From Rheinheimera riviphila (GTDB lineage: Bacteria; Pseudomonadota; Gammaproteobacteria; Enterobacterales; Alteromonadaceae), in NCBI RefSeq assembly GCF_004005945.1, contig NZ_SACS01000002.1, positions 186,001 to 250,000 on the forward strand: a stretch of 64,000 nt of DNA, given 5' to 3'. The notes beneath the pieces are model-generated. The model saw nothing but the letters and a program-made list of their open reading frames with translations, had not been told where the DNA came from and ran no database searches. Shown here piece by piece: positions 1-64,000 of the stretch (positions are counted from its first letter, which is position 1; each line of letters begins with the position of its first letter). A program made the translations under genes and the position numbers.

Positions 1-781
1 GCGCCAGTACCACCTGCCAGGCTGCCTTGGCTTCGGCGAAGTCACCGCGTTCCTGCGCAATCAATGCCAGCATCGCCAGCGCATCCTGATTACCCGGATC
101 CACTTCCAGCACCCGCCCCAGACTACGGGCGGCTTTTTGCAGATTTTCCGCACTTTCAGTGACCAACAGTGCCTGGGCGTAACTTAATAACAGATTGCTG
201 CGGTCAGGGGTCAGACTCAGTGCCCGTTCAAAAGATTCAATCGCTTCGTCAACTAAACCCTGGGAGAACCAAATCCGTCCCAACACAAACCAGGCCACAG
301 CGTCGTCACCTTCGTTGGCGAGCTTGGTGCGAAGCGCCAGCCCAAACAACGTTACCTCTTTTTCAGAAAGCGGCTCGCCTTTATTCAGTAACGAGCGCTC
401 GCCATAAGACGGTAAATTCTGTTGCGCGGTTTGCCAATCGGCCAGCTGGCGATAATGGCCATTCAGGCCGTAGCCAATAGCAACCACCAGCACGACGACC
501 GACAGCATCGCGAACTCGAGTTTAAAATGCCGTTTTTCAGGTGAGACCAGGCGGTGTTGCTGCTGCGCCAGAAACTGACTTTTTAGCTCCGCAGCGGCGG
601 TAGCAAAATCTTCTTCCGCTAACTCGCCATAATCCCGCGCTTGCACTAACAGTTGCAGGCGTTCACGAAATAACTCTTTTTGGCTTTGATCAGCAGTGGA
701 TTTTGCGCTGCGTGGCCAGAAAATTAACGCCGCGGCACAAAGCAATAACATCAGTGCGGCAAAGATCAGGTTCAAAATCAT
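1..781 (-). CDS. ccmI: CcmI, cytochrome c maturation TPR protein (3' end cut by window)
   Basis: CcmI is the membrane chaperone that captures apocytochrome c and presents it to the CcmF/H haem ligation complex. I translated it by hand from the ATG at 781, which overlaps the ccmH stop (ATGA). About 260 codons are visible before the window edge. Residues 1-22 form a membrane segment ending in FWPR. A second membrane segment lies near residues 90-110, and the cytoplasmic stretch between them is rich in Leu, Glu and Gln. From about residue 160 the helices follow the tetratricopeptide pattern (AWFVLGRIWFSQG, AIESFERALSLTP, LGRVLEVDPGNQDALAMLA). It is the last visible gene of the ccm operon. The C-terminal apocytochrome-binding part lies outside the window. 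Confidence 0.88.
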   Translation of the reverse strand, partial: MILNLIFAALMLLLCAAALIFWPRSAKSTADQSQKELFRERLQLLVQARDYGELAEEDFATAAAELKSQFLAQQQHRLVSPEKRHFKLEFAMLSVVVLVVAIGYGLNGHYRQLADWQTAQQNLPSYGERSLLNKGEPLSEKEVTLFGLALRTKLANEGDDAVAWFVLGRIWFSQGLVDEAIESFERALSLTPDRSNLLLSYAQALLVTESAENLQKAARSLGRVLEVDPGNQDALAMLALIAQERGDFAEAKAAWQVVLA

Positions 782-1260
782 GCTGGTTTATCCCCTGTGT
801 TTGGTTTGACTGTCGCTTCATCAATCATTGCCTGAAGTTCAGCATCGAGTTCTGATGAAACGTCCTCGTTCACCAGCAACTGCTGCTGGTTATTTTTCCG
901 AACCACAAATACCCCCATCCCCAGCACTAACAAAGCTGGCAATAACCACAGCCAAATGGTGCTGAGTTGCAGCGGCGGCTGATAATGCACAAAATCGCCA
1001 TAACGCAGTTTCATATATTCAATCACTTGCGCTTTATCTTGCCCTTGCTGCACCAACTCATAAGTCTTTTTGCGCATATCAACCGCCACCACCGCATTTG
1101 AATCAGCGATATTTTGGTTTTGGCATTTCGGGCAACGGAGTTCATGGGTCAATTCGCGAAACAGAGCCTGCTGTTTAGGATCGGCAAAAGGCAAAATTTC
1201 TTCGGCAGCTAACAAAGGCAAAGTGGTGAAAAAACAGAGCAACAACATCACAATCCGCAT
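778..1260 (-). CDS. ccmH: CcmH, haem lyase subunit with RCPKC thiol motif
   Basis: CcmH is the short thiol-disulfide protein that, with CcmF and CcmG, reduces the haem-binding cysteines of apocytochrome c in the periplasm. It is 160 residues long. A signal/anchor covers residues 1-19, the signature LRCPKCQNQN has its cysteines at 43 and 46, and a C-terminal membrane helix lies near 103-123. It is a stand-alone short CcmH, with the TPR part in the separate ccmI gene, unlike the fused E. coli CcmH. The start is one base after the ccmG stop and the stop overlaps the ccmI start, so translation is probably coupled. Confidence 0.95.
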   Translation of the reverse strand: MRIVMLLLCFFTTLPLLAAEEILPFADPKQQALFRELTHELRCPKCQNQNIADSNAVVAVDMRKKTYELVQQGQDKAQVIEYMKLRYGDFVHYQPPLQLSTIWLWLLPALLVLGMGVFVVRKNNQQQLLVNEDVSSELDAELQAMIDEATVKPNTGDKPA

Positions 1261-1261
1261 G

Positions 1262-1831
1262 TTATTTCCTCACCAGTTGCTGATAGGCTTCAGCCAGCGC
1301 CGGCCAGTTTTGCGGGTTGATATCACCGACATGATGGGCGCGGATCACGCCATCGGCATCGACCAAAAATGTTTCAGGGGCACCGCTGACGCCTAAATCA
1401 AAAATCAGCGTCCGATGTTCGTCCAGCAAATTAAACTGGTACGGATTGCCTTGCTCGCCTAGCTTTTGCTGTACGTCCTTTTGCAAGGCTGGCAGGTCAA
1501 AAGTCTCGCCAAAAGCTGCGTCCAGCGGTTGTACATAATACAAACCAACGATTCGCACCCCTTGCTGGCGAAGCTGCGTTAAAAACGCCAGCTCGGCATT
1601 GCAGGTTGGACACCAGGTGCCCCAGACATTGAGGAAATACGGCTCACCTTTCAGCTCATCTGCGGTTAACAACTTGGTGGGTTGCATCAAATCCGGCAAC
1701 TGAAATTGTGGTAATTGCCGTTCGACCAGCGCAGATCCATGTTGACGCGGATCAGAAAACAAGCCGCTGAACAAAAACATACTCAAGCCAATAAAGAGCG
1801 CAAACGGAATAAAAAATAACAACTTACGCAT
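1262..1831 (-). CDS. ccmG: CcmG/DsbE, thioredoxin-like cytochrome c maturation protein
   Basis: CcmG is a membrane-anchored periplasmic thioredoxin-fold reductant of the Ccm pathway. I start it at the ATG at 1831 ([10 protein letters not shown]), which gives 189 residues. A longer reading to 1906 adds 25 residues inside ccmF with no sign of being real. Residues 1-22 form the membrane anchor, and the redox site W-C-P-T-C has its cysteines at 74 and 77. A Gly-Ala-Pro-Glu-Thr stretch (cis-Pro loop of the fold) follows near residue 150. The start overlaps the end of ccmF by 8 bases. Confidence 0.95.
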   Translation of the reverse strand: MRKLLFFIPFALFIGLSMFLFSGLFSDPRQHGSALVERQLPQFQLPDLMQPTKLLTADELKGEPYFLNVWGTWCPTCNAELAFLTQLRQQGVRIVGLYYVQPLDAAFGETFDLPALQKDVQQKLGEQGNPYQFNLLDEHRTLIFDLGVSGAPETFLVDADGVIRAHHVGDINPQNWPALAEAYQQLVRK

Positions 1832-3803
1832 TGGCTGGCTCCTGCTGCGGTTCCGGTTTATCTGAAGGCTCGCTGCGACGACGATAGCGTTTATCCAGCA
1901 ATGCAATCAGACCACCCAATGCCATGAGCAAACCACCAAGCCAAATCCAGCGCACAAACGGCTTCACATACACCCGCACCGACCAGGACGGCCCAGACAT
2001 TTCCTCACCCAGCGCCACAAATAAATCACGGCTGAGCCTGGCGTGCACGGCCGCTTCGGTCATCACGGTTTTCTGAATGGGATAAAAACGTTTTTCGGCG
2101 TGGAGCTGCGCAACAGGCTGGCCTTGTTCGGTCACGGCGAGTTCAGCCGCCTGACCGCCGTAATTGGCGCCTTTGAGTTCATACACGTCCAGCAACTTAA
2201 ACTCATAACCACCCAGGCTTGCGGTATCGCCAATTTTCATCCGCATATCGGTTTCGATGCTGAGCGTCTTGGTCATCGCCACGCCAATCACCAGCACGGC
2301 AAAACCGATGTGCGCGATGGTCATGCCCCAATGGCTGGCCTGCAACCGGCCAAAACCAGCACTCACGCCACCAAGCTGCTGCATGCGCTGAAAGACTTCG
2401 CCGATCGCTGACATGCCAACCCAGGCGCCCAGCAACATGCCAAGCAATGCCAGATTGGCGGCCAGTTGTTGGAATAACGTCAGATAACCAAGTGCCAAGG
2501 TTAAAGCCGCCAGCAGCACCAGCGTCAAAGGCTTTAATAGCGGCGGCAAGGTTTGCTGCTTCCAGCGTACCCAAGGGCCTAAACCCAGCAGCAAACTGAA
2601 TGGGATCGCTATGTAATAAAACATCTGATCAAAAAACGGCGCGCCGATGGAAATGGAACCAAGGCCAAGTTCTTTATGAAACAGCGGATACATGGTGCCA
2701 AGGAACACTACCAGTGTTGCCGTTAGCAAAAACACGTTATTGCCCCACAGCAATACTTCGCGGCTGAATAACTGGTAACGCGCTTGTGAGCGCACGGCAT
2801 GCATCCGCATTGCATACAAGAATAACGAGCCGCCAACCACCAGCAGGAAAAATATCAATAAATACATACCGCGACTTGGATCGGTGGCAAAAGAATGCAC
2901 CGACACCAGCACCCCGGAGCGCACCAAAAATGCGCCCATCAGGCTTAAGGAAAATGCCGCAATGGCCAACAGCACAGTCCAGGATTTAAAGGTGCCGCGT
3001 TTTTCAGTGACCGCCAGCGAGTGCAATAATGCAGTACCAACCAGCCATGGCATAAAAGAGGCATTTTCAACCGGATCCCAAAACCACCAGCCGCCCCAGC
3101 CAAGCTCGTAATAAGCCCACCAACTGCCGAGCATGATGCCCAAGGTTAAAAACATCCAGGCGGCTAAGGTCCAGGGTCTGGCCCAACGCGCCCAGGTGCT
3201 GTCAAATTTACCGCCAATCAGCGCGGCGATAGCAAATGCAAAGGACACCGCAAAACCAACATAGCCCAGATACAACATCGGCGGATGCACGATCATGCCA
3301 AAATCCTGCAACAGCGGATTTAAATCACGACCTTCCACCGGATAAAACGGCAAACTACGGGCAAACGGATTGGACATAAATAACGAAAAAGCAATAAAAC
3401 CAAGGCAAATGATCCCAAGCACACCCAAAATACGGCCTTGCATCAATAGCGGCAGCGATTTGGAAAAGGTTGCCACTAAGGCCGTCCAGAGCGTGAGCAT
3501 GGTGACCCACAGCAGCATCGAACCTTCGTGCGAGCCAAAACTGGCAGTCATTTTAAAATACCAGGGCAAGGTGGTACTGGAATTACTGGCCACGTTGATC
3601 ACGGTAAAATCACTGTGGAAAAAGGCATAGGTCAGGCAGCCCATGGCGAAAGCGCTCAACAAAAACATGCCGATAGCCAAAGGTTTTGCCAACAACAACG
3701 CGCGTTGATTGGCAACAAAACTGCCGTATAAAGGCACTACCGCCAGCAGCAAGGATAACGCCAGCGCAAAGGTCAGCGCCAGTTGACCAATTTCCGGGAT
3801 CAT
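1824..3803 (-). CDS. ccmF: CcmF, haem lyase core membrane subunit
   Basis: CcmF is the large polytopic subunit that ligates haem, delivered by holo-CcmE, to apocytochrome c. At 659 residues it has the normal length for the family. Many hydrophobic helices are visible, and the WWD haem-handling motif ([16 protein letters not shown]) lies around residues 235-250. Conserved family stretches include [11 protein letters not shown] near residue 90 and [13 protein letters not shown] near 172. The C-terminus is a short basic tail. The start overlaps the ccmE stop by 4 bases (ATGA), in keeping with one long ccm transcript. Confidence 0.97.
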
Positions 3804-4375
3804 TGCTTCGCCTCAGTTGCTGGTTTTGGTTGCTGGGACGATTGATCTGGTTCGGTTTTTGTCGGATAGCTTTGCGATGGATAATTTTGCGCCGGGTATG
3901 TTTGTTGCGGGGAATTTTTTGAAGGCGGCACATGTTTAATGCCTTTCATCGCCGCAGCGACTTCCGGTGGCATATAGTCTTCATCGTGCTTGGCCAGCAC
4001 TTCAGTGGCCGCGATATTGGTGGCATCCAACAAAGTGCCTTGGGCGACGATGCCCTGCCCTTCGCGGAACAAGTCTGGCAAAATACCTTCATAATGCACT
4101 GTGACAATAGGCCCGGTATCGACCAGATCAAAGCTGACTTTTAACGTCGTTTCATCGCGTTTTACCGAACCTGGCACCACCATGCCACCAATCCGTAATC
4201 TTTGGCCTGGTACCGGTTTGACCTTGTCTTTACCAATGCCTTCCAGCAACTGGCTTGGCGTGTAGAACAAATCGACATTTTCCTGCAATGCATACAACAT
4301 CGCACCAACAGCACCACTTAATAACAACAAAATGGCACTGACTGCCATCAGCCGCTGTTTACGTCTTGGATTCAT
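3800..4375 (-). CDS. ccmE: CcmE, haem chaperone
   Basis: CcmE binds haem covalently in the periplasm and passes it to CcmF. It is 191 residues long. An N-terminal membrane anchor lies at 8-30, followed by a beta-barrel domain. The haem-binding histidine is at residue 130 in [12 protein letters not shown], with Tyr134 four residues later, the same spacing and numbering as in E. coli. The C-terminal tail from about residue 150 is rich in Pro, Gln, Ser and Tyr with a loose repeat ([14 protein letters not shown]). It is probably disordered. The gene overlaps ccmD and ccmF by 4 bases on each side. Confidence 0.96.
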
Positions 4376-4608
4376 GCCGACTGCTCCTGTTTTTGTTGCT
4401 CTGACTGCTGAAGTAACTGTTGCTGTACCCTGAATTCTCTGGCTTGTTTAGCAGCAATTCCCTTCAGGATCTGCCGGTGTCCAGACTGACTAAACCACCA
4501 TAACAGCCCAAGCAAGGCGAAAGTAACGCCAAAAGATAACCAGACAAACAGGCTATAACCGCCCATCGCAAAAAATGCATTCCAGGAAGAAAAATGTAAC
4601 TCTGGCAT
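4372..4608 (-). CDS. ccmD: CcmD, small membrane protein
   Basis: CcmD is a single-pass protein that helps release holo-CcmE from the CcmABC complex. It is 78 residues long. The family hallmark is visible at the N-terminus ([20 protein letters not shown]), followed by one membrane helix up to about residue 42 and a basic, Gln-rich cytoplasmic tail. The position between ccmC and ccmE, with a 4-base overlap into ccmE, supports the call as much as the sequence does. Confidence 0.92.
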
Positions 4609-4612
4609 CTGC

Positions 4613-5362
4613 TTACTCCCCTTTCACCGCTGAAGCCGCCAGTTGTCGCACCCAGGGCCTATGTTGCTCGTTTTGTAAAATCGCTGTTTTCAGCCGCAGA
4701 CAAGTCAAAGCTGCCAACCATAAACCAAAAGCCAGGATCGAAATCAGTAACGGCCACAACATGCTGGCGTCAATCGAAGGTTTGGCAAATTTGGTGATAG
4801 TGGCGCCCTGATGCAGTGTGTTCCACCATTCCACTGAAAAGTGAATGATCGGCAGATTCACCACCCCGACAATCGCCAATAATGCCGAAGCTTTGGCGCC
4901 GGTTTGCCGATCAGCAAAAGCACCAGACAACGCAATCACGCCTAAATACAAAAACAATAAAATCAGCTCTGAGGTAAGGCGCGCATCCCACACCCACCAG
5001 GTACCCCACATCGGTTTGCCCCAGGCGGCGCCGGTAAAAAGCGCTATCACGGTAAATACCGCGCCAATCGGCGCAATAGCACCAACGGCCCACTGCGCCG
5101 CTTTCACCTGCCACACCAGCGCTATCAAGGCGGCAATCGCCATGCTGCTGTACGCGCCCATCGACCAAATCGCCGAAGGCACATGAATATGAATGATCCG
5201 GTAACTGTCGCCCTGCTGATAATCGGCCGGGGTAAAAGCCAATCCCCAGACGGTACCAAGCAGCAAAGTTGCCACTGCTGCAGTCATTAACCAAGGGAAC
5301 CATAACCCGCAAATTCGGTACAATGTTTCTGGTTTTGCATATGGATCAAGCCACTTAAACAT
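4613..5362 (-). CDS. ccmC: CcmC, haem transfer protein
   Basis: CcmC attaches haem to CcmE on the periplasmic side as part of the CcmABCD complex. It is 249 residues long with six hydrophobic segments. The haem-ligand region HIHVPSAIWSMGAY begins near residue 58, and the WWD motif GTWWVWDARLTSELI lies near 120-135. The start at 5362 follows ccmB by one base, and the gene ends 4 bases before ccmD, so it sits in the middle of a tightly packed operon. Confidence 0.96.
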   Translation of the reverse strand: MFKWLDPYAKPETLYRICGLWFPWLMTAAVATLLLGTVWGLAFTPADYQQGDSYRIIHIHVPSAIWSMGAYSSMAIAALIALVWQVKAAQWAVGAIAPIGAVFTVIALFTGAAWGKPMWGTWWVWDARLTSELILLFLYLGVIALSGAFADRQTGAKASALLAIVGVVNLPIIHFSVEWWNTLHQGATITKFAKPSIDASMLWPLLISILAFGLWLAALTCLRLKTAILQNEQHRPWVRQLAASAVKGE

Positions 5363-5363
5363 A

Positions 5364-6029
5364 TCACCCCACGTTTAGTTTTAATGCTTTAAGCACGGCC
5401 AGCGGCACCAGTGCCAGCGCCAGACATAACATAGCGCTTAATACGGCCAGTTGTCCCGAATAGTCCAAACCAAGACTGGCTTGATCCACCGCGGCACTGG
5501 CAAAAATAAGCAGCGGAATATACAAAGGTAAAATCAGTAACGCCAGCAAAATGCCACCTTTGTCGGCAGAAAGTGTTAAGGCCGCGCCGAGTGCTGCTAA
5601 TAAATTCAGCAGCGGTGTGCCAAGCAGCAAAGTCAGTAATACCGCCAGCCAGGCCGCGCTATCCAGCCCTAACAATAATGCAATCAGCGGCGACATCAAT
5701 AACAGCGGCAAAGCGGTACTACACCAGCTGCTGACAATTTTTGCCAGCACATAAGCCAACAGCGGTTGTTCAGCGGCGACCAACTGCTCCAGCACGCCCT
5801 GGCGAAAATCGTCTTTAAATAACCGCTCCGCCCCGAGCAGCACACTAAGCAATGCCGCAATCCAGATAATGCCCGGGGCAATTTCTGCCAGCAAATTGGG
5901 CTTGGCGCCAATGCCGAGCGGAAACAGGGTTAACACGATCAGGAAAAACATCAGCGGATTCAGCCAATCGGCCTTTTGCCGCGCCAATAACCGCCATTCA
6001 CGGACAAAAGCTGCTTTAAACATCACCAT
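5364..6029 (-). CDS. ccmB: CcmB, haem ABC transporter permease subunit
   Basis: CcmB is the membrane permease of the CcmABCD complex, which uses ATP hydrolysis to release holo-CcmE. I start at 6029 (MVMFKAAFVREW), about 11 bases after a TTGGAG ribosome site, which gives 221 residues, the family norm. The next ATG at 6023 is the alternative. Upstream extension to 6266 only reads ccmA in another frame. Family stretches FFLIVLTLFPLGIG and GIIWIAALLSVLLGAERLFKDD are visible near residues 27-75, and six hydrophobic helices follow. The start lies inside the end of ccmA. Confidence 0.94.
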   Translation of the reverse strand: MVMFKAAFVREWRLLARQKADWLNPLMFFLIVLTLFPLGIGAKPNLLAEIAPGIIWIAALLSVLLGAERLFKDDFRQGVLEQLVAAEQPLLAYVLAKIVSSWCSTALPLLLMSPLIALLLGLDSAAWLAVLLTLLLGTPLLNLLAALGAALTLSADKGGILLALLILPLYIPLLIFASAAVDQASLGLDYSGQLAVLSAMLCLALALVPLAVLKALKLNVG

Positions 6030-6670
6030 CGGTAAGCAAGCTCCAACAATTGGGCTGCAGGAAATTGCTGTGTCAGTGGCTGATGGGTGGTCAGAATGAT
6101 GGCGCCGCCGCTGGCAAGATGCTCGGTAAACTTTTGCTGTAACAGCAAAATCGCTGATTGATCCAGCGCAGTAAAAGGCTCGTCTAGAATCCATAACGGA
6201 CGGTTGGTCAGCCATAATCTGGCTAAAGAGACCCGGCGCTGCTGGCCCGCCGATAACAGCTGACATGGGATATCTTCCAGTCCAGCCAAACCTAAAGTTG
6301 CCAGCACCTGATAACCATCTGTGGGGGCAAGGCCAAAAGCTGCTTGCCAGAATTCTAAATGTTCAAGGGCAGTTAATTGCGGTTGGATGCCACTTAAGTG
6401 GCCGATAAAACACAGGTTTTGTGGAAAGTCACTTTCTGTAAGTGGCAGGTTTTGCCAGAGTACTTCGCCATCGTCTGGCTGGCCGAGACCGGCCAGAATG
6501 CGTAACAAACTGCTTTTGCCAGCACCGTTTTTTCCGCCAATCTGTAATAGCTGGCCCGCCGTCAATTCTAGGTTGACAGCTTCGAACAAAATGCGGTCCT
6601 GACGAACACAACAAAGATTGCTGGCAGTTAACACGGGGTCGGCGCTACTCTTCGAAAAAACAGCGCGCAT
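6023..6670 (-). CDS. ccmA: CcmA, haem ABC transporter ATPase
   Basis: CcmA is the ATP-binding subunit of CcmABCD. It is 215 residues long. The Walker A motif GGKNGAGKSS lies at residues 45-54, the ABC signature LSAGQQRRVSLARL near 140-153, and Walker B LWILDEPFTALD near 160-171, followed by a switch His in LTTHQ. It is the first gene of the ccm operon. The intergenic space to the divergent FliK-like gene (about 66 bases) should carry the operon promoter, but I see no convincing sigma-70 hexamers there. An internal start slightly downstream is possible. Confidence 0.94.
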   Translation of the reverse strand: MRAVFSKSSADPVLTASNLCCVRQDRILFEAVNLELTAGQLLQIGGKNGAGKSSLLRILAGLGQPDDGEVLWQNLPLTESDFPQNLCFIGHLSGIQPQLTALEHLEFWQAAFGLAPTDGYQVLATLGLAGLEDIPCQLLSAGQQRRVSLARLWLTNRPLWILDEPFTALDQSAILLLQQKFTEHLASGGAIILTTHQPLTQQFPAAQLLELAYRW

Positions 6671-6736
6671 CTTAGCATATTGGCAGTAGAATACGAATGC
6701 GCTATAACCTTGATAGCCGAAGCAATAGCCGGAAAT

Positions 6737-8719
6737 ATGAACCAGATCAATCTTGATGCGTTATTACAGATTGGCTCAGGCAGGACCCAACCCATCCTGC
6801 AAAGTCTGAAACTGACACCTGATACTTTGTATCAGGCGCTGCTGAATATTGGCTCGGATGGCGCAGGTCAACTGCATGTAGCAACCCCCCAAGGCCCGGT
6901 GCAAATTCAGTTAACGCCGCAACAAACTGCTTTGTTGTTGCAAGCAACGTCGCAGTCACCAGCGGCACTACAAAATCAGCAGGTTGCGAATCAGGCACTG
7001 GCGACACAGGTCACTTTAAATGGCCAATTGCAAGGTCAGCTTTCCGGCTCACATTCGGGGCTAATGCCGGGTCAGCAAGCGCCTACCAATACACAACTGC
7101 AACTCCAATTGCAGCTGCAACCGGGCACACAAGGCCAACTGCAAATCCAATCCCAGCAAGCGCCGGTAAATATTGCGTTGCAGCCATCACAATTGCTGCA
7201 ACTGCTCGGCGCCCAACAGCAACAATCGCTGACCATACTGGTGCAGCTGCAACGCCAGCAACAACAGCTCGTACTGACCTTGCCAAATCAGCAGCAGTTA
7301 CAACTACCGGCCAGCTGGCTTGATGGCGCTGCCGACTGGCCGATGCAACAACCGAAATTGGCGCAGCTGACGGTGCAACTGGTGCAAGGGCAACTTAAAA
7401 TCAGTGTCTCGGTGCAGGATGCGCCGGCAGAGCGGAGTCAACCAAGCGCAGACACCACAAAACAAGTGACCGATCACATAAAGGCCAGCGCGCAGACGGG
7501 TACCATCACGCCCGACAAGCTTGTAGCCGCCACCCCACAAATTGCAGCGGCCAACCAAAGCCAGAAACCACAAGTGTTGACTGCCGCACAGACCATCGCC
7601 TTGTTACCGGTGTTGGCAAAAGCGCTGCAGCCAGACCGAATATCTTCAGACGGTAGCCAGTTACAATTGGGAAAACTGGAACTGCCGTCTACCAACACCA
7701 AAACGGCTTCCCTACCAAACTGGCAACTTCAGGCGATGCCGGTCACCGGAAAAACGCCATCCTGGCAATTGCAACTCAGTGCCGATCCAACCGCAGCGAT
7801 GCAAATAAAAGTTGAAAGCACGGCACTGAACAGAGCCATTCAATGGCAATCGTCACCATCAGCGGCACAAGTCAATCCGCCACAGCCGAAAATCGCGGTC
7901 GATGTCAGTAACGCCTGGCGGCAATGGCTGCCGCTGCAAAACCCAACGGTCGACCCGCTATTGGAACTACCGGAGCTACCGCCAGCTGTGCTCGCCATTT
8001 TAAAAGAACTTAAAGCGCAGACACTGGATACCTCTCGGCCCATTTTGCAAACTCAGTTGCAGCAGCAGCTTACGGCAGCATTGCAATTTAATCCGCTGCA
8101 ACAACTCAGCCAGACCCCCAGCAGTGCCAGTACGCTGGCGGCTGCGTTGCAACTTTTGTTAGGACGGCTAGGTAATCAGCCGACAGCAGAGGTGAAATCC
8201 AGCCCGGCGCAACGGCTGCAAAATCTGGTGGCCCAGCTGGATCAAACCCAATCCAGTCAATTGCTAAAACAACTGGCCGGGCATGCCAGCAAAATGCAAG
8301 GCGCGCAGTTCGCCACCGCCGAACAAGCACAAACCCCACAACAGCACCAGCAGCTCTATATTCAGTTACCGTTGGTGCAACAAGGCGAGAGCCGCTTTGC
8401 CGAGTTGGCTTTGACCGAGCGGGAAGCGGATGGTAAAGCCGGTGAAGCCAAACGGATGCAATGGCAGCTGACGATGAAATTTGATTTAGCTGCTGCCGGA
8501 CATTTATTGGTACAAGTACGGTTGACCGGACTGGAAGTCAGTTTGCAGTTTTACGCCGAGCAAGCGACCGTGGTCAGTAGCGCGGAGCAATTTTTGCCGC
8601 TGCTCAAAGACCGGCTAAAAATGCAGGGGCTTGCGGTGACCGAAGCCCAATGCCAGCTTGGCAAAATTCCGGAGCAGTTGTTTGCCCGCAGCAACAGTTT
8701 ATTGGCGGTACGGGTATGA
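6737..8719 (+). CDS. FliK-like protein, Gln-rich, with hook-length-control C-terminal domain
   Basis: FliK-type proteins measure hook length and trigger the substrate switch of the flagellar export gate through FlhB. I start at 6737 (MNQINLDALLQIG), giving 660 residues. A 19-codon extension to 6680 would use a poor start inside the divergent promoter region. Residues 60-250 are extremely Gln/Leu-rich and low-complexity. The last 90 residues fit the FliK C-terminal fold, with alternating hydrophobic strands (GHLLVQVRLTGLEVSLQFYAE) and a final helix (FLPLLKDRLKMQGLAV). It overlaps the downstream FlhB2-like gene by ATGA. No other flagellar gene is nearby, so its real partner is uncertain. Confidence 0.75.
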   Translation: MNQINLDALLQIGSGRTQPILQSLKLTPDTLYQALLNIGSDGAGQLHVATPQGPVQIQLTPQQTALLLQATSQSPAALQNQQVANQALATQVTLNGQLQGQLSGSHSGLMPGQQAPTNTQLQLQLQLQPGTQGQLQIQSQQAPVNIALQPSQLLQLLGAQQQQSLTILVQLQRQQQQLVLTLPNQQQLQLPASWLDGAADWPMQQPKLAQLTVQLVQGQLKISVSVQDAPAERSQPSADTTKQVTDHIKASAQTGTITPDKLVAATPQIAAANQSQKPQVLTAAQTIALLPVLAKALQPDRISSDGSQLQLGKLELPSTNTKTASLPNWQLQAMPVTGKTPSWQLQLSADPTAAMQIKVESTALNRAIQWQSSPSAAQVNPPQPKIAVDVSNAWRQWLPLQNPTVDPLLELPELPPAVLAILKELKAQTLDTSRPILQTQLQQQLTAALQFNPLQQLSQTPSSASTLAAALQLLLGRLGNQPTAEVKSSPAQRLQNLVAQLDQTQSSQLLKQLAGHASKMQGAQFATAEQAQTPQQHQQLYIQLPLVQQGESRFAELALTEREADGKAGEAKRMQWQLTMKFDLAAAGHLLVQVRLTGLEVSLQFYAEQATVVSSAEQFLPLLKDRLKMQGLAVTEAQCQLGKIPEQLFARSNSLLAVRV

Positions 8720-9039
8720 CTGACAAAAGTTATAACAAAACCAACAACGACAAGGCCGCCATTGCCCTGCACTACGATGGCCAATCAGCCCCCAAAATTG
8801 TCGCCAAAGGCCATGGCGAGTTGGCTGATGAAATTATCGCGCTAGCGCGGGAACACGGCGTGTTGATCCACGAAGATGAAGAACTCAGCAAACTGCTGCG
8901 GCAAATTGAACTTGGTGATCAAATCCCCAAAGAGCTGTACCTGCTGATCGCGGAACTGATTGCCTTTTCTTATGTGCTACAAGGCAAATTCCCGGATCAG
9001 TGGACCAATATTCACCAGCGGATTGATTTAAAAACTTAA
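8716..9039 (+). CDS. FlhB C-terminal-domain-like protein (FlhB2/EscU type)
   Basis: This 107-residue protein matches only the cytoplasmic export-switch domain of FlhB/YscU, without the membrane part. Residues 11-95 follow the family pattern (AAIALHYDGQSAPKIVAKGHG, ALAREHGVLIHEDEELSKLL, IPKELYLLIAELIAFSYVL). The self-cleavage Asn-Pro-Thr-His motif of true FlhB is absent, as usual for this free-standing relative. The start at 8716 overlaps the FliK-like stop (ATGA), so the two are surely co-translated. Pairing a FliK-like with an FlhB-switch-like protein suggests they interact, as FliK and FlhB do in flagella. That is inference. Confidence 0.85.
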   Translation: MTDKSYNKTNNDKAAIALHYDGQSAPKIVAKGHGELADEIIALAREHGVLIHEDEELSKLLRQIELGDQIPKELYLLIAELIAFSYVLQGKFPDQWTNIHQRIDLKT

Positions 9040-9124
9040 TTCCATATTTGAAAAAACGATTCGAATTTGTCGCGACAACAACTCACAACAGTACTGTTTT
9101 CAGCTCAATGTCCCCAAATTTACC

Positions 9125-9150
9125 GAAAGGTCGAAAAAATCCGACTTTTC
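9125..9150 (+). terminator. Possible terminator after the FliK/FlhB2-like pair
   Basis: A nine-pair stem with one G-T wobble (GAAAGGTCG at 9125-9133, CGACTTTTC at 9142-9150) encloses an A-rich loop. The run of T is short and broken, so termination would be weak. It lies 86 bases after the FlhB2-like stop. The rest of 9040-9288 is AT-rich and holds no gene I can support. It presumably carries the promoter of the next small gene. Confidence 0.4.
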
Positions 9151-9288
9151 TTGCAGAACATAAAAAATAAATTCACTTTGAAATTGTGCGCTTAGGTTTA
9201 AATACAACTGGTCGGAGATCTGCAAAGCTAAAATCATCGTCTAACCTGATAAGTCTTGACTGAATATCAACTGAATGAGGACCAAGCG

Positions 9289-9483
9289 ATGAATGTGCAG
9301 GATCTGAAACTCGGCATGTTGTGCCAAAGTAAAAAAGGCGTTGGGATCGTCAGCTGGATTGATGCTCAGGACCGAGCCGTGTACCTACAGGATATTCATG
9401 ACAACCAACAGCATTTTGCCATTAGCTTTGAAGATTTGCAGGACGAGCCTCAGATCCATCAGGCCTCAGATACGTATTATTAA
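9289..9483 (+). CDS. Small acidic protein of unknown function
   Basis: This is a 64-residue protein I do not recognise. The ATG at 9289 has a good ribosome site (GAGGA, 8 bases upstream), which decides it over a TTG at 9256. The N-terminal half (MNVQDLKLGMLCQSKKGVGIVSW) looks like a small beta-barrel or SH3-like fold with a Gly-Val-Gly-Ile turn. The C-terminal half is acidic. There is no membrane segment or signal. It is a single-gene unit, followed by its own terminator at 9549. Confidence 0.7.
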   Translation: MNVQDLKLGMLCQSKKGVGIVSWIDAQDRAVYLQDIHDNQQHFAISFEDLQDEPQIHQASDTYY

Positions 9484-9548
9484 CTGAATTGGTGAGTAAG
9501 CACTTATCCGAATAACCCAATTTAGTTCCGACTGAATTCTCCGTTCAT

Positions 9549-9584
9549 AAGCCTGTGTCGCGATTGGTGCAGGCTTATTTTTTA
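9549..9584 (+). terminator. Rho-independent terminator of the small acidic protein gene
   Basis: The seven-base arms AAGCCTG (9549-9555) and CAGGCTT (9570-9576) form the stem, followed by ATTTTTTAT. It lies 65 bases after the stop of the 64-residue gene. Confidence 0.75.
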
Positions 9585-9594
9585 TGACCCAAAC

Positions 9595-9632
9595 AAAAAG
9601 GCCTGACAGCAGTTCACTGTGAGGCCTTTTTT
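9595..9632. terminator. Bidirectional terminator between convergent genes
   Basis: The arms AAAAAGGCCT and AGGCCTTTTTT are perfectly complementary, with the A run on the left and the T run on the right. It can therefore stop transcription from both sides. It lies 38 bases beyond the rluB stop on the minus strand and after the first plus-strand terminator. Confidence 0.8.
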
Positions 9633-9669
9633 AAATAGGTGTCGCTGCTACAAAACAATAACCGATTCA

Positions 9670-10614
9670 TTAATCGCGGGTACGTTTTTTACCTTTAAAC
9701 ACCGGCTTAGACGGCTTTTTCGCTTTGGCTTTTTGTTCTGCTTCTTTCTCGGCTTTGGCTTTTAATTCCGGGTTTTTCTGCAAAATCTGATGCTTGCGTA
9801 CGGCACGTTTAATCGATGCCATGCGACGACGTCGCTCTTCCTTGTCTTCCGGTTTCGCCAACGTTTCCGTTTCGTAATCCATATGCACCACTTTGCGCAG
9901 ATAGTTCACTTCTTCCAGCGCGTATTCGGTGTAACCACCTGCTGGTAAGTGTTTTGGTAACATCAGATCGCCATAACGGACCCGGATCAAGCGGTTTACC
10001 ACGGCGCCTTGTGATTCCCACATCCGGCGCACTTCGCGGTTACGGCCTTCAGTTAAGGTGACGTTGAACCACTTATTAATCCCTTCGCCGCCGCTGGCTT
10101 TGATTTTCTTAAAGGCTGCTTTACCGTCTTCCAGTTCCACGCCGGTGCGTAGTTTCTGGATCATCGCATCGGTGACATCACCAAACACCCGCACCGCGTA
10201 TTCACGTTCAACTTCAAATTTCGGGTGCATTAAGCGGTTAGCGAGTTCGCCATCGGTGGTGAACAACAATAAACCTGAGGTGTTGATATCCAACCGGCCG
10301 ATCGCAATCCAGCGTGAATCGCGGATTTTTGGTAAACGGTCGAACACGGTTGGCCGACCTTCCGGATCGGTACGGGAACAAATTTCGCCTTCCGGTTTAT
10401 GGTAAGCAATGACACGGCAAATCTGCTCGGTTTCTGAAGCCAGTTTCACCGGATGGCCATCGACCCGTACTGCCTGGGTTGGCAACACGCGGTCACCTAA
10501 AGTGGCTAACTTGCCATCAATAGTGACCCGACCAGCGCTGATCCAGGTTTCCATCTCACGACGGGAACCTACGCCTGAACGGGCCAGTATTTTCTGTAAT
10601 TTTTCACTCATCAT
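9670..10614 (-). CDS. rluB: RluB, 23S rRNA pseudouridine(2605) synthase
   Basis: RluB isomerises a uridine in the peptidyl-transferase region of 23S rRNA. It is 314 residues long. An S4-type RNA-binding domain covers 1-60 ([19 protein letters not shown]). The RsuA/RluB catalytic motif [14 protein letters not shown] has its Asp at residue 109, and [11 protein letters not shown] lies near 187. A basic, Lys-rich tail covers about 275-314, typical of RluB rather than RluE or RsuA. GAGGAG lies just upstream, so either of the first two ATGs (10614 or 10611) can serve. It is the last gene of the rnm-yciO-scpA-scpB-rluB strand, the arrangement known in Shewanella and relatives. Confidence 0.93.
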
Positions 10615-10701
10615 TCTACTCCTCAGTCATCCCGACTGTGTTGGCAGTGGTTAATTGCATGATAATTAAACCTTGCACTACAATAACTTAGTGGATTTCG
10701 C

Positions 10702-11307
10702 CTACTGTAAAGTTGTTGTCTGTGCCACTGCGGTGGCAAAAAGAGCTTCAGTTTCCATGCTAAGCACAGACTGGGCTGAAAACTCGGTTAAGGCAGGTAA
10801 CGACGCTAAGTCGGTTAACCCAAAATAATCTAAAAATTCTTTGGTGGTGGCGTACAAACCAGGCCGACCCGGCACTTCTTTGTGGCCCACCACTTTTACC
10901 CAACCGCGATCAAGCAAAGTCCGCATGATCTGGCTGCTCACCGTCACACCCCGCACCGCTTCAATTTCGCCGCGGGTGATCGGTTGACGATAGGCAATCA
11001 ACGCCAAAGTTTCCAGTACTGCGCGCGAATATCGTGGTGAACGTTCTGGCCACAAGCGCGCCAAATATTCGCTCCACTCGCTTTTAGTCTGAAAGCGATA
11101 ACCGCTGGCGGTTGCGACTAATTCAATACCGCGCCCCTGATAATCCAACATCAGTTGCTTAATCACCATCTGCAACTGTTTGTTGCTAATGGCAAAATCA
11201 CTGAGCACTGTTGCAGTCAATTCATCAGCCGTCAAAGGTCGCTCGCTGGCGAACAAGGTTGCTTCCAGTAATTGGGCAAGTTGACTGTCATTGATTTTGG
11301 CGGCCAT
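10702..11307 (-). CDS. scpB: ScpB, segregation and condensation protein B
   Basis: ScpB is the winged-helix partner of ScpA in the SMC-kleisin condensin complex, which compacts and segregates the chromosome. It is 201 residues long. Two winged-helix domains are visible, with the family stretches LLEATLFASERPL near residue 13 and ETLALIAYRQPITRGEIEAVRGV near 98-120. LDRGWVKVVGHKEVPGRPGLYATT near 131-155 is the most conserved ScpB signature. It follows scpA after 42 bases on the same strand. Confidence 0.94.
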   Translation of the reverse strand: MAAKINDSQLAQLLEATLFASERPLTADELTATVLSDFAISNKQLQMVIKQLMLDYQGRGIELVATASGYRFQTKSEWSEYLARLWPERSPRYSRAVLETLALIAYRQPITRGEIEAVRGVTVSSQIMRTLLDRGWVKVVGHKEVPGRPGLYATTKEFLDYFGLTDLASLPALTEFSAQSVLSMETEALFATAVAQTTTLQ

Positions 11308-11349
11308 GCAGGGATCCTGTAGGGATTGAGAGCCGGATAACGGCGCGCA

Positions 11350-12177
11350 TTATGCCAACTTCAGATGGATCTGACCATAGGCTTGTACTTGATCCAGCAA
11401 AACCAGTTTTTCTTTCACCAGCTCTAAAATTGCCAGAAAACTCACTACTACCCCGGCGCGGCCTTCTTCCAGGCTAAAACACTGCTCAAACACCAGATAA
11501 CCGTCGTTGGCTTTGAGCTGCTCCAAAATCCGGCTCATCCGCTCACGGGTCGAGAGTTTTTCTTTGGAAATATGGTGATGCTGAAAATCTTTGACTCTTT
11601 TTGCAACATCGGCCAAGGCAGCCACTAAATCCGCCAGCGACACATCCGGCAAAATCACTAAAGGTGCGAAGTTGGTGGCGAGATCCGCTTTGACCAGGAA
11701 AAAATCGCGATCCTGGCGTGGCTGCGCATCCAAATCGGTGGCGGCTTGCTTAAATTGTTCATATTCCTGCAAGCGGCGGATCAGCTCTGCTCTGGGATCC
11801 AACTCGGTTTCCGGCTGGTGCTCGTGGCGCGGTAACAATAACCGCGATTTAATTTCCGCCAGCATCGCCGCCATTACCAGATATTCTGAGGCCAGTTCAA
11901 AGTTCATGCCCTGCATCAGGTCGATATAGTTCATGTACTGCCGGGTGATTTCATTGACCGGTAAGTCGACAATATCAAATTTGTGTTTGCGAATAAGGTA
12001 AAGCAGAAAATCCAGTGGCCCTTCAAAGGCTTCCAGCAGCACTTCTAAGGCGTCAGGCGGAATATATAAATCGTCCGGTCGCAGATGCACCGCTTCGCCG
12101 CGGACAAAGGCCAGCGGAAGTGGTTGTTGCACCGTTAAGGGGGTCAGCGTTTCAACGCCCGGAAGTTCAGTGCTCAT
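11350..12177 (-). CDS. scpA: ScpA, segregation and condensation protein A (kleisin)
   Basis: ScpA is the kleisin that bridges SMC heads. It is 275 residues long. The N-terminal kleisin motif FEGPLDFLLYLIRKHKFDI lies at about residues 51-70, followed by an amphipathic helix region (YLVMAAMLAEIKSRLLLPR) and the C-terminal winged-helix SMC-head contact (VVSFLAILELVKEKLVLLDQ). The extra 40 residues before the kleisin motif are also seen in other gammaproteobacterial ScpA. It lies 22 bases after yciO. Confidence 0.94.
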   Translation of the reverse strand: MSTELPGVETLTPLTVQQPLPLAFVRGEAVHLRPDDLYIPPDALEVLLEAFEGPLDFLLYLIRKHKFDIVDLPVNEITRQYMNYIDLMQGMNFELASEYLVMAAMLAEIKSRLLLPRHEHQPETELDPRAELIRRLQEYEQFKQAATDLDAQPRQDRDFFLVKADLATNFAPLVILPDVSLADLVAALADVAKRVKDFQHHHISKEKLSTRERMSRILEQLKANDGYLVFEQCFSLEEGRAGVVVSFLAILELVKEKLVLLDQVQAYGQIHLKLA

Positions 12178-12199
12178 GGCCGTGCATACTCAAGACGCA

Positions 12200-12820
12200 T
12201 TACAGAAAAGGTTTCACATCACCGGCACCTTCCCGTACCACCACCGCCACGTCGTCCGATAAATCAATCACCGTCGTTGGATTCCCCGGCAACACACCAC
12301 CGTGCATAATTAAATCGACTTGCCGCTCCAATTGATCGCGTAAATCTTCCGGATCAGATTCGGTAAACTCTTGCCCCGGCAGAATTAAACTGCTCGACAT
12401 CAGTGGTTCGCCCAATTCCTGCAATAACGCCAAGGCAATTTTGTGATCAGGAATACGCAGGCCAATAGTCTTTTTCTTTTCGTTAAGCAACCGTTTGGGT
12501 ACTTCTTTGGTGCCGCGCAAGATAAAGGTGTAGGCACCAGGCGTGTTGTTTTTCAGCAAGCGAAAAGCGGTATTTTCTACTTTGGCATATACCGACAACT
12601 CAGATAAATCGCGGCACATTAACGTCAAATGGTGATCACCGCTAATTTGGCGAATTTGTAAAATCCGCTCCATCGCCGCTTTATCGCCGATATGGCAACC
12701 CAAGGCATAACCACTGTCGGTCGGATACACCACCACGCCACCTTGTTTGATAATATGCACTGCTTGTTTAATCAAACGGCTTTGGGGCGTTTCCGGGTGG
12801 ACGTAAAAAAACTGGCTCAT
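12200..12820 (-). CDS. yciO: YciO, Sua5/YrdC-family protein
   Basis: YciO belongs to the TsaC/Sua5/YrdC fold, whose members make threonylcarbamoyl-AMP for tRNA modification. YciO itself is a paralogue whose cellular role is less clear. It is 206 residues long. The YrdC pattern is visible: GGVVVYPTDSGYALGCHI near residue 28, KAAMERILQIRQ, and PGAYTFILRGTKEVP near 99-113. IGLRIPDH follows. The position between rnm and scpA matches the conserved trp-flanking block in related bacteria and favours YciO over TsaC. Confidence 0.9.
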   Translation of the reverse strand: MSQFFYVHPETPQSRLIKQAVHIIKQGGVVVYPTDSGYALGCHIGDKAAMERILQIRQISGDHHLTLMCRDLSELSVYAKVENTAFRLLKNNTPGAYTFILRGTKEVPKRLLNEKKKTIGLRIPDHKIALALLQELGEPLMSSSLILPGQEFTESDPEDLRDQLERQVDLIMHGGVLPGNPTTVIDLSDDVAVVVREGAGDVKPFL

Positions 12821-12946
12821 CGCCTGCTCCCTGCCAGCTTTTGCCAGCTTGATGAAAGTTGTTTTATTAGCAAAAGTTGTGTTTTATTAGCAATAGCAAG
12901 GATTTAGCGATTTTTCAAGCGCAGCGGTGCATCATCAGGACATCGG

Positions 12947-13846
12947 CTAATTTAAAATTACCGCCGTCTCACTCGTCTGCGATGTGGCCGTTTCAGCTGC
13001 CCATAAGGCTTCGTTAAAAGTCCAGTCGCGCCACAGCGGCACTATATCGTCGGTCATATACAAACCACGGCCAAGCTCATTCCAGTCGGTCGGTTGATGA
13101 AAATCTGAGCCCACGGACGCGGTGAGTTCAAACAACTGACACAGGCGCCAAATCTCGCGTTTTTGCACCGGCGTTTGCTGGGGTGATGCCACCTCAGCCG
13201 AATCACCGCCAGCCAATGCAAATTCGCGCATTAATTTTGTCAGCCATTTGCCATTGAGGTTGTATTTCAGCGGATGCGCCAGCACCGCAATACCGCCTGC
13301 ATCGTGGATCCACTGCACCGCAGTGGCCAGTTCGACCCAGTTATTCGGCACATAACCGGCTTTGCCGCGCGCCAGATATTTTTTAAACACGTTGTTCAGT
13401 GAACTGGCTTTGCCAATATTGACCAAATGCCGGGCAAAATGAGTGCGGGTGAGCGCAGCGCCGTTGGCTAGTTCCAATACCGCAGGTAAACAATCCGGCA
13501 CCTGGTATTTGGTAAGTCGTCGCGCCATTTCAGTAGCTCGCTCCAGCCGGCGTTGCTGCTGGCTTTCTAATCTGCTTTGAAATTCCGGACAGGCTGGATT
13601 GATATTGAGCCCGACCACATGAATTTCGAATTCATACCAGCTGGTGGAGATTTCGACGCCGTTGATCAATTGCAGTGGTAGCTGGGCAGCGGCAATTTCA
13701 GCATGCGCAGCGGCCAGACCGTTTGTGGTGTCATGATCGGTAATCGCCAGCACCTGCACTTTTTTCTCAACAGCGCGGCGGACCAGATCTGCCGGGCTTA
13801 ACAGACCATCCGAGCAAAAGGTATGGCTATGTAAATCTATTTTCAT
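12947..13846 (-). CDS. rnm: RNase AM / TrpH, PHP-domain 5'-3' exonuclease
   Basis: Rnm (YciV/TrpH) is a metal-dependent 5'-3' exoribonuclease that trims rRNA 5' ends. I start at 13846 (MKIDLHSHTFCSDG), which gives 299 residues. Two more codons are possible. PHP metal-site motifs are visible: DLHSHTFCSDG (3-13), AITDHDTTNGL near 34-44, GVEIS near 63, AVLAHPLKYN near 189, and VGSDFHQP near 242. It is transcribed away from trpE. The shared space 13847-14111 should carry both promoters. Confidence 0.93.
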   Translation of the reverse strand: MKIDLHSHTFCSDGLLSPADLVRRAVEKKVQVLAITDHDTTNGLAAAHAEIAAAQLPLQLINGVEISTSWYEFEIHVVGLNINPACPEFQSRLESQQQRRLERATEMARRLTKYQVPDCLPAVLELANGAALTRTHFARHLVNIGKASSLNNVFKKYLARGKAGYVPNNWVELATAVQWIHDAGGIAVLAHPLKYNLNGKWLTKLMREFALAGGDSAEVASPQQTPVQKREIWRLCQLFELTASVGSDFHQPTDWNELGRGLYMTDDIVPLWRDWTFNEALWAAETATSQTSETAVILN

Positions 13847-14012
13847 GAACAAGTCCGGCGGTATTAAAAACTAACAATGAAAGCGACGGTACAGCGTATT
13901 GCCACTTTTGCAGAAGCGCATTGTGCCATAAATCACCCATCCAGCTGAATGTTTGTTGCCACCAGCACAGCGACTCTCTGCACGAATGCTACGCAGGCGA
14001 ACACAGACTTTT

Positions 14013-14028
14013 AGACATCTAAACGTTT
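14013..14028. promoter_or_regulatory. Two adjacent MetJ-box-like octamers
   Basis: The sequence AGACATCTAAACGTTT matches two tandem AGACGTCT octamers at 13 of 16 positions. It lies between the divergent rnm and trp units, about 27 bases before the -35 candidate of trp. It may be coincidence, because neither neighbour is a methionine gene. Confidence 0.25.
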
Positions 14029-14054
14029 TATTTTCAATTTCCGCAGATTTCATC

Positions 14055-14085
14055 TTGACGCCCGCCCCCGATTTGAGGTTTTATA
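14055..14085 (+). promoter_or_regulatory. Candidate trp operon promoter
   Basis: TTGACG (14055-14060) could be the -35 site, and TTTATA or TTATAG (about 14080-14086) the -10 site. The 19-20 base spacing is longer than ideal. It lies about 26 bases before the leader peptide start. No clear TrpR operator is visible over it. Confidence 0.45.
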
Positions 14086-14111
14086 GGGCATCAATTTTAG
14101 GGTGCTTTCTG

Positions 14112-14171
14112 ATGTCTCAATTTACAACGCAATTTACTCAGGCTATTAGCTGGTGGTGGCATACTCCTTAA
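14112..14171 (+). CDS. trpL: TrpL, trp operon leader peptide
   Basis: This is a 19-residue peptide, MSQFTTQFTQAISWWWHTP, with three consecutive Trp codons at 14151-14159. Ribosome stalling at these codons when charged tRNA-Trp is scarce sets the attenuation decision. The stop codon (14169-14171) overlaps the first bases of the antiterminator arm, AACGGGC at 14170-14176. A ribosome that finishes the peptide therefore masks that arm and lets the terminator at 14213 form. AGGGTG about 12 bases upstream can serve as ribosome site. Confidence 0.95.
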   Translation: MSQFTTQFTQAISWWWHTP

Positions 14172-14243
14172 CGGGCGTGTGTTGGCGTTGTTTACCCTTA
14201 AATAATCCCAAGAAGCCCGTTTCAACGAACGGGCTTTTTTTTT
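14170..14243 (+). terminator. trp attenuator (antiterminator arm plus rho-independent terminator)
   Basis: The terminator stem is AAGCCCGTT (14213-14221) with AACGGGCTT (14228-14236), a six-base loop and nine T from 14235 to 14243. The segment AACGGGC at 14170-14176 is identical to the right arm and can pair instead with GCCCGTT (14215-14221). That gives the mutually exclusive antiterminator expected of classical transcription attenuation. Confidence 0.93.
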
Positions 14244-14274
14244 GTAATTTTTCAACCAAGACGAGTACTAAACC

Positions 14275-14361
14275 ATGAGTTCAATCATGTTAATTTCCTG
14301 GCGCTGGTGGCAATTTTCGGGGGCAAATTCAGGGCCCACTGTCGATGATTGTAAAAACTAA
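14275..14361 (+). CDS. Second Trp-rich small ORF between attenuator and trpE
   Basis: This 28-codon ORF contains ISWRWWQF, so three Trp codons (14299, 14305 and 14308) within four codons. It lies after the attenuator terminator and ends 15 bases before the trpE start. The nucleotide context (ATT..C TGG CGC TGG TGG CA) resembles the Trp stretch of trpL with one inserted codon, so it could be an old duplication. A weak GACGAG ribosome site lies about 11 bases upstream. I see no second terminator hairpin. It could couple trpE translation to Trp supply, or be a relic. It is not a recognised gene. Confidence 0.5.
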   Translation: MSSIMLISWRWWQFSGANSGPTVDDCKN

Positions 14362-14376
14362 CTACAGGATAAATTT

Positions 14377-15957
14377 ATGATTTTTAGTCACATCACCACC
14401 GAAATCGGTCAGGTTGCCAGCATCAGCCAAACCGTTCCTTATCAGGCCGATCCATTAGCCTGCTATCAGCAGCTCGCTGCCGATAGTCCTTATTCATTGC
14501 TGCTTGAATCTGCTGAAATTGACAGCAAAGACAATTTAAAAAGCCTGATGTTGATTGATGCCGCACTGCGGATTGAGTGTCAGGGCGAACAAGTCAGCAT
14601 CACCGCCATCAGCGAAAACGGCGCTTTGTTATTACCCTTTATCACCGGACAACTGTCAACGCGTGCCAGTATCAGTGGCAATAATCCACTGTTGATCAAT
14701 TTTAAGCGTCCGGATCCGCTGCTTGATGAAGACAGCAAGCTGGTCGCGCCGCATCCATTTGACGTGTTACGCATATTGCAACATCAGCTTAAAAATCAAA
14801 GTGATGAACCCTTTGCGGTGTTTTTGGGTGGCGTGATTGGCTACGACATGGTCGCTACTGTGGAGCAATTACCGCAGGTGCCGACCGCTGAAAATCAGTG
14901 CCCGGATTATTTGTTTTATCTGGCCGAAACCGTGCTGGTGCTGGACCATCAAACACAGCAAAGCCGGTTGATTGGTAATATTTTTTGTGGCGACACCGCC
15001 ATGGCCAACTGTTTTGTCGTTGGCAAAAGGTTAGAGCAACTTAGCCAGACGTTAAAACAACAACCGGTATTTGTACCTGCTGTTGCTACTGCTTCCAGCA
15101 GCAATGCCGCCAACGTCGATATCGCTGACAGCGACTTTGTGGCGCAAGTGGAAATGCTAAAACACAATATCGTGGCCGGCGATGTATTTCAGGTGGTGCC
15201 AAGTCGTTGTTTCAGTTTGCCCTGCCCTTGCCCGCTCAGCGCTTATGCCAAGCTTAAAACCCAAAACCCCAGTCCTTATATGTTTTTCTTGCAAGATCCG
15301 GCCTTTACCCTATTTGGTGCTTCGCCGGAATCGGCGCTGAAATTTGATGCACAAAGCCGGCAGGTCGAAATTTATCCGATCGCCGGTACCCGCCGCCGTG
15401 GTTTTAATGCCAAAGGTCAGATTGACCGCGATCTTGATAGCCGGATTGAACTGGAACTGCGCCAGGACGAAAAAGAAAAAGCTGAACATCTGATGCTGGT
15501 CGATTTAGCCCGCAACGATGTAGCGCGCATTAGTGTGCCGGGCAGTCGTTATGTCAAAGAATTATTGAAAGTCGACCGCTATTCCTATGTGATGCATTTG
15601 GTATCGCGCGTGGTTGGCACGCTCAAACCGCAGCTGGATGCACTGCATGCCTATCAGGCTTGTATGAATATGGGCACTTTAGTCGGTGCGCCGAAGGTGC
15701 GGGCGGCGGAGCTGATCCGGCAAGTTGAAGGGAAAAAACGCGGCAGTTATGGCGGCGCTGTTGGCTATCTCGCTGGCAACGGCGATTTTGACAGCTGCAT
15801 CGTCATTCGCAGTGCTTATGTCGCCAACGGCACCGCTTATATTCAGGCCGGCGCTGGTGTGGTGTTTGATTCTGTCGCCCAAGCGGAAGCGGATGAGACC
15901 CGCAGTAAGGCGCAAGCGGTGATTAGCGCAATTCTCGCCGCAGGAGGTGCCAAATGA
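14377..15957 (+). CDS. trpE: TrpE, anthranilate synthase component I
   Basis: TrpE makes anthranilate from chorismate with ammonia from TrpG, the first step to tryptophan. It is 526 residues long. The feedback-inhibition element LLLESAEIDSKDNLKS is at residues 37-52, almost the same as in E. coli. Chorismate-binding family motifs follow: IAGTRRRG near 335, DEKEKAEHLMLVDLARND near 365, SYVMHLVSRVVG near 403, and AGAGVVFDS near 490. ACAGGAT is the ribosome site. It overlaps trpG by ATGA. Confidence 0.98.
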   Translation: MIFSHITTEIGQVASISQTVPYQADPLACYQQLAADSPYSLLLESAEIDSKDNLKSLMLIDAALRIECQGEQVSITAISENGALLLPFITGQLSTRASISGNNPLLINFKRPDPLLDEDSKLVAPHPFDVLRILQHQLKNQSDEPFAVFLGGVIGYDMVATVEQLPQVPTAENQCPDYLFYLAETVLVLDHQTQQSRLIGNIFCGDTAMANCFVVGKRLEQLSQTLKQQPVFVPAVATASSSNAANVDIADSDFVAQVEMLKHNIVAGDVFQVVPSRCFSLPCPCPLSAYAKLKTQNPSPYMFFLQDPAFTLFGASPESALKFDAQSRQVEIYPIAGTRRRGFNAKGQIDRDLDSRIELELRQDEKEKAEHLMLVDLARNDVARISVPGSRYVKELLKVDRYSYVMHLVSRVVGTLKPQLDALHAYQACMNMGTLVGAPKVRAAELIRQVEGKKRGSYGGAVGYLAGNGDFDSCIVIRSAYVANGTAYIQAGAGVVFDSVAQAEADETRSKAQAVISAILAAGGAK

Positions 15958-16604
15958 ATTCGTCAAAAACAAAAACAGTAGTTTATCTGCTGGATAATAA
16001 AGACTCTTTTACCTACAACCTGGTTGATGAACTGGCGCAGCTCGATTGTGAGTTAAAGCTGTACCGCAATACGGTGCCAGCGGCGTTTATTTTCGACAAA
16101 ATGCTTCAGGATCAACAAGCTGGCGCCAATATTGTACTGCTGCTATCGCCAGGCCCTGGCGCGCCATCAGAAGCTGGTTCGATGCCAGAGCTGATTGCAC
16201 TTTGCGCCGGTAAATTCCCGATGCTCGGCATTTGTTTAGGCCATCAGGCGTTGGTGGAACATTATGGCGGTGTGGTGGGCCGGGCGGGTGAAACTGTGCA
16301 TGGTAAAACATCAAAGATTGAGCTTACCGATCATCCGGTGTTTGCCGGTTTGCCAAGGCCCTTTCCGGTAGCGCGTTATCATTCGTTGATGGCCACCGAA
16401 ATGCCCAATGCGCTGCAAGTGATTGCGAATTATCAACATATTCCGATGGCAATCGTGCAGGAACAAGACCGGGCATTGGGCTTTCAATTTCACCCGGAGT
16501 CGATTTTAACCACTTTAGGTAAACCTTTATTGGCGCAAAGTCTGGCTTATCTCACACAATCACTCGCCCCAATCGCGCCCCAAACAGCCGGAGGTGGCGT
16601 ATGA
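15954..16604 (+). CDS. trpG: TrpG, anthranilate synthase glutamine amidotransferase
   Basis: TrpG is the class I glutamine amidotransferase subunit that feeds ammonia to TrpE. It is 216 residues long and stands as a separate gene (in E. coli it is fused to trpD). The nucleophile Cys is in GICLGHQAL near residue 91, LSPGPGAPSEAG forms the oxyanion region, and the His-Pro-Glu triad end is FQFHPESILT near 178. The start overlaps the trpE stop and the end overlaps the trpD start (ATGA). Confidence 0.97.
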   Translation: MNSSKTKTVVYLLDNKDSFTYNLVDELAQLDCELKLYRNTVPAAFIFDKMLQDQQAGANIVLLLSPGPGAPSEAGSMPELIALCAGKFPMLGICLGHQALVEHYGGVVGRAGETVHGKTSKIELTDHPVFAGLPRPFPVARYHSLMATEMPNALQVIANYQHIPMAIVQEQDRALGFQFHPESILTTLGKPLLAQSLAYLTQSLAPIAPQTAGGGV

Positions 16605-17653
16605 CAACTGTTTCAAACGAAAGTAGCAGCTTTGCAGCACAGCCTTATTTGCACCAACTACTCAGCGGCGAAAGTCTGAGCCAGCAACAAAGCGAGACTT
16701 TTTTCAGCGCTGTGGCGCATGGTGAAGTTGAGCCGGTGTTGTTATCAGCGGTATTAATAGCGCTGAAACTCAAAGGGGAAACCGCCGATGAAATCGCTGG
16801 TGCGGCGTTGGCGTTTCGTAAAGCCGCCACCGTCTTTCCCAAAGTTGAGTTTGCCAGTATCGATTGTTGTGGTACCGGTGGTGATGGCAGCAATACCATC
16901 AATATTTCGACCACGGCGGCCTTAGTGGCACCAGATTTTGGCCTGAAAGTGGCCAAACACGGCAATCGCAGCGTATCTTCGCAAAGCGGCTCGGCCGATT
17001 TACTGGAGCAGCTTGGCGTCAATATTCAGCAAAGCCCGGCAACGGCGGCAACAGCGCTCTGCGATGCCGGGGTCAGCTTTTTATTTGCGCCGTTGTATCA
17101 CCCGGGCATTCGCCATGCGATGCCGGTGCGCACCGCCTTAAAAACCCGGACTTTGTTTAATTTATTGGGGCCGTTATTAAACCCGGTGGCACCGAAGTTT
17201 CAGCTGCTTGGCGTTTATGATGCCAAGCTTTGCGATTTGATGGCGCAAGCCTTATTGCAACTCGGCGTTGAGCGCGCCTGGGTGGTGCATGGTGCCGGTT
17301 GTGATGAAATCGCTTTGCATGGCGTAACCCAAGTGACTGAAGTCAAAGACGGAAAGCTACACAAATTTACGCTCACCGCAGCCGATTTCGGGCTGGCGCC
17401 GATTGAACTTAGCGATTTAGCCGGTGGCAAACCAGCCGAAAACGCCGCCGCCAGCCGGGCAATTTTGCAAGGCACAGCACCTTTAGCCCATCTGGCTGCT
17501 ATTGCCGCCAATGTCGCCGCGATGCGCAAAATTGCCGGTCAGGGTGAAGATTTAGCCGGATTGACGCAGCAAGTGCTGCAACATTTACAACAAGGCAAAG
17601 CAGGTACAGCGCTGACGCTATTACAGGAGATCAGTCATGGCCAACGTGCTTGA
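16601..17653 (+). CDS. trpD: TrpD, anthranilate phosphoribosyltransferase
   Basis: TrpD transfers phosphoribose from PRPP to anthranilate. It is 350 residues long. The PRPP-binding CGTGGDGSNTINIST lies near residues 88-102, KHGNRSVSSQSGSADLLEQLG near 118-138, and RTLFNLLGPLLNP near 183. It overlaps trpG by 4 bases and trpCF by 17 bases, showing tight coupling inside the trp operon. Confidence 0.97.
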   Translation: MTTVSNESSSFAAQPYLHQLLSGESLSQQQSETFFSAVAHGEVEPVLLSAVLIALKLKGETADEIAGAALAFRKAATVFPKVEFASIDCCGTGGDGSNTINISTTAALVAPDFGLKVAKHGNRSVSSQSGSADLLEQLGVNIQQSPATAATALCDAGVSFLFAPLYHPGIRHAMPVRTALKTRTLFNLLGPLLNPVAPKFQLLGVYDAKLCDLMAQALLQLGVERAWVVHGAGCDEIALHGVTQVTEVKDGKLHKFTLTAADFGLAPIELSDLAGGKPAENAAASRAILQGTAPLAHLAAIAANVAAMRKIAGQGEDLAGLTQQVLQHLQQGKAGTALTLLQEISHGQRA

Positions 17654-19016
17654 CACTATCATCAGCCATAAACGGCTGGAACTGGCGGCGCAAAAGGAAC
17701 AACGACCGCTGGAGACCTTTCAGAGCGAAGTGCGGCCAACGTCGCGCAATTTCTTGCAAGCACTGTTAAAACCCGGTGCCCGGTTTATTCTGGAATGCAA
17801 AAAAGCCTCGCCGTCCAAAGGTCTTATTCGCGCCCATTTTGATTTGGATGAAATTGCGGGGGTCTATGGTAAATACGCCGACTGCATTTCAGTGCTGACC
17901 GACAGCAAGTTTTTTCAGGGTAGTTACGACTACCTGGCGCAGATGCGACTCAAAGTGCAACAACCGCTACTGCATAAAGATTTTATCATCGACCCTTATC
18001 AGATTTACCTTGGCCGGTTGCTTGGCGCCGATGCGGTGCTGCTGATGTTGTCGGTGCTGGATGATGCCGAATATCGCCTGCTGGCGGATACGGCGCACAG
18101 TTTGAATATGACGGTGTTGACTGAAGTCAGTAACGAGCAGGAAACCTTTCGTGCCGTTGAGCTTAAAGCTGAGCTGATTGGCATTAATAACCGCGACTTA
18201 CGCACCTTAGAAACCAATCTCGACACCAGTTTCCGGCTGGCGCGGCTTATTCCGCCTGGTACACCAGTGGTATCAGAATCAGGTATTTACCATAACCATC
18301 AAGTGCGGCATTTACGCAAAGTGGCGAAAGCCTTTTTGGTCGGTAGCTCCTTGATGGCGCAGCCGGATTTAGAATCTGCGGTACGGGCTTTAGTGCTCGG
18401 CGAGCATAAAGTCTGTGGCTTGACCACGCCGGAGCAAGCGCAGTTGGTGGAACAAGCCGGCGCCTATTTTGGCGGGCTGATTTTTTATCCAAAATCGCCG
18501 CGTTTTGTAAGCCAGGCGCAGGCGAAAAGCATCATCGCTGCCGCGCCATTGCGTTATGTTGGCGTTTTTGTCAATGAAGCGCTGGCTCAGGTGGCGTTGG
18601 TGGCCAGAGAACTGGGGTTAACTGCGGTGCAATTGCATGGCGACGAAGATGATAGTTATCTGCATCAACTGCGTGAATTGTTGCCAAAATCGGTGCAAAT
18701 CTGGAAAGCCTATCGGGTGAAAGACCGTTTGCCACAATTTAGCCGGTTAGCCGACAGGATTTTACTCGACAGTTTTAGCCCCGGTATTCCAGGTGGTACC
18801 GGCCTGAAATTCGACTGGAGCTTGTTGCAGCAACAACTGCTGCAAAAACCAGTGATGCTGGCCGGTGGCTTGACCGCGGAAAACCTGACTGCAGCCTTGC
18901 CGCTGGCGGTCGCCGGATTGGATATGAACTCTGGACTGGAATCCGCCCCTGGCGTGAAAGATCCAGCCAAAATCGCCCTTGCCTTTTCACAGATCAGAGA
19001 ATTCAGTTATGACTAA
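17637..19016 (+). CDS. trpCF: TrpCF, fused indole-glycerol-phosphate synthase and PRA isomerase
   Basis: This bifunctional enzyme carries out the two steps from phosphoribosylanthranilate to indole-3-glycerol phosphate. It is 459 residues long. The TrpC half (1-255) shows [15 protein letters not shown] near 50, [28 protein letters not shown] near 107-134, and [14 protein letters not shown] near 182. The TrpF half begins at [11 protein letters not shown] near 257 and ends with AGGLTAENL and [16 protein letters not shown]. The order and fusion are those of enterobacteria and Alteromonadales. It overlaps trpB by 8 bases. Confidence 0.97.
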
Positions 19017-20256
19017 GCGCACACTTAACCCTTATTTCGGCGAATATGGCGGCATGTTCGTGCCAGAACTGTTGGTTCCGGCACTGCGCCAACTGGAGCA
19101 GGCTTTTATCGATGCTCAGGACGATCCGGCTTTTCATGCTGAATTTCAGCATTTATTAACTCATTACGCCGGTCGGCCAACGCCGCTGACGTTATGCCGC
19201 AATATCAGCCCCAATCCGCTGGTGAAAATTTATTTAAAGCGTGAAGACTTGCTGCACGGCGGCGCCCATAAAACCAATCAGGTGCTGGGTCAGGCTTTGC
19301 TCGCTAAACGGATGGGCAAAAAAGACATTATTGCCGAAACCGGCGCTGGTCAGCATGGCGTGGCGACGGCTTTAGCCTGCGCCTTACTTGGTCTGAACTG
19401 CAAAATCTATATGGGCGCTAAAGATATTGAACGCCAGCAACCGAACGTGTTCCGGATGAAGCTGATGGGCGCAACTGTTATTCCGGTCACGGCCGGCTCT
19501 GGTACGCTCAAAGACGCAGTGAACGAAGCGATGCGCGATTGGTCCGGCAGTTATGCCACCAGCCACTATCTGCTCGGCACGGCTGCGGGCCCGCACCCAT
19601 TCCCAACGATTGTGCGTGAATTCCAGAAAATGATTGGTGAAGAAGCCAAACAGCAAATTTTACTGGCTGAAGGTAAATTGCCAGACGCGGTACTGGCTTG
19701 TGTTGGCGGTGGTTCGAACGCCATTGGTATGTTTGCCGATTTTATTCCGGATGAACAAGTCAAACTGATTGGTATAGAACCTGGTGGTATGGGCATCGAC
19801 ACCCATCAACATGGCGCGGCGCTTTCGACCGGTAGTTTTGGTATTTTGCACGGCGCTTATACCGCCATTATGCAAACCGCCGATGGTCAGATTGAAGAGT
19901 CGTATTCCATTTCTGCAGGTTTGGATTATCCGGCAGTAGGCCCGCAGCATACTTATTTAGCGTCGATTGGCCGCGCCCAATATGTGGCGATTAATGACGA
20001 CGAAGCCTTGGCCGCCTTTCAGTTGCTCGCGAAAAACGAAGGCATTATTCCAGCGCTGGAAAGCTCGCACGCTTTGGCGCATGCCATCAAAATGGCCGCT
20101 GCCGCTACGGAGCCAACGGTGTTGCTGGTGAATTTGTCTGGTCGTGGTGACAAAGATTTAGGCCATGTGATGGCGGTGCTCGCCGAGCAAAAAGCAGCTG
20201 AAGACAAAATTTCGGCGCAGCTGCAGGCGAAACAACAGCAGCAACAGCAGCAATAA
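19009..20256 (+). CDS. trpB: TrpB, tryptophan synthase beta chain
   Basis: TrpB condenses indole with serine in a PLP-dependent reaction. I start at 19009 ([15 protein letters not shown]), which gives 415 residues. A start at 18979 would add 10 residues within trpCF. The PLP lysine is in [15 protein letters not shown] near residue 85, the phosphate loop is GGGSNAIG near 230, and the C-terminal NLSGRGDKD is intact. The last dozen residues are almost all Gln (AKQQQQQQQ), from a CAG/CAA run. This tail is unusual for TrpB and probably disordered. Confidence 0.97.
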
Positions 20257-20309
20257 ATTTAGAGAACGCCTGGGCTGCGAAGCGCAGACGGGGGTTTCAA
20301 ACGAACAAT

Positions 20310-20326
20310 GCGGCTTTTTGAGCCGC
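20310..20326 (+). promoter_or_regulatory. Hairpin in the trpB-trpA spacer
   Basis: GCGGCT (20310-20315) and AGCCGC (20321-20326) can pair around a five-base loop, ending a few bases before the AAGGA ribosome site of trpA. The 84-base spacer stands out because the preceding trp genes all overlap. The hairpin could tune trpA translation or protect the message. No T run follows it. Confidence 0.4.
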
Positions 20327-20340
20327 CAAGGAATAGTAAA

Positions 20341-21147
20341 ATGCAACGTTACGATTTGATGTTTCAGCGCTTAAGCGAGCGCAAGCAAGGTGCTTTTGTG
20401 CCTTTCGTCACCATCGGCGACCCTTCGCTGGAATTATCCTTTGAAATTATTAAAACCCTGATTGATCAAGGCGCCGATGCGCTGGAACTCGGCATTCCGT
20501 TTTCGGATCCCATCGCCGACGGCCCAACCATCCAAAACGCCAATATCCGCGCTTTAGCCGCTGGCGTAACACCGGCGCAGTGTTTTGAATTAATTAGTAA
20601 AATCCGTGCTTATAACGCAGATATTCCAATTGGTTTATTGCTGTATAGCAATCTGGTACTGGCACGAGGTATCGACACCTTTTACAGCACCGCCAAAGCC
20701 GCAGGTGTGGATTCAATTTTGATTGCTGATGTACCGCTGCACGAAAGCAAAATGTTCAGAACTGTGGCGCAAACCCATGACATCGCCCAGATTTTTATCG
20801 CACCGCCAAACATTACCAAAGACGGGCTCAATGAGCTGGCGAGTTATGGCCGTGGTTATACTTATTTGCTCAGCCGCGCTGGCGTGACCGGCACCGAAAC
20901 CGCGGCGGCGATGCCGGCGTCGCAATTAGTGCAGCAACTACGGGATGTCAATGCCGCACCGACCTTGCTTGGATTTGGTATTTCCAAACCAGAACACGTG
21001 AAAGCCGCGCTGGAAGCCGGTGCCGCCGGGGCGATTTCCGGTTCAGCCATAGTGCAAATTATTGAAAAATATCAGCAGGATAAACCGAAGTTACTGAAGG
21101 AGTTGGGTGCTTTTGTCGCTGCGATGAAAGCAGCTACACAGTTGTAA
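20341..21147 (+). CDS. trpA: TrpA, tryptophan synthase alpha chain
   Basis: TrpA cleaves indole-glycerol phosphate and channels indole to TrpB. I start at 20341 ([11 protein letters not shown]), with AAGGA about 8 bases upstream, which gives 268 residues. The catalytic Glu is in [16 protein letters not shown] near residue 50, with the Asp ten or so residues later. Phosphate-binding GFGISKPEH is near 212 and GAISGSAIV near 233. It is the last gene of the trp operon, followed by a clear terminator. Confidence 0.97.
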
Positions 21148-21154
21148 ATCTCCC

Positions 21155-21185
21155 AAAGCCGTAGCTTAATAAGTTACGGCTTTTT
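21155..21185 (+). terminator. trp operon terminator
   Basis: AAAGCCGTA and TACGGCTTT form the stem around an 11-base loop, followed by TTTTT. It begins 8 bases after the trpA stop. Confidence 0.85.
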
Positions 21186-21261
21186 CATATCTGCCCACCC
21201 TTGCTAACTTAGACACATCAGGTTAACCTGAATATTCCACTTGTTTAGCCACGGATACGGT

Positions 21262-22707
21262 ATGCAGCAGACTTCGGTTCTATCCAATATTTATCGGTTC
21301 ATCCAGAAGCGTCAAAAATTCACCTTGGCTATGGTTGCCATCTGCAACCCATCTGCAGTAAACGCGGCTGTAGCGACACCATTGCCGCCTATTCTAAACT
21401 ACCACCCGGTATGTGAGCCGACCGTACTAAAAGAGCATACGGACCGACGTCATCTGAAAAGTTATCAAGACGGAGATGCTGAACGCGCCGCAACTGAAAA
21501 AGCTAATTTCCTACTCAGTTTGCGCCAACAAGCCGCGGCAGACGGAGCCGATGCCTTGATCCTGCAACGGGTTCACAGCTCAGTTGAGTATGACGATCGC
21601 AATAAAACGCAGCATCGATTAAAAATCGAAGGCTCGGCCAGTTTTATTAAATTCTGTGACGGCAATTCTGAATTATCAAATCGCCCCACTCGCTGGAGTG
21701 AAGATGGCGCGGTACAAAATGCTAAATCTACAACCCATCGGATTAGCATCAGCAATGACCTCATTTCGTCTACACCACCGACAAAGTTAGCCCCACTCAG
21801 CCAAGAAGTTTCATTCAACAAGGGGGTGTTTGGTGTACAACCCGGCATGACCAAAATGCAGGTCGAACATCTGTTTGGCCAAGCAGATGCTAAGATCCAA
21901 CTGCAAAATGGCCTGACAGCCCATGTTTATGGACGGCAACTTTTTTTAGTTTTTAGCGACGTTTTGCTGCAAATTCAAACAGAACGGCAATTTTTATCTA
22001 GCTACGGTCAGAATTTGCTGGAATTGCATGATCATTTTGATAGCAACAGCTGGCTGCTGGCGTCTAAAGTCAGCTACAGATCAAAAATCGCCGATGTTCG
22101 TCAGCAACTGCCGACGGCAACAAACGCCGGAGCGCAGCAATTACAACTGAATAACCACCAATATCAGCTGCTGCTGAAGTTTGAAAAATACAGTCTGGAA
22201 CATCAAAAACCGGCGGAGTCCTTAGTCACTGGTTTTATGTTAAAAAATGCCTCGGAAAAAACTCAGCCGTTAAAGGTGCCTTTGGTGAGTACCGAGCTGT
22301 ACCTGACAGTATTACAGCAACTACAGCCAGAGCGATTGCAGCAAGCACCGGTTTGGTCGACCTTGACTGTCCCTCCTGCGCTGCCAGAACATCAGTTCAA
22401 GACTGAGCGCGGACAATGGCGAATTCTTGGCGATTACATTCAAGTTCAAATTGATGATGATCTGGTTAAAAAGCTTAGAATTGCCGACAGTGTCTTTTAC
22501 CGCCCTGATCAACCGTCAATTTTTCATAAGCTATATCAATCACTTGGCCTGCCAATACAGAAACAGCAACTGCTGACAATGTTCAGTGACGGCGAACTTT
22601 ACCATCAGAAATTTAATCTGTATCGCGACAACTTCCAGCTGCAAATTAGTTTTGACTCTGACGCTGATGATGCCAAACCGGAGGAAGTGATCCTCAGTTA
22701 TTTTTAG
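21262..22707 (+). CDS. Exported protein of unknown function
   Basis: This 481-residue protein was not recognised. I start at the ATG at 21262. A TTG at 21241 would add seven residues. Residues 11-40 contain a basic stretch, a hydrophobic core (FTLAMVAI) and AVNAAVA, which looks like a Sec signal peptide. A Cys lies near 54 (HPVCEP). Near residue 200 the stretch GVQPGMTKMQVEHLFGQADAK resembles the small SmpA/BamE-type turn (GMT..QV..LFG), and what follows looks like mixed alpha-beta repeats. The gene stands alone after the trp terminator. A periplasmic role is likely from the signal only. Confidence 0.6.
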   Translation: MQQTSVLSNIYRFIQKRQKFTLAMVAICNPSAVNAAVATPLPPILNYHPVCEPTVLKEHTDRRHLKSYQDGDAERAATEKANFLLSLRQQAAADGADALILQRVHSSVEYDDRNKTQHRLKIEGSASFIKFCDGNSELSNRPTRWSEDGAVQNAKSTTHRISISNDLISSTPPTKLAPLSQEVSFNKGVFGVQPGMTKMQVEHLFGQADAKIQLQNGLTAHVYGRQLFLVFSDVLLQIQTERQFLSSYGQNLLELHDHFDSNSWLLASKVSYRSKIADVRQQLPTATNAGAQQLQLNNHQYQLLLKFEKYSLEHQKPAESLVTGFMLKNASEKTQPLKVPLVSTELYLTVLQQLQPERLQQAPVWSTLTVPPALPEHQFKTERGQWRILGDYIQVQIDDDLVKKLRIADSVFYRPDQPSIFHKLYQSLGLPIQKQQLLTMFSDGELYHQKFNLYRDNFQLQISFDSDADDAKPEEVILSYF

Positions 22708-22784
22708 CAGGTTAAAATTTAACTCGGTGCAAACGCGGAATTGCGCTAAAATACGCTTCTTTTTTACTCTGCGCTGAGATCAGA

Positions 22785-23861
22785 TTGAAGCAGTTTGCAA
22801 CCCGTTCTATCGCTAAAAATATGATTCCATTACTGGTTTTGACGCTGGGAGCGACACCTTCCTCCTATGCGTCAAACACCAAAAGAGTCACCATCGAAGT
22901 CGTCACCCATCACAGCAGCGATGTGATCCATGTGCTGCCTTGTGTCGTGGCCGCTCCGGTGACTTACCGGATCGCCAGCCACGCCAGCGCGGAATTGTTG
23001 CAATTATTGCCGGTTGGCAGCTCGGTCAAAAAAGGCCAACTGGTGGCTAAACAGGATAATGTCTATTTAAGCCAGCAACTTGAATTGATTAAAACCGATA
23101 TCGAATCCGCAAGGGTGGCGCGAGCCTTTGCTGAAGATGAATACAACAAAGCGCTGATGCTGAGTAAAAAAGGTCTGGCGTCCTCGTCAGAACTAAATAA
23201 ATTTAAGCTGCAACTTGATAGCGCTTCGTTAAAAATGCAGCGACTGCAGCTGGAATTAAAAACCGCTGAAATCCGCACCAAACGTTTGAATCACCATGCG
23301 CCTTTTGATGCGCAGGTCACCGAAGTCAGTTCAGAGCCTGGCGCGCAACTGGCCGAAGGTCAGCCGATCTTGCAACTGATGTCGACCCAAAACAAACAAC
23401 TGGAATGTAAATTACCGGTGCTGGCCTACCAGAACAGCCTGGCACTCAAAGGCCATCGTTTTGATTTTAATGGTAAACCGCTGAAGTTACGTGAAGTCAG
23501 CCAACGACTCGATAGTACGGCTGAAAATCTGACCTTGTATTTTGATCATCCGGCGAAAGATCGGCGTGATATTTTAGTGGGTTATCGCCAGGAAATTACC
23601 ATGGCGGTCAAAGCCGACAATATCACCCGGGTGCCTTATGATGCGGTGGAACTGGAAGGCAGTACCTATCGCACCTGGCGGGTCAATAAAGATGGCAAAG
23701 CCGAGCGGCTGGAGGTGGATGTGTTAGGTACCGTTGACGCCTATTACATCGTGCAATCAGAGATCAAACCTGGTGATCAGCTGGTGGTGCGTGGCCAACA
23801 AGGTTTAAGTGTTGGCCAATTAGTCGAATTGATCAGCCGCGACGCCCCACCACCGCCTTAA
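22785..23861 (+). CDS. Orphan HlyD/RND-type periplasmic adaptor protein
   Basis: This is a membrane-fusion-protein relative that would link an inner membrane pump to an outer membrane channel. A TTG at 22785 gives a normal signal peptide (MKQFATRSIAKN then a hydrophobic core to SSYAS), total 358 residues. An ATG at 22821 is the alternative. The biotinyl-lipoyl half motifs (LPVGSSVKKGQLVAKQDN near 71 and HHAPFDAQVTEVSSEPGAQLAEGQPILQL near 170) flank a coiled coil (about 90-165). A beta-barrel and a membrane-proximal domain follow. No pump gene lies next to it, so the partner must be elsewhere. It faces the carboxypeptidase gene tail to tail. Confidence 0.75.
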   Translation: MKQFATRSIAKNMIPLLVLTLGATPSSYASNTKRVTIEVVTHHSSDVIHVLPCVVAAPVTYRIASHASAELLQLLPVGSSVKKGQLVAKQDNVYLSQQLELIKTDIESARVARAFAEDEYNKALMLSKKGLASSSELNKFKLQLDSASLKMQRLQLELKTAEIRTKRLNHHAPFDAQVTEVSSEPGAQLAEGQPILQLMSTQNKQLECKLPVLAYQNSLALKGHRFDFNGKPLKLREVSQRLDSTAENLTLYFDHPAKDRRDILVGYRQEITMAVKADNITRVPYDAVELEGSTYRTWRVNKDGKAERLEVDVLGTVDAYYIVQSEIKPGDQLVVRGQQGLSVGQLVELISRDAPPPP

Positions 23862-23873
23862 ACTGTTAACAAA

Positions 23874-25643
23874 TTATCGTTCCAGCAATACCGGGTATTT
23901 CAGGTACGCCTGGTCATAAAAGGGTGACCGCTGATAAAACCAATTCAATCGCGCCTGACCGTCTTTTTGCAGCGTTGCATCGGCTTGCACAGCCTGATCA
24001 AACTGTTGTTTCAGTTTAGGATCGGCGACCAGTTGTTGTTCAATCCACGGAATCATGGCGTATGTTTCAAAGTACTCAGTGCGTTCGAACATACCGTGGA
24101 AAAAACCCCAGCTAAAAAATGAATCCGGTGCCTGCGGTTGTAACAACGCTACAGCCAAGGCGCCCAGCGGCTGATCAGTACTGACCCGCACCGAGCCCGG
24201 TACCAGCTCCAACTGTCGCCATTGCGGGGTAAAAGTGGCACTGACCCCGACCCGACCTTCAAACGATTTGCTGGCAAATTCTGGTTTCGAAGCTACCAAC
24301 TGCTGTAATTCCAATGTCTTAGTGGCAGTAAGCCGGCTCATTTTCACGCCGTGGATTTCCAGCCGTTGGATCACGTCCTGATACTGCGGTGGGATCCAAT
24401 AAGCCGTTGGTACTTCGGTTTCTATCGCCGGTACTTTTTCCCAGTACACCGGAAAATCGACATAGTCTTTGGCTTGACCGGTCCATTTGACATAAGGCGC
24501 TTTGCTAATGTCACTGTGGGCGATTTCGTAACTCATGCCTTTAAAGTTGATCAGATCAGGCTGTTCGGCGGCTTTAAACAATAATACTTGTTGCTGCGGC
24601 CGGAAATTCTCATCGGCTTTTTTGGCCAGTTGTAACGCTTTACCTTGCTCCTGCAGCAGCTTTAACGTCTGCTCCAGCAATACATAAGTGCCCAACACCC
24701 GTTGTTTATAGGGTTTTAAACTGTGGTTTTCGACCAAAATAGTCGGCAAATGCCGCACGTCACCATAACCATTGGAAAAACGCGGTGTCGAGGTGGAGCC
24801 GCTTAAACCTTTGCTAAAATCCATCCGATCCAGGCCAAATACCAATGGCCCCGGAATATGCCCCTGGCGGCTGAGTTGGCGGTCCAGATAAGGCCGGTAC
24901 ACCTGCGCCAGCCAACTGGCGCCATTCGGGCTTAAACTGGCGAACGGCTCGTTAAAACCATAAGTAATATCATACTGATAGTCTTCACCGTCGGTGACAT
25001 GCACGTCCATGTACAAGTCTGGTTGATACTGATTCAGTACCTTCAGCAATGCCCGCATTTCCAGGCTGTCCGCCTTGGCGTAATCGCGGTTTAAATTCAG
25101 ATTCGAGGCGTTACTGCGCCAGCCTTGCTGCAGCGGCCCACGTTGATTCATCCGGTGATGCTCACCCCGACGTTCGTGGGCATCAACGGATAACACCGGA
25201 ATAAACAACAAATCGACCTGCGCCAACAATCCGGCTTTATCACCGTGGGCAATATCCCGCAGTAACATTAAACCGGCATCTTTGCCGTCAATTTCGCCAC
25301 TGTGAATACCGGCTTGCACCAATAACGTCGGACGGCCGGATTTGCCAATCAGATCCGGCTGACTGCTGGCTTTCACCAGATAAATATCACGCCCTTGCGG
25401 ACTTTGCCCTATCACTTCCAACCGGAACAACGGCGAGCTTTCAACCAGTTTTTTCAAATAGCTGATGGTTTGAGCATAATCCGGTGTTGCAGTTAAATCG
25501 GTGAGCTCAGCCGGCGTCACCCACGGATGTTGTGGTTGGATCAGCGCTTGAGTCGGGCCATCCCAGGGTAATAACGGTGGTAAATGATCGGCGGCAGCCA
25601 CAGGTAAAACCAGAGTGGTGGCGAACAGGAAGAGAGCTTTCAT
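23874..25643 (-). CDS. M14-family zinc carboxypeptidase, exported
   Basis: This is a secreted metallocarboxypeptidase-like enzyme. I start at 25643 (MKALFLFATTLVLPVAA), which gives 589 residues with a clean signal peptide. A longer frame to 25742 adds only 33 upstream residues. The zinc motif is AGIHSGEIDGKDA near 110-122 (His and Glu four residues on), with the third ligand probably in DVHVTDGEDY near 215. The catalytic Glu region is VENHSLKPYKQRVLG near 305. The C-terminal half (about 350-589) is of unknown fold. Substrate not predictable. Confidence 0.8.
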   Translation of the reverse strand: MKALFLFATTLVLPVAAADHLPPLLPWDGPTQALIQPQHPWVTPAELTDLTATPDYAQTISYLKKLVESSPLFRLEVIGQSPQGRDIYLVKASSQPDLIGKSGRPTLLVQAGIHSGEIDGKDAGLMLLRDIAHGDKAGLLAQVDLLFIPVLSVDAHERRGEHHRMNQRGPLQQGWRSNASNLNLNRDYAKADSLEMRALLKVLNQYQPDLYMDVHVTDGEDYQYDITYGFNEPFASLSPNGASWLAQVYRPYLDRQLSRQGHIPGPLVFGLDRMDFSKGLSGSTSTPRFSNGYGDVRHLPTILVENHSLKPYKQRVLGTYVLLEQTLKLLQEQGKALQLAKKADENFRPQQQVLLFKAAEQPDLINFKGMSYEIAHSDISKAPYVKWTGQAKDYVDFPVYWEKVPAIETEVPTAYWIPPQYQDVIQRLEIHGVKMSRLTATKTLELQQLVASKPEFASKSFEGRVGVSATFTPQWRQLELVPGSVRVSTDQPLGALAVALLQPQAPDSFFSWGFFHGMFERTEYFETYAMIPWIEQQLVADPKLKQQFDQAVQADATLQKDGQARLNWFYQRSPFYDQAYLKYPVLLER

Positions 25644-25863
25644 TATTCTTTGTGGACTCCAAAACCAAAAATTTGCAAATCTGCCCCGATTTGCTGCAAT
25701 TGCAACAATGGCCGATGAAAACGCTGGATCACGGCAAAACACGGCAGGAAGTTACGGGAACATACCAGATAAGCAGGCAGTGCTGTCAACAGCGGTTTCG
25801 ACAGAAAGCTTAATTTGACGGTTTTCGGCGGCAACTGCTGCCTGGCTTGGCCGCAACGACCAT

Positions 25864-25885
25864 AAAAAAGCCCCGCGAACGGGGC
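25864..25885 (-). terminator. Terminator of the outer-membrane barrel gene
   Basis: Read on the minus strand, GCCCCG-TTCG-CGGGGC is followed by six T. It lies about 45 bases beyond the stop of the gene ending at 25931. The rest of 25644-25930 holds no gene I can support and should include the carboxypeptidase promoter. Confidence 0.85.
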
Positions 25886-25930
25886 AATCAGCAATTTTTG
25901 ACAGGTTAACAGCTCAACACAATGCAACCA

Positions 25931-26725
25931 TTAAAAACGGTAGCTAGCACCAATCTGGTAAGCCGTTTCGTCCAGACTGACGTCATCGAGGAAAATCCGA
26001 CCGACTGAAGCATTCACCGCCAGATTTGGCAATACATACCAGTTACTGCGGACTTCAAAACCGTCGTTGTCATTTTGGAACACACCGGCAGAAACCCAGT
26101 GATAACCCAGACCTACCGATAAGTTTTTCCCGAAATAATAATCAGCACCGACATTGTAACTGGTCAGAGTAGAATCATCATAGTTACGCAGGCCACCGGT
26201 GATGGCGATAAAGTCGCCGGTGTTTAAATCCAGCAGTTTTTTAGTGCTGGCACCGTATTCCAGTGCGGTGCGACCCAACTCATCTTTGGTGTGATAAATA
26301 TCAGCGGTCACTAACCAATCGTTTTGGAAAAAATAACCCAGCTTGGTGGTCGCTTCATACGCCTTGCTGTTATTGATAAATTCCATATCAACCGCGGCAT
26401 AATAGTTGTGGCTGCGATCCATGTACTCGCCACCGACTGACCAGGCGTTGTTGTGTGCTTCCTGATTGCCTGCATCAAGGGTCGCACGGGTAAAAGTGGC
26501 GGCCAGGCTTGATTGACGTTGCATAAAAGCAGCTTCGGCCAGTGGTACAGCGCCATCCGTTGATACCGGCGCTAAAAAGAACCGTTGTTTGGCTTGCCAG
26601 GCGTTGATATCAACATTGCCGATATCAACCCAACCGTAATTCAGGTCGGTTTGCGCTTGATAAGAACTGGCCACAGCGTTGACGGAGATCACAGAAAATA
26701 ATGCAGTTAACAGATAAGATTTCAT
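25931..26725 (-). CDS. Outer-membrane beta-barrel protein (putative porin)
   Basis: This 264-residue protein has a signal peptide (1-20, ending NAVASS) and a body made of alternating-residue strands rich in Tyr, Gly and Asn (NYYAAVDMEFINNS, NVGADYYFGKNLSVGLGYHWV, YQIGASYRF). It ends in Phe, the outer-membrane insertion signal recognised by the BAM complex. The size suits a barrel of about 10-12 strands. Ligand or specificity is not readable. It is monocistronic, with an AT-rich 210-base upstream region and its own terminator. Confidence 0.8.
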   Translation of the reverse strand: MKSYLLTALFSVISVNAVASSYQAQTDLNYGWVDIGNVDINAWQAKQRFFLAPVSTDGAVPLAEAAFMQRQSSLAATFTRATLDAGNQEAHNNAWSVGGEYMDRSHNYYAAVDMEFINNSKAYEATTKLGYFFQNDWLVTADIYHTKDELGRTALEYGASTKKLLDLNTGDFIAITGGLRNYDDSTLTSYNVGADYYFGKNLSVGLGYHWVSAGVFQNDNDGFEVRSNWYVLPNLAVNASVGRIFLDDVSLDETAYQIGASYRF

Positions 26726-26936
26726 AAAGATGCCCTCTGGCTGGTGATGAATTCGAGGGCAAGATTAACGGTGTCAAACTTAATATAAAATGAATACAGC
26801 TATTTTTATAGATTAAACGCGCATATTTACAAAATACATTTTGTTACATTTAAAAATCAATAAGATACAAATTTAACTTTGAAATTAAATCAACGAAAAC
26901 GGCGATAAAAACAGCATTCATTTAAAATTCACCTCG

Positions 26937-28943
26937 CTAGATTTCTAACAATGCCTGCTTTAACGAATGAACCTGATCACGCAACATGGCAGCTTGTTCA
27001 AACTCCAGATTTTTCGCATGTTGCAGCATCTGAGTTTCCAACTTTTTAATTTCAGCTTGCACCTGATACGGCGTTTTTCCTTTGATCAGTTTCAGATGCT
27101 CAGCCACTTGTCGTTGTGGGGTATCGTTCTTCGCATCCTGGCCTAAATCCATCACATCGCCGATTTTTTTCGAAATCTGGGTTGGGATGATGCCATGTAA
27201 TTCATTATGTGTGACTTGCTTGGCGCGGCGGCGATCGGTTTCATCGATCGCCCTTTGCATCGAGCCGGTGATCCGATCGGCGTACAAAATCGCTTTACCG
27301 TTGACGTTACGCGCTGCCCGACCAATGGTTTGGATTAAAGAGCGCTCCGAGCGCAGGAAACCTTCTTTATCGGCGTCCAAAATCGCCACCAGCGATACTT
27401 CCGGAATATCCAGACCTTCCCGCAGTAAATTGATACCAACCAGCACATCAAACACACCGAGGCGTAAATCACGGATAATTTCCACCCGCTCCACGGTATC
27501 GATGTCCGAGTGCAGATACCGCACCTTGACGTTATGGCCAGACAAATAATCGGTTAAATCTTCGGCCATCTTTTTAGTCAGCGTGGTCACTAACACCCGC
27601 TCACCCCGTTTGGCGCAGCGATAGGCTTCGGACAACAAATCATCGACCTGCGAGCCGACCGGCCGGATTTCAATCACCGGATCAATCAAACCGGTTGGCC
27701 GCACCACCTGCTCCACCACTTCACCGGCCGATTTTTCCAGCTCATAAGCAGCAGGTGTCGCAGAAACATAAATCCGCTGTGGCGCGATGGCTTCGAACTC
27801 ATCAAATTTCAGTGGCCGGTTATCCAGCGCTGAAGGCAACCGGAAACCATAATTCACCAGATTTTCTTTACGCGAGCGATCGCCCTTAAACATGGCGCCA
27901 ATTTGCGAAATAGTGACGTGTGATTCGTCGATAAACATCAAACCATCGGCCGGGAAATAATCAAGCAAGGTTGGGGGTGGCTCGCCATCGGCGCGACCGG
28001 ACAAATACCTGGAATAGTTTTCAATCCCGGAGCAATAGCCGAGCTCAACCATCATCTCAATATCAAACTGGGTGCGCTGGCCGATACGCTGCTCTTCAAT
28101 CAGTTTGTTGTCCGCCAATAACTGCGCGCGACGGCTGGCCAATTCCACTTTAATCTTCTCCACCGCTTCGAGAATTTTCTCGCGTGGCGTCACATAATGC
28201 GTTTTTGGGTAAATGGTATAACGGGTCACGGTGCGATCAACGGCGCCGGTTAGCGGGTCAAAAATACTGATCCGCTCAATTTCTTCATCAAACAGTTCCA
28301 GCCGCACCGCCAGCTCGTCTGATTCGGCCGGGAAAATATCAATCACGTCCCCACGCACCCGATAGGTCGCACGCTCAAACGCCATATCGTTGCGGGAATA
28401 TTGCAACTCGGCGAGGCGGCGTAGGATAAAACGCTGATCGACAATATCGCCCACTTTGAGATGCAATAGCATTTTCATATAAGATTCGGGATCGCCCAAA
28501 CCGTAAATCGCCGATACTGAGGCGATAATCACCACGTCGCGCCGCTCCATTAACGCCTTGGTCGCCGACAACCGCATCTGCTCGATATGTTCGTTAATCG
28601 AGGCATCTTTTTCGATAAAGGTGTCGCTGGCCGGCACATAAGCTTCCGGTTGGTAATAATCGTAATAAGACACAAAGTATTCGACCGAATTGTTCGGGAA
28701 AAACTCTTTCATCTCGCCATACAGCTGCGCCGCCAGTGTTTTATTGTGCGCCATAATCAAGGTCGGTCGGTTTACCGCGGCAATGATATTGGCCATGGTA
28801 AATGTTTTACCGGAACCGGTGACACCTAATAAGGTTTGATGGGCAAGGCCAGACTCCAGACCCTCAATCAATTTAGCAATAGCGGTCGGTTGGTCACCAG
28901 ACGGCTGGTAAGGTGAATGCAGTTCAAAATCGCGCGACATCAC
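26937..28943 (-). CDS. uvrB: UvrB, excinuclease ABC subunit B
   Basis: UvrB is the helicase-like damage verification subunit of nucleotide excision repair, loaded by UvrA and joined by UvrC. It is 668 residues long, the usual size. Walker A GVTGSGKT is at residues 40-47, and the beta-hairpin [21 protein letters not shown] lies at about 93-113. DESHV marks the helicase motif, with QTIGRAARN near 540. The C-terminal UVR domain that contacts UvrC is present ([27 protein letters not shown]). It starts 7 bases after the MATE gene, so the two are probably co-transcribed. Confidence 0.98.
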
Positions 28944-28950
28944 AACATCC

Positions 28951-30324
28951 TTATGCTTTTACCGGCACAGCACCGATTTGCAACTCTGCTAAAGTACGAC
29001 GAAACCAATAAATGGCAATAGCGGCGATGATCACGTTCGCCAGCAAGGCGCCACTATAAACCCCCAGCACACCAAACAACTTGCCGCCAAACCAGGCCAT
29101 GGGTACATAAAACACAAATAACCGGATGACACTGAGCCCCAGCGCCCGCATCGGTAAATGCAACGCATTAAAAGAAGAATTGGTCAGGATCACAATGCCC
29201 TGCAAACCGTAGCCCAAAGGCAAAATCCAGATAAAGCTGCGAATAAGCCCAACAACGGCTGGATCTTCGGAGAACCATAGGGCAATCCACCAGGCAGCGA
29301 TCGCCAACAGCAGGTAGACCGCAAACTGCCAACCTAATACAAAGCGGATACACATCTGATAACCGGCCTGTACTCTGGACATCTGCCCGGCGCCAAGATT
29401 CTGGCTGACAAAAGGCGGTAAGGTCATCGATAACGCCAACACCACTAAACTGGCAATACTCTCAATACGGGCACCTACACCATAAGCAGCGACCGCATGG
29501 GCGCCATAACTCGCCATCACCGCCGTCAAAATCGCCATCGCCAGTGGTGTCAGCATATTGGCGCCAGCTGCGGGTAAACCAATGTGCAAAATACGTCGGC
29601 TGATCGCAATAAACTCTCTGAATGGCTGATGGCCTTTGTCGATCAGTTGCCGCCGATAGACAATTAAATAAAGGATCAGCCCAAAGCTCACCAGCCAGGA
29701 AATGACACTGGCAATGGCAGCGCCTTCCACACCCATCGCCGGTACTGGCCCCCAACCAAAGATTAAAATTGGGTCGAGCACCGCATTGATGACTCCGGAG
29801 CACGCCATCATCAGACTGGGGGTTTTAGTATCGCCAGCTGCCCGTAGCACCGCATTCCCAATCATCGGGGTAATCAGAAACACCGCGCCGAAAAACCACC
29901 AGCTCATATAGTCGTGGATAAAAGGCAAGGTATCGTCCTGCGCCCCTAATAACCGGAACAACGGATCCATAAACAGGTACCCAACCAGCGACAACGCCAT
30001 CACCAGATAAGCGGACAACCACAACGCCGCCAGTCCATCTGCTTTGGCGGCACTGTTTTCGCCACTGCCATGGGCTTTTGCGATCACCGCGGAGGTCCCA
30101 ATACTCAAACCAATCGCCAGGCTAATCACAGTGAAGGTCACCGGAAAGGTAAAACTGACAGCAGCCAGCTCTTTGGTACCGAGCATACTAATAAAGAAGG
30201 TGTCGACCAGATTAAACGACATCAGCGTAATCATGCCAAACAACATCGGCACCGTCATCCGGACCAGGATCTGGCGAATATCACCATCGGTCATCGTCAT
30301 TTTAGTTACAGCTTTTTGGCTCAT
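28951..30324 (-). CDS. MATE-family multidrug efflux transporter
   Basis: This is a cation-coupled multidrug exporter of the inner membrane. I start at 30324 ([15 protein letters not shown]), which gives 457 residues. The longer frame begins at a poor start. Twelve hydrophobic helices in two homologous halves are visible, with family stretches [23 protein letters not shown] near residue 27, [13 protein letters not shown] near 150 and [11 protein letters not shown] near 310. It lies directly upstream of uvrB on the same strand. Confidence 0.88.
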
Positions 30325-30963
30325 AGCACAGGCTTCAAGGCGTGGGTGCGCCATTGTAGAGAAAAGCGCGCCGTAGCTCCATGCACCTTTGCAATTATCT
30401 CACATAGGCCCCAAGCCACTATTTGCGGACGCTTGATCATGCTGTTACTCAATGTTGTACTGAATGTACTGAATGTACCGAAATTTGTATTTTCCCGAGC
30501 AAACTCTGCTGTTTATCAGCGGTTCCGTCTAAAAACAGTTCACAATGGTCATGGAACGGACATATCTGCAGCAGATCCGGTATTTAGCGGAACCGCCATT
30601 GGTCGCAAATTTATAAGTCATTGTATTAAAACAGATAAATATTTTTCAATTTAGATATTGATCTGGCTCCAGCCCGCATTGTTATTGACTTCACACAGGC
30701 GCGGCACCGGTCATCCACAAAGATATCCACAGATTCTGTGAGTAAAGTGCTGCAAGCCTTACCGGCTCTACGCTGGCGCAAGATCGCTAAAACCAGACGC
30801 GATCCTTCGCGATAAAATTGACAGTAAAGCCGCGAATTCAGGCACTTTTTGCGCACTTTGACTAAACAATCAGCAAGTGAATCAGAATGGGCGATTTGTG
30901 CGGGTGAAACTGTTGACAGCCTCGAATCATGGCATTAGTATTGCGCCCCGTTGCAGACACAGT
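30325..30963. other. 639-base intergenic region without a supported gene
   Basis: This region separates the MATE gene (minus) from tRNA-Asn (plus). Several open frames cross it, but none has a signal, ribosome site or recognisable pattern. Visible items are a threefold GTACTGAAT/GTACCGAAA run near 30457-30482, two DnaA-box-like nonamers (TCATCCACA at 30711 and ATATCCACA at 30723), a CACAGA-T-TCTGTG palindrome (30728-30740), and the tRNA promoter at the end. Confidence 0.5.
30913..30941 (+). promoter_or_regulatory. Promoter of tRNA-Asn
   Basis: TTGACA (30913-30918) and TAGTAT (30936-30941) are spaced by 17 bases and followed by a GC-rich discriminator (TGCGCCCCG). Such discriminators are typical of stable-RNA promoters under stringent control. 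Confidence 0.8.
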
Positions 30964-31040
30964 TCCTCAGTAGCTCAGCCGGTTAGAGCGGCGGACTGTT
31001 AATCCGTAGGTCGTTGGTTCGAGTCCAACCTGGGGAGCCA
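30964..31040 (+). tRNA. tRNA-Asn (anticodon GTT)
   Basis: This is a 77-base tRNA including an encoded CCA. The acceptor arms TCCTCAG and CTGGGGA pair, with G as discriminator. The D arm carries AGCTCAGCCGGTTAGAGC, and the anticodon loop CTGTTAA has GTT at 30998-31000. The T arm is intact with GGTTCGAGTCC. It closely resembles E. coli tRNA-Asn. It is a single tRNA with no neighbours and no clear terminator. Confidence 0.97.
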
Positions 31041-31211
31041 CCTAAAGCATATATTCCTTTAAACACCTTCTTTGCTTCAACTTCTCGCCGTGCCCGATTG
31101 CGCTATAACTTCCTATTTTCACCTGATCTGCGCTAATTTAGTCTGTTGTACGTAAAGTATGTTTATTTTGCTGCAATTTTTTGTTTTAATTGAATTTATA
31201 TAACTCCTAGT

Positions 31212-31227
31212 TCCTGATCAATCAGGA
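31212..31227. promoter_or_regulatory. Palindrome upstream of the degenerate GGDEF/EAL gene
   Basis: TCCTGAT-CA-ATCAGGA is a perfect seven-base inverted repeat with a two-base spacer, 51 bases before the next start codon. It could be an operator or a short mRNA hairpin. No known binding site is recognised. Confidence 0.35.
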
Positions 31228-31278
31228 TGCCGTCTATAGTTGAGTTGATTCCTTGCCGAATTGGAAAATGATACCGCT

Positions 31279-33201
31279 ATGAAAATGTTACGGACCCTGT
31301 TCATTGCTCAGCTGTTGTGCGCTTTATTACTGATTGCAGTGGTACTTAGTGCGTTAATCATGACGGAAAAACAATCTGTCAAACAAAGTTACGACAGCCA
31401 GAAAAACACCATCAGCCACCTGCTGAAAAATTTTGTTGGGGACGATTATAAAAATCTGGTCCAGCAAATCCGCAGCAGCGTTAACCCACAGATGCTGGAA
31501 ATCAGTAAAGCCGACGGATCTGTCGTTCATGAGCACAATAACGCTACCGCCCGCTCTGAGCTGTTAGATACCGTGCACGGCTTAGGTGGCATCGAGCAGC
31601 AACCGGCGTTGCTCAAATCTGATGAGCATGAACTGCAAATTAAATTTGTCCCCAATTTTGATCAAAGCAACGCCACCTTTATGCAGGCGTTCTGGTTAAT
31701 GCTGGTCGCACCTTTATTGTTATTTTTATTACCGGCCGTCATGAGCCCGGTGCTGATCGGCGGTATGCTAAAAAAAGCCAATCACACCATCAGCCAGGCG
31801 ATTGAACGTTTTATGCGCGACCCTGCCGCCGATTTAAATATACAGGAGCTCCCGGCTGACTTTCATGATGTCAGCCACTCTTTAACCACCTTTGCCAGTT
31901 TTAGTCAGAAGCAATTTAATGAAATGACCCAAACCGCGAAACAAGTGACCGAAGATGCCTTCAAAGATGGCGTCACCGGTTTACCGAACCGCAATCGTTT
32001 TGTGCAATATTATGAAGACCATCTGCGTGAGGGGCATCAGGCAGATTTTGGTGTATTTGCCATCACCCGCTGTACTGAATTGCAAAATATTAACCAAAGC
32101 CGTGGGTATCACGAAGGTGATAAATATGTGCAGGCGGTGGCTGAACTGGTACAAAAAGTTGCAACGACTTACCGTGACAATAAAGTGTACCGCCTCAATA
32201 GCAGCGATTTTGGCATTATGCTGCCGCGGGTCACCCCCAAAGAATCTGAAAACTTTGCGATGCAACTGCAAAGCAAATTTAATGAATATCAGAAGCTTAC
32301 AGAGCTGGATTCTGTTGCCTACACCGGTTTGGTCAGCTACGAAACCGGCAAAGCGCTCGGCGAATTACTGGCGATTGCCGATACCTCGATCAGTCTGGCG
32401 CAAACTAAACAACCGAACGCCTGGCACATTCAAAAAGAAAGTGCAGCCGGCGAAGTCGGCGTTGGCGGTTATGGCAATCAAAACTGGCGCAATGTGATTG
32501 ATGATGTACTGGCCAATAACCGCATTAGTTTGCTGGTGCAAACAGTGCAGCCAGCTAACCGCTCGTCAAAAACCTATTCAGAAATTCTGGTGCGCTTTAA
32601 AACAGTGGAAAACCAGATTTTGCCTACCGCTTCCTTTTTAGCGATGGCGGAAAAACTCGATAAAATTATTGCTGTAGACCGGCTGATTATTGAAACTGCG
32701 CTAACCACCATTAAAAACCGCAATATTCAGGATCAATATTTTGGCCTGAACCTGTCGCCCCGTTGTGTGCATGACGATCAGTTTGTGATCTGGCTGGAAC
32801 GCCGGTTACTCAAAGACGCCTCGATCGCCAGTAAACTGGTGTTTGAAGTCAGTGAATTTGGATTGCAGCAGAACTTAAAAACCAGTAAGCGATTTATTGA
32901 TATGGTGCATCGTTGTGGCGCCCGCTTAACGGTGGAAAAATTTGGTGTTGGTATTACCTCCTTTAAGTTTTTCCGGGACCTCAAACCAGATTTTGTCAAA
33001 ATGGATGGCAGCTATACCCGCCATATCGACGAAGACAAAAACAATCAGTACTTTATGCGGTTAATGATTGATTTAGCCCATCGTATCGGTGTGGGTGTGC
33101 TGGCAGAAAGTGTCGAGTCGCAGGAAGAGAAACATATGCTCGAATCGCTGTTTATCGACGGTACCCAGGGTTACTACATCGGTAAACCTGCGGCGATGTA
33201 A
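31279..33201 (+). CDS. Degenerate GGDEF/EAL membrane protein, CsrD/MshH-like
   Basis: This 640-residue protein starts at the ATG at 31279 (MKMLRTLF). A TTG six codons upstream is possible. Membrane segments lie near 5-28 and 135-165 around a periplasmic loop, followed by a HAMP-like helix region. The GGDEF site is replaced by NSSDF (YRLNSSDFGIMLP), and EAL by EIL with the ExLxR core kept in part (SEILVRF). The DDFG metal site reads EKFG. It therefore should neither make nor cut c-di-GMP. Length, layout and degeneracy fit CsrD/MshH (partner of RNase E in CsrB/C decay). LapD-type receptors are the alternative. Confidence 0.65.
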   Translation: MKMLRTLFIAQLLCALLLIAVVLSALIMTEKQSVKQSYDSQKNTISHLLKNFVGDDYKNLVQQIRSSVNPQMLEISKADGSVVHEHNNATARSELLDTVHGLGGIEQQPALLKSDEHELQIKFVPNFDQSNATFMQAFWLMLVAPLLLFLLPAVMSPVLIGGMLKKANHTISQAIERFMRDPAADLNIQELPADFHDVSHSLTTFASFSQKQFNEMTQTAKQVTEDAFKDGVTGLPNRNRFVQYYEDHLREGHQADFGVFAITRCTELQNINQSRGYHEGDKYVQAVAELVQKVATTYRDNKVYRLNSSDFGIMLPRVTPKESENFAMQLQSKFNEYQKLTELDSVAYTGLVSYETGKALGELLAIADTSISLAQTKQPNAWHIQKESAAGEVGVGGYGNQNWRNVIDDVLANNRISLLVQTVQPANRSSKTYSEILVRFKTVENQILPTASFLAMAEKLDKIIAVDRLIIETALTTIKNRNIQDQYFGLNLSPRCVHDDQFVIWLERRLLKDASIASKLVFEVSEFGLQQNLKTSKRFIDMVHRCGARLTVEKFGVGITSFKFFRDLKPDFVKMDGSYTRHIDEDKNNQYFMRLMIDLAHRIGVGVLAESVESQEEKHMLESLFIDGTQGYYIGKPAAM

Positions 33202-33397
33202 CTCAGATTGCTGATAAATCCATCAACTACACCTTGTCGGCAATAACCCTGCTTCGCGTCGGGTTGTCTGGCGGACTCAAAGCACGCATAATACGCAGCT
33301 AATCCAGAAGTGCTGGTTGCTGCAGCCTTTCTGATCTGACGCCGGGGTCAACCGCCCCTGCTGGACCACCTGATCATACGCACCTGAAGATACACAT

Positions 33398-33982
33398 ATG
33401 ATGACTGAATTTTTCGTGTTGCTGCTCAGTACCATCCTGGTCAATAACATTGTGTTGGTTAAGTTTTTAGGTTTGTGCCCTTTTATGGGGGTTTCCAACA
33501 AACTCGATACCGCGATTGGCATGTGTCTGGCGACAACCTTTGTGCTGACATTGGCATCGTTGTGCAGTTATCTGGTGGAATTTTACATTCTGGCACCGCT
33601 GGATCTCAGTTACCTGCGCACCTTAAGTTTTATTCTGGTGATTGCCGTTGTTGTCCAATTCACCGAAATGGTGGTGCATAAAACCAGTCCGGCGTTATAC
33701 CGCTTACTTGGCATCTTTTTACCGCTGATCACCACCAACTGCGCCGTACTTGGCGTCGCGTTACTGAACGTCAATGCCAATCATGGTCTGTTTGGCTCCG
33801 TGATCTACGGTTTTGGCACCGCCGTAGGTTTTTCGCTGGTGCTGGTGCTGTTTGCGGCGATGCGTGAACGCTTAGCCAGTGCCGATGTGCCAGTGGTGTT
33901 TCGGGGTGCCGCTATTGGTTTGATCACCGCAGGTTTAATGTCGCTGGCCTTTATGGGCTTCACCGGTTTGGTTAAGGTTTGA
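33398..33982 (+). CDS. rnfA: RnfA, ion-translocating electron transport complex subunit
   Basis: RnfA is a membrane subunit of the Rnf (Rsx) complex, which moves electrons between ferredoxin and NADH coupled to ion flow. In enterobacteria it also resets SoxR. It is 194 residues long with six helices. The family start [20 protein letters not shown] and [10 protein letters not shown] are near the N-terminus, with [14 protein letters not shown] near residue 110. Two adjacent ATGs (33398 and 33401) are equally possible. It is the first gene of rnfABCDGE. Confidence 0.97.
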
Positions 33983-33983
33983 G

Positions 33984-34571
33984 ATGTCGATGCTTGTTGC
34001 TCTGATTGCGATTGGCTGCCTGGCGCTGATTTTCGGTGCCATTCTGGGATATGCCGCATTACGTTTTAAAGTAGAAGCTGATCCGCTGGTCGATCAGATT
34101 GACGATATTCTGCCGCAAACCCAATGCGGGCAATGTGGTTATCCGGGTTGCCGTCCTTATGCTGAAGCCATCGCCAATGGCGATGCAATTAATAAATGTC
34201 CTCCGGGTGGTGAAGCCGCCATTAAAAAGCTGGCCGATTTAATGGGTGTGGCGGCAACACCGCTGGACGGCGCACAGACGCCTGCCGTGAAGCGTGTCGC
34301 CTACATTCGGGAAGATGAATGTATTGGCTGCACCAAGTGTATTCAGGCCTGTCCGGTCGACGCTATTGTCGGCGCTTCCAAGCTGATGCATACCGTACTG
34401 ATCGACGAATGTACCGGCTGCGATTTATGTGTCGAACCTTGCCCGGTCAATTGTATTGATATGGTGCCGTTACCCGGCACCGTTGAGCGCTGGAAATGGA
34501 ATTTAGAAGCGATTCCGGTGCGCGTGGTGGAAAGCAACTTGGCAAACAGCAACGTCGTGGAGAGCAACTAA
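33984..34571 (+). CDS. rnfB: RnfB, iron-sulfur subunit
   Basis: RnfB is an iron-sulfur subunit of the Rnf electron chain. It is 195 residues long. An N-terminal membrane helix (4-26) is followed by a four-Cys cluster site ([18 protein letters not shown] near 46-63, closed by NKCPPGG). Two ferredoxin-type clusters lie near 110-155 ([16 protein letters not shown] and [16 protein letters not shown]). It starts one base after rnfA and ends directly at rnfC. Confidence 0.97.
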
Positions 34572-36905
34572 GTGCAGTCGTTGTTTCAGCAAATCAAAGC
34601 CGGTCAACTGTGGGATTTTCACGGTGGTATTCACCCGCCTGCCCGCAAACAACAGACCAGCCAAAAACCGATTGGCCGCCTATCGTTACCGGACCGTTTG
34701 TATGTTCCCTTACGCCAACATATTGGTGTGCCTGGTTCGTTGTTAGTTGCGGTGGGTCAGCAAGTTCTCAAAGGCCAGCCACTGACACTGGCTGATAATG
34801 CGATGGCCGTGCCGGTGCATGCGCCAACGTCCGGCACAGTACTGGCGATTGAACCCCATATCGCCCCGCATCCTTCTGCCTTACCAGAGCTTTGTGTGGT
34901 GATCGCGCCCGATGGTCTGGAGCAATGGCGCGAACGTCAGCCGTTAAATCTGGCGGAATGTGACCGGTTAAGCTTGTTACAACGCATTCAGGACGCCGGT
35001 ATTGCCGGCATGGGTGGCGCTGGTTTTCCGACCCATTTAAAAACCGGTGCCGCTAACGGCGTCGATTATCTGATTATCAATGCCGTCGAGTGCGAGCCTT
35101 ATATCAGCGCCGATGACGTGCTGATGCAGGAATTTGCCACCACCATCGTCAAAGGCATTGATATTCTGTGCGAATTATCCGGCCCCAAAGCAGTGCTGAT
35201 TGGCATTGAAGATGATAAACCAGGGGCGATTGCCGCGATGCAGGCCGCCTGCAGCCAGCGTGAACAATATTTGGTGAAAACGGTACCGGCCAAATACCCG
35301 TCCGGCGGCGAAAAACAACTAATTCAACTGTTGACCAGCAAAGAAGTACCGGCCGGACGTCGCCCACTCGATATCGGTATTGTGATGCAAAACGTCGGTA
35401 CTGTATTTGCCATCGCCCAGGCGGTGCTGGAAGATATGCCGCTGATTTCGCGGATTGTCACCGTGGTCGGCGATTCACTGACGCAGCCGCAAAATGTGCT
35501 GGCGCTGATTGGCACGCCAGTCGGCTATTTACTCGATGCCTGCGGTTTTAGCCCGGAACCGGCACAGCGTATTATTATGGGCGGCCCGATGATGGGGTTC
35601 ACCCTGCCCTCGGTGTCGGTACCGGTGGTAAAAACCAGCAACTGTATTCTGGCGCCATCACAAGCTGAATTACCTTCTGCCAACAACGAAATGGACTGTA
35701 TTCGCTGTGGCGCCTGCGCTGAAGTCTGCCCGGCGGTGTTATTGCCGCAGCAACTGTTGTGGTACAGCAAAGCCAAAGATTTAGACAAACTCAAAGAATA
35801 CCACCTGGCCGACTGCATCGAATGTGGTGCCTGCGCTTATGTTTGCCCAAGTGAAATTCCACTGGTGCATTATTATCGGGTGGCCAAAGCGGAAATTCGC
35901 GAACAAAGCCGCGACGAATTAAAAGCTGAACAAGCCAAAGCCCGCTTCGAAGCACGCAACGAGCGGCTGGAACAAGACAAACAACAACGCGCCGCCCGCA
36001 ATCAGGCGTTAGCGCTGCAACGCCAGCAACTGATGGCCGAGCAGCACAAAGGCCGCGAAATTGAACAGGCGCAGCAACGGGTTGACGCGACAGCCGAGCC
36101 GGTGCAAGAACTCAGCAAAGAGCAAATTATTGCGCTGCGTGAGCAGAAAAAAGCCGAGGCGCGTGCTTATCAGGCGCAAAAGACTGCGCAGCAGTCAACT
36201 GCTGACACGGTTGAAGTAGTTGAAGCACCTCAAGTAGCTGACGCACCTGAAGTCGCTGGCAACAGCGTATCGTCTGAAGCTGTTGCAACAGCGACAGCGC
36301 CAGAAACCGCCGCCGATCCACGTGCCGCTGCAGTCGCCGCCGCGATTGCCCGCGCCAAAGCGAAAAAAGCCCAGACTGAGTCTGTGGAAGTACCCGTTGC
36401 AGCGCCGCCAGTCACAGCAGCACTAGTCACCACAGAGCCCGTGCTCGATACCAGAGCAGCAGCCGTGGCCGCAGCCATCGCCCGTGCGAAAGCGAAAAAG
36501 GCTCAGGCTGAGCCTGCAGCAGTTGCTGTTGCCGCTACCAATCCAGCGCCTGCGCCAGAAGCCAATGCGACCGATGCGGCAGCTGTCAGCGACAACGATC
36601 GTGAAGCCGTCAAACGACAGGCTTTAGCCGCCGCAATTGCCAGGGCACAAGCAAAACGGCAACAGGCAAATACGGAAGCAGCTATGGACGCCCATGCCGC
36701 TCTTTCCGACGAAAGACCTGCGACGGCACCAGACATTGTTGCTGGGCCACTCGCAACAGCAAATACCGCAGCAGTAAATGCTATCACAGCAGCAGAAGAC
36801 CACATTCCTGCTGTTGATCCACGTAAAGCCGCCATTGCTGCCGCTATCGCCAGAGCGAAAGCCAAACAACAGTTATCAGCTACCGATCCTAAGGACCAGG
36901 CATGA
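34572..36905 (+). CDS. rnfC: RnfC, NADH/FMN-binding subunit with Ala-rich repeat tail
   Basis: RnfC is the peripheral Rnf subunit, with SLBB/complex I 51-kDa-like NADH and FMN sites and two 4Fe-4S clusters. It is 777 residues long and starts with GTG at 34572 right after the rnfB stop. The glycine-rich GMGGAGFPTHLK is near 147, with CIRCGACAEVCPAVLLP near 376 and CIECGACAYVCPSEIPL near 415. From about 450 the tail is a charged coiled coil. It then carries four copies of an Ala-rich repeat (AAAVAAAIARAKAKKAQ and variants) between about 575 and 770. Repeat tails vary in length among RnfC/RsxC proteins. Confidence 0.96.
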   Translation: MQSLFQQIKAGQLWDFHGGIHPPARKQQTSQKPIGRLSLPDRLYVPLRQHIGVPGSLLVAVGQQVLKGQPLTLADNAMAVPVHAPTSGTVLAIEPHIAPHPSALPELCVVIAPDGLEQWRERQPLNLAECDRLSLLQRIQDAGIAGMGGAGFPTHLKTGAANGVDYLIINAVECEPYISADDVLMQEFATTIVKGIDILCELSGPKAVLIGIEDDKPGAIAAMQAACSQREQYLVKTVPAKYPSGGEKQLIQLLTSKEVPAGRRPLDIGIVMQNVGTVFAIAQAVLEDMPLISRIVTVVGDSLTQPQNVLALIGTPVGYLLDACGFSPEPAQRIIMGGPMMGFTLPSVSVPVVKTSNCILAPSQAELPSANNEMDCIRCGACAEVCPAVLLPQQLLWYSKAKDLDKLKEYHLADCIECGACAYVCPSEIPLVHYYRVAKAEIREQSRDELKAEQAKARFEARNERLEQDKQQRAARNQALALQRQQLMAEQHKGREIEQAQQRVDATAEPVQELSKEQIIALREQKKAEARAYQAQKTAQQSTADTVEVVEAPQVADAPEVAGNSVSSEAVATATAPETAADPRAAAVAAAIARAKAKKAQTESVEVPVAAPPVTAALVTTEPVLDTRAAAVAAAIARAKAKKAQAEPAAVAVAATNPAPAPEANATDAAAVSDNDREAVKRQALAAAIARAQAKRQQANTEAAMDAHAALSDERPATAPDIVAGPLATANTAAVNAITAAEDHIPAVDPRKAAIAAAIARAKAKQQLSATDPKDQA

Positions 36906-37966
36906 GTTTCAGAATCGCCAGCTCGCCGCACAATCACAGCCAGCAACACACTTGTGTGCTGATGCAAAAAGTGATCTTGGCTTGTCTTCCCGGGATCGCT
37001 TGCCAGGTGTACTTCTTTGGCTATGGCGTCTTGTTACAGCTGGTGCTGGCCATATTGACCGCCTGGGCCAGTGAAGCGCTGGTCCTGCGGTTAAGGCAAA
37101 AGCCAGTACTACCCCGGTTAAAAGATCACAGCGCGATGTTAACTGCCGTGCTGTTGGCGGTGTCCATTCCGGCGTTTGCGCCCTGGTGGGTCATTGTGCT
37201 CGGCACCGCTTTTGCCATTATCATTGTTAAACAGCTGTATGGGGGTTTAGGCCATAACCTGTTTAACCCGGCGATGGCGGCTTATGTCTTTTTGCTGGTT
37301 TCCTTTCCACAACAAATGACTAGCTGGTTGCCGCCATTAACACTTCAGGCGCAGCAACAACAATGGCTGGACCCGGTGTGTGCGGTGTTTACCGATTTCA
37401 GCTGTGCCGGTTACAGCCTGACCCAGCTGAAAACCGATATCGATGGTATGACGATGGCCACACCACTCGATACCATCAAAACTGATTTGTCGACCGGCAA
37501 AACGCTAACGGAAAGCTTGCAGCAACCGGTGTTTGATAGTTTTGGCGGCCTTGGCTGGAACTACATCAATCTGGCGTTTTTACTCGGCGGTTTGTGGTTG
37601 TGGCAACAAAAGGTTATTCAGTGGCGCATTCCAGTGGCGGTGCTCGGCACGCTCGGGCTTTGCAGTTTACTCGGTTATCTGATTGATCCGGATTTACATG
37701 CCAGCCCGCTGTTCCATTTACTGAGTGGCGGCACCATGTTAGCGGCATTTTTTATTGCCACCGATCCGGTATCGGCGTCGACCACTTTGCGCGGCCGTTT
37801 GTATTATGGCGCTTTGATTGGACTACTGATTTATCTGATCCGCAGTTTTGGTGGTTTCCCGGATGCAGTAGCGTTTGCAGTGATGTTGGCCAATTTAGCG
37901 GTGCCACTGATTGATTATTACAGTCGCCCGCGGACTTATGGTCATAAACCAAAAGGATCGTTTTAA
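36902..37966 (+). CDS. rnfD: RnfD, flavin-binding membrane subunit
   Basis: RnfD is a polytopic membrane subunit of Rnf related to NqrB, with covalently bound FMN. It is 354 residues long with about nine helices. The flavinylation Thr is probably in DGMTMATPLD near residues 180-189. Family stretches GLGHNLFNPAMAAYVFLLVSFP near 115 and ATDPVSASTTLRGRLYYG near 286 are clear. It overlaps rnfC by 4 bases and rnfG by one. Confidence 0.96.
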   Translation: MSFRIASSPHNHSQQHTCVLMQKVILACLPGIACQVYFFGYGVLLQLVLAILTAWASEALVLRLRQKPVLPRLKDHSAMLTAVLLAVSIPAFAPWWVIVLGTAFAIIIVKQLYGGLGHNLFNPAMAAYVFLLVSFPQQMTSWLPPLTLQAQQQQWLDPVCAVFTDFSCAGYSLTQLKTDIDGMTMATPLDTIKTDLSTGKTLTESLQQPVFDSFGGLGWNYINLAFLLGGLWLWQQKVIQWRIPVAVLGTLGLCSLLGYLIDPDLHASPLFHLLSGGTMLAAFFIATDPVSASTTLRGRLYYGALIGLLIYLIRSFGGFPDAVAFAVMLANLAVPLIDYYSRPRTYGHKPKGSF

Positions 37967-38592
37967 TGCTGAAATTTGTCAGTAAAAATGCCCTGATCCT
38001 GGGTGCAGCAGCAGCTGTGTGTGTGCTGCTGGTCGCCAGTGTCAATCAGCTGACGGCGCCGACTATCGCGCAACAGGCTGAACTGCAAAAATTAAAGTTG
38101 CTGCAAGAAGTGCTGCCGCCAGGCGCAGCTTCTGCAGAACTGCTACAAGATTGTTTAGTGTTGCAACAACCGGACGTGTTGTTTCAACACAAAGCCAAAA
38201 CTTATCGCTGGCGGCAACAGGGTGAACTGGCGGCTTATGTGATTGAAACCACTGCGCCGGACGGTTACAGCGGCAATATTCAGTTGTTAGCGGCCATCAC
38301 CCCGGACGGTACTGTGTTGGGTGTGCGTACGCTGAGCCACAAAGAAACACCGGGACTCGGTGATAAAATTGAAATGCGTAAAGCCAACTGGATGGACAGT
38401 TTTCGCCAGCGCCAAGTACAAAGTGCCGACGATAAACGCTTTGGCGTGAAAAAAGACGGCGGCGAGTTTGATCAGTTTACCGGCGCGACGATCACGCCAA
38501 GAGCGGTGGTGGCGGCAGTCAAACGCACGGCACTTTATCTGAAACAACATCCGGAACTGGCAGAGGCTCCGGCCAACTGTCAGCCGCAGTGA
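37966..38592 (+). CDS. rnfG: RnfG, covalent FMN subunit
   Basis: RnfG is a single-pass membrane protein whose periplasmic domain carries covalent FMN. It is 208 residues long. A membrane helix lies at 8-28, and the flavinylation motif T-G-A-T is in FDQFTGATITPRAVV near 165-179. GYSGNIQLLAAITPDGTVLGVRTLSHKETPGLGDKI (about 101-136) is the typical FMN-binding domain stretch. It lies between rnfD and rnfE, as in E. coli rsx. Confidence 0.96.
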   Translation: MLKFVSKNALILGAAAAVCVLLVASVNQLTAPTIAQQAELQKLKLLQEVLPPGAASAELLQDCLVLQQPDVLFQHKAKTYRWRQQGELAAYVIETTAPDGYSGNIQLLAAITPDGTVLGVRTLSHKETPGLGDKIEMRKANWMDSFRQRQVQSADDKRFGVKKDGGEFDQFTGATITPRAVVAAVKRTALYLKQHPELAEAPANCQPQ

Positions 38593-38646
38593 TGTTGCGA
38601 AAAAGTGTGTTGATAAGCAGCGAAGTTGATAAGGAATGAGATTGAT

Positions 38647-39357
38647 ATGAGCGATTATCGCAACATCGTCCGTCAAGGCCTGTGGCAAAACAATCCAGGC
38701 TTAGTGCAGCTGCTGGGCCTCTGCCCTTTGCTTGCCACCAGTTCCACCATGACCAACTCACTGGGCCTTGGTTTTGCCACCATGCTGGTGCTGGTCAGTA
38801 CCAATCTGATGGTGTCGCTGATCCGCAGTCAGGTGCCGAATGAAATCCGCATCCCGATTTTTGTGATGGTGATTGCCGCAGTGGTGACCGCCATTGAACA
38901 GCTGATGCAGGCTTATACCTATCAGCTGTCGCAATCGCTTGGCATTTTTATCCCGCTGATTGTTACCAACTGTATCGTGATTGGCCGGGCTGAAGCTTTT
39001 GCCTCGAAAAATCCGTTATTGCCGTCGATTGTCGATGGTTTGATGATGGGGCTTGGTTTTACGCTGGTGTTGTTTTTACTTGGCACTTGTCGCGAGCTTT
39101 TGGGTCAGGGCACCTTGTTCGATGGCGCCGAAGCCTTATTTGGCGCCTGGGCAACGGTGCTACGGGTTGAAGTTTTTCACACCGAAAGCCATTTCCTGTT
39201 GGCCATTTTGCCACCAGGCGCTTTTATGGTACTGGGCTTTTTAATCGCCGCCAAAAACGCCATTGATGCACGGCAAAAAACCAGTCAGGTGCAAACCGCC
39301 AGCATCACCCGCGCCAGAGTCACCCATGTGGCCAGCAGTGAGAACTCCGCCGGATGA
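38647..39357 (+). CDS. rnfE: RnfE, membrane subunit
   Basis: RnfE is the membrane subunit homologous to RnfA and NqrD. I start at 38647 ([18 protein letters not shown]), after a weak AAGGAATGAG ribosome site, which gives 236 residues. Six hydrophobic helices are visible, and the family motif [24 protein letters not shown] lies near 19-42, with [18 protein letters not shown] near 110. The end overlaps the nth start (ATGA), giving the rnfABCDGE-nth order known from E. coli. Confidence 0.96.
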
Positions 39358-39986
39358 ATCAGCAAAAACGCATCACCATTTTATCCAGACTGCGTGATGC
39401 GAACCCAACACCAACCACCGAGCTGGAATACAGCTCGCCCTTTGAACTGCTGATTGCCGTGCTGCTATCGGCGCAGGCGACCGACGTCGGCGTCAATAAA
39501 GCCACCCGCCCCTTGTTCGCCATCGCCAAAACCCCGGCCGCCATGCTGGCGCTGGGCGTCGATGGCGTAAAGCACTATATTAAAACCATTGGTTTGTTTA
39601 ATACCAAAGCCGAAAATGTGATTAAAACCTGCCGGATTTTAGTGGAGCAACACCAGGGCGAAGTCCCGGAAAACCGCGAAGCATTAGAAGCGCTGCCCGG
39701 TGTCGGCCGCAAAACCGCCAATGTGGTGCTAAACACTGCTTTCGGCTGGCCAACCATCGCTGTCGACACCCACATCTTCCGTGTCAGCAACCGGATGAAC
39801 TTTGCGCCTGGCGCCAACGTCGACCAGGTGGAACAAAAATTACTGAAAGTGGTGCCAGCCGAGTTTAAACTCGATGTGCACCACTGGCTTATTCTGCATG
39901 GTCGTTACACCTGCATTGCCCGTAAACCAAAATGTGGCAGTTGCCCGGTGGAAGATTTGTGCGAATATAAAGAAAAAGCTGAATAG
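39354..39986 (+). CDS. nth: Endonuclease III (DNA glycosylase/AP lyase)
   Basis: Nth removes oxidised pyrimidines and cuts at abasic sites in base excision repair. It is 210 residues long. The helix-hairpin-helix [14 protein letters not shown] has the catalytic Lys at 120, and the catalytic Asp is at 138 in VDTH, the same numbers as in E. coli. The C-terminal 4Fe-4S loop is complete ([19 protein letters not shown]). It is co-transcribed with rnf by its 4-base overlap with rnfE. Confidence 0.98.
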
Positions 39987-40047
39987 CGCCACAGCGGCCG
40001 ACAGCGCCACCATCGGCTTGCCAGCCATTCACCCACAGGACATTGCC

Positions 40048-40449
40048 ATGCGGATTTTACACACCATGCTGCGCGTAACGCAGTTACAGCGCTCCATCGA
40101 CTTTTACACCCAGGTGCTGGGGATGAAATTACTGCGCCAGTCAGATAACCCTGAGTATCAATACACCCTGGCGTTTGTTGGTTTTGGCGATGAGCGCGAA
40201 GGTGCGGTGCTGGAGCTGACCTACAACTACGGCGTTGAGCAGTATGAATTAGGCACGGCTTTTGGCCATATTGCGCTGGAAGTGGATGATATCTATCAGG
40301 CTTGTGCCGAGATCAAAGCCCGTGGTGGCGTGGTAAGCCGCGAGCCTGGACCGGTCAAAGGGGGCACCACCGAAATCGCTTTTGTGCGGGATCCGGACAA
40401 TTATGCAATTGAATTGATTCAGAAAAAAGCCAATTACCAAGCGCTGTAA
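40048..40449 (+). CDS. gloA: Glyoxalase I (lactoylglutathione lyase)
   Basis: GloA isomerises the methylglyoxal-glutathione hemithioacetal to lactoylglutathione. I start at 40048 ([10 protein letters not shown]), 133 residues. Upstream in-frame codons belong to the nth overlap region. Metal ligands are visible: His5, Glu in [10 protein letters not shown] near 56, His in FGHIALEV near 74, and Glu in YAIELIQ near 122. It lies 61 bases after nth, and a miniature repeat element follows it. Confidence 0.96.
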
Positions 40450-40461
40450 TGGCTGGCTGTT

Positions 40462-40634
40462 TATACCCGTCATCCTTGAAGATTCGGGGTTGTTGGCCGC
40501 CTTCACTCACTGAAGCGTCAGTCCGACCCAGTCACATAGAACAGCTATGCTCCGGGTCGGACTGGCGCTCCAGATTCGTTCAGTTGCCGCGGTTCCACCG
40601 TGGCCATCCCGAATCTTCAATGATTTTGGGTATA
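40462..40634. repeat. TA-flanked miniature palindromic element, copy 1
   Basis: The 169-base core runs from TACCC (40464) to GGGTA (40632), with TA on each side. The outer arms of about 27 bases are imperfect inverted repeats (TATACCC, then TTGAAGATTCGGG on the left; the complementary CCCGAATCTTCAA on the right). Inside is a long hairpin, CAGTCCGACCC (40519-40529) with GGGTCGGACTG (40554-40564), around the conserved CATAGAACAGCTATG. It fills the gap between convergent gloA and the GGDEF/EAL gene. It codes for nothing I recognise. TA flanks would fit a non-autonomous IS630/Tc1-type element. Confidence 0.8.
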
Positions 40635-40645
40635 TTCACATCAGC

Positions 40646-42928
40646 TTAGGACAACTGCCGCAGCTGCTGACTGATCTGATCCGCAGATTGCGGCCGCGCC
40701 AGGTAATACCCTTGCAAAAATTGACAGCCAAGCAAAGTTAAAGCGCCCGCCTGCTCCTGCGTTTCTACCCCTTCGGCCACCAGTTGCAGCTGCAAACTCT
40801 GCCCCATCGCCACAATGGCGCGCACTAAATCGCGGCTGCGATCATTGTCGCTCATCGCTTGCACAAAGGAGCGGTCAATTTTTAAGGTTTGCAGCGGAAA
40901 ACGGCTTAAATAACTCAGCGAGCTATAACCGGTGCCAAAATCGTCCAACGAAATTTGCACACCAAGAGCGGTGAGCATTTGCAACACAGCGCTGACTTCG
41001 GCACTGTCATCCAGCAACACCCGCTCAGTGATCTCCAGCTCCAGCTGCGCCGGTTGTAATTGATACTGTTGCAGCAACTGCTTGATGACATCCGCAAAAC
41101 CCGGCTGATTTAGCTGCAATGCCGAGACATTGACACTCATTACCAGTAAATCCTGGCTGCTTTGTTGCCACAACGCCAGCTGCTGACAAGTCTGCTCTAA
41201 CACCCAATGCCCCAGCTGCACGATATAACCACTTTCTTCAGCCACCGGAATAAACCGATCCGGGCCCACCACACCAAGACTTCGACTATGCCAGCGCAGC
41301 AACGCTTCCATTTTGGTAAAAGTGGGGGTGCCGCTGTGATAAATCGGCTGATAAACCAGGGACAATTCCTGGCGCACAATTGCCTGTTTTAACTCAGTAT
41401 CAATAAACAATAGTTGCTTGGAGCGCTCCAGCATCGGCTGGCGGAAACACACCCAACGATTGCGGCCTTGCTGTTTCGCTTCGTACATGGCGATATCGGC
41501 GTGTTTAAGTAAGGTATCACTGTCGCAGCCGTCCGTTGGCGACTCGCAGCTGCCGATGCTCAGCGACAGCGGCAGTACCAGGCCCTGCAGCTGAAACGGT
41601 GCGCTGAATACCTGCTGTAATCGGCTGCTGACTTGCTGTAGCACCAGCGGTGGCGTCAGGGTTTCGACAGTTTCAGCTGCAGACGATCCCAATAACAACG
41701 CCAGCGCAAATTCATCACCACCAAGGCGTGCCAGGGGTAAAGCGGCAAATTCCTGTTGCAGCCGCCTGGCAACTTCCACCAGCAATTGATCGCCAATCTG
41801 TGGGCCAAAGTTGTCGTTGATCCGCTTAAAATGGTCGACATCAAATACCAACACCGCCACCGCTTGTGTGAGCAACAGCCCGTCGACGTGCTGACCAAAG
41901 GCATTACGGTTGAATAAACCGGTCAGCCGATCGGTCGCCGCCGCCAGCTGCAATGCAGCTTGTTGCGCTTTACGTTCACTGATATCCAACAATTGCACCA
42001 GAGCATACAGCTGGCCGCGTTCAACATAAGGGGAACTAATCAGTTCGGCCTGTAAAGTCTGGCCATTGTGCAGCAGAAGTTCGGCTTCATCGATATAAGG
42101 AGGTTTGGAGTGCGGTGCCGACAATCGTTGAAAGTATTGATCTGCCATCGCGCGGGTCAGCCTGGGCAACACTTCGGTGACATGTTTACCCTGTAATTGC
42201 TGGCGGGAACTGTAGCCCAATAATCGGGCACCACGGGTATTGGCAGTTCTGATATAACCGGCTTTATCGCGGATCATAAATCCATGACTCAGGCTATCCA
42301 GCATTGCGCGGTATCGCTGGCGGATTTGATCCAGTACCAGATAAAAGAAGCCGAACAGGCAGGCGATTTTTGCGGCGGCCGCCACCGCCAACACGGACGA
42401 TAGATGCCATTGATATTCACTGGCCGGCGGCATCACCAGGGTCACCAGCGCACGCGTCATTAAGATAGCGCCGAGCCAACGGTATTCCGGCAACCGGCGC
42501 CAGAACCAATAACCGCTGAGCGCGAATAAAACCGCCATCACGCCATAATGCAGCAGTGCCATCGGTGACATCAACGACACAAAAGGATCGCCCCATTGCA
42601 CACTGGAACGCAGCACCAGCGCAGCAATCAGCAACACCCAGAGTTCACGCCGCCAATGGGTTAAATCTGCGCCCAGCGCCCAACGACTGCCAAACCAATA
42701 ACCACACCAGCCGCCTAAGGCGAGCAGCGTGACAATTTCATAACGCCAGGCATAACCCGGCAGCAATGGCTGTGGCAGATACCAATACAGCACCATCAGC
42801 GTCAGACTGAGATGTCCAAGCCCCCAATACAGTGCATGAAAGTCCCGTCGTTGCAGCCACCACAGGAAAATCAGCAACACACTCAGGAGTACATCCACCA
42901 CAAAGGAAACCAGTGCCATATCCTGCAT
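40646..42928 (-). CDS. Membrane PAS-GGDEF-EAL protein (c-di-GMP turnover)
   Basis: This is a predicted bifunctional c-di-GMP enzyme. I start at 42928 (MQDMALVSFVVDV), six bases after GGAG, which gives 760 residues. An ATG at 42961 is the alternative. About six or seven membrane helices cover 1-210. A PAS domain follows near 215-335 (MLDSLSHGFMIRDKAGYIRTAN). The GGDEF domain near 340-510 has an intact RLGGDEFAL. The EAL domain has MEALLRW near 545, ELEITERVLLDD and DDFGTGYSSLSYLSRFP, with Lys and Glu catalytic residues kept (LKIDRSFV, VAEGVET). Both halves look active by motif. It ends against repeat copy 1. Confidence 0.9.
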   Translation of the reverse strand: MQDMALVSFVVDVLLSVLLIFLWWLQRRDFHALYWGLGHLSLTLMVLYWYLPQPLLPGYAWRYEIVTLLALGGWCGYWFGSRWALGADLTHWRRELWVLLIAALVLRSSVQWGDPFVSLMSPMALLHYGVMAVLFALSGYWFWRRLPEYRWLGAILMTRALVTLVMPPASEYQWHLSSVLAVAAAAKIACLFGFFYLVLDQIRQRYRAMLDSLSHGFMIRDKAGYIRTANTRGARLLGYSSRQQLQGKHVTEVLPRLTRAMADQYFQRLSAPHSKPPYIDEAELLLHNGQTLQAELISSPYVERGQLYALVQLLDISERKAQQAALQLAAATDRLTGLFNRNAFGQHVDGLLLTQAVAVLVFDVDHFKRINDNFGPQIGDQLLVEVARRLQQEFAALPLARLGGDEFALALLLGSSAAETVETLTPPLVLQQVSSRLQQVFSAPFQLQGLVLPLSLSIGSCESPTDGCDSDTLLKHADIAMYEAKQQGRNRWVCFRQPMLERSKQLLFIDTELKQAIVRQELSLVYQPIYHSGTPTFTKMEALLRWHSRSLGVVGPDRFIPVAEESGYIVQLGHWVLEQTCQQLALWQQSSQDLLVMSVNVSALQLNQPGFADVIKQLLQQYQLQPAQLELEITERVLLDDSAEVSAVLQMLTALGVQISLDDFGTGYSSLSYLSRFPLQTLKIDRSFVQAMSDNDRSRDLVRAIVAMGQSLQLQLVAEGVETQEQAGALTLLGCQFLQGYYLARPQSADQISQQLRQLS

Positions 42929-43110
42929 CAAGGGCTCCGGCAATAACTTTGGGAAAAGCATGCGGCACACAGTGCCACAGCAAGTTCGATGATAATAAAC
43001 TGATATTCAAACTAAAACATAATTGCAGCAAGTATTTAAGCAGGAAAAACAAAAATAAATAATGATGAAAGCAACGATAGCCTGGATCTGTTGAAAATAG
43101 AGTCGAGAGC

Positions 43111-43384
43111 GGCGGACCCAGTGAGTCCGCCCTCCGGATACGCTTAACATATTGTGATTAGAATGAAAAAATGTAGGGCGTACTCACCGCGCTAGCGGTA
43201 GTACGCCGAATACGCCAAGTGGTCGTTTTAAATGTTGATATACGGCGGACTACCTTCGGTGAGTCCGCCCTACTTCCTAAATAAAATCAATTGCCTGAGT
43301 AGGGCGTACTCACCGCGTCAGCGTAGGGCGTACTCACCGCGCTAGCGGTAGTACGCCGAATACGCCGATAAAGCCGAATACGCC
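43111..43384. repeat. Cluster of REP-like hairpins
   Basis: This 467-base gap between genes (42929-43395) holds no gene but several related palindromes. They are GGCGGAC..GTCCGCC (43111-43131), GGCGTACT..AGTACGCC (43177-43207), GGCGGACT..AGTCCGCC (43244-43269), a half copy (43299-43322), and GGCGTACT..AGTACGCC (43327-43357). Tails GCCGAATACGCC follow near 43206, 43356 and 43373. Two of the copies are identical over about 44 bases. The stem base pair differs between types (T-A in some, G-C in others) yet stays paired. Such arrays are typical of REP elements moved by RAYT transposases. None is in this window. Confidence 0.8.
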
Positions 43385-43395
43385 AACAACACCAA

Positions 43396-44322
43396 CTAAC
43401 CCTCTGGATAAACCTCAATCCAGACTTTTTCATTCAGCGACAGCGCCAGATTATTATCATAATAAGCGGCCTCATTAATAAAAGTCGGATACACCACTTC
43501 CGTACCTTCATAAGGCAACTCTTCCCCACTAAACAAGGTAAACAGCGGTTGTCCGGGCTGAATGGGCTGATAATCACGGTCCTGAATATTTTTATGCACC
43601 ATGCCAAGCCGTTCACCGTTGGCTGATACCGGCAACTTCAGACTATGTAAATACCGGAAAGCTTCAACCCGCGCTGGCAATTCCGGCAACGTGCCCAGAT
43701 TGTAATGTTCAATAAAATCCAGAATATGCTGGGTCATCTCGTGCATTTGTTCCAGCACGTCCTGGCGTAACACCGACTGCGGTTGTGGCCCAACTTCGAC
43801 AATCACCCCAAAAGTACCCACAGTACAAAGCAGCGCATGATCCTCAGCTTTAAAATGATCTTCATCCCGCGAAATCACCGCTTCCGGCATCTTCTGCGCA
43901 ATGTAACCGGCCAGCAGATTATAAATAGCCCCAGGCTGAGTCAGAATTAAACAAGCACCCATATTGCTGGTGGTGTTGTGTAAATCAATTAGAAAGTCGG
44001 TTTTGGCGGCGCCTTTGGGGCCCAGCTCAGCGTTAATAACCTTAGCCCGGCTTTGTTCATAATTGGCAAGTGCCGGATTGGCTAAATCAACGGTCTTAAA
44101 CTGCCGGTTTAAGTCGCTGTCGCGATATCGTTTATTGGCCTGATGCGCCATCGGATTGGCCAGCAAAGTGCGGCAACTGAAGCTGGATCTTGTAGTGAGT
44201 TCCGGTGCGGCGCGATAGCGTTTCTCCAGATAAATACCGGAGAATTCATTGCCATGGGTACCGCCGACAATTGCGACTGTGCGGATAGGCTTGGTGGCAG
44301 CGATGGCTGAAAAATCTGACAT
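43396..44322 (-). CDS. Aspartoacylase-family deacylase
   Basis: This is a zinc amidohydrolase of the AspA/succinylglutamate desuccinylase family, which frees amino acids from N-acyl forms. I start at 44322 (MSDFSAIAATKPIRT), six bases after GGAG, which gives 308 residues. The zinc ligands are in VGGTHGNEFSGIYL (His23, Glu26). The substrate-binding RYRDSDLNRQF is near 71 and DLHNTTSNMG near 110, both typical of aspartoacylase. The catalytic Glu is probably in IVEVGPQP near 177. The true acyl substrate cannot be told from sequence. Confidence 0.85.
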   Translation of the reverse strand: MSDFSAIAATKPIRTVAIVGGTHGNEFSGIYLEKRYRAAPELTTRSSFSCRTLLANPMAHQANKRYRDSDLNRQFKTVDLANPALANYEQSRAKVINAELGPKGAAKTDFLIDLHNTTSNMGACLILTQPGAIYNLLAGYIAQKMPEAVISRDEDHFKAEDHALLCTVGTFGVIVEVGPQPQSVLRQDVLEQMHEMTQHILDFIEHYNLGTLPELPARVEAFRYLHSLKLPVSANGERLGMVHKNIQDRDYQPIQPGQPLFTLFSGEELPYEGTEVVYPTFINEAAYYDNNLALSLNEKVWIEVYPEG

Positions 44323-44500
44323 GAAAAGCTCCGGCAAATTGGCTGAATATCGGGTGATACCGGCGAGTGTTCAGGCATCACAAAAGACGGTCATTATGCC
44401 CGAGCTGCTGTTCTTTTTGAATGTTTTTGAATGAAAATCAGATATTCATGCAGATAATATGGATATAAATAAGAATTTTGCGTTAAACACCCAATCGGCT

Positions 44501-44713
44501 TCAGGCCGCAGGACGTTGTTCCAGCACGTTACAAGGAATACGCATTTGTTCAGTCAGACTACGGTTGAGCAGATCCTGCGCCGCCGGGGTACATTTACCA
44601 CATTGACTACCCACACCTAAGCACTGCTTCAGCTCGCGCATGGAACAGGCACCATCCGCCACCAGGTTACGGATTGCTTTGTCGGTCACTGCTTTACAAA
44701 CACAAATGTACAT
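44501..44713 (-). CDS. bfd: Bacterioferritin-associated ferredoxin
   Basis: Bfd is a small 2Fe-2S protein that reduces iron in bacterioferritin to release it. It is 70 residues long. The four ligands are C4, C6, C38 and C41 in the pattern CVC and GSQCGKC. The bacterioferritin gene is not adjacent. The AT-rich promoter region on the minus strand (about 44740-44770) could hold a Fur site, but the match is poor. Confidence 0.93.
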   Translation of the reverse strand: MYICVCKAVTDKAIRNLVADGACSMRELKQCLGVGSQCGKCTPAAQDLLNRSLTEQMRIPCNVLEQRPAA

Positions 44714-44745
44714 AACAGCCTACTCCTGAAAATCGCCGTTATCTT

Positions 44746-44770
44746 AATCTAATTAAGAACAATTATCAAT
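44746..44770 (-). promoter_or_regulatory. Weak Fur-box-like sequence upstream of bfd
   Basis: Read on the minus strand, TTGATAATTGTTCTTAATT matches only about half of the 19-base Fur consensus, mainly GATAAT and its neighbours. The position, 33-57 bases before the bfd start, and the function of bfd make it plausible. The match alone does not establish it. Confidence 0.3.
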
Positions 44771-44810
44771 ACTGCTATAAAAAACCACCGCAAGTGGCTG
44801 TTGCAGCAAT

Positions 44811-44848
44811 AAAAAAAGCGAAACAGTCTGCACTATTTCGCATTTTTG
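44811..44848 (-). terminator. Terminator of the DUF2750 gene
   Basis: GCGAAA (44818-44823) and TTTCGC (44836-44841) form the stem, and the minus strand continues with seven T. A run of T lies on the other side too, so it could also act toward the plus strand. It is about 60 bases beyond the gene stop at 44911. Confidence 0.7.
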
Positions 44849-44910
44849 AGACTTGCAACTATGGGATTTGTCGTAAAAAACCACCTGTACAGTGGCCTTC
44901 CAATCAAATC

Positions 44911-45309
44911 TTAGTGGCTGCTATCTTCTTCCATCGCTTCGAGCAGGGTTTCCTGCAGTTCGACCGGAGAAATCACGATGCCTGGTTCATCCGCATGCGG
45001 GAATACCGCGATGGACAGCTCATCACCGTCTAAACCAGAAGTCCATTTGTCGAGCCAGGTGCTGATATCAACGGCCTGCGCTGAGCAATTGGCCCAATCG
45101 CCTTCAATCCACAGCTGCGCCACTTCGGCATGTGGCCACACCGGAATACAACGCTCATCTTCAGCCGTAACCAGGACAAAACCTTCTTCATCGGTCAGGA
45201 TCCAGATCTTTTCCAAATCAGCTACTGCGGTAATAAAATAATCGTAACGCTGTTCAGCGTCCAATTGGGTCACTTTTTTCAGTTCGTCCGCAGACAGGGT
45301 GTATTCCAT
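44911..45309 (-). CDS. DUF2750-family protein
   Basis: This 132-residue acidic protein starts at 45309 (MEYTLSADELKKVTQLDAE), with AAAGG seven bases upstream. The family pattern of DUF2750 is visible: RYDYFITAVADLEKIWIL, a Trp-Pro-His stretch IPVWPHAEVAQLW near 60, DISTWLDKWTSGLDGD near 83, and AVFPHADEPGIVISP near 100. Function unknown. It should not be confused with RraB, which is similarly small and acidic. The upstream region is made entirely of two repeat elements, so the promoter lies within them or upstream of them. Confidence 0.8.
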   Translation of the reverse strand: MEYTLSADELKKVTQLDAEQRYDYFITAVADLEKIWILTDEEGFVLVTAEDERCIPVWPHAEVAQLWIEGDWANCSAQAVDISTWLDKWTSGLDGDELSIAVFPHADEPGIVISPVELQETLLEAMEEDSSH

Positions 45310-45335
45310 AATTTTACCTTTCACTTGGTTATTGG

Positions 45336-45463
45336 TATACCCGTCATCCTTGAAGATGCGGGGTTGTTGGCCGCCTTCGCTCACCCCAGTCGCATAGAAC
45401 AGCTATGCTCCTGGGGATTCGTTCAGTTGCCGCCTACCCGCATCGTCAATGATTTTGGGTATA
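45336..45463. repeat. TA-flanked miniature palindromic element, copy 2
   Basis: The 124-base core is at 45338-45461 and shares its outer arms with copy 1 (GATGCGGG on the left, CCCGCATC on the right). The inner hairpin here is CCCCAG (45384-45389) with CTGGGG (45411-45416) around GCATAGAACAGCTATGC. A single TA (45462-45463) separates it from copy 3. It lies 27 bases before the DUF2750 start. Confidence 0.8.
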
Positions 45464-45588
45464 TACCCGTCATCCTTGAAGATGCGGGGTTGTTGCCATC
45501 TCTCGTCCGCCCTGGTCACATAGATAGCTATGCTCCCAGGGACGCACTCATTCGGCGCCTACCCGCATCTTCAATGATTTTGGGTATA
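45462..45588. repeat. TA-flanked miniature palindromic element, copy 3
   Basis: The 123-base core is at 45464-45586, head to tail with copy 2 and sharing one TA with it. The outer arms match copy 2 closely. The inner hairpin is CCCTGG (45510-45515) with CCAGGG (45536-45541) around CATAGATAGCTATG. The right end lies 56 bases beyond the cyclophilin stop. Confidence 0.8.
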
Positions 45589-45644
45589 GATATCCGCTAT
45601 GATGACCCAAACTCTGAATTTCGCCTAGTCCTTTGTGCTGCGGA

Positions 45645-46526
45645 CTAAGGCTTTAACCGCACTGGCACCTGGCTATAACAAATATCCAGCGCACCATTGC
45701 CTTTGTGTTTAAAGAATTCATTACCGCGTGCACGGCGCTGTGCCAGAGCGTCGATAAAAGCCGGGCTACTGGTGTCCTGCCATTGCAACGCTAAACGGGC
45801 ACTTTCGGGTAAATCACTGCCGAGTGTAGCGCTGACAATCTTACTCCGTGCCTTCACATCAGCAATGATACCGCCGGTCTGTGCCGGACCATAGTTGACG
45901 CCGTTTAACAGCTCAGCGCCCCACACGACTTTGGCAAACACCGACATATTCTGATCCAAATGCCTTGGTGCCTGACCACGCATCAAAGCAAAATCGGTGG
46001 TGCCACTATCGGCATTGGTGTCGCGCGCCAGATTGACGGTCAATGGGCAACTCAGCAGCCATTCCTGACCGCTGTCACGACCGACCGCAAATCCCTGATT
46101 AAAACCTGTTTCAGCAGCAAACATTTCCGGTTTTTGCACTAAGGTATAGCGATCGGCGGCTTTTACCGGCCAGCTAAATTCGGCTTTAACCCCAGGCCAG
46201 TTTTGGTTGGTGAGTGTTGGGTGTTTTTCATCTTCCGGTAAACCAGCTTGTAGCACAAATTGATCAATCACCCGGTAAAACGTCAGCCCCTGATAAAAAC
46301 CAGCCCGCACTAATTGCCGGAAACGCTCCGTGTGACGTGGTGCAAACTGATCGGCCAGTTTAAACACCACAGTGCCATGCTCCAATTGCAGATACACCAG
46401 TTCCGATTGCGGTAGATCCAGCCACACTTCGTTTACAGCGACTTTTGCTGCGACTTCGGCAGCATTCACCTGACATATCCAACAGAAACCCGCCGTTAGC
46501 CAGGATAATTTACTTACCAACTTCAT
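45645..46526 (-). CDS. Periplasmic cyclophilin-type peptidyl-prolyl isomerase
   Basis: This 293-residue protein has a signal peptide (1-22, ending QVNAA) and a cyclophilin-like domain. The N-terminal FKLADQFAPRHTERFRQLVRAGFYQGLTFYRVIDQFVLQAG (about 55-95) is the standard cyclophilin opening with the catalytic Arg. The middle part is longer and more divergent than in PpiA. FAVGRDSGQEWLL and FAKVVWGAELLN stand where the active-site core would be. It probably assists folding of exported proteins, though activity is uncertain. Confidence 0.8.
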   Translation of the reverse strand: MKLVSKLSWLTAGFCWICQVNAAEVAAKVAVNEVWLDLPQSELVYLQLEHGTVVFKLADQFAPRHTERFRQLVRAGFYQGLTFYRVIDQFVLQAGLPEDEKHPTLTNQNWPGVKAEFSWPVKAADRYTLVQKPEMFAAETGFNQGFAVGRDSGQEWLLSCPLTVNLARDTNADSGTTDFALMRGQAPRHLDQNMSVFAKVVWGAELLNGVNYGPAQTGGIIADVKARSKIVSATLGSDLPESARLALQWQDTSSPAFIDALAQRRARGNEFFKHKGNGALDICYSQVPVRLKP

Positions 46527-46601
46527 CCGTTAAGTTCCTTGTTGAAAAACCAAATTGAACATTACTGTGCGCAACAAACATTTCGTATCAATCAGTGCGC
46601 A

Positions 46602-47057
46602 TCAAACGGCTGGCATCGGCAGCAACTGATCGGCAGCCAGCAATAACACCGCATAACGGCCACCTTTGGCGATAAACACCATCAGTACAAACAACGACAA
46701 GCGCATCCGCATCACACCGGCGACGATGGTCAGCGGATCACCAACCACCGGTAATGCGCTGAGTAACAAGGCCGGCGTGCCAAAACGGCCAAACCAGTGC
46801 TCAGCGCGCGCCATTTGTGGCGGTTTCACCGGAAACCATTTGCGGTCCGAAAAACGCAGCGCCTGTGAGCCTAACCACCAATTCACACAAGATCCCAACA
46901 CATTGCCAAAAGTGGCGACCACCCAAAGCAAAAGCGGGGTAAACCCGTGCCACCACATGCCCGCCATCACCACTTCTGAACTGCCTGGCAGTATAGTTGC
47001 TGAGGTAAATGCGCTGGCCAACAGCAATAGCCAGGGCCAGAAAAACCAGTCCGTCAT
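46602..47057 (-). CDS. yqaA: YqaA-family inner membrane protein
   Basis: This 151-residue protein is of the YqaA/DedA-like (VTT) group. Hydrophobic helices are visible with the family pattern ATILPGSSEVVMAGMWW near residue 20, ATFGNVLGSCVNWWLG near 48 and FGTPALLLSALPVVGDPLTIVAGVMRM near 91-117. The role is not established. Relatives act in membrane lipid or proton homeostasis. It starts three bases after the MAPEG gene, so the two form an operon. Confidence 0.85.
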   Translation of the reverse strand: MTDWFFWPWLLLLASAFTSATILPGSSEVVMAGMWWHGFTPLLLWVVATFGNVLGSCVNWWLGSQALRFSDRKWFPVKPPQMARAEHWFGRFGTPALLLSALPVVGDPLTIVAGVMRMRLSLFVLMVFIAKGGRYAVLLLAADQLLPMPAV

Positions 47058-47060
47058 CTG

Positions 47061-47477
47061 TTACACCAACAACATCAACACAAAACGGATCCAGAATGCC
47101 CAGAGCACCACACAGCTGATTAAAAACAGATTAAAGCGGCGTCGCACGTGGTTCGAAGTAATATGCACGATGCTATGTAACAAGCGCAGTGCTATATAAA
47201 GCGCACCAAGCAGCACAAACACCAGATCGGCCAGTTGAAAGTGCAGGACAAATAACACGCCAAACATAAACAACATCGGCATCTGGAACTGATTGTCGAA
47301 ATTGCGGCTGGCGGTGATCACCCCTTCATTGGCGCCGGCCAAATCCATGGTCCGAAAAGCGCCCAAACTAATTTCTTTATTTCTGGCCGCACTAAAACGC
47401 CGGCGCCCCATAATCACCATAATGACGCTGATTAACAGCACCTCCGCCACCACGGTTAACACTAAAAGTTTATCCAC
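47061..47477 (-). CDS. MAPEG-family membrane protein
   Basis: This is a small four-helix membrane protein of the MAPEG superfamily, which includes glutathione transferases. I start at the GTG at 47477, preceded by a strong GGAGGG site, which gives 138 residues. The upstream extension to 47540 lacks support. The family stretch NFDNQFQMPMLFMFGVLF near residue 60 and LRLLHSIVHITSNHVRRRFNLF near 97-118 are visible. It is divergent from tdk. Confidence 0.82.
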   Translation of the reverse strand: MDKLLVLTVVAEVLLISVIMVIMGRRRFSAARNKEISLGAFRTMDLAGANEGVITASRNFDNQFQMPMLFMFGVLFVLHFQLADLVFVLLGALYIALRLLHSIVHITSNHVRRRFNLFLISCVVLWAFWIRFVLMLLV

Positions 47478-47642
47478 AATCTGCCCTCCTTCTATTTGTG
47501 ATCTCAGAGTAATGCATTCAGCCCCCTGACTCCACCCCAAACTGTATATGGCGCGCTAGCTGCTGAAAGGTCGACCAGCCACTTCTGTAATGGCAGAGCA
47601 TCCGGTTATACTGTGGCCTTTGCTAATTTCTGCGGACATACC

Positions 47643-48245
47643 ATGGCACAGTTGTATTTTTATTATTCGGCGATGAATGCCGGCAAATCCACGGCCTTAT
47701 TACAAAGTGCCTATAACTATCAGGAACGTGGCATGAACGCGGCTATTTTTACCGCGGCGCTGGACGATAGGTACGGTATTGGTAAAGTCAGTTCGCGGAT
47801 TGGTCTGGCGATGGATGCCCTGTTATTTGACGCAGATTTGAATTTCCTGACGAAGTGCCAGGACTTAAAACACCAAGGACGGCTCGATTGTGTGCTGATT
47901 GACGAAGCGCAGTTTTTGTCAAAAGCGCAGGTACGTCAGCTCACCGATGTGGTTGATAACTTACATGTGCCGGTGCTGGCGTTTGGCTTACGGACAGATT
48001 TTTTGGGCGAAACCTTTGCCGGCAGCCAGGCGCTGTTAGCCTGGGCCGATAAACTGATTGAACTGAAAACGATTTGTCACTGCGGCCGTAAAGCCAACTT
48101 TGTGGTCAGGCTGGATCAGGATGGCCATGCCTCAACGGCAGGTTCGCAGGTGCAAATTGGCGGCAATGACACATACGTTTCGATGTGCCGCAACCACTTT
48201 AAACAGCTGGTGTGGCAACCTTCGGACCCGGATAACAGTATTTAA
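47643..48245 (+). CDS. tdk: Thymidine kinase (type II)
   Basis: Tdk phosphorylates thymidine for salvage. I start at 47643 ([16 protein letters not shown]), which gives 200 residues. The P-loop SAMNAGKST is at 9-17, the catalytic Glu is in LIDEAQFL near 88, and the lasso loop with zinc Cys is near the end ([11 protein letters not shown] and MCRNHF). It is a single gene and converges with the dehydratase gene, with only 6 bases between the stops. Confidence 0.97.
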
Positions 48246-48251
48246 AGTTGT

Positions 48252-50225
48252 TTAACTGGCACGCACGACCGCCGGTACTTCACTGACCGGCTTAAATACC
48301 GGCCGCACCGGGCTGGGATTTTTATCCAGGTTTTTGTCGGCAGTTTTATGTCCGGCATCGACCAAATCGCTGATTGGACTGCTGTGATTAAAGCCTGTCG
48401 GCGCTTCGGTGATCAGCTTCACTATTTGCGCCACGGCGAAGTTTTCGCAGTGGTGTTCAAGCTGACGTAGTAACTCGGACATTTCTTTCCACGACATCGA
48501 TACTTCATCGGCAGCCATAATCCGCGGATGGGCGGTTTGGCGCACGTTTTCACCGATCAGCAGCTCTTCATACAATTTTTCGCCTGGTCGTAAACCAGAA
48601 AAACAAATTTCAATGTCACCTTCCGGGTGTTGCTGATCTTTCACTTCCAGCCCCATCAGATGCACCATCCGGCGCGCTAAATCAGCAATACGCACCGGCT
48701 CGCCCATATCCAATACAAACACATCACCGCCCTTGCCCATGGCGCCCGCTTGAATCACCAACTGGGCCGCTTCCGGGATGGTCATAAAATACCGGATAAT
48801 TTCCGGGTGGGTCACCGTCAGCGGGCCACCATTGCGAATTTGCTCACGAAATAACGGTACCACCGAACCAGACGAGCCCAGCACATTACCAAAACGCACC
48901 ATACAAAAACGGGTGTGATGCTGACGCGTCGACAAGCCTTGTAATACCAGCTCTGCCAGACGTTTCGACGCGCCCATAATATTAGTTGGCCGCACCGCTT
49001 TATCGGTTGAAATCAGCACAAAAGTTTCAACACCGGCCGCAATGGCCGCTTCAGCAGCACACCAGGTGCCAAACACGTTATTGCTGACGCCTTCGACAAT
49101 ATTGTATTCAACCAGCGGCACATGTTTATACGCCGCAGCATGGTACACGGTTTGTACCTTAAAGCTCTGCATCACTGCTTGTACCCTGGCTTGTTTTTGC
49201 ACGTTGCCAAGAATAGGTTTTAACTTTACATCGACACCAAGCTCTTGAATATAAGCAGCTAATTCTTGCTCAATGCTATATAGCGCAAATTCTGATGCTT
49301 CAAATAGCACCAGCATCGTCGGTTCGTATTGGACGATTTGGCGACATAATTCCGAGCCAATCGAGCCACCGGCACCGCTGACCATCACCACTTTTTCTTT
49401 AATATTGGCGTGCATCAGTTTTAATTTTGGTGCCACCGGATCACGGCCAAGCAAGTCTTCAATTTTGACATCTTGTAATTCATCAATCCGCATCGAGCCA
49501 TCAACAATATCGCTCATGCCCGGCACTGTTTGTACCGGAATTGGTAAATTATCTAAGGATTCAAGCACTTCACGACGCCGTGCCCGACTGGCAGATGGCA
49601 TCGCCAATAAAATACGGCTGACATTTTTTGATTTTACGATAGCAGCAATTTGTGCCGGGCTACCAACATGCATGCCAAGAATGGTTGAGCGTTGTAAGGT
49701 TGCATCGTCATCGACAAAGGCCACAGGATGAAATTGTTCGCCGTTCAAAAGTGCCTGCGCCAACTGCCGACCAGAAGAACCGGCCCCATAAATCAGCACC
49801 CGTTGTTTATGACCATTGTGCCGCTGGAATAAAAACATCCGCGCCACCAAACGTAAACCACCGCTGGTCACCAACGCCAGAATGGCATACACGAACACCA
49901 GATTGCCTTTATCGGCAATACCAACCAACTGAAATAACATCACCAGGATCATCGCGTTACTCAGAATACCCGCCAGCACAGCACCAAGCGCATGTTGCCC
50001 GATATAGCGAATAACCGCGCGGTATAACCCTAATTTGGTGAAAGCCAGAATCGTCGCTGGAACAGATAGCAGAAAAATTGGGAAGGTTTGCAGCAATGCC
50101 GCGAGAGGAATTTCCTGTGTAACGTAAACAGCAACCAACATTGAAAATGTTAAAAATCCAACATCAGCAATTACTGAAATTGCACGTTTGGCATAACGTG
50201 GCAAAGACAAAAGCCATTCAAGCAT
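48252..50225 (-). CDS. Membrane nucleotide-sugar dehydratase (CapD/WbpM/PglF type)
   Basis: This is a polysaccharide biosynthesis enzyme that probably makes a 4-keto-6-deoxy UDP-sugar (UDP-GlcNAc 4,6-dehydratase type). It is 657 residues long. Four membrane helices cover 1-110, and a first Rossmann site YGAGSSGRQLAQAL lies near 144. The catalytic short-chain dehydrogenase domain has SGAGGSIGSELCRQIV near 289 and STDKAVRPTNIMGASKRLAEL near 400. Met stands in place of the usual catalytic Tyr, as in WbpM and FlaA1-like enzymes. A Pro-rich tail follows. It is the last gene of the surface block on this strand. Confidence 0.92.
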   Translation of the reverse strand: MLEWLLSLPRYAKRAISVIADVGFLTFSMLVAVYVTQEIPLAALLQTFPIFLLSVPATILAFTKLGLYRAVIRYIGQHALGAVLAGILSNAMILVMLFQLVGIADKGNLVFVYAILALVTSGGLRLVARMFLFQRHNGHKQRVLIYGAGSSGRQLAQALLNGEQFHPVAFVDDDATLQRSTILGMHVGSPAQIAAIVKSKNVSRILLAMPSASRARRREVLESLDNLPIPVQTVPGMSDIVDGSMRIDELQDVKIEDLLGRDPVAPKLKLMHANIKEKVVMVSGAGGSIGSELCRQIVQYEPTMLVLFEASEFALYSIEQELAAYIQELGVDVKLKPILGNVQKQARVQAVMQSFKVQTVYHAAAYKHVPLVEYNIVEGVSNNVFGTWCAAEAAIAAGVETFVLISTDKAVRPTNIMGASKRLAELVLQGLSTRQHHTRFCMVRFGNVLGSSGSVVPLFREQIRNGGPLTVTHPEIIRYFMTIPEAAQLVIQAGAMGKGGDVFVLDMGEPVRIADLARRMVHLMGLEVKDQQHPEGDIEICFSGLRPGEKLYEELLIGENVRQTAHPRIMAADEVSMSWKEMSELLRQLEHHCENFAVAQIVKLITEAPTGFNHSSPISDLVDAGHKTADKNLDKNPSPVRPVFKPVSEVPAVVRAS

Positions 50226-50330
50226 GCATTAAACTCCCAGGTTCCGTGTTGATGACAAGCTGAAGACAACGGAAAGCGTTGCTAGTATAACGGATAACGC
50301 CATTGTTACACCATCGAATGCTACAGTCTG

Positions 50331-51503
50331 TCACTTAACCTTATCTGAACTTGATTTCAAACCATTCGCAACTGCAATAACGACTTGTTGCCACAATTGC
50401 ACGCTTTGGTCTTGGTAAAATTTGATAGCGGTTTGCGCTTCGACTGCTTTCGCCAAAGTATTTGAACTTAAAAATAAAGCTTCCAGCTGCACCGCGTCAA
50501 CATCTGGCTGCAACAAACAATCCGCCTGTTGATATTCGCCGAACAAGGCTTCGTATTTATGGCTCCAACTGGTACCCAGGCAAGAGATGCCGGAAGACAA
50601 AGCACTGACACAACCGTGGAACCGCGAACAAACCACCAGTTTACTGCTGGCAATCCAGCCTTTCACTTGACGCGGATCCGGCTCGTTGATCACCCGCAGT
50701 GGCGGCTGAAATTTACTGGCAATCAACTGACAGATGTCGGCATCTGCTGCACCTTCATGGTTCAGTAACACCGGCTCAAGTTGCTGGCTGAAGGCTGTAT
50801 GCACCGCTAATTCCAACACCCGCAGATAATTGGCCTGCCATTGCTGATTGCGATTTTTTTTACTCACCATTGCCGCGTTCGGAATGATCAGGCACAGCGG
50901 TTTTTCTGGCAATTGCTCCGGCAATAGCGGCTTCACCAGATTGGTAAAATCAGCAAACTGCTGCAGGTTTGCTCTATCGCCCAACAATGAATGCAGATGC
51001 TGAAAACTGGCATCGTCGCGCGGGCAGACCAGCCAGGCCGCTGGTAAAGCAGCTTGCAGCTGCAGTCGTTCACGCTGCCCGGTAAAAGGACCAAAGGCCT
51101 GAGGTAACAATACATAACCTTTTTGATGGCGCTGCAGTCTTAAGATTTCATCGGTCAACACCTTGATGTTACGGCCACCCCATTGGTCACCATAAGCAAA
51201 ACCAGACGCATCCAACACCCAGTCGATATCCACTTCAAACACCACACCAAGCCAATGGCGCAGGAAACTGCGCAAACGCTTCGGCAGCCAGTAACTCAGT
51301 GCATTAAAATCGTAGCCCCGAAACCGTAACGGTAATTTTTGCAAGGCACCTAATAATGCGCGTGCCTGATAAGGCGAGTTTTTATTCGGCGCCAATGCAA
51401 TCTGCGCTTGTGGCCAGTGTTGCTGAATTTGCGCTAAACAAGCATGCAGCATCAACTCAGCACCTTTGTTGACGAACTGCACCCCACGAATTTCGATAAT
51501 CAA
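50331..51503 (-). CDS. Polysaccharide pyruvyl transferase family protein
   Basis: This is probably a transferase that adds a pyruvate ketal to a surface sugar (CsaB/WcaK fold). It is 390 residues long. The N-terminal IRGVQFVNKGAELMLHACLAQ, ASGFAYGDQWGG near 115 and the C-terminal CSRFHGCVSALSSGISCLGTSWSHKYEALF near 297-326 are the family marks. It lies between the dehydratase and a nitroreductase-like gene on one strand. The target polymer is unknown. Confidence 0.88.
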   Translation of the reverse strand: MIIEIRGVQFVNKGAELMLHACLAQIQQHWPQAQIALAPNKNSPYQARALLGALQKLPLRFRGYDFNALSYWLPKRLRSFLRHWLGVVFEVDIDWVLDASGFAYGDQWGGRNIKVLTDEILRLQRHQKGYVLLPQAFGPFTGQRERLQLQAALPAAWLVCPRDDASFQHLHSLLGDRANLQQFADFTNLVKPLLPEQLPEKPLCLIIPNAAMVSKKNRNQQWQANYLRVLELAVHTAFSQQLEPVLLNHEGAADADICQLIASKFQPPLRVINEPDPRQVKGWIASSKLVVCSRFHGCVSALSSGISCLGTSWSHKYEALFGEYQQADCLLQPDVDAVQLEALFLSSNTLAKAVEAQTAIKFYQDQSVQLWQQVVIAVANGLKSSSDKVK

Positions 51504-51540
51504 CCGCTTGATTCCTTGTCTGACTTACTCGTTTTAAATT

Positions 51541-52644
51541 CTAGTTTTTAGTGACAACTGGTTTTTGTGGATCCGGCTGCAATAACAACTCAGCCGGTTT
51601 TTTCTGCGAATAGGCAATACCACCATTGGGATCCGCATAGCCATAAGCAATCAGCATCACCGGACGTTGATAAGGTTGTAATTGCAGCCGTGTTGCCATT
51701 TTTTGTTCGCGGCTTTCAATGTCCGGCCAGTTAATCGGACAACTCGCTAAACCTAAAGTATCCAGCGCCAACATCAGCTGCATACTGGCAAGTGCTGCAT
51801 CAATGTAAATGACGTGCCGGTCGCGTTCTTCCGGGTAAGCACTTAAATCCCCGACCACCACCAATAACGAAGGAATATTCTCCGAAAAACCGGTGGTGCC
51901 CATAGCGAAATCTGCCACTTCCGCAGCCGTTTGCGGGTCGTCCAGATGAACAAAATAATAAGGCTGACGGTTGCAGGCAGAAGGCGCCAGACTGGCAGCT
52001 TCGATCGCTTGTTGTACCAGCGATGGCTCAACCGGCTGTGATAAAAACCAACGCACGGAACGGCGTCTTTTAAACAGTTGTAGTAAAGCATCGTAGCCAA
52101 CTCCGGCGGTCGGCAAATTTTCATAGGTGTAAGGAACTGATGCCGGCAAACTAAGCTGTGCTAAACGCGCTACGGCCACCGGGCTGAAGTCGGTAAATTG
52201 TTGCCTGGCTTTGTCAATCAACGGCTTACTGCCGACAATGGCGAAATACTCACTGAGCACTGCAAAAGCCCACTTGAGTTCGGCTAAGTCCAGCATGGTG
52301 ACTTTGTGACAAAACTCAACCACAGTCTCCAGAATATAGTCTTCGGCAAACACTGCCCGCCGTGGCTGCATAATCAAGCCTTTTTCCAGGCGGTGAATAT
52401 TACGGCGCAGCAAAATACTGCTGCTCGCTTGTTCAGACAACGACTGTTGGTAAGCTAAACGACCTTTGAGGACTGCATGTTGTTCGCGGCGAAAGCTGGC
52501 AGAAAAGAAGGTGTAATAAAGGCTGCTGGTGAATGGGGAGAAGGCACAGAACCCAGATACAATGAGTTTAAATTTACGGATTTGTTGTTTAATCATCAAC
52601 TTTTGGCTGACTGATAACCCAGCAGCAATTTTACGAAGGAGCAT
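51541..52644 (-). CDS. Nitroreductase-family protein with long N-terminal region
   Basis: The C-terminal 190 residues are a flavin nitroreductase fold: RRSVRWFLSQPVEPSLVQQAIEAASLAPSACNRQPYYFV, then ENIPSLLVVVGD and GLASCPINWPD. The first 180 residues are helical and of unknown function, with LLRRNIHRLEKGLIMQPRR near 77. Such fusions are often seen beside polysaccharide pyruvyl transferases, as here. The start is uncertain: ATG at 52644 (367 residues) or 52596. Neither has a strong ribosome site. Confidence 0.75.
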   Translation of the reverse strand: MLLRKIAAGLSVSQKLMIKQQIRKFKLIVSGFCAFSPFTSSLYYTFFSASFRREQHAVLKGRLAYQQSLSEQASSSILLRRNIHRLEKGLIMQPRRAVFAEDYILETVVEFCHKVTMLDLAELKWAFAVLSEYFAIVGSKPLIDKARQQFTDFSPVAVARLAQLSLPASVPYTYENLPTAGVGYDALLQLFKRRRSVRWFLSQPVEPSLVQQAIEAASLAPSACNRQPYYFVHLDDPQTAAEVADFAMGTTGFSENIPSLLVVVGDLSAYPEERDRHVIYIDAALASMQLMLALDTLGLASCPINWPDIESREQKMATRLQLQPYQRPVMLIAYGYADPNGGIAYSQKKPAELLLQPDPQKPVVTKN

Positions 52645-53124
52645 AAGAAGCCTTGAACAGTGGACTGCCAACAAGCCATTTATTCAGTCCGGGAAAAACA
52701 AACATCAGGGAATCACTGACACTCTCGAATAACAAATGAAATCTCTGGTTACAATTAAAGCCGGACTTTATGGTAATGCGAGCCCAGATCGCCACTCTTT
52801 TTATCACCAACCATGCTCATTTGGATGTCGGTTATGGGTCCATCCGACGGTGAACAACCGATGATGCCGAATGGCACAAGCTATTTCACGATGGCTTTAA
52901 CTTTCAAGACAGTTTGTACTAAATTCAGGATAAAAAAAAGCTCAACAAGTAGTCTGTTGAGCTTATAAATGAAATTGAATCTAGTCCACGGTTATAATAT
53001 CGAATTCTGTCGAAAATAGCTGCAATTATTTTGCAGAATTAGTAAGTTTTAACCAACTAAATCTGCTGTAAAAACGCAAGCTATATAACTGAACTGACTA
53101 AAAATAATCGCTTCACTTTATGTA
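52645..53124. other. Intergenic region with a stray terminator
   Basis: About 480 bases without a gene I can support. A 42-codon frame from an ATG near 52737 has no ribosome site and matches nothing familiar. On the minus strand AGCTCAACA..TGTTGAGCT with eight T forms a good terminator at 52932-52965. It follows 160 AT-rich bases that contain no gene, after the upstream exported-protein terminator. It could end a small RNA or be a backup stop. Confidence 0.4.
52932..52965 (-). terminator. Minus-strand terminator with no obvious gene
   Basis: The nine-base arms AGCTCAACA and TGTTGAGCT surround a seven-base loop, and the minus strand continues with eight T. The nearest upstream gene on this strand has its own terminator at 53125. 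Confidence 0.75.
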
Positions 53125-53152
53125 AAAAAAACGGACCCGAAGGTCCGTTTTT
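53125..53152 (-). terminator. Terminator of the abundant exported protein gene
   Basis: AAACGGACC-CGAA-GGTCCGTTT with flanking A and T runs gives a strong stem with a stable tetraloop, 15 bases beyond the stop at 53167. Confidence 0.9.
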
Positions 53153-53166
53153 GGAACACTAACTAA

Positions 53167-54543
53167 TTACTTAGTTTGAACTTTAGAATCGTTGTTAACG
53201 ATTGCGCGTTCACGTGAACCAGCGTCTACGTATGCAGAGTAAACAGTTACTGAATCTTCTGGAGCGTTCGTTACGATACGCAGAGAAGCTTTACCGTTAG
53301 TCAGACCAGCAGCGCCAACTGCAGTGCGAACTGCACCAGCGATTGAAGTTACTGAATTTGCAGTAGCAGTACCAACTTTCAGGTTAGTAACCAGAGCAGT
53401 ACCGTCTTCACCCCATACGTCAACGTAGATATCGCCAGCTACTGAAGAGCTGTTGGTTACGTTGATGATTTGGCCATACTGAACTGTGTTCAGAGTACCG
53501 AATACCATGTATGGAACGTTTACAGTTGAGCCGTTCAGAGTCCAAGAACCGCCTGACTTAGTCAGTACAACAGTACCAGCAGGAGCTGTGTGAGCAACAG
53601 TTGCTTCAACAGCATATGAACCTGGGTTCAGAGTAACCAGAGATTTAGCTGGAGCAGCAGCAGAAACGTTTGCAGTCACAGTTACAGCAACCGGAGTAGC
53701 AGCAACTGGAGTGTCAGTGAACGTCAAAGTACGCAGGTCTGTAGACAGCGCTTTAGCAGTAATAGCTGAACCGCCAGCAACAGCTAACTGAGCCAATTCT
53801 GGAGCAGAAATTGTGCCGTTTGCATCTTGGTCAACCCAAGTGAAATCGCCAGTTACTTTATACTTGATAGTGCTACCAACCAGAGTAGCAGCTAAAGTAT
53901 AAGTATCGTTGTTAGTAGGAGTGATGGTTAAAACGTCAGCACGTGGAGTAACACCGCTGAACAATTTACGATCTTCGTTTACATCTACTTCAGCGTCAAA
54001 CGGAGTAGTTGCTACAGAGAACTGTTCTTTAACAACCAACAGCTTACCAGTGTTAGTTGTTGCAGCGTCTAATACGTCGTTAGCAATAGTTTTTGCTGCA
54101 TAAGTTACGTTAACAGCTTTGCTTGCTGCAACAGAAGCTTTAGTCAGCACAACACCAGCTAAACGAATAGAACCGTCGATAGTTGTAGGAACTACAGCCT
54201 GGTCGATTGCTGTAACGCGGAAACTTACGCTGTTAGCAGTACGGTTCAGGTAACCTAAAGTGATACCAGCTGACAGGTCTGGAGCGCCAGCTAAACCAAC
54301 TAAAGTTGGGTTTGCACCAGTCAGAACAACTTCACCACCAGTGAAAGTGAAAGTGATAACGTCGTTTAAAGAGTATTCAGCTTTTAACTGAACATCTAAA
54401 GCTGCCAGAGAGATAGAAGTTGCACCAGCAACACCCTGTGCAGAGTAGTTAGTCTCTGGGTTTGGAACAACAGCAGCAATAGCGTTACCAGCTGCAGCAG
54501 CCAGAGCCAAAGCTACTAAAGATTTTGTAAAGATTGTTTTCAT
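53167..54543 (-). CDS. Exported, probably abundant surface protein (S-layer-like candidate)
   Basis: This 458-residue protein starts at 54543 (MKTIFTKSLVALALA) with GGAGAAAG just upstream. The signal peptide ends near residue 23 (NAIAA). The body is rich in Ala, Thr, Val, Ser and Asn with almost no Cys and strand-like spacing. A calcium-loop pattern, DQDANGTISAPE, lies near 239 (EF-hand/dockerin-like Asp positions 1, 3, 5). Codon choice is strongly biased and unlike its neighbours (GTA/GTT Val, GCA/GCT Ala, CGT Arg), as in very highly expressed genes. It has its own strong promoter and terminator and follows the T2SS secretin. S-layer or biofilm-matrix function is inference. No SLH domain is seen. 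Confidence 0.65.
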   Translation of the reverse strand: MKTIFTKSLVALALAAAAGNAIAAVVPNPETNYSAQGVAGATSISLAALDVQLKAEYSLNDVITFTFTGGEVVLTGANPTLVGLAGAPDLSAGITLGYLNRTANSVSFRVTAIDQAVVPTTIDGSIRLAGVVLTKASVAASKAVNVTYAAKTIANDVLDAATTNTGKLLVVKEQFSVATTPFDAEVDVNEDRKLFSGVTPRADVLTITPTNNDTYTLAATLVGSTIKYKVTGDFTWVDQDANGTISAPELAQLAVAGGSAITAKALSTDLRTLTFTDTPVAATPVAVTVTANVSAAAPAKSLVTLNPGSYAVEATVAHTAPAGTVVLTKSGGSWTLNGSTVNVPYMVFGTLNTVQYGQIINVTNSSSVAGDIYVDVWGEDGTALVTNLKVGTATANSVTSIAGAVRTAVGAAGLTNGKASLRIVTNAPEDSVTVYSAYVDAGSRERAIVNNDSKVQTK

Positions 54544-54640
54544 TAGAACTTTCTCCAATTTCATGAAATTGAAACATCTGGCATCGTGCCTTAGCTTCTT
54601 TTTTAGTTAAGAAACTGGGGCTAACCAATTTCCTCGTGAC

Positions 54641-54674
54641 ATTCTATTACCGTGACAACTTTTGTCAACGGTAA
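54641..54674 (-). promoter_or_regulatory. Strong promoter with overlapping inverted repeat
   Basis: On the minus strand TTGACA (54668-54663) and TAGAAT (54646-54641) are spaced by 16 bases, close to the sigma-70 ideal. An inverted repeat spans 54647-54674: TTACCG and TGACAA on the left, TTGTCA and CGGTAA on the right, broken only by one extra T. It covers the -35 site and spacer, so it looks like an operator. The resulting leader would be about 90 bases. It contains CAATTTCATGAAATTG just before the ribosome site. Confidence 0.8.
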
Positions 54675-54703
54675 ATTTTTAAAAAATCTCAGGAAAATAA
54701 CAG

Positions 54704-56815
54704 CTAATTGCTGTTTTTTTCATCGGGCAACTGTAGAAGCTCCAGGCCACTTGCCAGTTTATTCCGTACATTTTGCCATTGACTGGTATTGTCAATGACG
54801 CGTGGCGTAATCAACAATAACAGTTCTGTTTTCGTTGTGGAATCTTTTTGTGATTTGAATAGGTTACCAATAATTGGCAAATCGCCTAAAAGTGGTACTT
54901 TCGTTTCAGAACGGTTGATATTTTCTGACATCAGGCCGCCGAGTAAAATGGTCTGACCGCTTTGTGCTATCACTTCGGTTTTTAATGTCCGTTCAAAAAT
55001 GGCCGGGTTGGTTGTCGCTGAAGAAAGCTCGGCGTCCCCGGAAATACTTTGATCAATTTCCATTACGACCAACCCTTGGGCACTAATCGAAGGTGTGACC
55101 GAAAGTTCGATACCTGTGCGGCGATAGCCCTGACTATTAACCTGACGTACTTCGTTCGGGTCTAACGGGTTCGATGTGGTTGCAGTCACTATAGGAAGGT
55201 CAGTGCCCACGGCAATAGTTGCAGTAACACCATCACGCACTACAATTGACGGACTACTTAATACATTGACCCGGCCATCCTTTTGCGTCAGCTGACCTAA
55301 TATTTTATCCACTCCGGCCGCATCGCTATAACTAAAGGAAGTACCACCAATCTCGGCTAACCCAAAAGCACCAATATCCCCCAGATTAAACCGGCCGTTT
55401 TTTAAAGCAAATTCAATGCCCATCGCAAATTCATCGGTTAACGTGACTTCAGCAATGGTCGCTTCGAGGATAATTTGTTTTGGCATGGTATCGAGGCGTT
55501 GAATCATCGGTAACAAGCTTTGGTAATCTTTGCCTGATGTATAAAAAATTAAAGCGTTCGCGCGTTCATCGACCGTCATCCGGACGTTTTCATTCTGGGC
55601 GGAACTAACACCGGGCTTGCCTGTTGTCGCCGCAGCGCCAGTACGGATATTGGATGCGTTGCCAGCATTGGCTTCAGGTGTTTCCGACATTGCAGAGCTG
55701 GTATCACGACGTTGATTGACCTGCTCATTTTCCTGCCCCAGCAATGAAGCCACCGATTGGCCTAAATCTGAGGCCCGGGCATACCGCGGGTAAAACATAA
55801 AATACTGTTTGTCGGTGCCCTGACTAGGCTTATCCAGCTGCGCCGCCCAATAATTGACGCGTTCGACGTAAATTTTATCGGCAGCAAACATGGCGATAGC
55901 ACCAATTTGTTCAATTGGGATCAATACCAAATTGCGGTTACCTGGCTTGTTGATATCAACCGGCAACCCTTCACTCGCCAGTAACTCGGCAATTTTTTTA
56001 CTGAAATCTTCGGCGGTAATATAAGTTAAACGGAGTAAACCGACATGTCGGCCGCGCACTGATGGGTTATCCAACATATTTAACAGTTCAATTGCCCGTA
56101 AAATATCGTTGCGCTCACCGGTAATATAATATGCACTCTGACCATCAGCAGGCATCACCTGGGTATTGCTTAAATCGCGGATGGTGCGTTCGATCGACAG
56201 ATCCTGATTATATAACACCGGCACTAACTGGGTAATTTGTCCTGGCACATTCGGTACATCAGCCGGGTTACGACCGTATCCCAGCACCGAAGATCCAGGT
56301 TTGCTGGCATCTTTTGGATGGATAAAGTACACATTGTCTTTCAGCGAAACTGCGATATTGCGACTGGCCAATAACTCAGAAATCAACACAAACAGTTGCC
56401 GGGGACTCACCGCTTCCTGCACATTCAGGCTCAGGGGGTCGCTCAGATTGGCGATACCATCGGCAATCACGTAGTTTACTTTTAATAACTCACCAAATAC
56501 CGTATGGATCAGCTCGTCGCCGGCCATCGCATCAACGGCGATAGTCAGCTCCCCTAAATTACTAAAGCGGGACGACAAATCGAGCTGGCTTTGTAACCGC
56601 TGCCGTTGATTGGCTAATGGCGTAAGTTGCTGATACCCGGATTGCGTCAATTGGCTCTGCTCAGCAGCCGCTAACTCAGGCTCTGTCGCCGTGATGTCCG
56701 AGGCTCCTGATATTTTGGCCGCAGGAATTTTTACCGGACCGGTCGCGGTGGCGCAAGAAGCGAGTACCGATAAAGCCAGTAGTGACAGACTGGTGTGTTT
56801 AACAAATATCTTCAT
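54704..56815 (-). CDS. gspD: Type II secretion secretin, lipoprotein (GspD-like)
   Basis: This is the outer-membrane secretin channel of a type II secretion system. I start at 56815 (MKIFVKHTSLSLLAL), which gives 703 residues with a lipobox LASC (Cys21). N0/N1-type domains are visible (VNYVIADGIANLSDPLSLNVQEAVSPRQLFVLISELL near 130). A Ser/Asn/Thr-rich linker lies near 360-400, and the secretin core has PKQIILEATIAEVTL near 438, VGTDLPIVTAT near 530 and GQTILLGGLMSENINRSETKVPLLGDLPIIGNLF near 615. The lipidated N-terminus resembles XpsD. It is the last gene of the operon. Confidence 0.93.
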   Translation of the reverse strand: MKIFVKHTSLSLLALSVLASCATATGPVKIPAAKISGASDITATEPELAAAEQSQLTQSGYQQLTPLANQRQRLQSQLDLSSRFSNLGELTIAVDAMAGDELIHTVFGELLKVNYVIADGIANLSDPLSLNVQEAVSPRQLFVLISELLASRNIAVSLKDNVYFIHPKDASKPGSSVLGYGRNPADVPNVPGQITQLVPVLYNQDLSIERTIRDLSNTQVMPADGQSAYYITGERNDILRAIELLNMLDNPSVRGRHVGLLRLTYITAEDFSKKIAELLASEGLPVDINKPGNRNLVLIPIEQIGAIAMFAADKIYVERVNYWAAQLDKPSQGTDKQYFMFYPRYARASDLGQSVASLLGQENEQVNQRRDTSSAMSETPEANAGNASNIRTGAAATTGKPGVSSAQNENVRMTVDERANALIFYTSGKDYQSLLPMIQRLDTMPKQIILEATIAEVTLTDEFAMGIEFALKNGRFNLGDIGAFGLAEIGGTSFSYSDAAGVDKILGQLTQKDGRVNVLSSPSIVVRDGVTATIAVGTDLPIVTATTSNPLDPNEVRQVNSQGYRRTGIELSVTPSISAQGLVVMEIDQSISGDAELSSATTNPAIFERTLKTEVIAQSGQTILLGGLMSENINRSETKVPLLGDLPIIGNLFKSQKDSTTKTELLLLITPRVIDNTSQWQNVRNKLASGLELLQLPDEKNSN

Positions 56816-56828
56816 AAAAAACCTACTG

Positions 56829-57335
56829 TTAAGGAGCCACTGCAGGTGGCTGCTTTTTCTCAAATAAGCGTAAAGTGACAGTCGCATCACCTTGTTGGAT
56901 AGTGACAGAGCTGCGATCAATGGCAACAACAGATAATTCGGTATTCCCCTGAGCAAGCCCCCAATGCTGCAGCTTGCCACTGACAGTAGCGGCTGCTGGC
57001 TGCACTGCTAAGATGGCGTAATATTGCTGCTTGTTCTGGTAAATCGCATAAAGCCCCAGGTAATAATCGCCCAGTTGTTTGGCATCAACTGGCTTGTTGC
57101 TGGTTGCATGTTGTTGATCGTCGGCAGGACCTGCCTGCTGATAGCTTTGTAACTGACTGATCAATTGTGCCGGCACCACAGGTGCTTGCTGAACCTCAGG
57201 TAACGAAGCTGGCTGCCAGGCTTTGTCCAGATGCGGCAAAGGCGACCAGACACGCAGCCAGAGGTCAACCACGGCAATCAGCATGGCTATGGCCAGCCAG
57301 ATGTAATGCCCCGCTTGTAACTGGAATCGATTCAT
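56829..57335 (-). CDS. Type II secretion GspN/GspC-like protein
   Basis: This 168-residue single-pass protein has a membrane helix at 11-30. The C-terminal domain resembles the GspC/PilP homology region (YYLGLYAIYQNKQQYYAILAV, then GLAQGNTELSVVAIDRSSVTIQQG). In T2SS this domain contacts the secretin N0 domain. Position between M and D is that of xpsN in Xanthomonas. No separate GspC is seen in the visible part, so it likely fills that role. Confidence 0.7.
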   Translation of the reverse strand: MNRFQLQAGHYIWLAIAMLIAVVDLWLRVWSPLPHLDKAWQPASLPEVQQAPVVPAQLISQLQSYQQAGPADDQQHATSNKPVDAKQLGDYYLGLYAIYQNKQQYYAILAVQPAAATVSGKLQHWGLAQGNTELSVVAIDRSSVTIQQGDATVTLRLFEKKQPPAVAP

Positions 57336-57883
57336 TGCGCGGACTCCAACTGATAAAGCACATCAATCGTCAATTGCTGCTCGGCCTGATTGTCCATCTT
57401 AAGCCCCCCGCTCTGATTGATTTGACTCGCTTCAATACTCGCGCTTGGGAAACGTTGTTGTAAGGTAATACCTGCAAGCGCCAGTTGATGCAATTTCCCG
57501 CTCAGCCGCAATTGGATCCTGCCGATCTGAAAACCAGCGGCAGCAAATTCCCGTTCGCCAACCCAGTCGAATAATTCAACTTTCACTTGCTGCTGCTCAA
57601 ACAACAGCTGCCAGCTGTTTTGTGTCTGCAGCGCCATCGCCTGGGCATTTTCGGCGACAGGCAGCTGTTGTTTTAAATCGGCTAACCGTTGTTGTAAGGT
57701 GGTTAAATCCTGATGAAGCGGTTCGGCAATTTGTTGTAATGCAAATACCTTGGCCAGTCGCTGGTTGCTGATGCTGAGTTCGTCAAGCTTGGCCGATTGT
57801 CCTTGATACCAGGGTTGAACCACAAACTTCAGCAGCAACAGCAATCCGAGAACTGCCAACAATAATGGCTTATTTTTCAGCAT
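57332..57883 (-). CDS. gspM: Type II secretion GspM-like protein
   Basis: This is an inner-membrane platform protein of T2SS that pairs with GspL. It is 183 residues long. A membrane helix lies near 6-24, followed by a helical region (LAKVFALQQIAEPLHQDLTTLQQRLADLKQQLP) and a ferredoxin-like periplasmic domain. It is recognised mainly by size, layout and position between L and the N/C-like gene. It overlaps both neighbours. Confidence 0.78.
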   Translation of the reverse strand: MLKNKPLLLAVLGLLLLLKFVVQPWYQGQSAKLDELSISNQRLAKVFALQQIAEPLHQDLTTLQQRLADLKQQLPVAENAQAMALQTQNSWQLLFEQQQVKVELFDWVGEREFAAAGFQIGRIQLRLSGKLHQLALAGITLQQRFPSASIEASQINQSGGLKMDNQAEQQLTIDVLYQLESAQ

Positions 57884-59009
57884 CGGCAGCTCCGGCAGTA
57901 AGTGTCACCTGAATATGGAACTGCTCTAACTCATTTGCTCTGCGGGTTGGTGCTGCAAACACAGCGGCTGCAACGCCCGGAGTTTTCTGTAAGTTGCTCA
58001 GAACATCTGTGGCACGGACAGCGGTACCACGCAATTGCAATTGTAAGCCCTGCTGCTCCACCACCGACAAATTTACATTCGCCCCAACTAACGCGGTAAT
58101 CAACTGCCAAACCGGTGCGATCATCGTCGTGTTTTGCTGCTGAGTGGCCACTGCTGAGATTTGGGTGGTAAGTTGTTGATGTTGTTGCTGCGCAGATAAC
58201 AGTTCATCCATCTGCGGGCCTAAAGCATCAATATCAGCTTGCCGTTCGGTCAGTTGCCAGTTGACTAACCAGCTACTCGTCAATAAATGTAATACCAGCA
58301 CCAGCGCAGGGATCGCCAACAGCGGGCGCCAGTCAGGTAGCACATGCGCAATTTTTGCCTGGTAAAAGAGTGCAGCGAGTTGTTTCGCTGACAACTTTTT
58401 TAGCCCCTGAACATACAAGCCCGCCAGAGCGGTCGCAGGCAGATCAACATGCGGCACCGTCTCTGACACCCCTTGCGCCAGACGAAACATGGCTAAGTTT
58501 TGTACCAAAGCGTTGGGGCGCTGTGAAATAACGCCTTGCGCGCCACAAAAGATAAACCAATCAGGTGCAGTCTGAATTTGCATCGTCGCCGGCCATTCAG
58601 TGCGCGACAACGCTAATAACAAAGATTCAGGCAGCAAAAAACAAGGGTGTTGCAAAGCATCGAGCAAGCTTTGATCAAACACATAACTGGTAACACGCCG
58701 CTGATTATGCTCCGCTTGAGCAATCAGATGCAGTGCATGCGATGGATAATCTTGCTGTAGTACAGCACGCAAGTCGTTGGCATCAACAATTGGATAATAC
58801 CTTTGGTATTCTGCGTACAACGACCGGGGGATAATCCGGAACAAACCGATGGCAGGGTTTGACGCACCCGGTTGCCAGCTACCATTGCTATAGTGTAAAG
58901 CGGTACAGAATGTAGTGCTTTGGATACCAACAAATCGGGCCACAAACCAGTGACTCCATTTTTGCCAGACATTAAATGAAGGTTCAGGGACTGACGGAGA
59001 GGTCTGCAT
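57870..59009 (-). CDS. gspL: Type II secretion GspL-like protein
   Basis: This is an inner-membrane platform protein that links the GspE ATPase to the pseudopilus machinery. It is 379 residues long. An actin-like cytoplasmic domain covers 1-230, with a membrane helix near 238-256 (LLAIPALVLVLHLLTSSWLV). A periplasmic PilN/ferredoxin-like domain follows, with coiled-coil spacing near 270-300. It overlaps gspK by 26 bases and gspM by 14. Confidence 0.8.
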   Translation of the reverse strand: MQTSPSVPEPSFNVWQKWSHWFVARFVGIQSTTFCTALHYSNGSWQPGASNPAIGLFRIIPRSLYAEYQRYYPIVDANDLRAVLQQDYPSHALHLIAQAEHNQRRVTSYVFDQSLLDALQHPCFLLPESLLLALSRTEWPATMQIQTAPDWFIFCGAQGVISQRPNALVQNLAMFRLAQGVSETVPHVDLPATALAGLYVQGLKKLSAKQLAALFYQAKIAHVLPDWRPLLAIPALVLVLHLLTSSWLVNWQLTERQADIDALGPQMDELLSAQQQHQQLTTQISAVATQQQNTTMIAPVWQLITALVGANVNLSVVEQQGLQLQLRGTAVRATDVLSNLQKTPGVAAAVFAAPTRRANELEQFHIQVTLTAGAADAEK

Positions 59010-59883
59010 AACTGTTTTTATAATAATCCCAAAATTGAAGTGGTTGTTCCGCTGTAGGTTCCAAATTTACGGAAAACTGCCGCGAAAGCTTAACACCGTT
59101 TCGATCGACTGTGAAGCGCAGCTGCAGGCCCTTGCTGGTGGTGAAACCGACAAATTCATCTTGTTCGATACCGGTTAACTGGCTAAATCGGTCCGGGGTT
59201 AAGGTGCCTTTGTCACGCTCTGCTAATACCTGTTTTAATTGTACCGGGTCGATATAATACCGAAGCATTTGTTCCGGCATCGCATACAGGTTTTGATATT
59301 TTTTGGGGAACAAAGTGATATAAGGTGAAATTTTTTCGATCAAATCAGGCGTAAACCCTTTAATTACACGAAGCTCGGAAACATCCTGAATCGTACTGTT
59401 ACGCACTATGACTGACGTAGTATAATCAGCTTGTTCGGCGCCACCAAAACGGGTCTCGTCGTCGCTATCCTGCCAGTCGTCGATGGCTGCGACTAAACTA
59501 CGAGCCAATACGTCGTCATTCGTGATCCCCTGCAACATGGGGAGTAATCCTGCTGGCGACAACAACGATTGCAAGCCACTGGTATCTTCTATTTGCACTC
59601 TGGCTTCGCCAAATAGAAATTCGGCATTGTCAAACGACCAGCGTTTTGGCAGTTCCATGGCACCATCAATGTAACGACGGCGGTGGTGCGTCAGCAGGGC
59701 AAACAAGGTTTCAGCTTCAACACTATTGAGCATGGCAGTCGCTTCGGCACGGGCTATTGCAAGCTCAGCCAGTTTGACATGGCGTTGTGCAGATGCATGA
59801 ATTGCCAGCAACATCACCATCAAAATAGCGCTGAGCAGTAGCACCTGTAATAACGCTATGCCCTGATTTATCGAATATTTCAT
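58984..59883 (-). CDS. gspK: GspK, minor pseudopilin
   Basis: GspK caps the pseudopilus tip together with GspI and GspJ. It is 299 residues long. The prepilin-like start NQGIALLQVLLLSAILMVML lacks the usual Glu at +5, as is normal for GspK. The conserved VAAIDDWQDSDDETR near 150-165 (calcium and helix-hairpin region) and a large C-terminal domain are visible. It overlaps gspJ by 4 bases. Confidence 0.92.
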   Translation of the reverse strand: MKYSINQGIALLQVLLLSAILMVMLLAIHASAQRHVKLAELAIARAEATAMLNSVEAETLFALLTHHRRRYIDGAMELPKRWSFDNAEFLFGEARVQIEDTSGLQSLLSPAGLLPMLQGITNDDVLARSLVAAIDDWQDSDDETRFGGAEQADYTTSVIVRNSTIQDVSELRVIKGFTPDLIEKISPYITLFPKKYQNLYAMPEQMLRYYIDPVQLKQVLAERDKGTLTPDRFSQLTGIEQDEFVGFTTSKGLQLRFTVDRNGVKLSRQFSVNLEPTAEQPLQFWDYYKNSYADLSVSP

Positions 59884-60584
59884 ATAAAATCCTGGCTTTG
59901 ATCTGAACGCTTTAGCAATGACTGGGTTCGTTCGGCGACCGGCAATTGCCAGTTAAAACCTGACAAATTTATAGAAACAAGAATAGGGTGAGTACGCTGT
60001 ATCAGAGCGTCATGCTCTGGCAACCATTGATAATTAATTTTAAGAACGTTGCCGGCGTCATCAATCCGCTGATTGATGTCCAATGCTGATTCGGTGTAAT
60101 ACGCAAATTCAATGGATAATTGATCTTCCGACACCACCAGGCGATGGGCAAATGGTAATTGCTGTTGCGCCCTGACTAACGGCGCTTCAGCCAGGGATGC
60201 TTCTTCATACACCAACTGATATTTACCGTCAGGTCGGATTTCCTTAAAAACCCGGATGACAGCGGGTGCGCCGGGATTAAACACAGGGGCCACTGTCACA
60301 GCGGTGAAACCTTCAGTACGGCCAAGAAAATAGAAGCTCTGCTGCTGATTTGACATCACCATATACGGTACTATGCCGTGCAGCGCAGTCGAGACCAAAT
60401 CATAACGACGCAACTGTTGAAAACCGCTGTCAATCTTGCTCAGATTGCGTTGCCACTGGGCTTGATAAAGCTGATAGCCGTACATTGCCGTCGCCAATAC
60501 CACCAGCAGGATACTGGTCGCGATCAGCAATTCGACCAGGGTAAAGCCGGCTGCTACTCGGCGAATGCGTTTTGTGCTGTCCAT
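59880..60584 (-). CDS. gspJ: GspJ, minor pseudopilin
   Basis: GspJ is a minor pseudopilin of the tip complex. I start at 60584 (MDSTKRIRRVAAGFTLVELL), which gives 234 residues. The longer frame to 60743 adds 53 unsupported residues. The prepilin peptidase site AG|FTLVELLIA is complete with Glu at +5. A beta-rich globular domain follows. It overlaps gspI by 31 bases. Confidence 0.9.
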   Translation of the reverse strand: MDSTKRIRRVAAGFTLVELLIATSILLVVLATAMYGYQLYQAQWQRNLSKIDSGFQQLRRYDLVSTALHGIVPYMVMSNQQQSFYFLGRTEGFTAVTVAPVFNPGAPAVIRVFKEIRPDGKYQLVYEEASLAEAPLVRAQQQLPFAHRLVVSEDQLSIEFAYYTESALDINQRIDDAGNVLKINYQWLPEHDALIQRTHPILVSINLSGFNWQLPVAERTQSLLKRSDQSQDFI

Positions 60585-60994
60585 GCCAGTTCCTTGTATG
60601 ACAGCTGCCGTTGTTGGTTGTCCAACGACAAGGTCAGATTGACCTGATAGAGCCGATATCGTGGCTGATAAGTTGTTGCCAACATTGTTTCTGGGTCGAT
60701 AATATTTGGTGGTGATGCAAAAAGTTGACTGGTCGCTTGCCATTGATAACTGATCCCGGAAAAAGCACCGTCGCCATGCAAGTTTTCCAACGGATTACTG
60801 CGAATTTGCGTTCTGATGGTATCCATAATCAATGGCAGCGGCGCCAGCATGTTGACGACATTTGCGGCCTTTTCGCTACTTTGGCGCGCAGTTTTGAAAC
60901 TGACGGCAGTCAAAGCAAGTACTGCAAACATAATCACTGCCGCGATTAAAACTTCAATTAAGGTAAAACCACGGTTATTGCGCTGCATAGCCAT
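60554..60994 (-). CDS. gspI: GspI, minor pseudopilin
   Basis: GspI belongs to the pseudopilus tip complex. I start at 60994 (MAMQRNNRGFTLIEVL), which gives 146 residues. ATG at 60988 is equally possible. The prepilin site RG|FTLIEVLIA with Glu at +5 is clear, followed by a short beta domain. Overlaps with gspH and gspJ indicate coupled translation. Confidence 0.88.
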   Translation of the reverse strand: MAMQRNNRGFTLIEVLIAAVIMFAVLALTAVSFKTARQSSEKAANVVNMLAPLPLIMDTIRTQIRSNPLENLHGDGAFSGISYQWQATSQLFASPPNIIDPETMLATTYQPRYRLYQVNLTLSLDNQQRQLSYKELAWTAQNAFAE

Positions 60995-61364
60995 CAGACA
61001 GACTGGGAAGTTTAAGTTCAAGGGCCCGCTTACCAGCCTGTACATTTAACAATGTCGCTGAATAAGCGCCGGTTTTATTGATTACCAGCTGCTGCGGTGG
61101 AAAAAACAACTGCTCAAAGTGCAGTTGCTGTTCGCCAGGCTGAACGTTCAACATTTTTCCATCAAACTTTAATGTAATGACAGTGCCACGGAAAAATGCC
61201 CGTTGCGACTGCTGCTGCAGTAAATCTTCGACTTGTTTCAGTTCCGCAATACGTTGACTCCGGCTTAACTGCTCTGCCCCAAGTGGCCCCACCAGCGCCA
61301 TCACCGCGCCCATCACCGCGATCACCACCAACAGCTCGATCAGCGTAAAGCCCCGGCGTGGCAT
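60975..61364 (-). CDS. gspH: GspH-like pseudopilin (possibly acting as the main pseudopilin)
   Basis: This 129-residue pseudopilin starts at 61364 (MPRRGFTLIELLVV), with a prepilin site RG|FTLIELL and Glu at +5. The downstream part (LLQQQSQRAFFRGTVITLKFDG) matches GspH-type proteins rather than GspG. It lacks the GspG pattern with the Tyr-Pro and calcium loop. In Xanthomonas xpsG precedes xpsH, but here gspF is followed directly by this gene. Either it serves as the major pseudopilin or GspG is encoded elsewhere. Confidence 0.75.
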   Translation of the reverse strand: MPRRGFTLIELLVVIAVMGAVMALVGPLGAEQLSRSQRIAELKQVEDLLQQQSQRAFFRGTVITLKFDGKMLNVQPGEQQLHFEQLFFPPQQLVINKTGAYSATLLNVQAGKRALELKLPSLSDGYAAQ

Positions 61365-61366
61365 GG

Positions 61367-62572
61367 TTAAATACCAACGTCAGTGGTGCCGGTGATGCTG
61401 AGCATCATAATCACCACCACGCCACCAACGATGCCGCCCATCACCACGATCAGCAGCGGTTCTAGCAGGCTGGTCATCCGGGTAACCCAGGACGAGAACT
61501 CGCGTTGGCTACGTTCGGCGATTTCGCGGAAAATCCGCGTTAATTCACCACTTTCTTCGCCAACCGCCAACAAGGATGCAAAAAAATCCGGATACAACAA
61601 AGTTTGACGTAACGCCCCACTCAGCGCATCACCCCGTTTAATTTTATTGATCGCAATTTCCAGCTCGCGCCGCACCAGCGAATTTTTAATATTGCCACAC
61701 GACAACATCAGCGCTTGATCAACCGAAACTCCGGCATTGAGCATCATCGCCAAACCGCTGTTAAAACGGATCCGCTCGACCAGCACCACGGCTTGTTTGA
61801 GCACCGGCAAATTCAACTGCCATTTTTGAAAAGAGTGTTGGAATTCAGGTTTTTGCAGTGCATGCTTCAGCAAAAATACCCCGCCGATGATCGCACCAAG
61901 CAAATACCATTGATACTGCCGCATCCAGGCCGAACTGCTTAACAACAGCTGGGTATACACTGGTAAATCTGTTTTGCCCTGAAACATGGTTTCAAGATTT
62001 GGTACCACATAATTAAAAATAAACACGATGGAACTCAGACATACAAACAGAATGACCATTGGATAGGTCAGTGCCTGCGTGACTTTTTGCTGTAAGTCGC
62101 GTTTAAATGCCAGATCGGCAGCAAGGCTACGAAACACATCCGGTAATTTGCCGGTGGCCTCACCAATGCTGACCAAATTGACATAAAGCGAGTCAAACAG
62201 TTTATCATCGGCCAGTTGCAGCGCCTGCGACAATTGTTTGCCGCCGCGCAGTGACTTGCTGATTTTATCCAGCAGTGTGGCCAGACCCGGCTTTTTATTG
62301 GTGCGATTTAAAAGCTCAATGCCTTTGTCAATTTTTAATCCGGCATCTAACAACACCGATAGTTCAGTGGTTAAAAATTCCAGATCAGATAACGAAACTT
62401 TGGCTTTGCCAAACGAAAAACCGGAACTTTCCAATTGCAGTGGCTGTAAAGTTTTGACCAATACACCTTGCTGACGCAACATCTGGCGGGCGCTGTCAAT
62501 TGAATCAGCGCTGATGTCACCACTGACTTTGGCGCCGGATTGATCAAAACCGCTGTATTGGAAATTGATCAT
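61367..62572 (-). CDS. gspF: GspF, type II secretion inner membrane platform protein
   Basis: GspF is the polytopic core of the T2SS inner-membrane platform. It is 401 residues long, the usual size. Two GspF domains are visible (DLEFLTTELSVLLDAGLKIDKGI near 62 and RFNSGLAMMLNAGVSVDQALML near 270). Three membrane helices lie near 170-190, 220-236 and 373-395. The motif VGEESGELTRIF near 338 is typical. The start overlaps the gspE stop (ATGA). Confidence 0.95.
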   Translation of the reverse strand: MINFQYSGFDQSGAKVSGDISADSIDSARQMLRQQGVLVKTLQPLQLESSGFSFGKAKVSLSDLEFLTTELSVLLDAGLKIDKGIELLNRTNKKPGLATLLDKISKSLRGGKQLSQALQLADDKLFDSLYVNLVSIGEATGKLPDVFRSLAADLAFKRDLQQKVTQALTYPMVILFVCLSSIVFIFNYVVPNLETMFQGKTDLPVYTQLLLSSSAWMRQYQWYLLGAIIGGVFLLKHALQKPEFQHSFQKWQLNLPVLKQAVVLVERIRFNSGLAMMLNAGVSVDQALMLSCGNIKNSLVRRELEIAINKIKRGDALSGALRQTLLYPDFFASLLAVGEESGELTRIFREIAERSQREFSSWVTRMTSLLEPLLIVVMGGIVGGVVVIMMLSITGTTDVGI

Positions 62573-64000
62573 CAGCCGGCAACCCGCAACACTTCTTCAA
62601 TGGTGGTGGTGCCCTGAATGGCCTTTAGCAAACCGTCTTCAAGCAAAGTCCGGCCACCTTGCTCTTTATTAATCACCCGGGCCTTCTGAATAAAATTCTG
62701 ATCTTTGGGGACTGCTTTAATTGCGTCTGAGCAGCGTAAATATTCGATCACGGCCACCCGCCCCTGAAAGCCGGTATGATTACAATGCTCACAGCCTTTT
62801 GCCTGTTTCAGTTGCAATGGCACCTGGAACCGTTCAGCCAAAGCCGGTAATGCGTATTTATGCTCAAGCTCGGCCTGGTTTTCAGCTGACACAGCGCAAT
62901 GCGGGCATAACCGGCGAACCAGTCGCTGTGCCACAATCGACACCAGCGCCGCATTCAGTAAAAACTCTTCCACCCCTAGATCCAGCAGTCGGGTATAAGC
63001 ACTGGGCGCATCGTTGGTATGCACTGTTGAAAACACCAGGTGACCGGTTAACGCCGATTGCATCGCAATACCGGCAGTTTCTTTATCGCGGATTTCACCG
63101 AGCATAATGATGTCCGGATCCTGACGGACGATGCTGCGTAAACCGGCAGCAAAGTCAAAACCGATGTCACTTTGTACCTGCACCTGATTAATACCATCCA
63201 ATTGATATTCAACCGGATCTTCAAGCGTGATGATTTTCACGCCCGGCGTATTGAGTTTATTCAAAAAGGTATAAAGACTGGTGGTTTTACCTGAGCCGGT
63301 CGGGCCGGTCAGTAAAATAACGCCGGCGGTGGTTTGCAAATCCTGCAGGATTTTCTGTTCTAAATCGGCAGAGATCCCCAGCACTTTCATATCGTAGTTG
63401 ATGGCGTCTTTGCGTAGAAAACGCATCACAATACTTTCGCCATCATTAAGCGGAAGTGCCGATACCCGGATATCAAGGTCAATACCGCCAATCCGCATTT
63501 CAATTTTACCGTCTTGCGGCCGGCGCTTTTCGGCAATATCCATATTGCTGAGAATTTTTAACCGGGTAATCACCGGCAACAATAAACCGCTTGGAATGCT
63601 TTCGACATCCTGCAACACACCATCAATCCGGAACCGGACTTTACCACGGCCCTGGCTCGGTTCGACATGCATATCCGAAGCGCGCTGGCGCAAAGCGCGG
63701 GTGATCAATGCGTTGAGTAAGTTTACCGTCGGCGCTTCTGACGCCAGTTCGCGAAGGCGCGCCTCTTCAACGGAGGTCAGTTCACCGCTCAGCACCGGCG
63801 CTGAAGTTTGTTCGGCTTTACTGCGCAGAAAATGCAGAATGTCTAAAGTACTGACCACCACCTGAAACGACGGTGCATGTTGATTTAATAATTCATGGAT
63901 ATCGCGGTTTAATGGGCTGCTGGTGGCAAATAACCAGCCCTGTGCCGTTTTCTGAAATGGGATCCAGCTTTTTTCTAATAACGCTGCCAGCGGCAAGGTA
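62572..64000 (-). CDS. gspE: GspE, type II secretion ATPase (5' end cut by window)
   Basis: GspE is the hexameric ATPase that powers the T2SS. About 475 residues are visible. The frame stays open at the window edge, so the true start is outside. Visible are part of the N1E domain, Walker A LLTGPTGSGKTTSLYTF near residue 233, the Asp box (TLEDPVEYQLDGINQVQV), Walker B PDIIMLGEIRDKETAGIA and the His box GHLVFSTVHTNDA. The tetracysteine zinc site (RRLCPHC and CEHCNHTGFQGR) is of the GspE/PilB kind. It leads the operon E-F-H-I-J-K-L-M-N-D. Confidence 0.95.
   Translation of the reverse strand, partial: TLPLAALLEKSWIPFQKTAQGWLFATSSPLNRDIHELLNQHAPSFQVVVSTLDILHFLRSKAEQTSAPVLSGELTSVEEARLRELASEAPTVNLLNALITRALRQRASDMHVEPSQGRGKVRFRIDGVLQDVESIPSGLLLPVITRLKILSNMDIAEKRRPQDGKIEMRIGGIDLDIRVSALPLNDGESIVMRFLRKDAINYDMKVLGISADLEQKILQDLQTTAGVILLTGPTGSGKTTSLYTFLNKLNTPGVKIITLEDPVEYQLDGINQVQVQSDIGFDFAAGLRSIVRQDPDIIMLGEIRDKETAGIAMQSALTGHLVFSTVHTNDAPSAYTRLLDLGVEEFLLNAALVSIVAQRLVRRLCPHCAVSAENQAELEHKYALPALAERFQVPLQLKQAKGCEHCNHTGFQGRVAVIEYLRCSDAIKAVPKDQNFIQKARVINKEQGGRTLLEDGLLKAIQGTTTIEEVLRVAG

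Follow-up and report, generated by a model that had tools for sequence, protein, structure and literature searches.

A Slr4-family S-layer gene beside a type II secretion cluster in Rheinheimera riviphila and the conserved element in its leader

The locus described here bears on the question of how S-layer protein is produced and exported in sufficient amounts by Gram-negative cells without a secretion jam. In a 64,000-nucleotide stretch of the Rheinheimera riviphila genome (hereafter, the window), the gene for an exported protein lies directly after a secretin gene, 169 nt downstream of it, and a first-pass annotation had guessed that this protein belongs to the Slr4 family and is the cargo of a dedicated type II secretion system (T2SS). 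Our joint reading, to which a probability of about 0.82 is assigned, is that the gene (slr4) encodes an S-layer or shed matrix protein of Rheinheimera, which would be highly expressed, would reach the periplasm via Sec and leave through the adjacent divergent T2SS, and whose mRNA would be acted on by a slr4-specific leader.

The 458-residue protein is a member of the Slr4 S-layer family. Computed against Pfam, it matches PF19526 over the whole profile (positions 1-370 of 370; E 6.7e-60; 203.7 bits versus a cut-off of 25), and no other Pfam family, enzyme families included, exceeded its own cut-off. The open reading frame and its Ala/Thr/Val-rich character were confirmed: with cleavage taken by eye after residue 23, the mature part contains 14.7% Ala, 13.8% Thr and 13.3% Val and no Cys, and the Sec-type signal of about 23 residues, likewise judged by eye from the translation, is MKTIFTKSLVALALAAAAGNAIA/A. 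The expression signals noted earlier also held up on calculation. The codon adaptation index (CAI) of slr4 is 0.867. The 49 window ORFs, slr4 counted among them, average 0.545 (sd 0.064), and the ten T2SS genes that lie in the window span 0.478-0.587; the reference set consisted of 20 ribosomal-protein ORFs from the same genome (rplD excluded), whose own mean is 0.727. The near-ideal promoter recurs with identical hexamers and spacing upstream of slr4 in five relatives (L064, L065, L067, L068 and L076), and the terminator is strong (z -3.9; equal stability in 0 of 200 shuffles), while being absent from the output of a consensus terminator scanner. Given its own strong promoter, its own terminator and near-optimal codon usage, nearer the optimum than that of the tested ribosomal genes, the expression of slr4 probably exceeds that of the secretion genes by a wide margin. 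Feature coordinates are collected in the table.

Table. Features of the slr4 locus and the adjoining T2SS cluster (window positions unless a contig is named).
Feature	Position	Strand	Evidence and details
flanking genes	48252..52674	-	surface polysaccharide (Polysacc_synt_2, polysaccharide pyruvyl transferase) and nitroreductase-like gene; Pfam
slr4 intrinsic terminator	53122..53160	-	11-bp stem, UUCG loop, U tract, -15.8 kcal/mol
slr4	53167..54543	-	Slr4 S-layer protein homologue, 458 aa; Pfam PF19526, CAI, AlphaFold (AF2)
slr4 leader element	54551..54598	-	stem P1 54571-54598; palindrome TTTCATGAAA 54559-54568; Shine-Dalgarno GGAG 54553-54556
P0, predicted hairpin near slr4 mRNA 5' end	54609..54634	-	single-sequence fold
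slr4 promoter (predicted)	54641..54668	-	TTGACA-N16-TAGAAT, 11/12 consensus matches
gspD-like secretin	54713..56815	-	701 aa; PF00263 E 1.8e-44; TIGR02517 316.2 bits, below cut-off 351.35
gspC-like	56829..57335	-	weak NF041515 E 0.0097; position
gspM-like	57332..57883	-	weak NF040576 E 0.025; position
gspL-like (PilN domain)	57870..59009	-	PF05137 E 2.3e-6
gspK-like minor pseudopilin	58984..59883	-	PF21687 E 5.8e-16; NF037980 E 1.5e-25, below cut-off
gspJ-like pseudopilin	59880..60743	-	N-methylation domain TIGR02532 E 0.0007; position
gspI-like pseudopilin	60554..61045	-	NF047828 E 1.7e-6, below cut-off
gspH-like pseudopilin	60975..61364	-	TIGR01708 E 3.6e-9, below cut-off
gspF-like platform protein	61367..62572	-	PF00482 E 1.8e-49
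gspE-like ATPase	62572..63996, continues beyond window end	-	PF00437 E 4.7e-127
gspG, after gspE-like gene	G000:C37:250224-250628		PF08334 E 4.7e-29; TIGR01710 130.8 bits, over cut-off 88.85

The secretion cluster comprises eleven genes, with slr4 just downstream, and its products include a secretin, an ATPase, a platform protein, major and minor pseudopilins and L/M-type assembly proteins. Components D, E, F, G, K and L are assigned by Pfam, H, I and J more weakly, and C and M by weak matches plus position; GspG is the only cluster protein that passes an NCBIfam equivalog cut-off. The gspJ-like ORF as called probably starts too far upstream. The secretin has a lipoprotein-type N terminus, with Cys21 conserved in all 16 aligned sequences, and thus looks self-targeting.

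The guess of a dedicated T2SS is supported by the strong linkage computed among relatives. Nineteen of 394 genomes of the order possess Slr4 or a gspL-like gene, and all 19 have a T2SS cluster with an adjoining Slr4-type protein, in one case a divergent long form (G347); the gspL-like search can miss divergent clusters and missed two of the 19 (G230 and G234). At the best 80 of the 85 secretin loci found, an Slr4 HMM match is present in 72, a longer and very divergent protein occupies the slr4 place in three (L061, L139 and L140), and no Slr4-type protein was seen near the secretin in two (L087 and L095). Slr4 and secretin distances are correlated (Mantel r 0.61; 0 of 999 permutations), which shared ancestry alone could yield. 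The 596-residue protein of G347 has no Pfam Slr4 match and, taken alone, gives a weak, biased HMM score. Replacement of the cargo was considered for this genome and set aside: a divergent long Slr4 form appears likelier than a new cargo, because the protein, aligned with the 639- and 663-residue proteins of L139 and L140, matches the Slr4 profile in its C-terminal part (probability 96.4; E 1.4e-9; 115 columns). The Slr4-T2SS pairing is already published, the gene having been described beside a T2SS cluster in 2020 (PMC7821379; also PMC11094555); the earlier interpretation is hence supported, not new.

Other proposals were less well borne out. A calcium-loop motif, DQDANG, is indeed present at residues 238-243, but it is not conserved: motifs of the DxDxDG type occur in 14 of 87 homologues versus 4.1 expected in shuffles, the four nearest (L064, L065, L067 and L068) all lack them, and Asp makes up 10.0% of the surrounding segment versus 7.6% overall. 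Given this rarity, the absence from the nearest four and the small Asp excess, the calcium part of the proposal is weak, and the motif was rejected as a family feature. The comparison with RsaA, which carries RTX repeats, found neither sequence nor fold support, with no RTX-type Pfam family (E ≤ 1), no RsaA chain in a PDB phmmer search (E ≤ 1) and none among the 50 best fold matches listed. An AF2 model built with 87 sequences (pLDDT 88.9; pTM 0.80) predicts several beta-sandwich domains in a row. In the PDB fold comparison, of which the top 50 matches were listed and a further 1461 reached E ≤ 10, the best matches are Ig-like adhesin or pilin domains (PrgB, antigen I/II C-terminal, integrins and Gram-positive pilins), with whole-chain TM-scores of about 0.2; a viral fold library gave generic matches only, Ig-like by name where named.

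Three alternatives concern the protein and its route. A soluble periplasmic enzyme, the outcome named beforehand as speaking against the S-layer proposal, would account for the Sec-type signal and nothing further; it is exceedingly improbable in view of the Slr4 Pfam match, the absence of any enzyme family over its cut-off and the tandem beta-sandwich model (pLDDT 88.9), which is multi-domain and adhesin/pilin-like. That Slr4 here serves as an adhesin or matrix fibre subunit and not as an ordered S-layer is rather unlikely: the Ig-like fold matches favor it despite their low whole-chain scores, as does PMC7821379, in which Pseudoalteromonas tunicata Slr4 is also a major matrix component, yet the same paper reports square lattices formed by that protein and a deletion mutant without the layer. 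Export by a canonical T2SS, with the neighboring cluster serving another cargo, is considered quite improbable. The genome does encode a canonical GspD elsewhere (contig C92; 545.6 bits, over the cut-off), with PilQ and MshL separate from it, and further GspE-family ATPases outside the slr4-linked cluster; however, Slr4 closely co-occurs with and adjoins this cluster even where gene order is rearranged (head to head in Aliagarivorans), and, G347 excepted and allowing for the two clusters that the search missed, genomes without an Slr4 match also lack a gspL-like match. By analogy with the Slr4 family, the S-layer reading with secretion by the adjoining T2SS and formation of a layer would apply here as well.

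The leader of slr4 contains an element composed of a covarying stem (P1) followed by a palindrome around the core sequence, beside the ribosome-binding site. Leaders were available for 86 of the 87 proteins in set A3, with tandem extra copies counted and some start codons placed a few codons off. Conservation was computed from these: the exact palindrome motif occurs in 67 of the 86 (0.06 expected), and at least four of the 19 leaders that miss it retain another palindrome. The distance from palindrome to Shine-Dalgarno is exactly 2 nt in 37 of the 67 (sd 1.7), whereas that to the predicted promoter varies widely (sd 29.6; 45 leaders with a promoter of at least 10/12, a noisy prediction). Since its position is fixed relative to the Shine-Dalgarno and not to the promoter, the element probably acts on the mRNA, most likely on stability or translation. 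A start codon within the palindrome was rejected as the cause of conservation, because its frame relative to slr4 varies (frames 0, 2 and 1 in 17, 15 and 10 of 42 leaders) and CTAG variants have no ATG; in the window, an in-frame start at this ATG would add seven residues to Slr4.

For the structural alignment (A6), 49 of the 67 motif-bearing leaders were kept on the basis of at least six P1 pairs or membership of the Rheinheimera clade, seven were dropped by hand (L059, L073, L078, L079, L088, L099 and L138) to leave 42, and start positions were shifted for five (L065, L067, L068, L094 and L143); pair counts in A6 consequently lean towards P1, and covariation was also computed without stem selection, on 56 representatives of all 67. 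In A6, one of five whole-structure measures, pairs changed on both sides, gave 8 versus 6.7, and 83 of 500 shuffles reached the count of 8. The window P1 has just five contiguous outer pairs. Folded as single sequences, four leader stretches showed no significant gain in stability over shuffles (z -1.2 to -1.7). Upstream, stems of at least 8 bp occur in a zone comparable to P0 in 24 of 60 representative leaders versus 13.0 expected.

A covariance model of the element (R1), searched with Infernal's stricter filters, detected it in 12 of the 394 genomes, with one site each at E ≤ 0.01 and always at slr4. Five of these genomes (G052, G233, G005, G175 and G172) and 15 of 51 forward-strand matches lie outside A6; the window scores 31.3 bits at 54551-54593, its copy being in the training set. 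Seven further matches at E ≤ 0.01 are reverse-strand readings of these sites; because its core is palindromic, R1 does not prove the strand. Relaxing the pattern to TTTCATGAAA-N0-6-GGAG gives sites in 72 of the 394 genomes, compared with about 55 (by hand count) for a backward control pattern; a minority of these sites were inspected, and a leader regulon was rejected. Tight forms with TTGGAG, CTAGGAG or CTTGGAG after the palindrome number 13, of which 11 are at slr4; the other two are located ahead of a 16-codon frame within a prophage-like region (G330) and inside a coding gene (G118). A third, looser match occurs in G344. Against Rfam, the region 52900-55000 gave 11 matches at E ≤ 5, all below the gathering score, and hence no family match. 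In the open-licence literature, searches for a leader element of slr4 or of other S-layer genes yielded nothing relevant, and the main text of the published P. tunicata Slr4 paper does not mention it; as far as the literature searched reaches, the conserved slr4 leader element is new.

How the element might work can be framed in two ways. It may define a previously undescribed family of cis-acting RNAs, restricted to this S-layer gene in Gammaproteobacteria and working as a translational switch, a proposal that we regard as tentative and less likely than not. Pairing of the palindrome's UUUC with GAAA (P2) would leave the ribosome site free, whereas its pairing with the Shine-Dalgarno would close the site, and the output of the most abundant surface protein could thereby be matched to secretion, a dimeric RNA-binding protein or Slr4 itself being a possible mediator. 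In 13 of the 42 A6 sequences the outermost P2 pair is unformed, and in the window's minimum-energy fold UUCA pairs with the Shine-Dalgarno region and P2 is absent. Alternatively, a dimeric transcription factor could recognize the palindrome as operator DNA, with no RNA element involved, which is judged unlikely. The full 10-16 nt are perfectly palindromic, centre included, as a hairpin loop would not need to be, and variants stay symmetric (CATG to CTAG in L076, L090 and L060; another palindrome in L048). Against an operator stand the near-fixed spacing described above, the covariation of the adjoining stem P1, and the restriction of R1 to a single slr4 site per genome, unlike a usual regulon. 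An action on the mRNA remains our preferred reading, in which the start of the slr4 message probably controls the making of the coat protein; kept while the Slr4 proteins that bear it drifted to 18-40% identity with the window protein, this one-gene element offers a handle that can be mutated base by base.

Among known systems, the closest is Slr4 of P. tunicata D2 (EAR28894; PF19526), of which the whole Pfam profile is matched here and whose Sec-type signal, ending at about residue 23, has an apparent counterpart in the window protein. Its gene likewise lies directly downstream of a T2SS cluster with signs of very high expression, whereas slr4 of the window sits in a polysaccharide locus of the Rheinheimera genome. 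The I-TASSER model published for it is RsaA-like, an L-shaped beta-helix (PMC7821379); the strand pattern of the AF2 model and its Ig-like PDB matches do not agree with the beta-helix proposed from threading, and the beta-sandwich row thus provides a testable alternative. According to PMC10765051, S-layer genes also adjoin T2SS clusters in Aeromonas salmonicida (VapA) and Paracidovorax (NpdA), the same arrangement as at slr4, where only the Slr4 Pfam family is over its cut-off. Caulobacter RsaA is calcium-stabilized and exported by type I secretion, according to PMC7821379. Like slr4, its gene is a Gram-negative S-layer gene beside an exporter, but that exporter is of type I, while the neighbor of slr4 is a T2SS. 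At the RNA level, mRNAs of abundant surface proteins can carry structured 5' leaders, as in the ompA-type stabilizing leaders and S-layer mRNA leaders. The slr4 leader resembles them in placing structure between the transcription start and the Shine-Dalgarno of a putatively highly expressed surface protein, and differs from them in that it matches no Rfam family at gathering score and possesses its own conserved palindrome and covarying stem.

The exported 458-aa protein encoded downstream of the secretin gene in the window is matched by the Pfam Slr4 profile at E 6.7e-60 over the full profile length, which settles in the affirmative the family membership for which the first-pass annotation had proposed a profile search. 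The biased codons, near-ideal promoter and strong terminator that it had described were also confirmed: the codon adaptation index (CAI) of slr4 is 0.867, compared with a mean of 0.727 for 20 ribosomal-protein ORFs and of 0.545 (sd 0.064) for 49 ORFs of the window, the predicted promoter has 11 of 12 consensus matches, and the terminator scores z -3.9. The calcium-loop motif is present as one DQDANG loop and does not extend to relatives: any motif of this type occurs in just 14 of 87 homologues (4.1 expected by shuffling) and in none of the four nearest, and a calcium loop is not a trait of the family.

Coordinates of the features discussed (L numbers are named loci fetched for comparison; L145 is G000:C36:24000-43000 of the window's own genome)
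Feature	Location	Strand	Remarks
slr4	window 53167-54543	-	458-aa exported protein; Pfam Slr4 PF19526
Secretin gene	window 54713-56815	-	169 nt upstream of slr4
Polysaccharide pyruvyl transferase	window 50331-51503	-	two genes from slr4
One flank of cassette			Polysacc_synt_2, polysaccharide pyruvyl transferase, nitroreductase-like gene
Other flank of cassette			glycosyltransferases, DegT aminotransferase, EpsG
Divergent long form in slr4 place	L061:2424-4214, L139:12396-14315, L140:12337-14328		596-663 aa
Split slr4, Rheinheimera texasensis DSM 17496	L058:2365-3911, L066:12207-13776		two ORFs, 294 + 217 aa
Tandem slr4	L071, L074, L078, L079, L118		three or four copies; Pseudidiomarina (four loci) and Ferrimonas (one); 12.3-21.9 kb
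S10 operon insert	L145:7906-12366		about 4.4 kb, between rpsQ and rplN (names by eye)
Group II intron maturase-like piece	L145:9169-9471		within S10 insert
LanC-like ORF	L145:9904-11091		within S10 insert

Comparison of the DNA upstream of slr4 gave an unexpected result, namely a conserved leader. The 10-mer TTTCATGAAA occurs beside the Shine-Dalgarno sequence in 67 of 86 slr4 leaders, beginning 21-35 nt upstream of the start codon as assigned; shuffled leaders are expected to yield 0.06 for a 9-mer of it. In the same loci, no 10-mer recurs in more than 14 of 74-75 before any of the other ten cluster genes or the first gene downstream, with the C and M genes located in just 3 and 33 loci. The bases flanking the motif are complementary in all 67 leaders (G-C 35, A-T 29, T-A 3), and at least four motif-less leaders keep a palindrome of other sequence (with a CTAG centre in L076, L090 and L060; also L048). 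Later copies of tandem slr4 genes mostly lack the exact motif (copies 2-3 of L071, 2-4 of L074 and L078, two further copies of L079 and copy 2 of L118); copies 1 and 3 of L118 carry it, and in the other arrays the first copy is the exception.

Directly upstream of the palindrome lies a stem of varying sequence, P1. Among 56 non-redundant leaders drawn from all those with the motif, without stem selection and with dinucleotide shuffles as control, P1 has at least 10 pairs in 16 (1.8 expected), at least 8 in 23 (8.7 expected) and at least 6 in 43 (27.9 expected); the window's own P1 has 5. In an alignment of 42 motif-bearing leaders chosen for P1, partly by stem and partly by clade or by hand, 90.0% of cells pair, compared with 77.6% after shuffling and no more than 61.4% after a shift of 1-3 columns; covariation scores 0.404, compared with 0.192 for shuffled and no more than 0.130 for shifted alignments. 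Pairs changed on both sides number 8 versus 6.7 in shuffled alignments and do not exceed the shuffles, 83 of 500 of which reach this count.

Searches indicate that the element is specific to slr4. In the window's 4.7-Mb genome, TTTCATGAAA-N0-6-GGAG has a single occurrence, at slr4. Among 394 genomes of the order, R1, the covariance model of the leader element, gives matches in 12 at E<=0.01 (5 of them outside the training set), with one site per genome and 12/12 before slr4. The Slr4 genomes G213, G311, G374, G230, G075 and G150 gave no R1 match at this threshold; G213 has the exact motif before slr4. The 80 named loci (fetched with the secretin as the best 80 of 85, some from genomes also in the order sample) contain 51 forward matches at E<=0.01, 42 of which sit right where a called Slr4 ORF begins. 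Nine failed this automatic check, owing to an ORF call that begins upstream of the element (L100, L103, L120, L126, L142), a split slr4 (L066, L069), a called ORF beginning 103 nt downstream (L121) or a contig edge preceding any slr4 (L112); seven further matches at E<=0.01 fall on the complementary strand at sites already counted. Rfam gave no match at the gathering score, and a literature search for an slr4 or S-layer leader found nothing relevant. The split slr4 of R. texasensis, which reflects a genuine inactivation or else an error in sequencing, retains an intact leader element (36.8 bits), and L069 (Alkalimonas amylolytica) holds a second apparently split slr4.

The motif stands exactly 2 nt from the Shine-Dalgarno sequence in 37 of 67 leaders (sd 1.7), while its distance to the predicted promoter varies with an sd of 29.6 in 45 leaders; such spacing favours an element acting on the mRNA, which would either stabilise a very abundant message and help to load ribosomes onto it, or regulate its translation. 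In the minimum-energy fold of the window's slr4 leader, UUCA of the motif closes the Shine-Dalgarno sequence, a predicted pairing that hints at a possible switch; leader folding energies by themselves do not reach significance (z -1.2 to -1.7). A simple hairpin does not explain a palindrome that is perfect including its centre, and a dimeric partner may bind it.

The cluster beside slr4, traced beyond the window end, reads G E F H I J K L M C D, then slr4. Of its products, GspG alone exceeds the NCBIfam equivalog cut-off (the secretin reaches 316 versus 351), and the type II secretion system (T2SS) is therefore divergent. Liposecretins self-target to the outer membrane, and the lipobox-like N terminus of the cluster secretin, with Cys21 invariant in 16/16 aligned orthologues, suggests that it does likewise. 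Four secretins were found in this genome: that of the cluster, a canonical GspD (545.6 bits), PilQ and MshL.

Across the order, Slr4 was detected in 18 of 394 genomes and a gspL-like protein in 17; one or the other occurs in 19, and the regions, when read, contain the cluster in 19/19, including G230 and G234, which the gspL search missed, as it would miss too-divergent clusters in Slr4-free genomes. In 16 of the 19, slr4 shares a strand with the secretin and lies 3' of it (in one, G052, split into two ORFs). In G075 and G150 slr4 and the cluster are arranged head to head, the latter genome with its cluster over at least two contigs; in G347 a 596-aa protein occupies its position. Among the named loci (best 80 of 85), 72 have an Slr4 HMM match. 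The eight without are L096, L112 and L113, where a contig edge is close to the secretin; L102, whose genome also supplied L101, a locus with Slr4; L139 and L140, with divergent long forms of 639 and 663 aa; and L087 and L095, with neither a match nor a long form. The three long forms, when aligned, match Slr4 across the C-terminal domain in profile comparison; that of L061 has no Pfam Slr4 match, and the leader motif is absent from the 200-300 nt upstream of those in L061, L139 and L140. The trees of Slr4 and of the secretin are correlated (r 0.61, 0/999 permutations), a result for which common ancestry alone could account.

In the window, the cassette sits within a surface-polysaccharide locus. 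As raw counts, the first gene after slr4 in 67 named loci matches Polysacc_synt in 14 and a DegT aminotransferase in 7. Anchoring of the layer by polysaccharide is only a fair guess. An anchoring role for the nearby pyruvyl transferase is worth a thought, since pyruvylated polymers anchor SLH-type S-layers in Gram-positives (a title cited in PMC7821379). Separately, the S10 ribosomal-protein operon of this genome is interrupted by an insert that could be an assembly join.

AlphaFold2 gave the window Slr4 a pLDDT of 80.1 with 19 sequences, and of 88.9 (pTM 0.80) with 87. The predicted strand pattern is one of successive beta-sandwich domains, with the C-terminal one (about 308-455) well predicted. 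Against the PDB, Foldseek ranks tandem Ig-like adhesins, integrins and pilins highest (lowest E 1.4e-9), at TM-scores of about 0.2, and therefore domain type alone is matched, not domain arrangement. The predicted model of this homologue argues against the RsaA-like beta-helix suggested for Slr4 by threading in 2020 (PMC7821379). In that paper, Pseudoalteromonas tunicata Slr4 was shown experimentally to be an S-layer protein that forms a square lattice, and its gene was reported directly downstream of a T2SS cluster suggested to be its dedicated exporter; later articles repeat the adjacency (AnnoView, PMC11094555) and confirm Slr4 by 2025 proteomics as a major biofilm protein (PMC12153261). 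Because the lattice and the T2SS adjacency are already published, the window slr4 adds a new member to a known family, in the setting already known for it.
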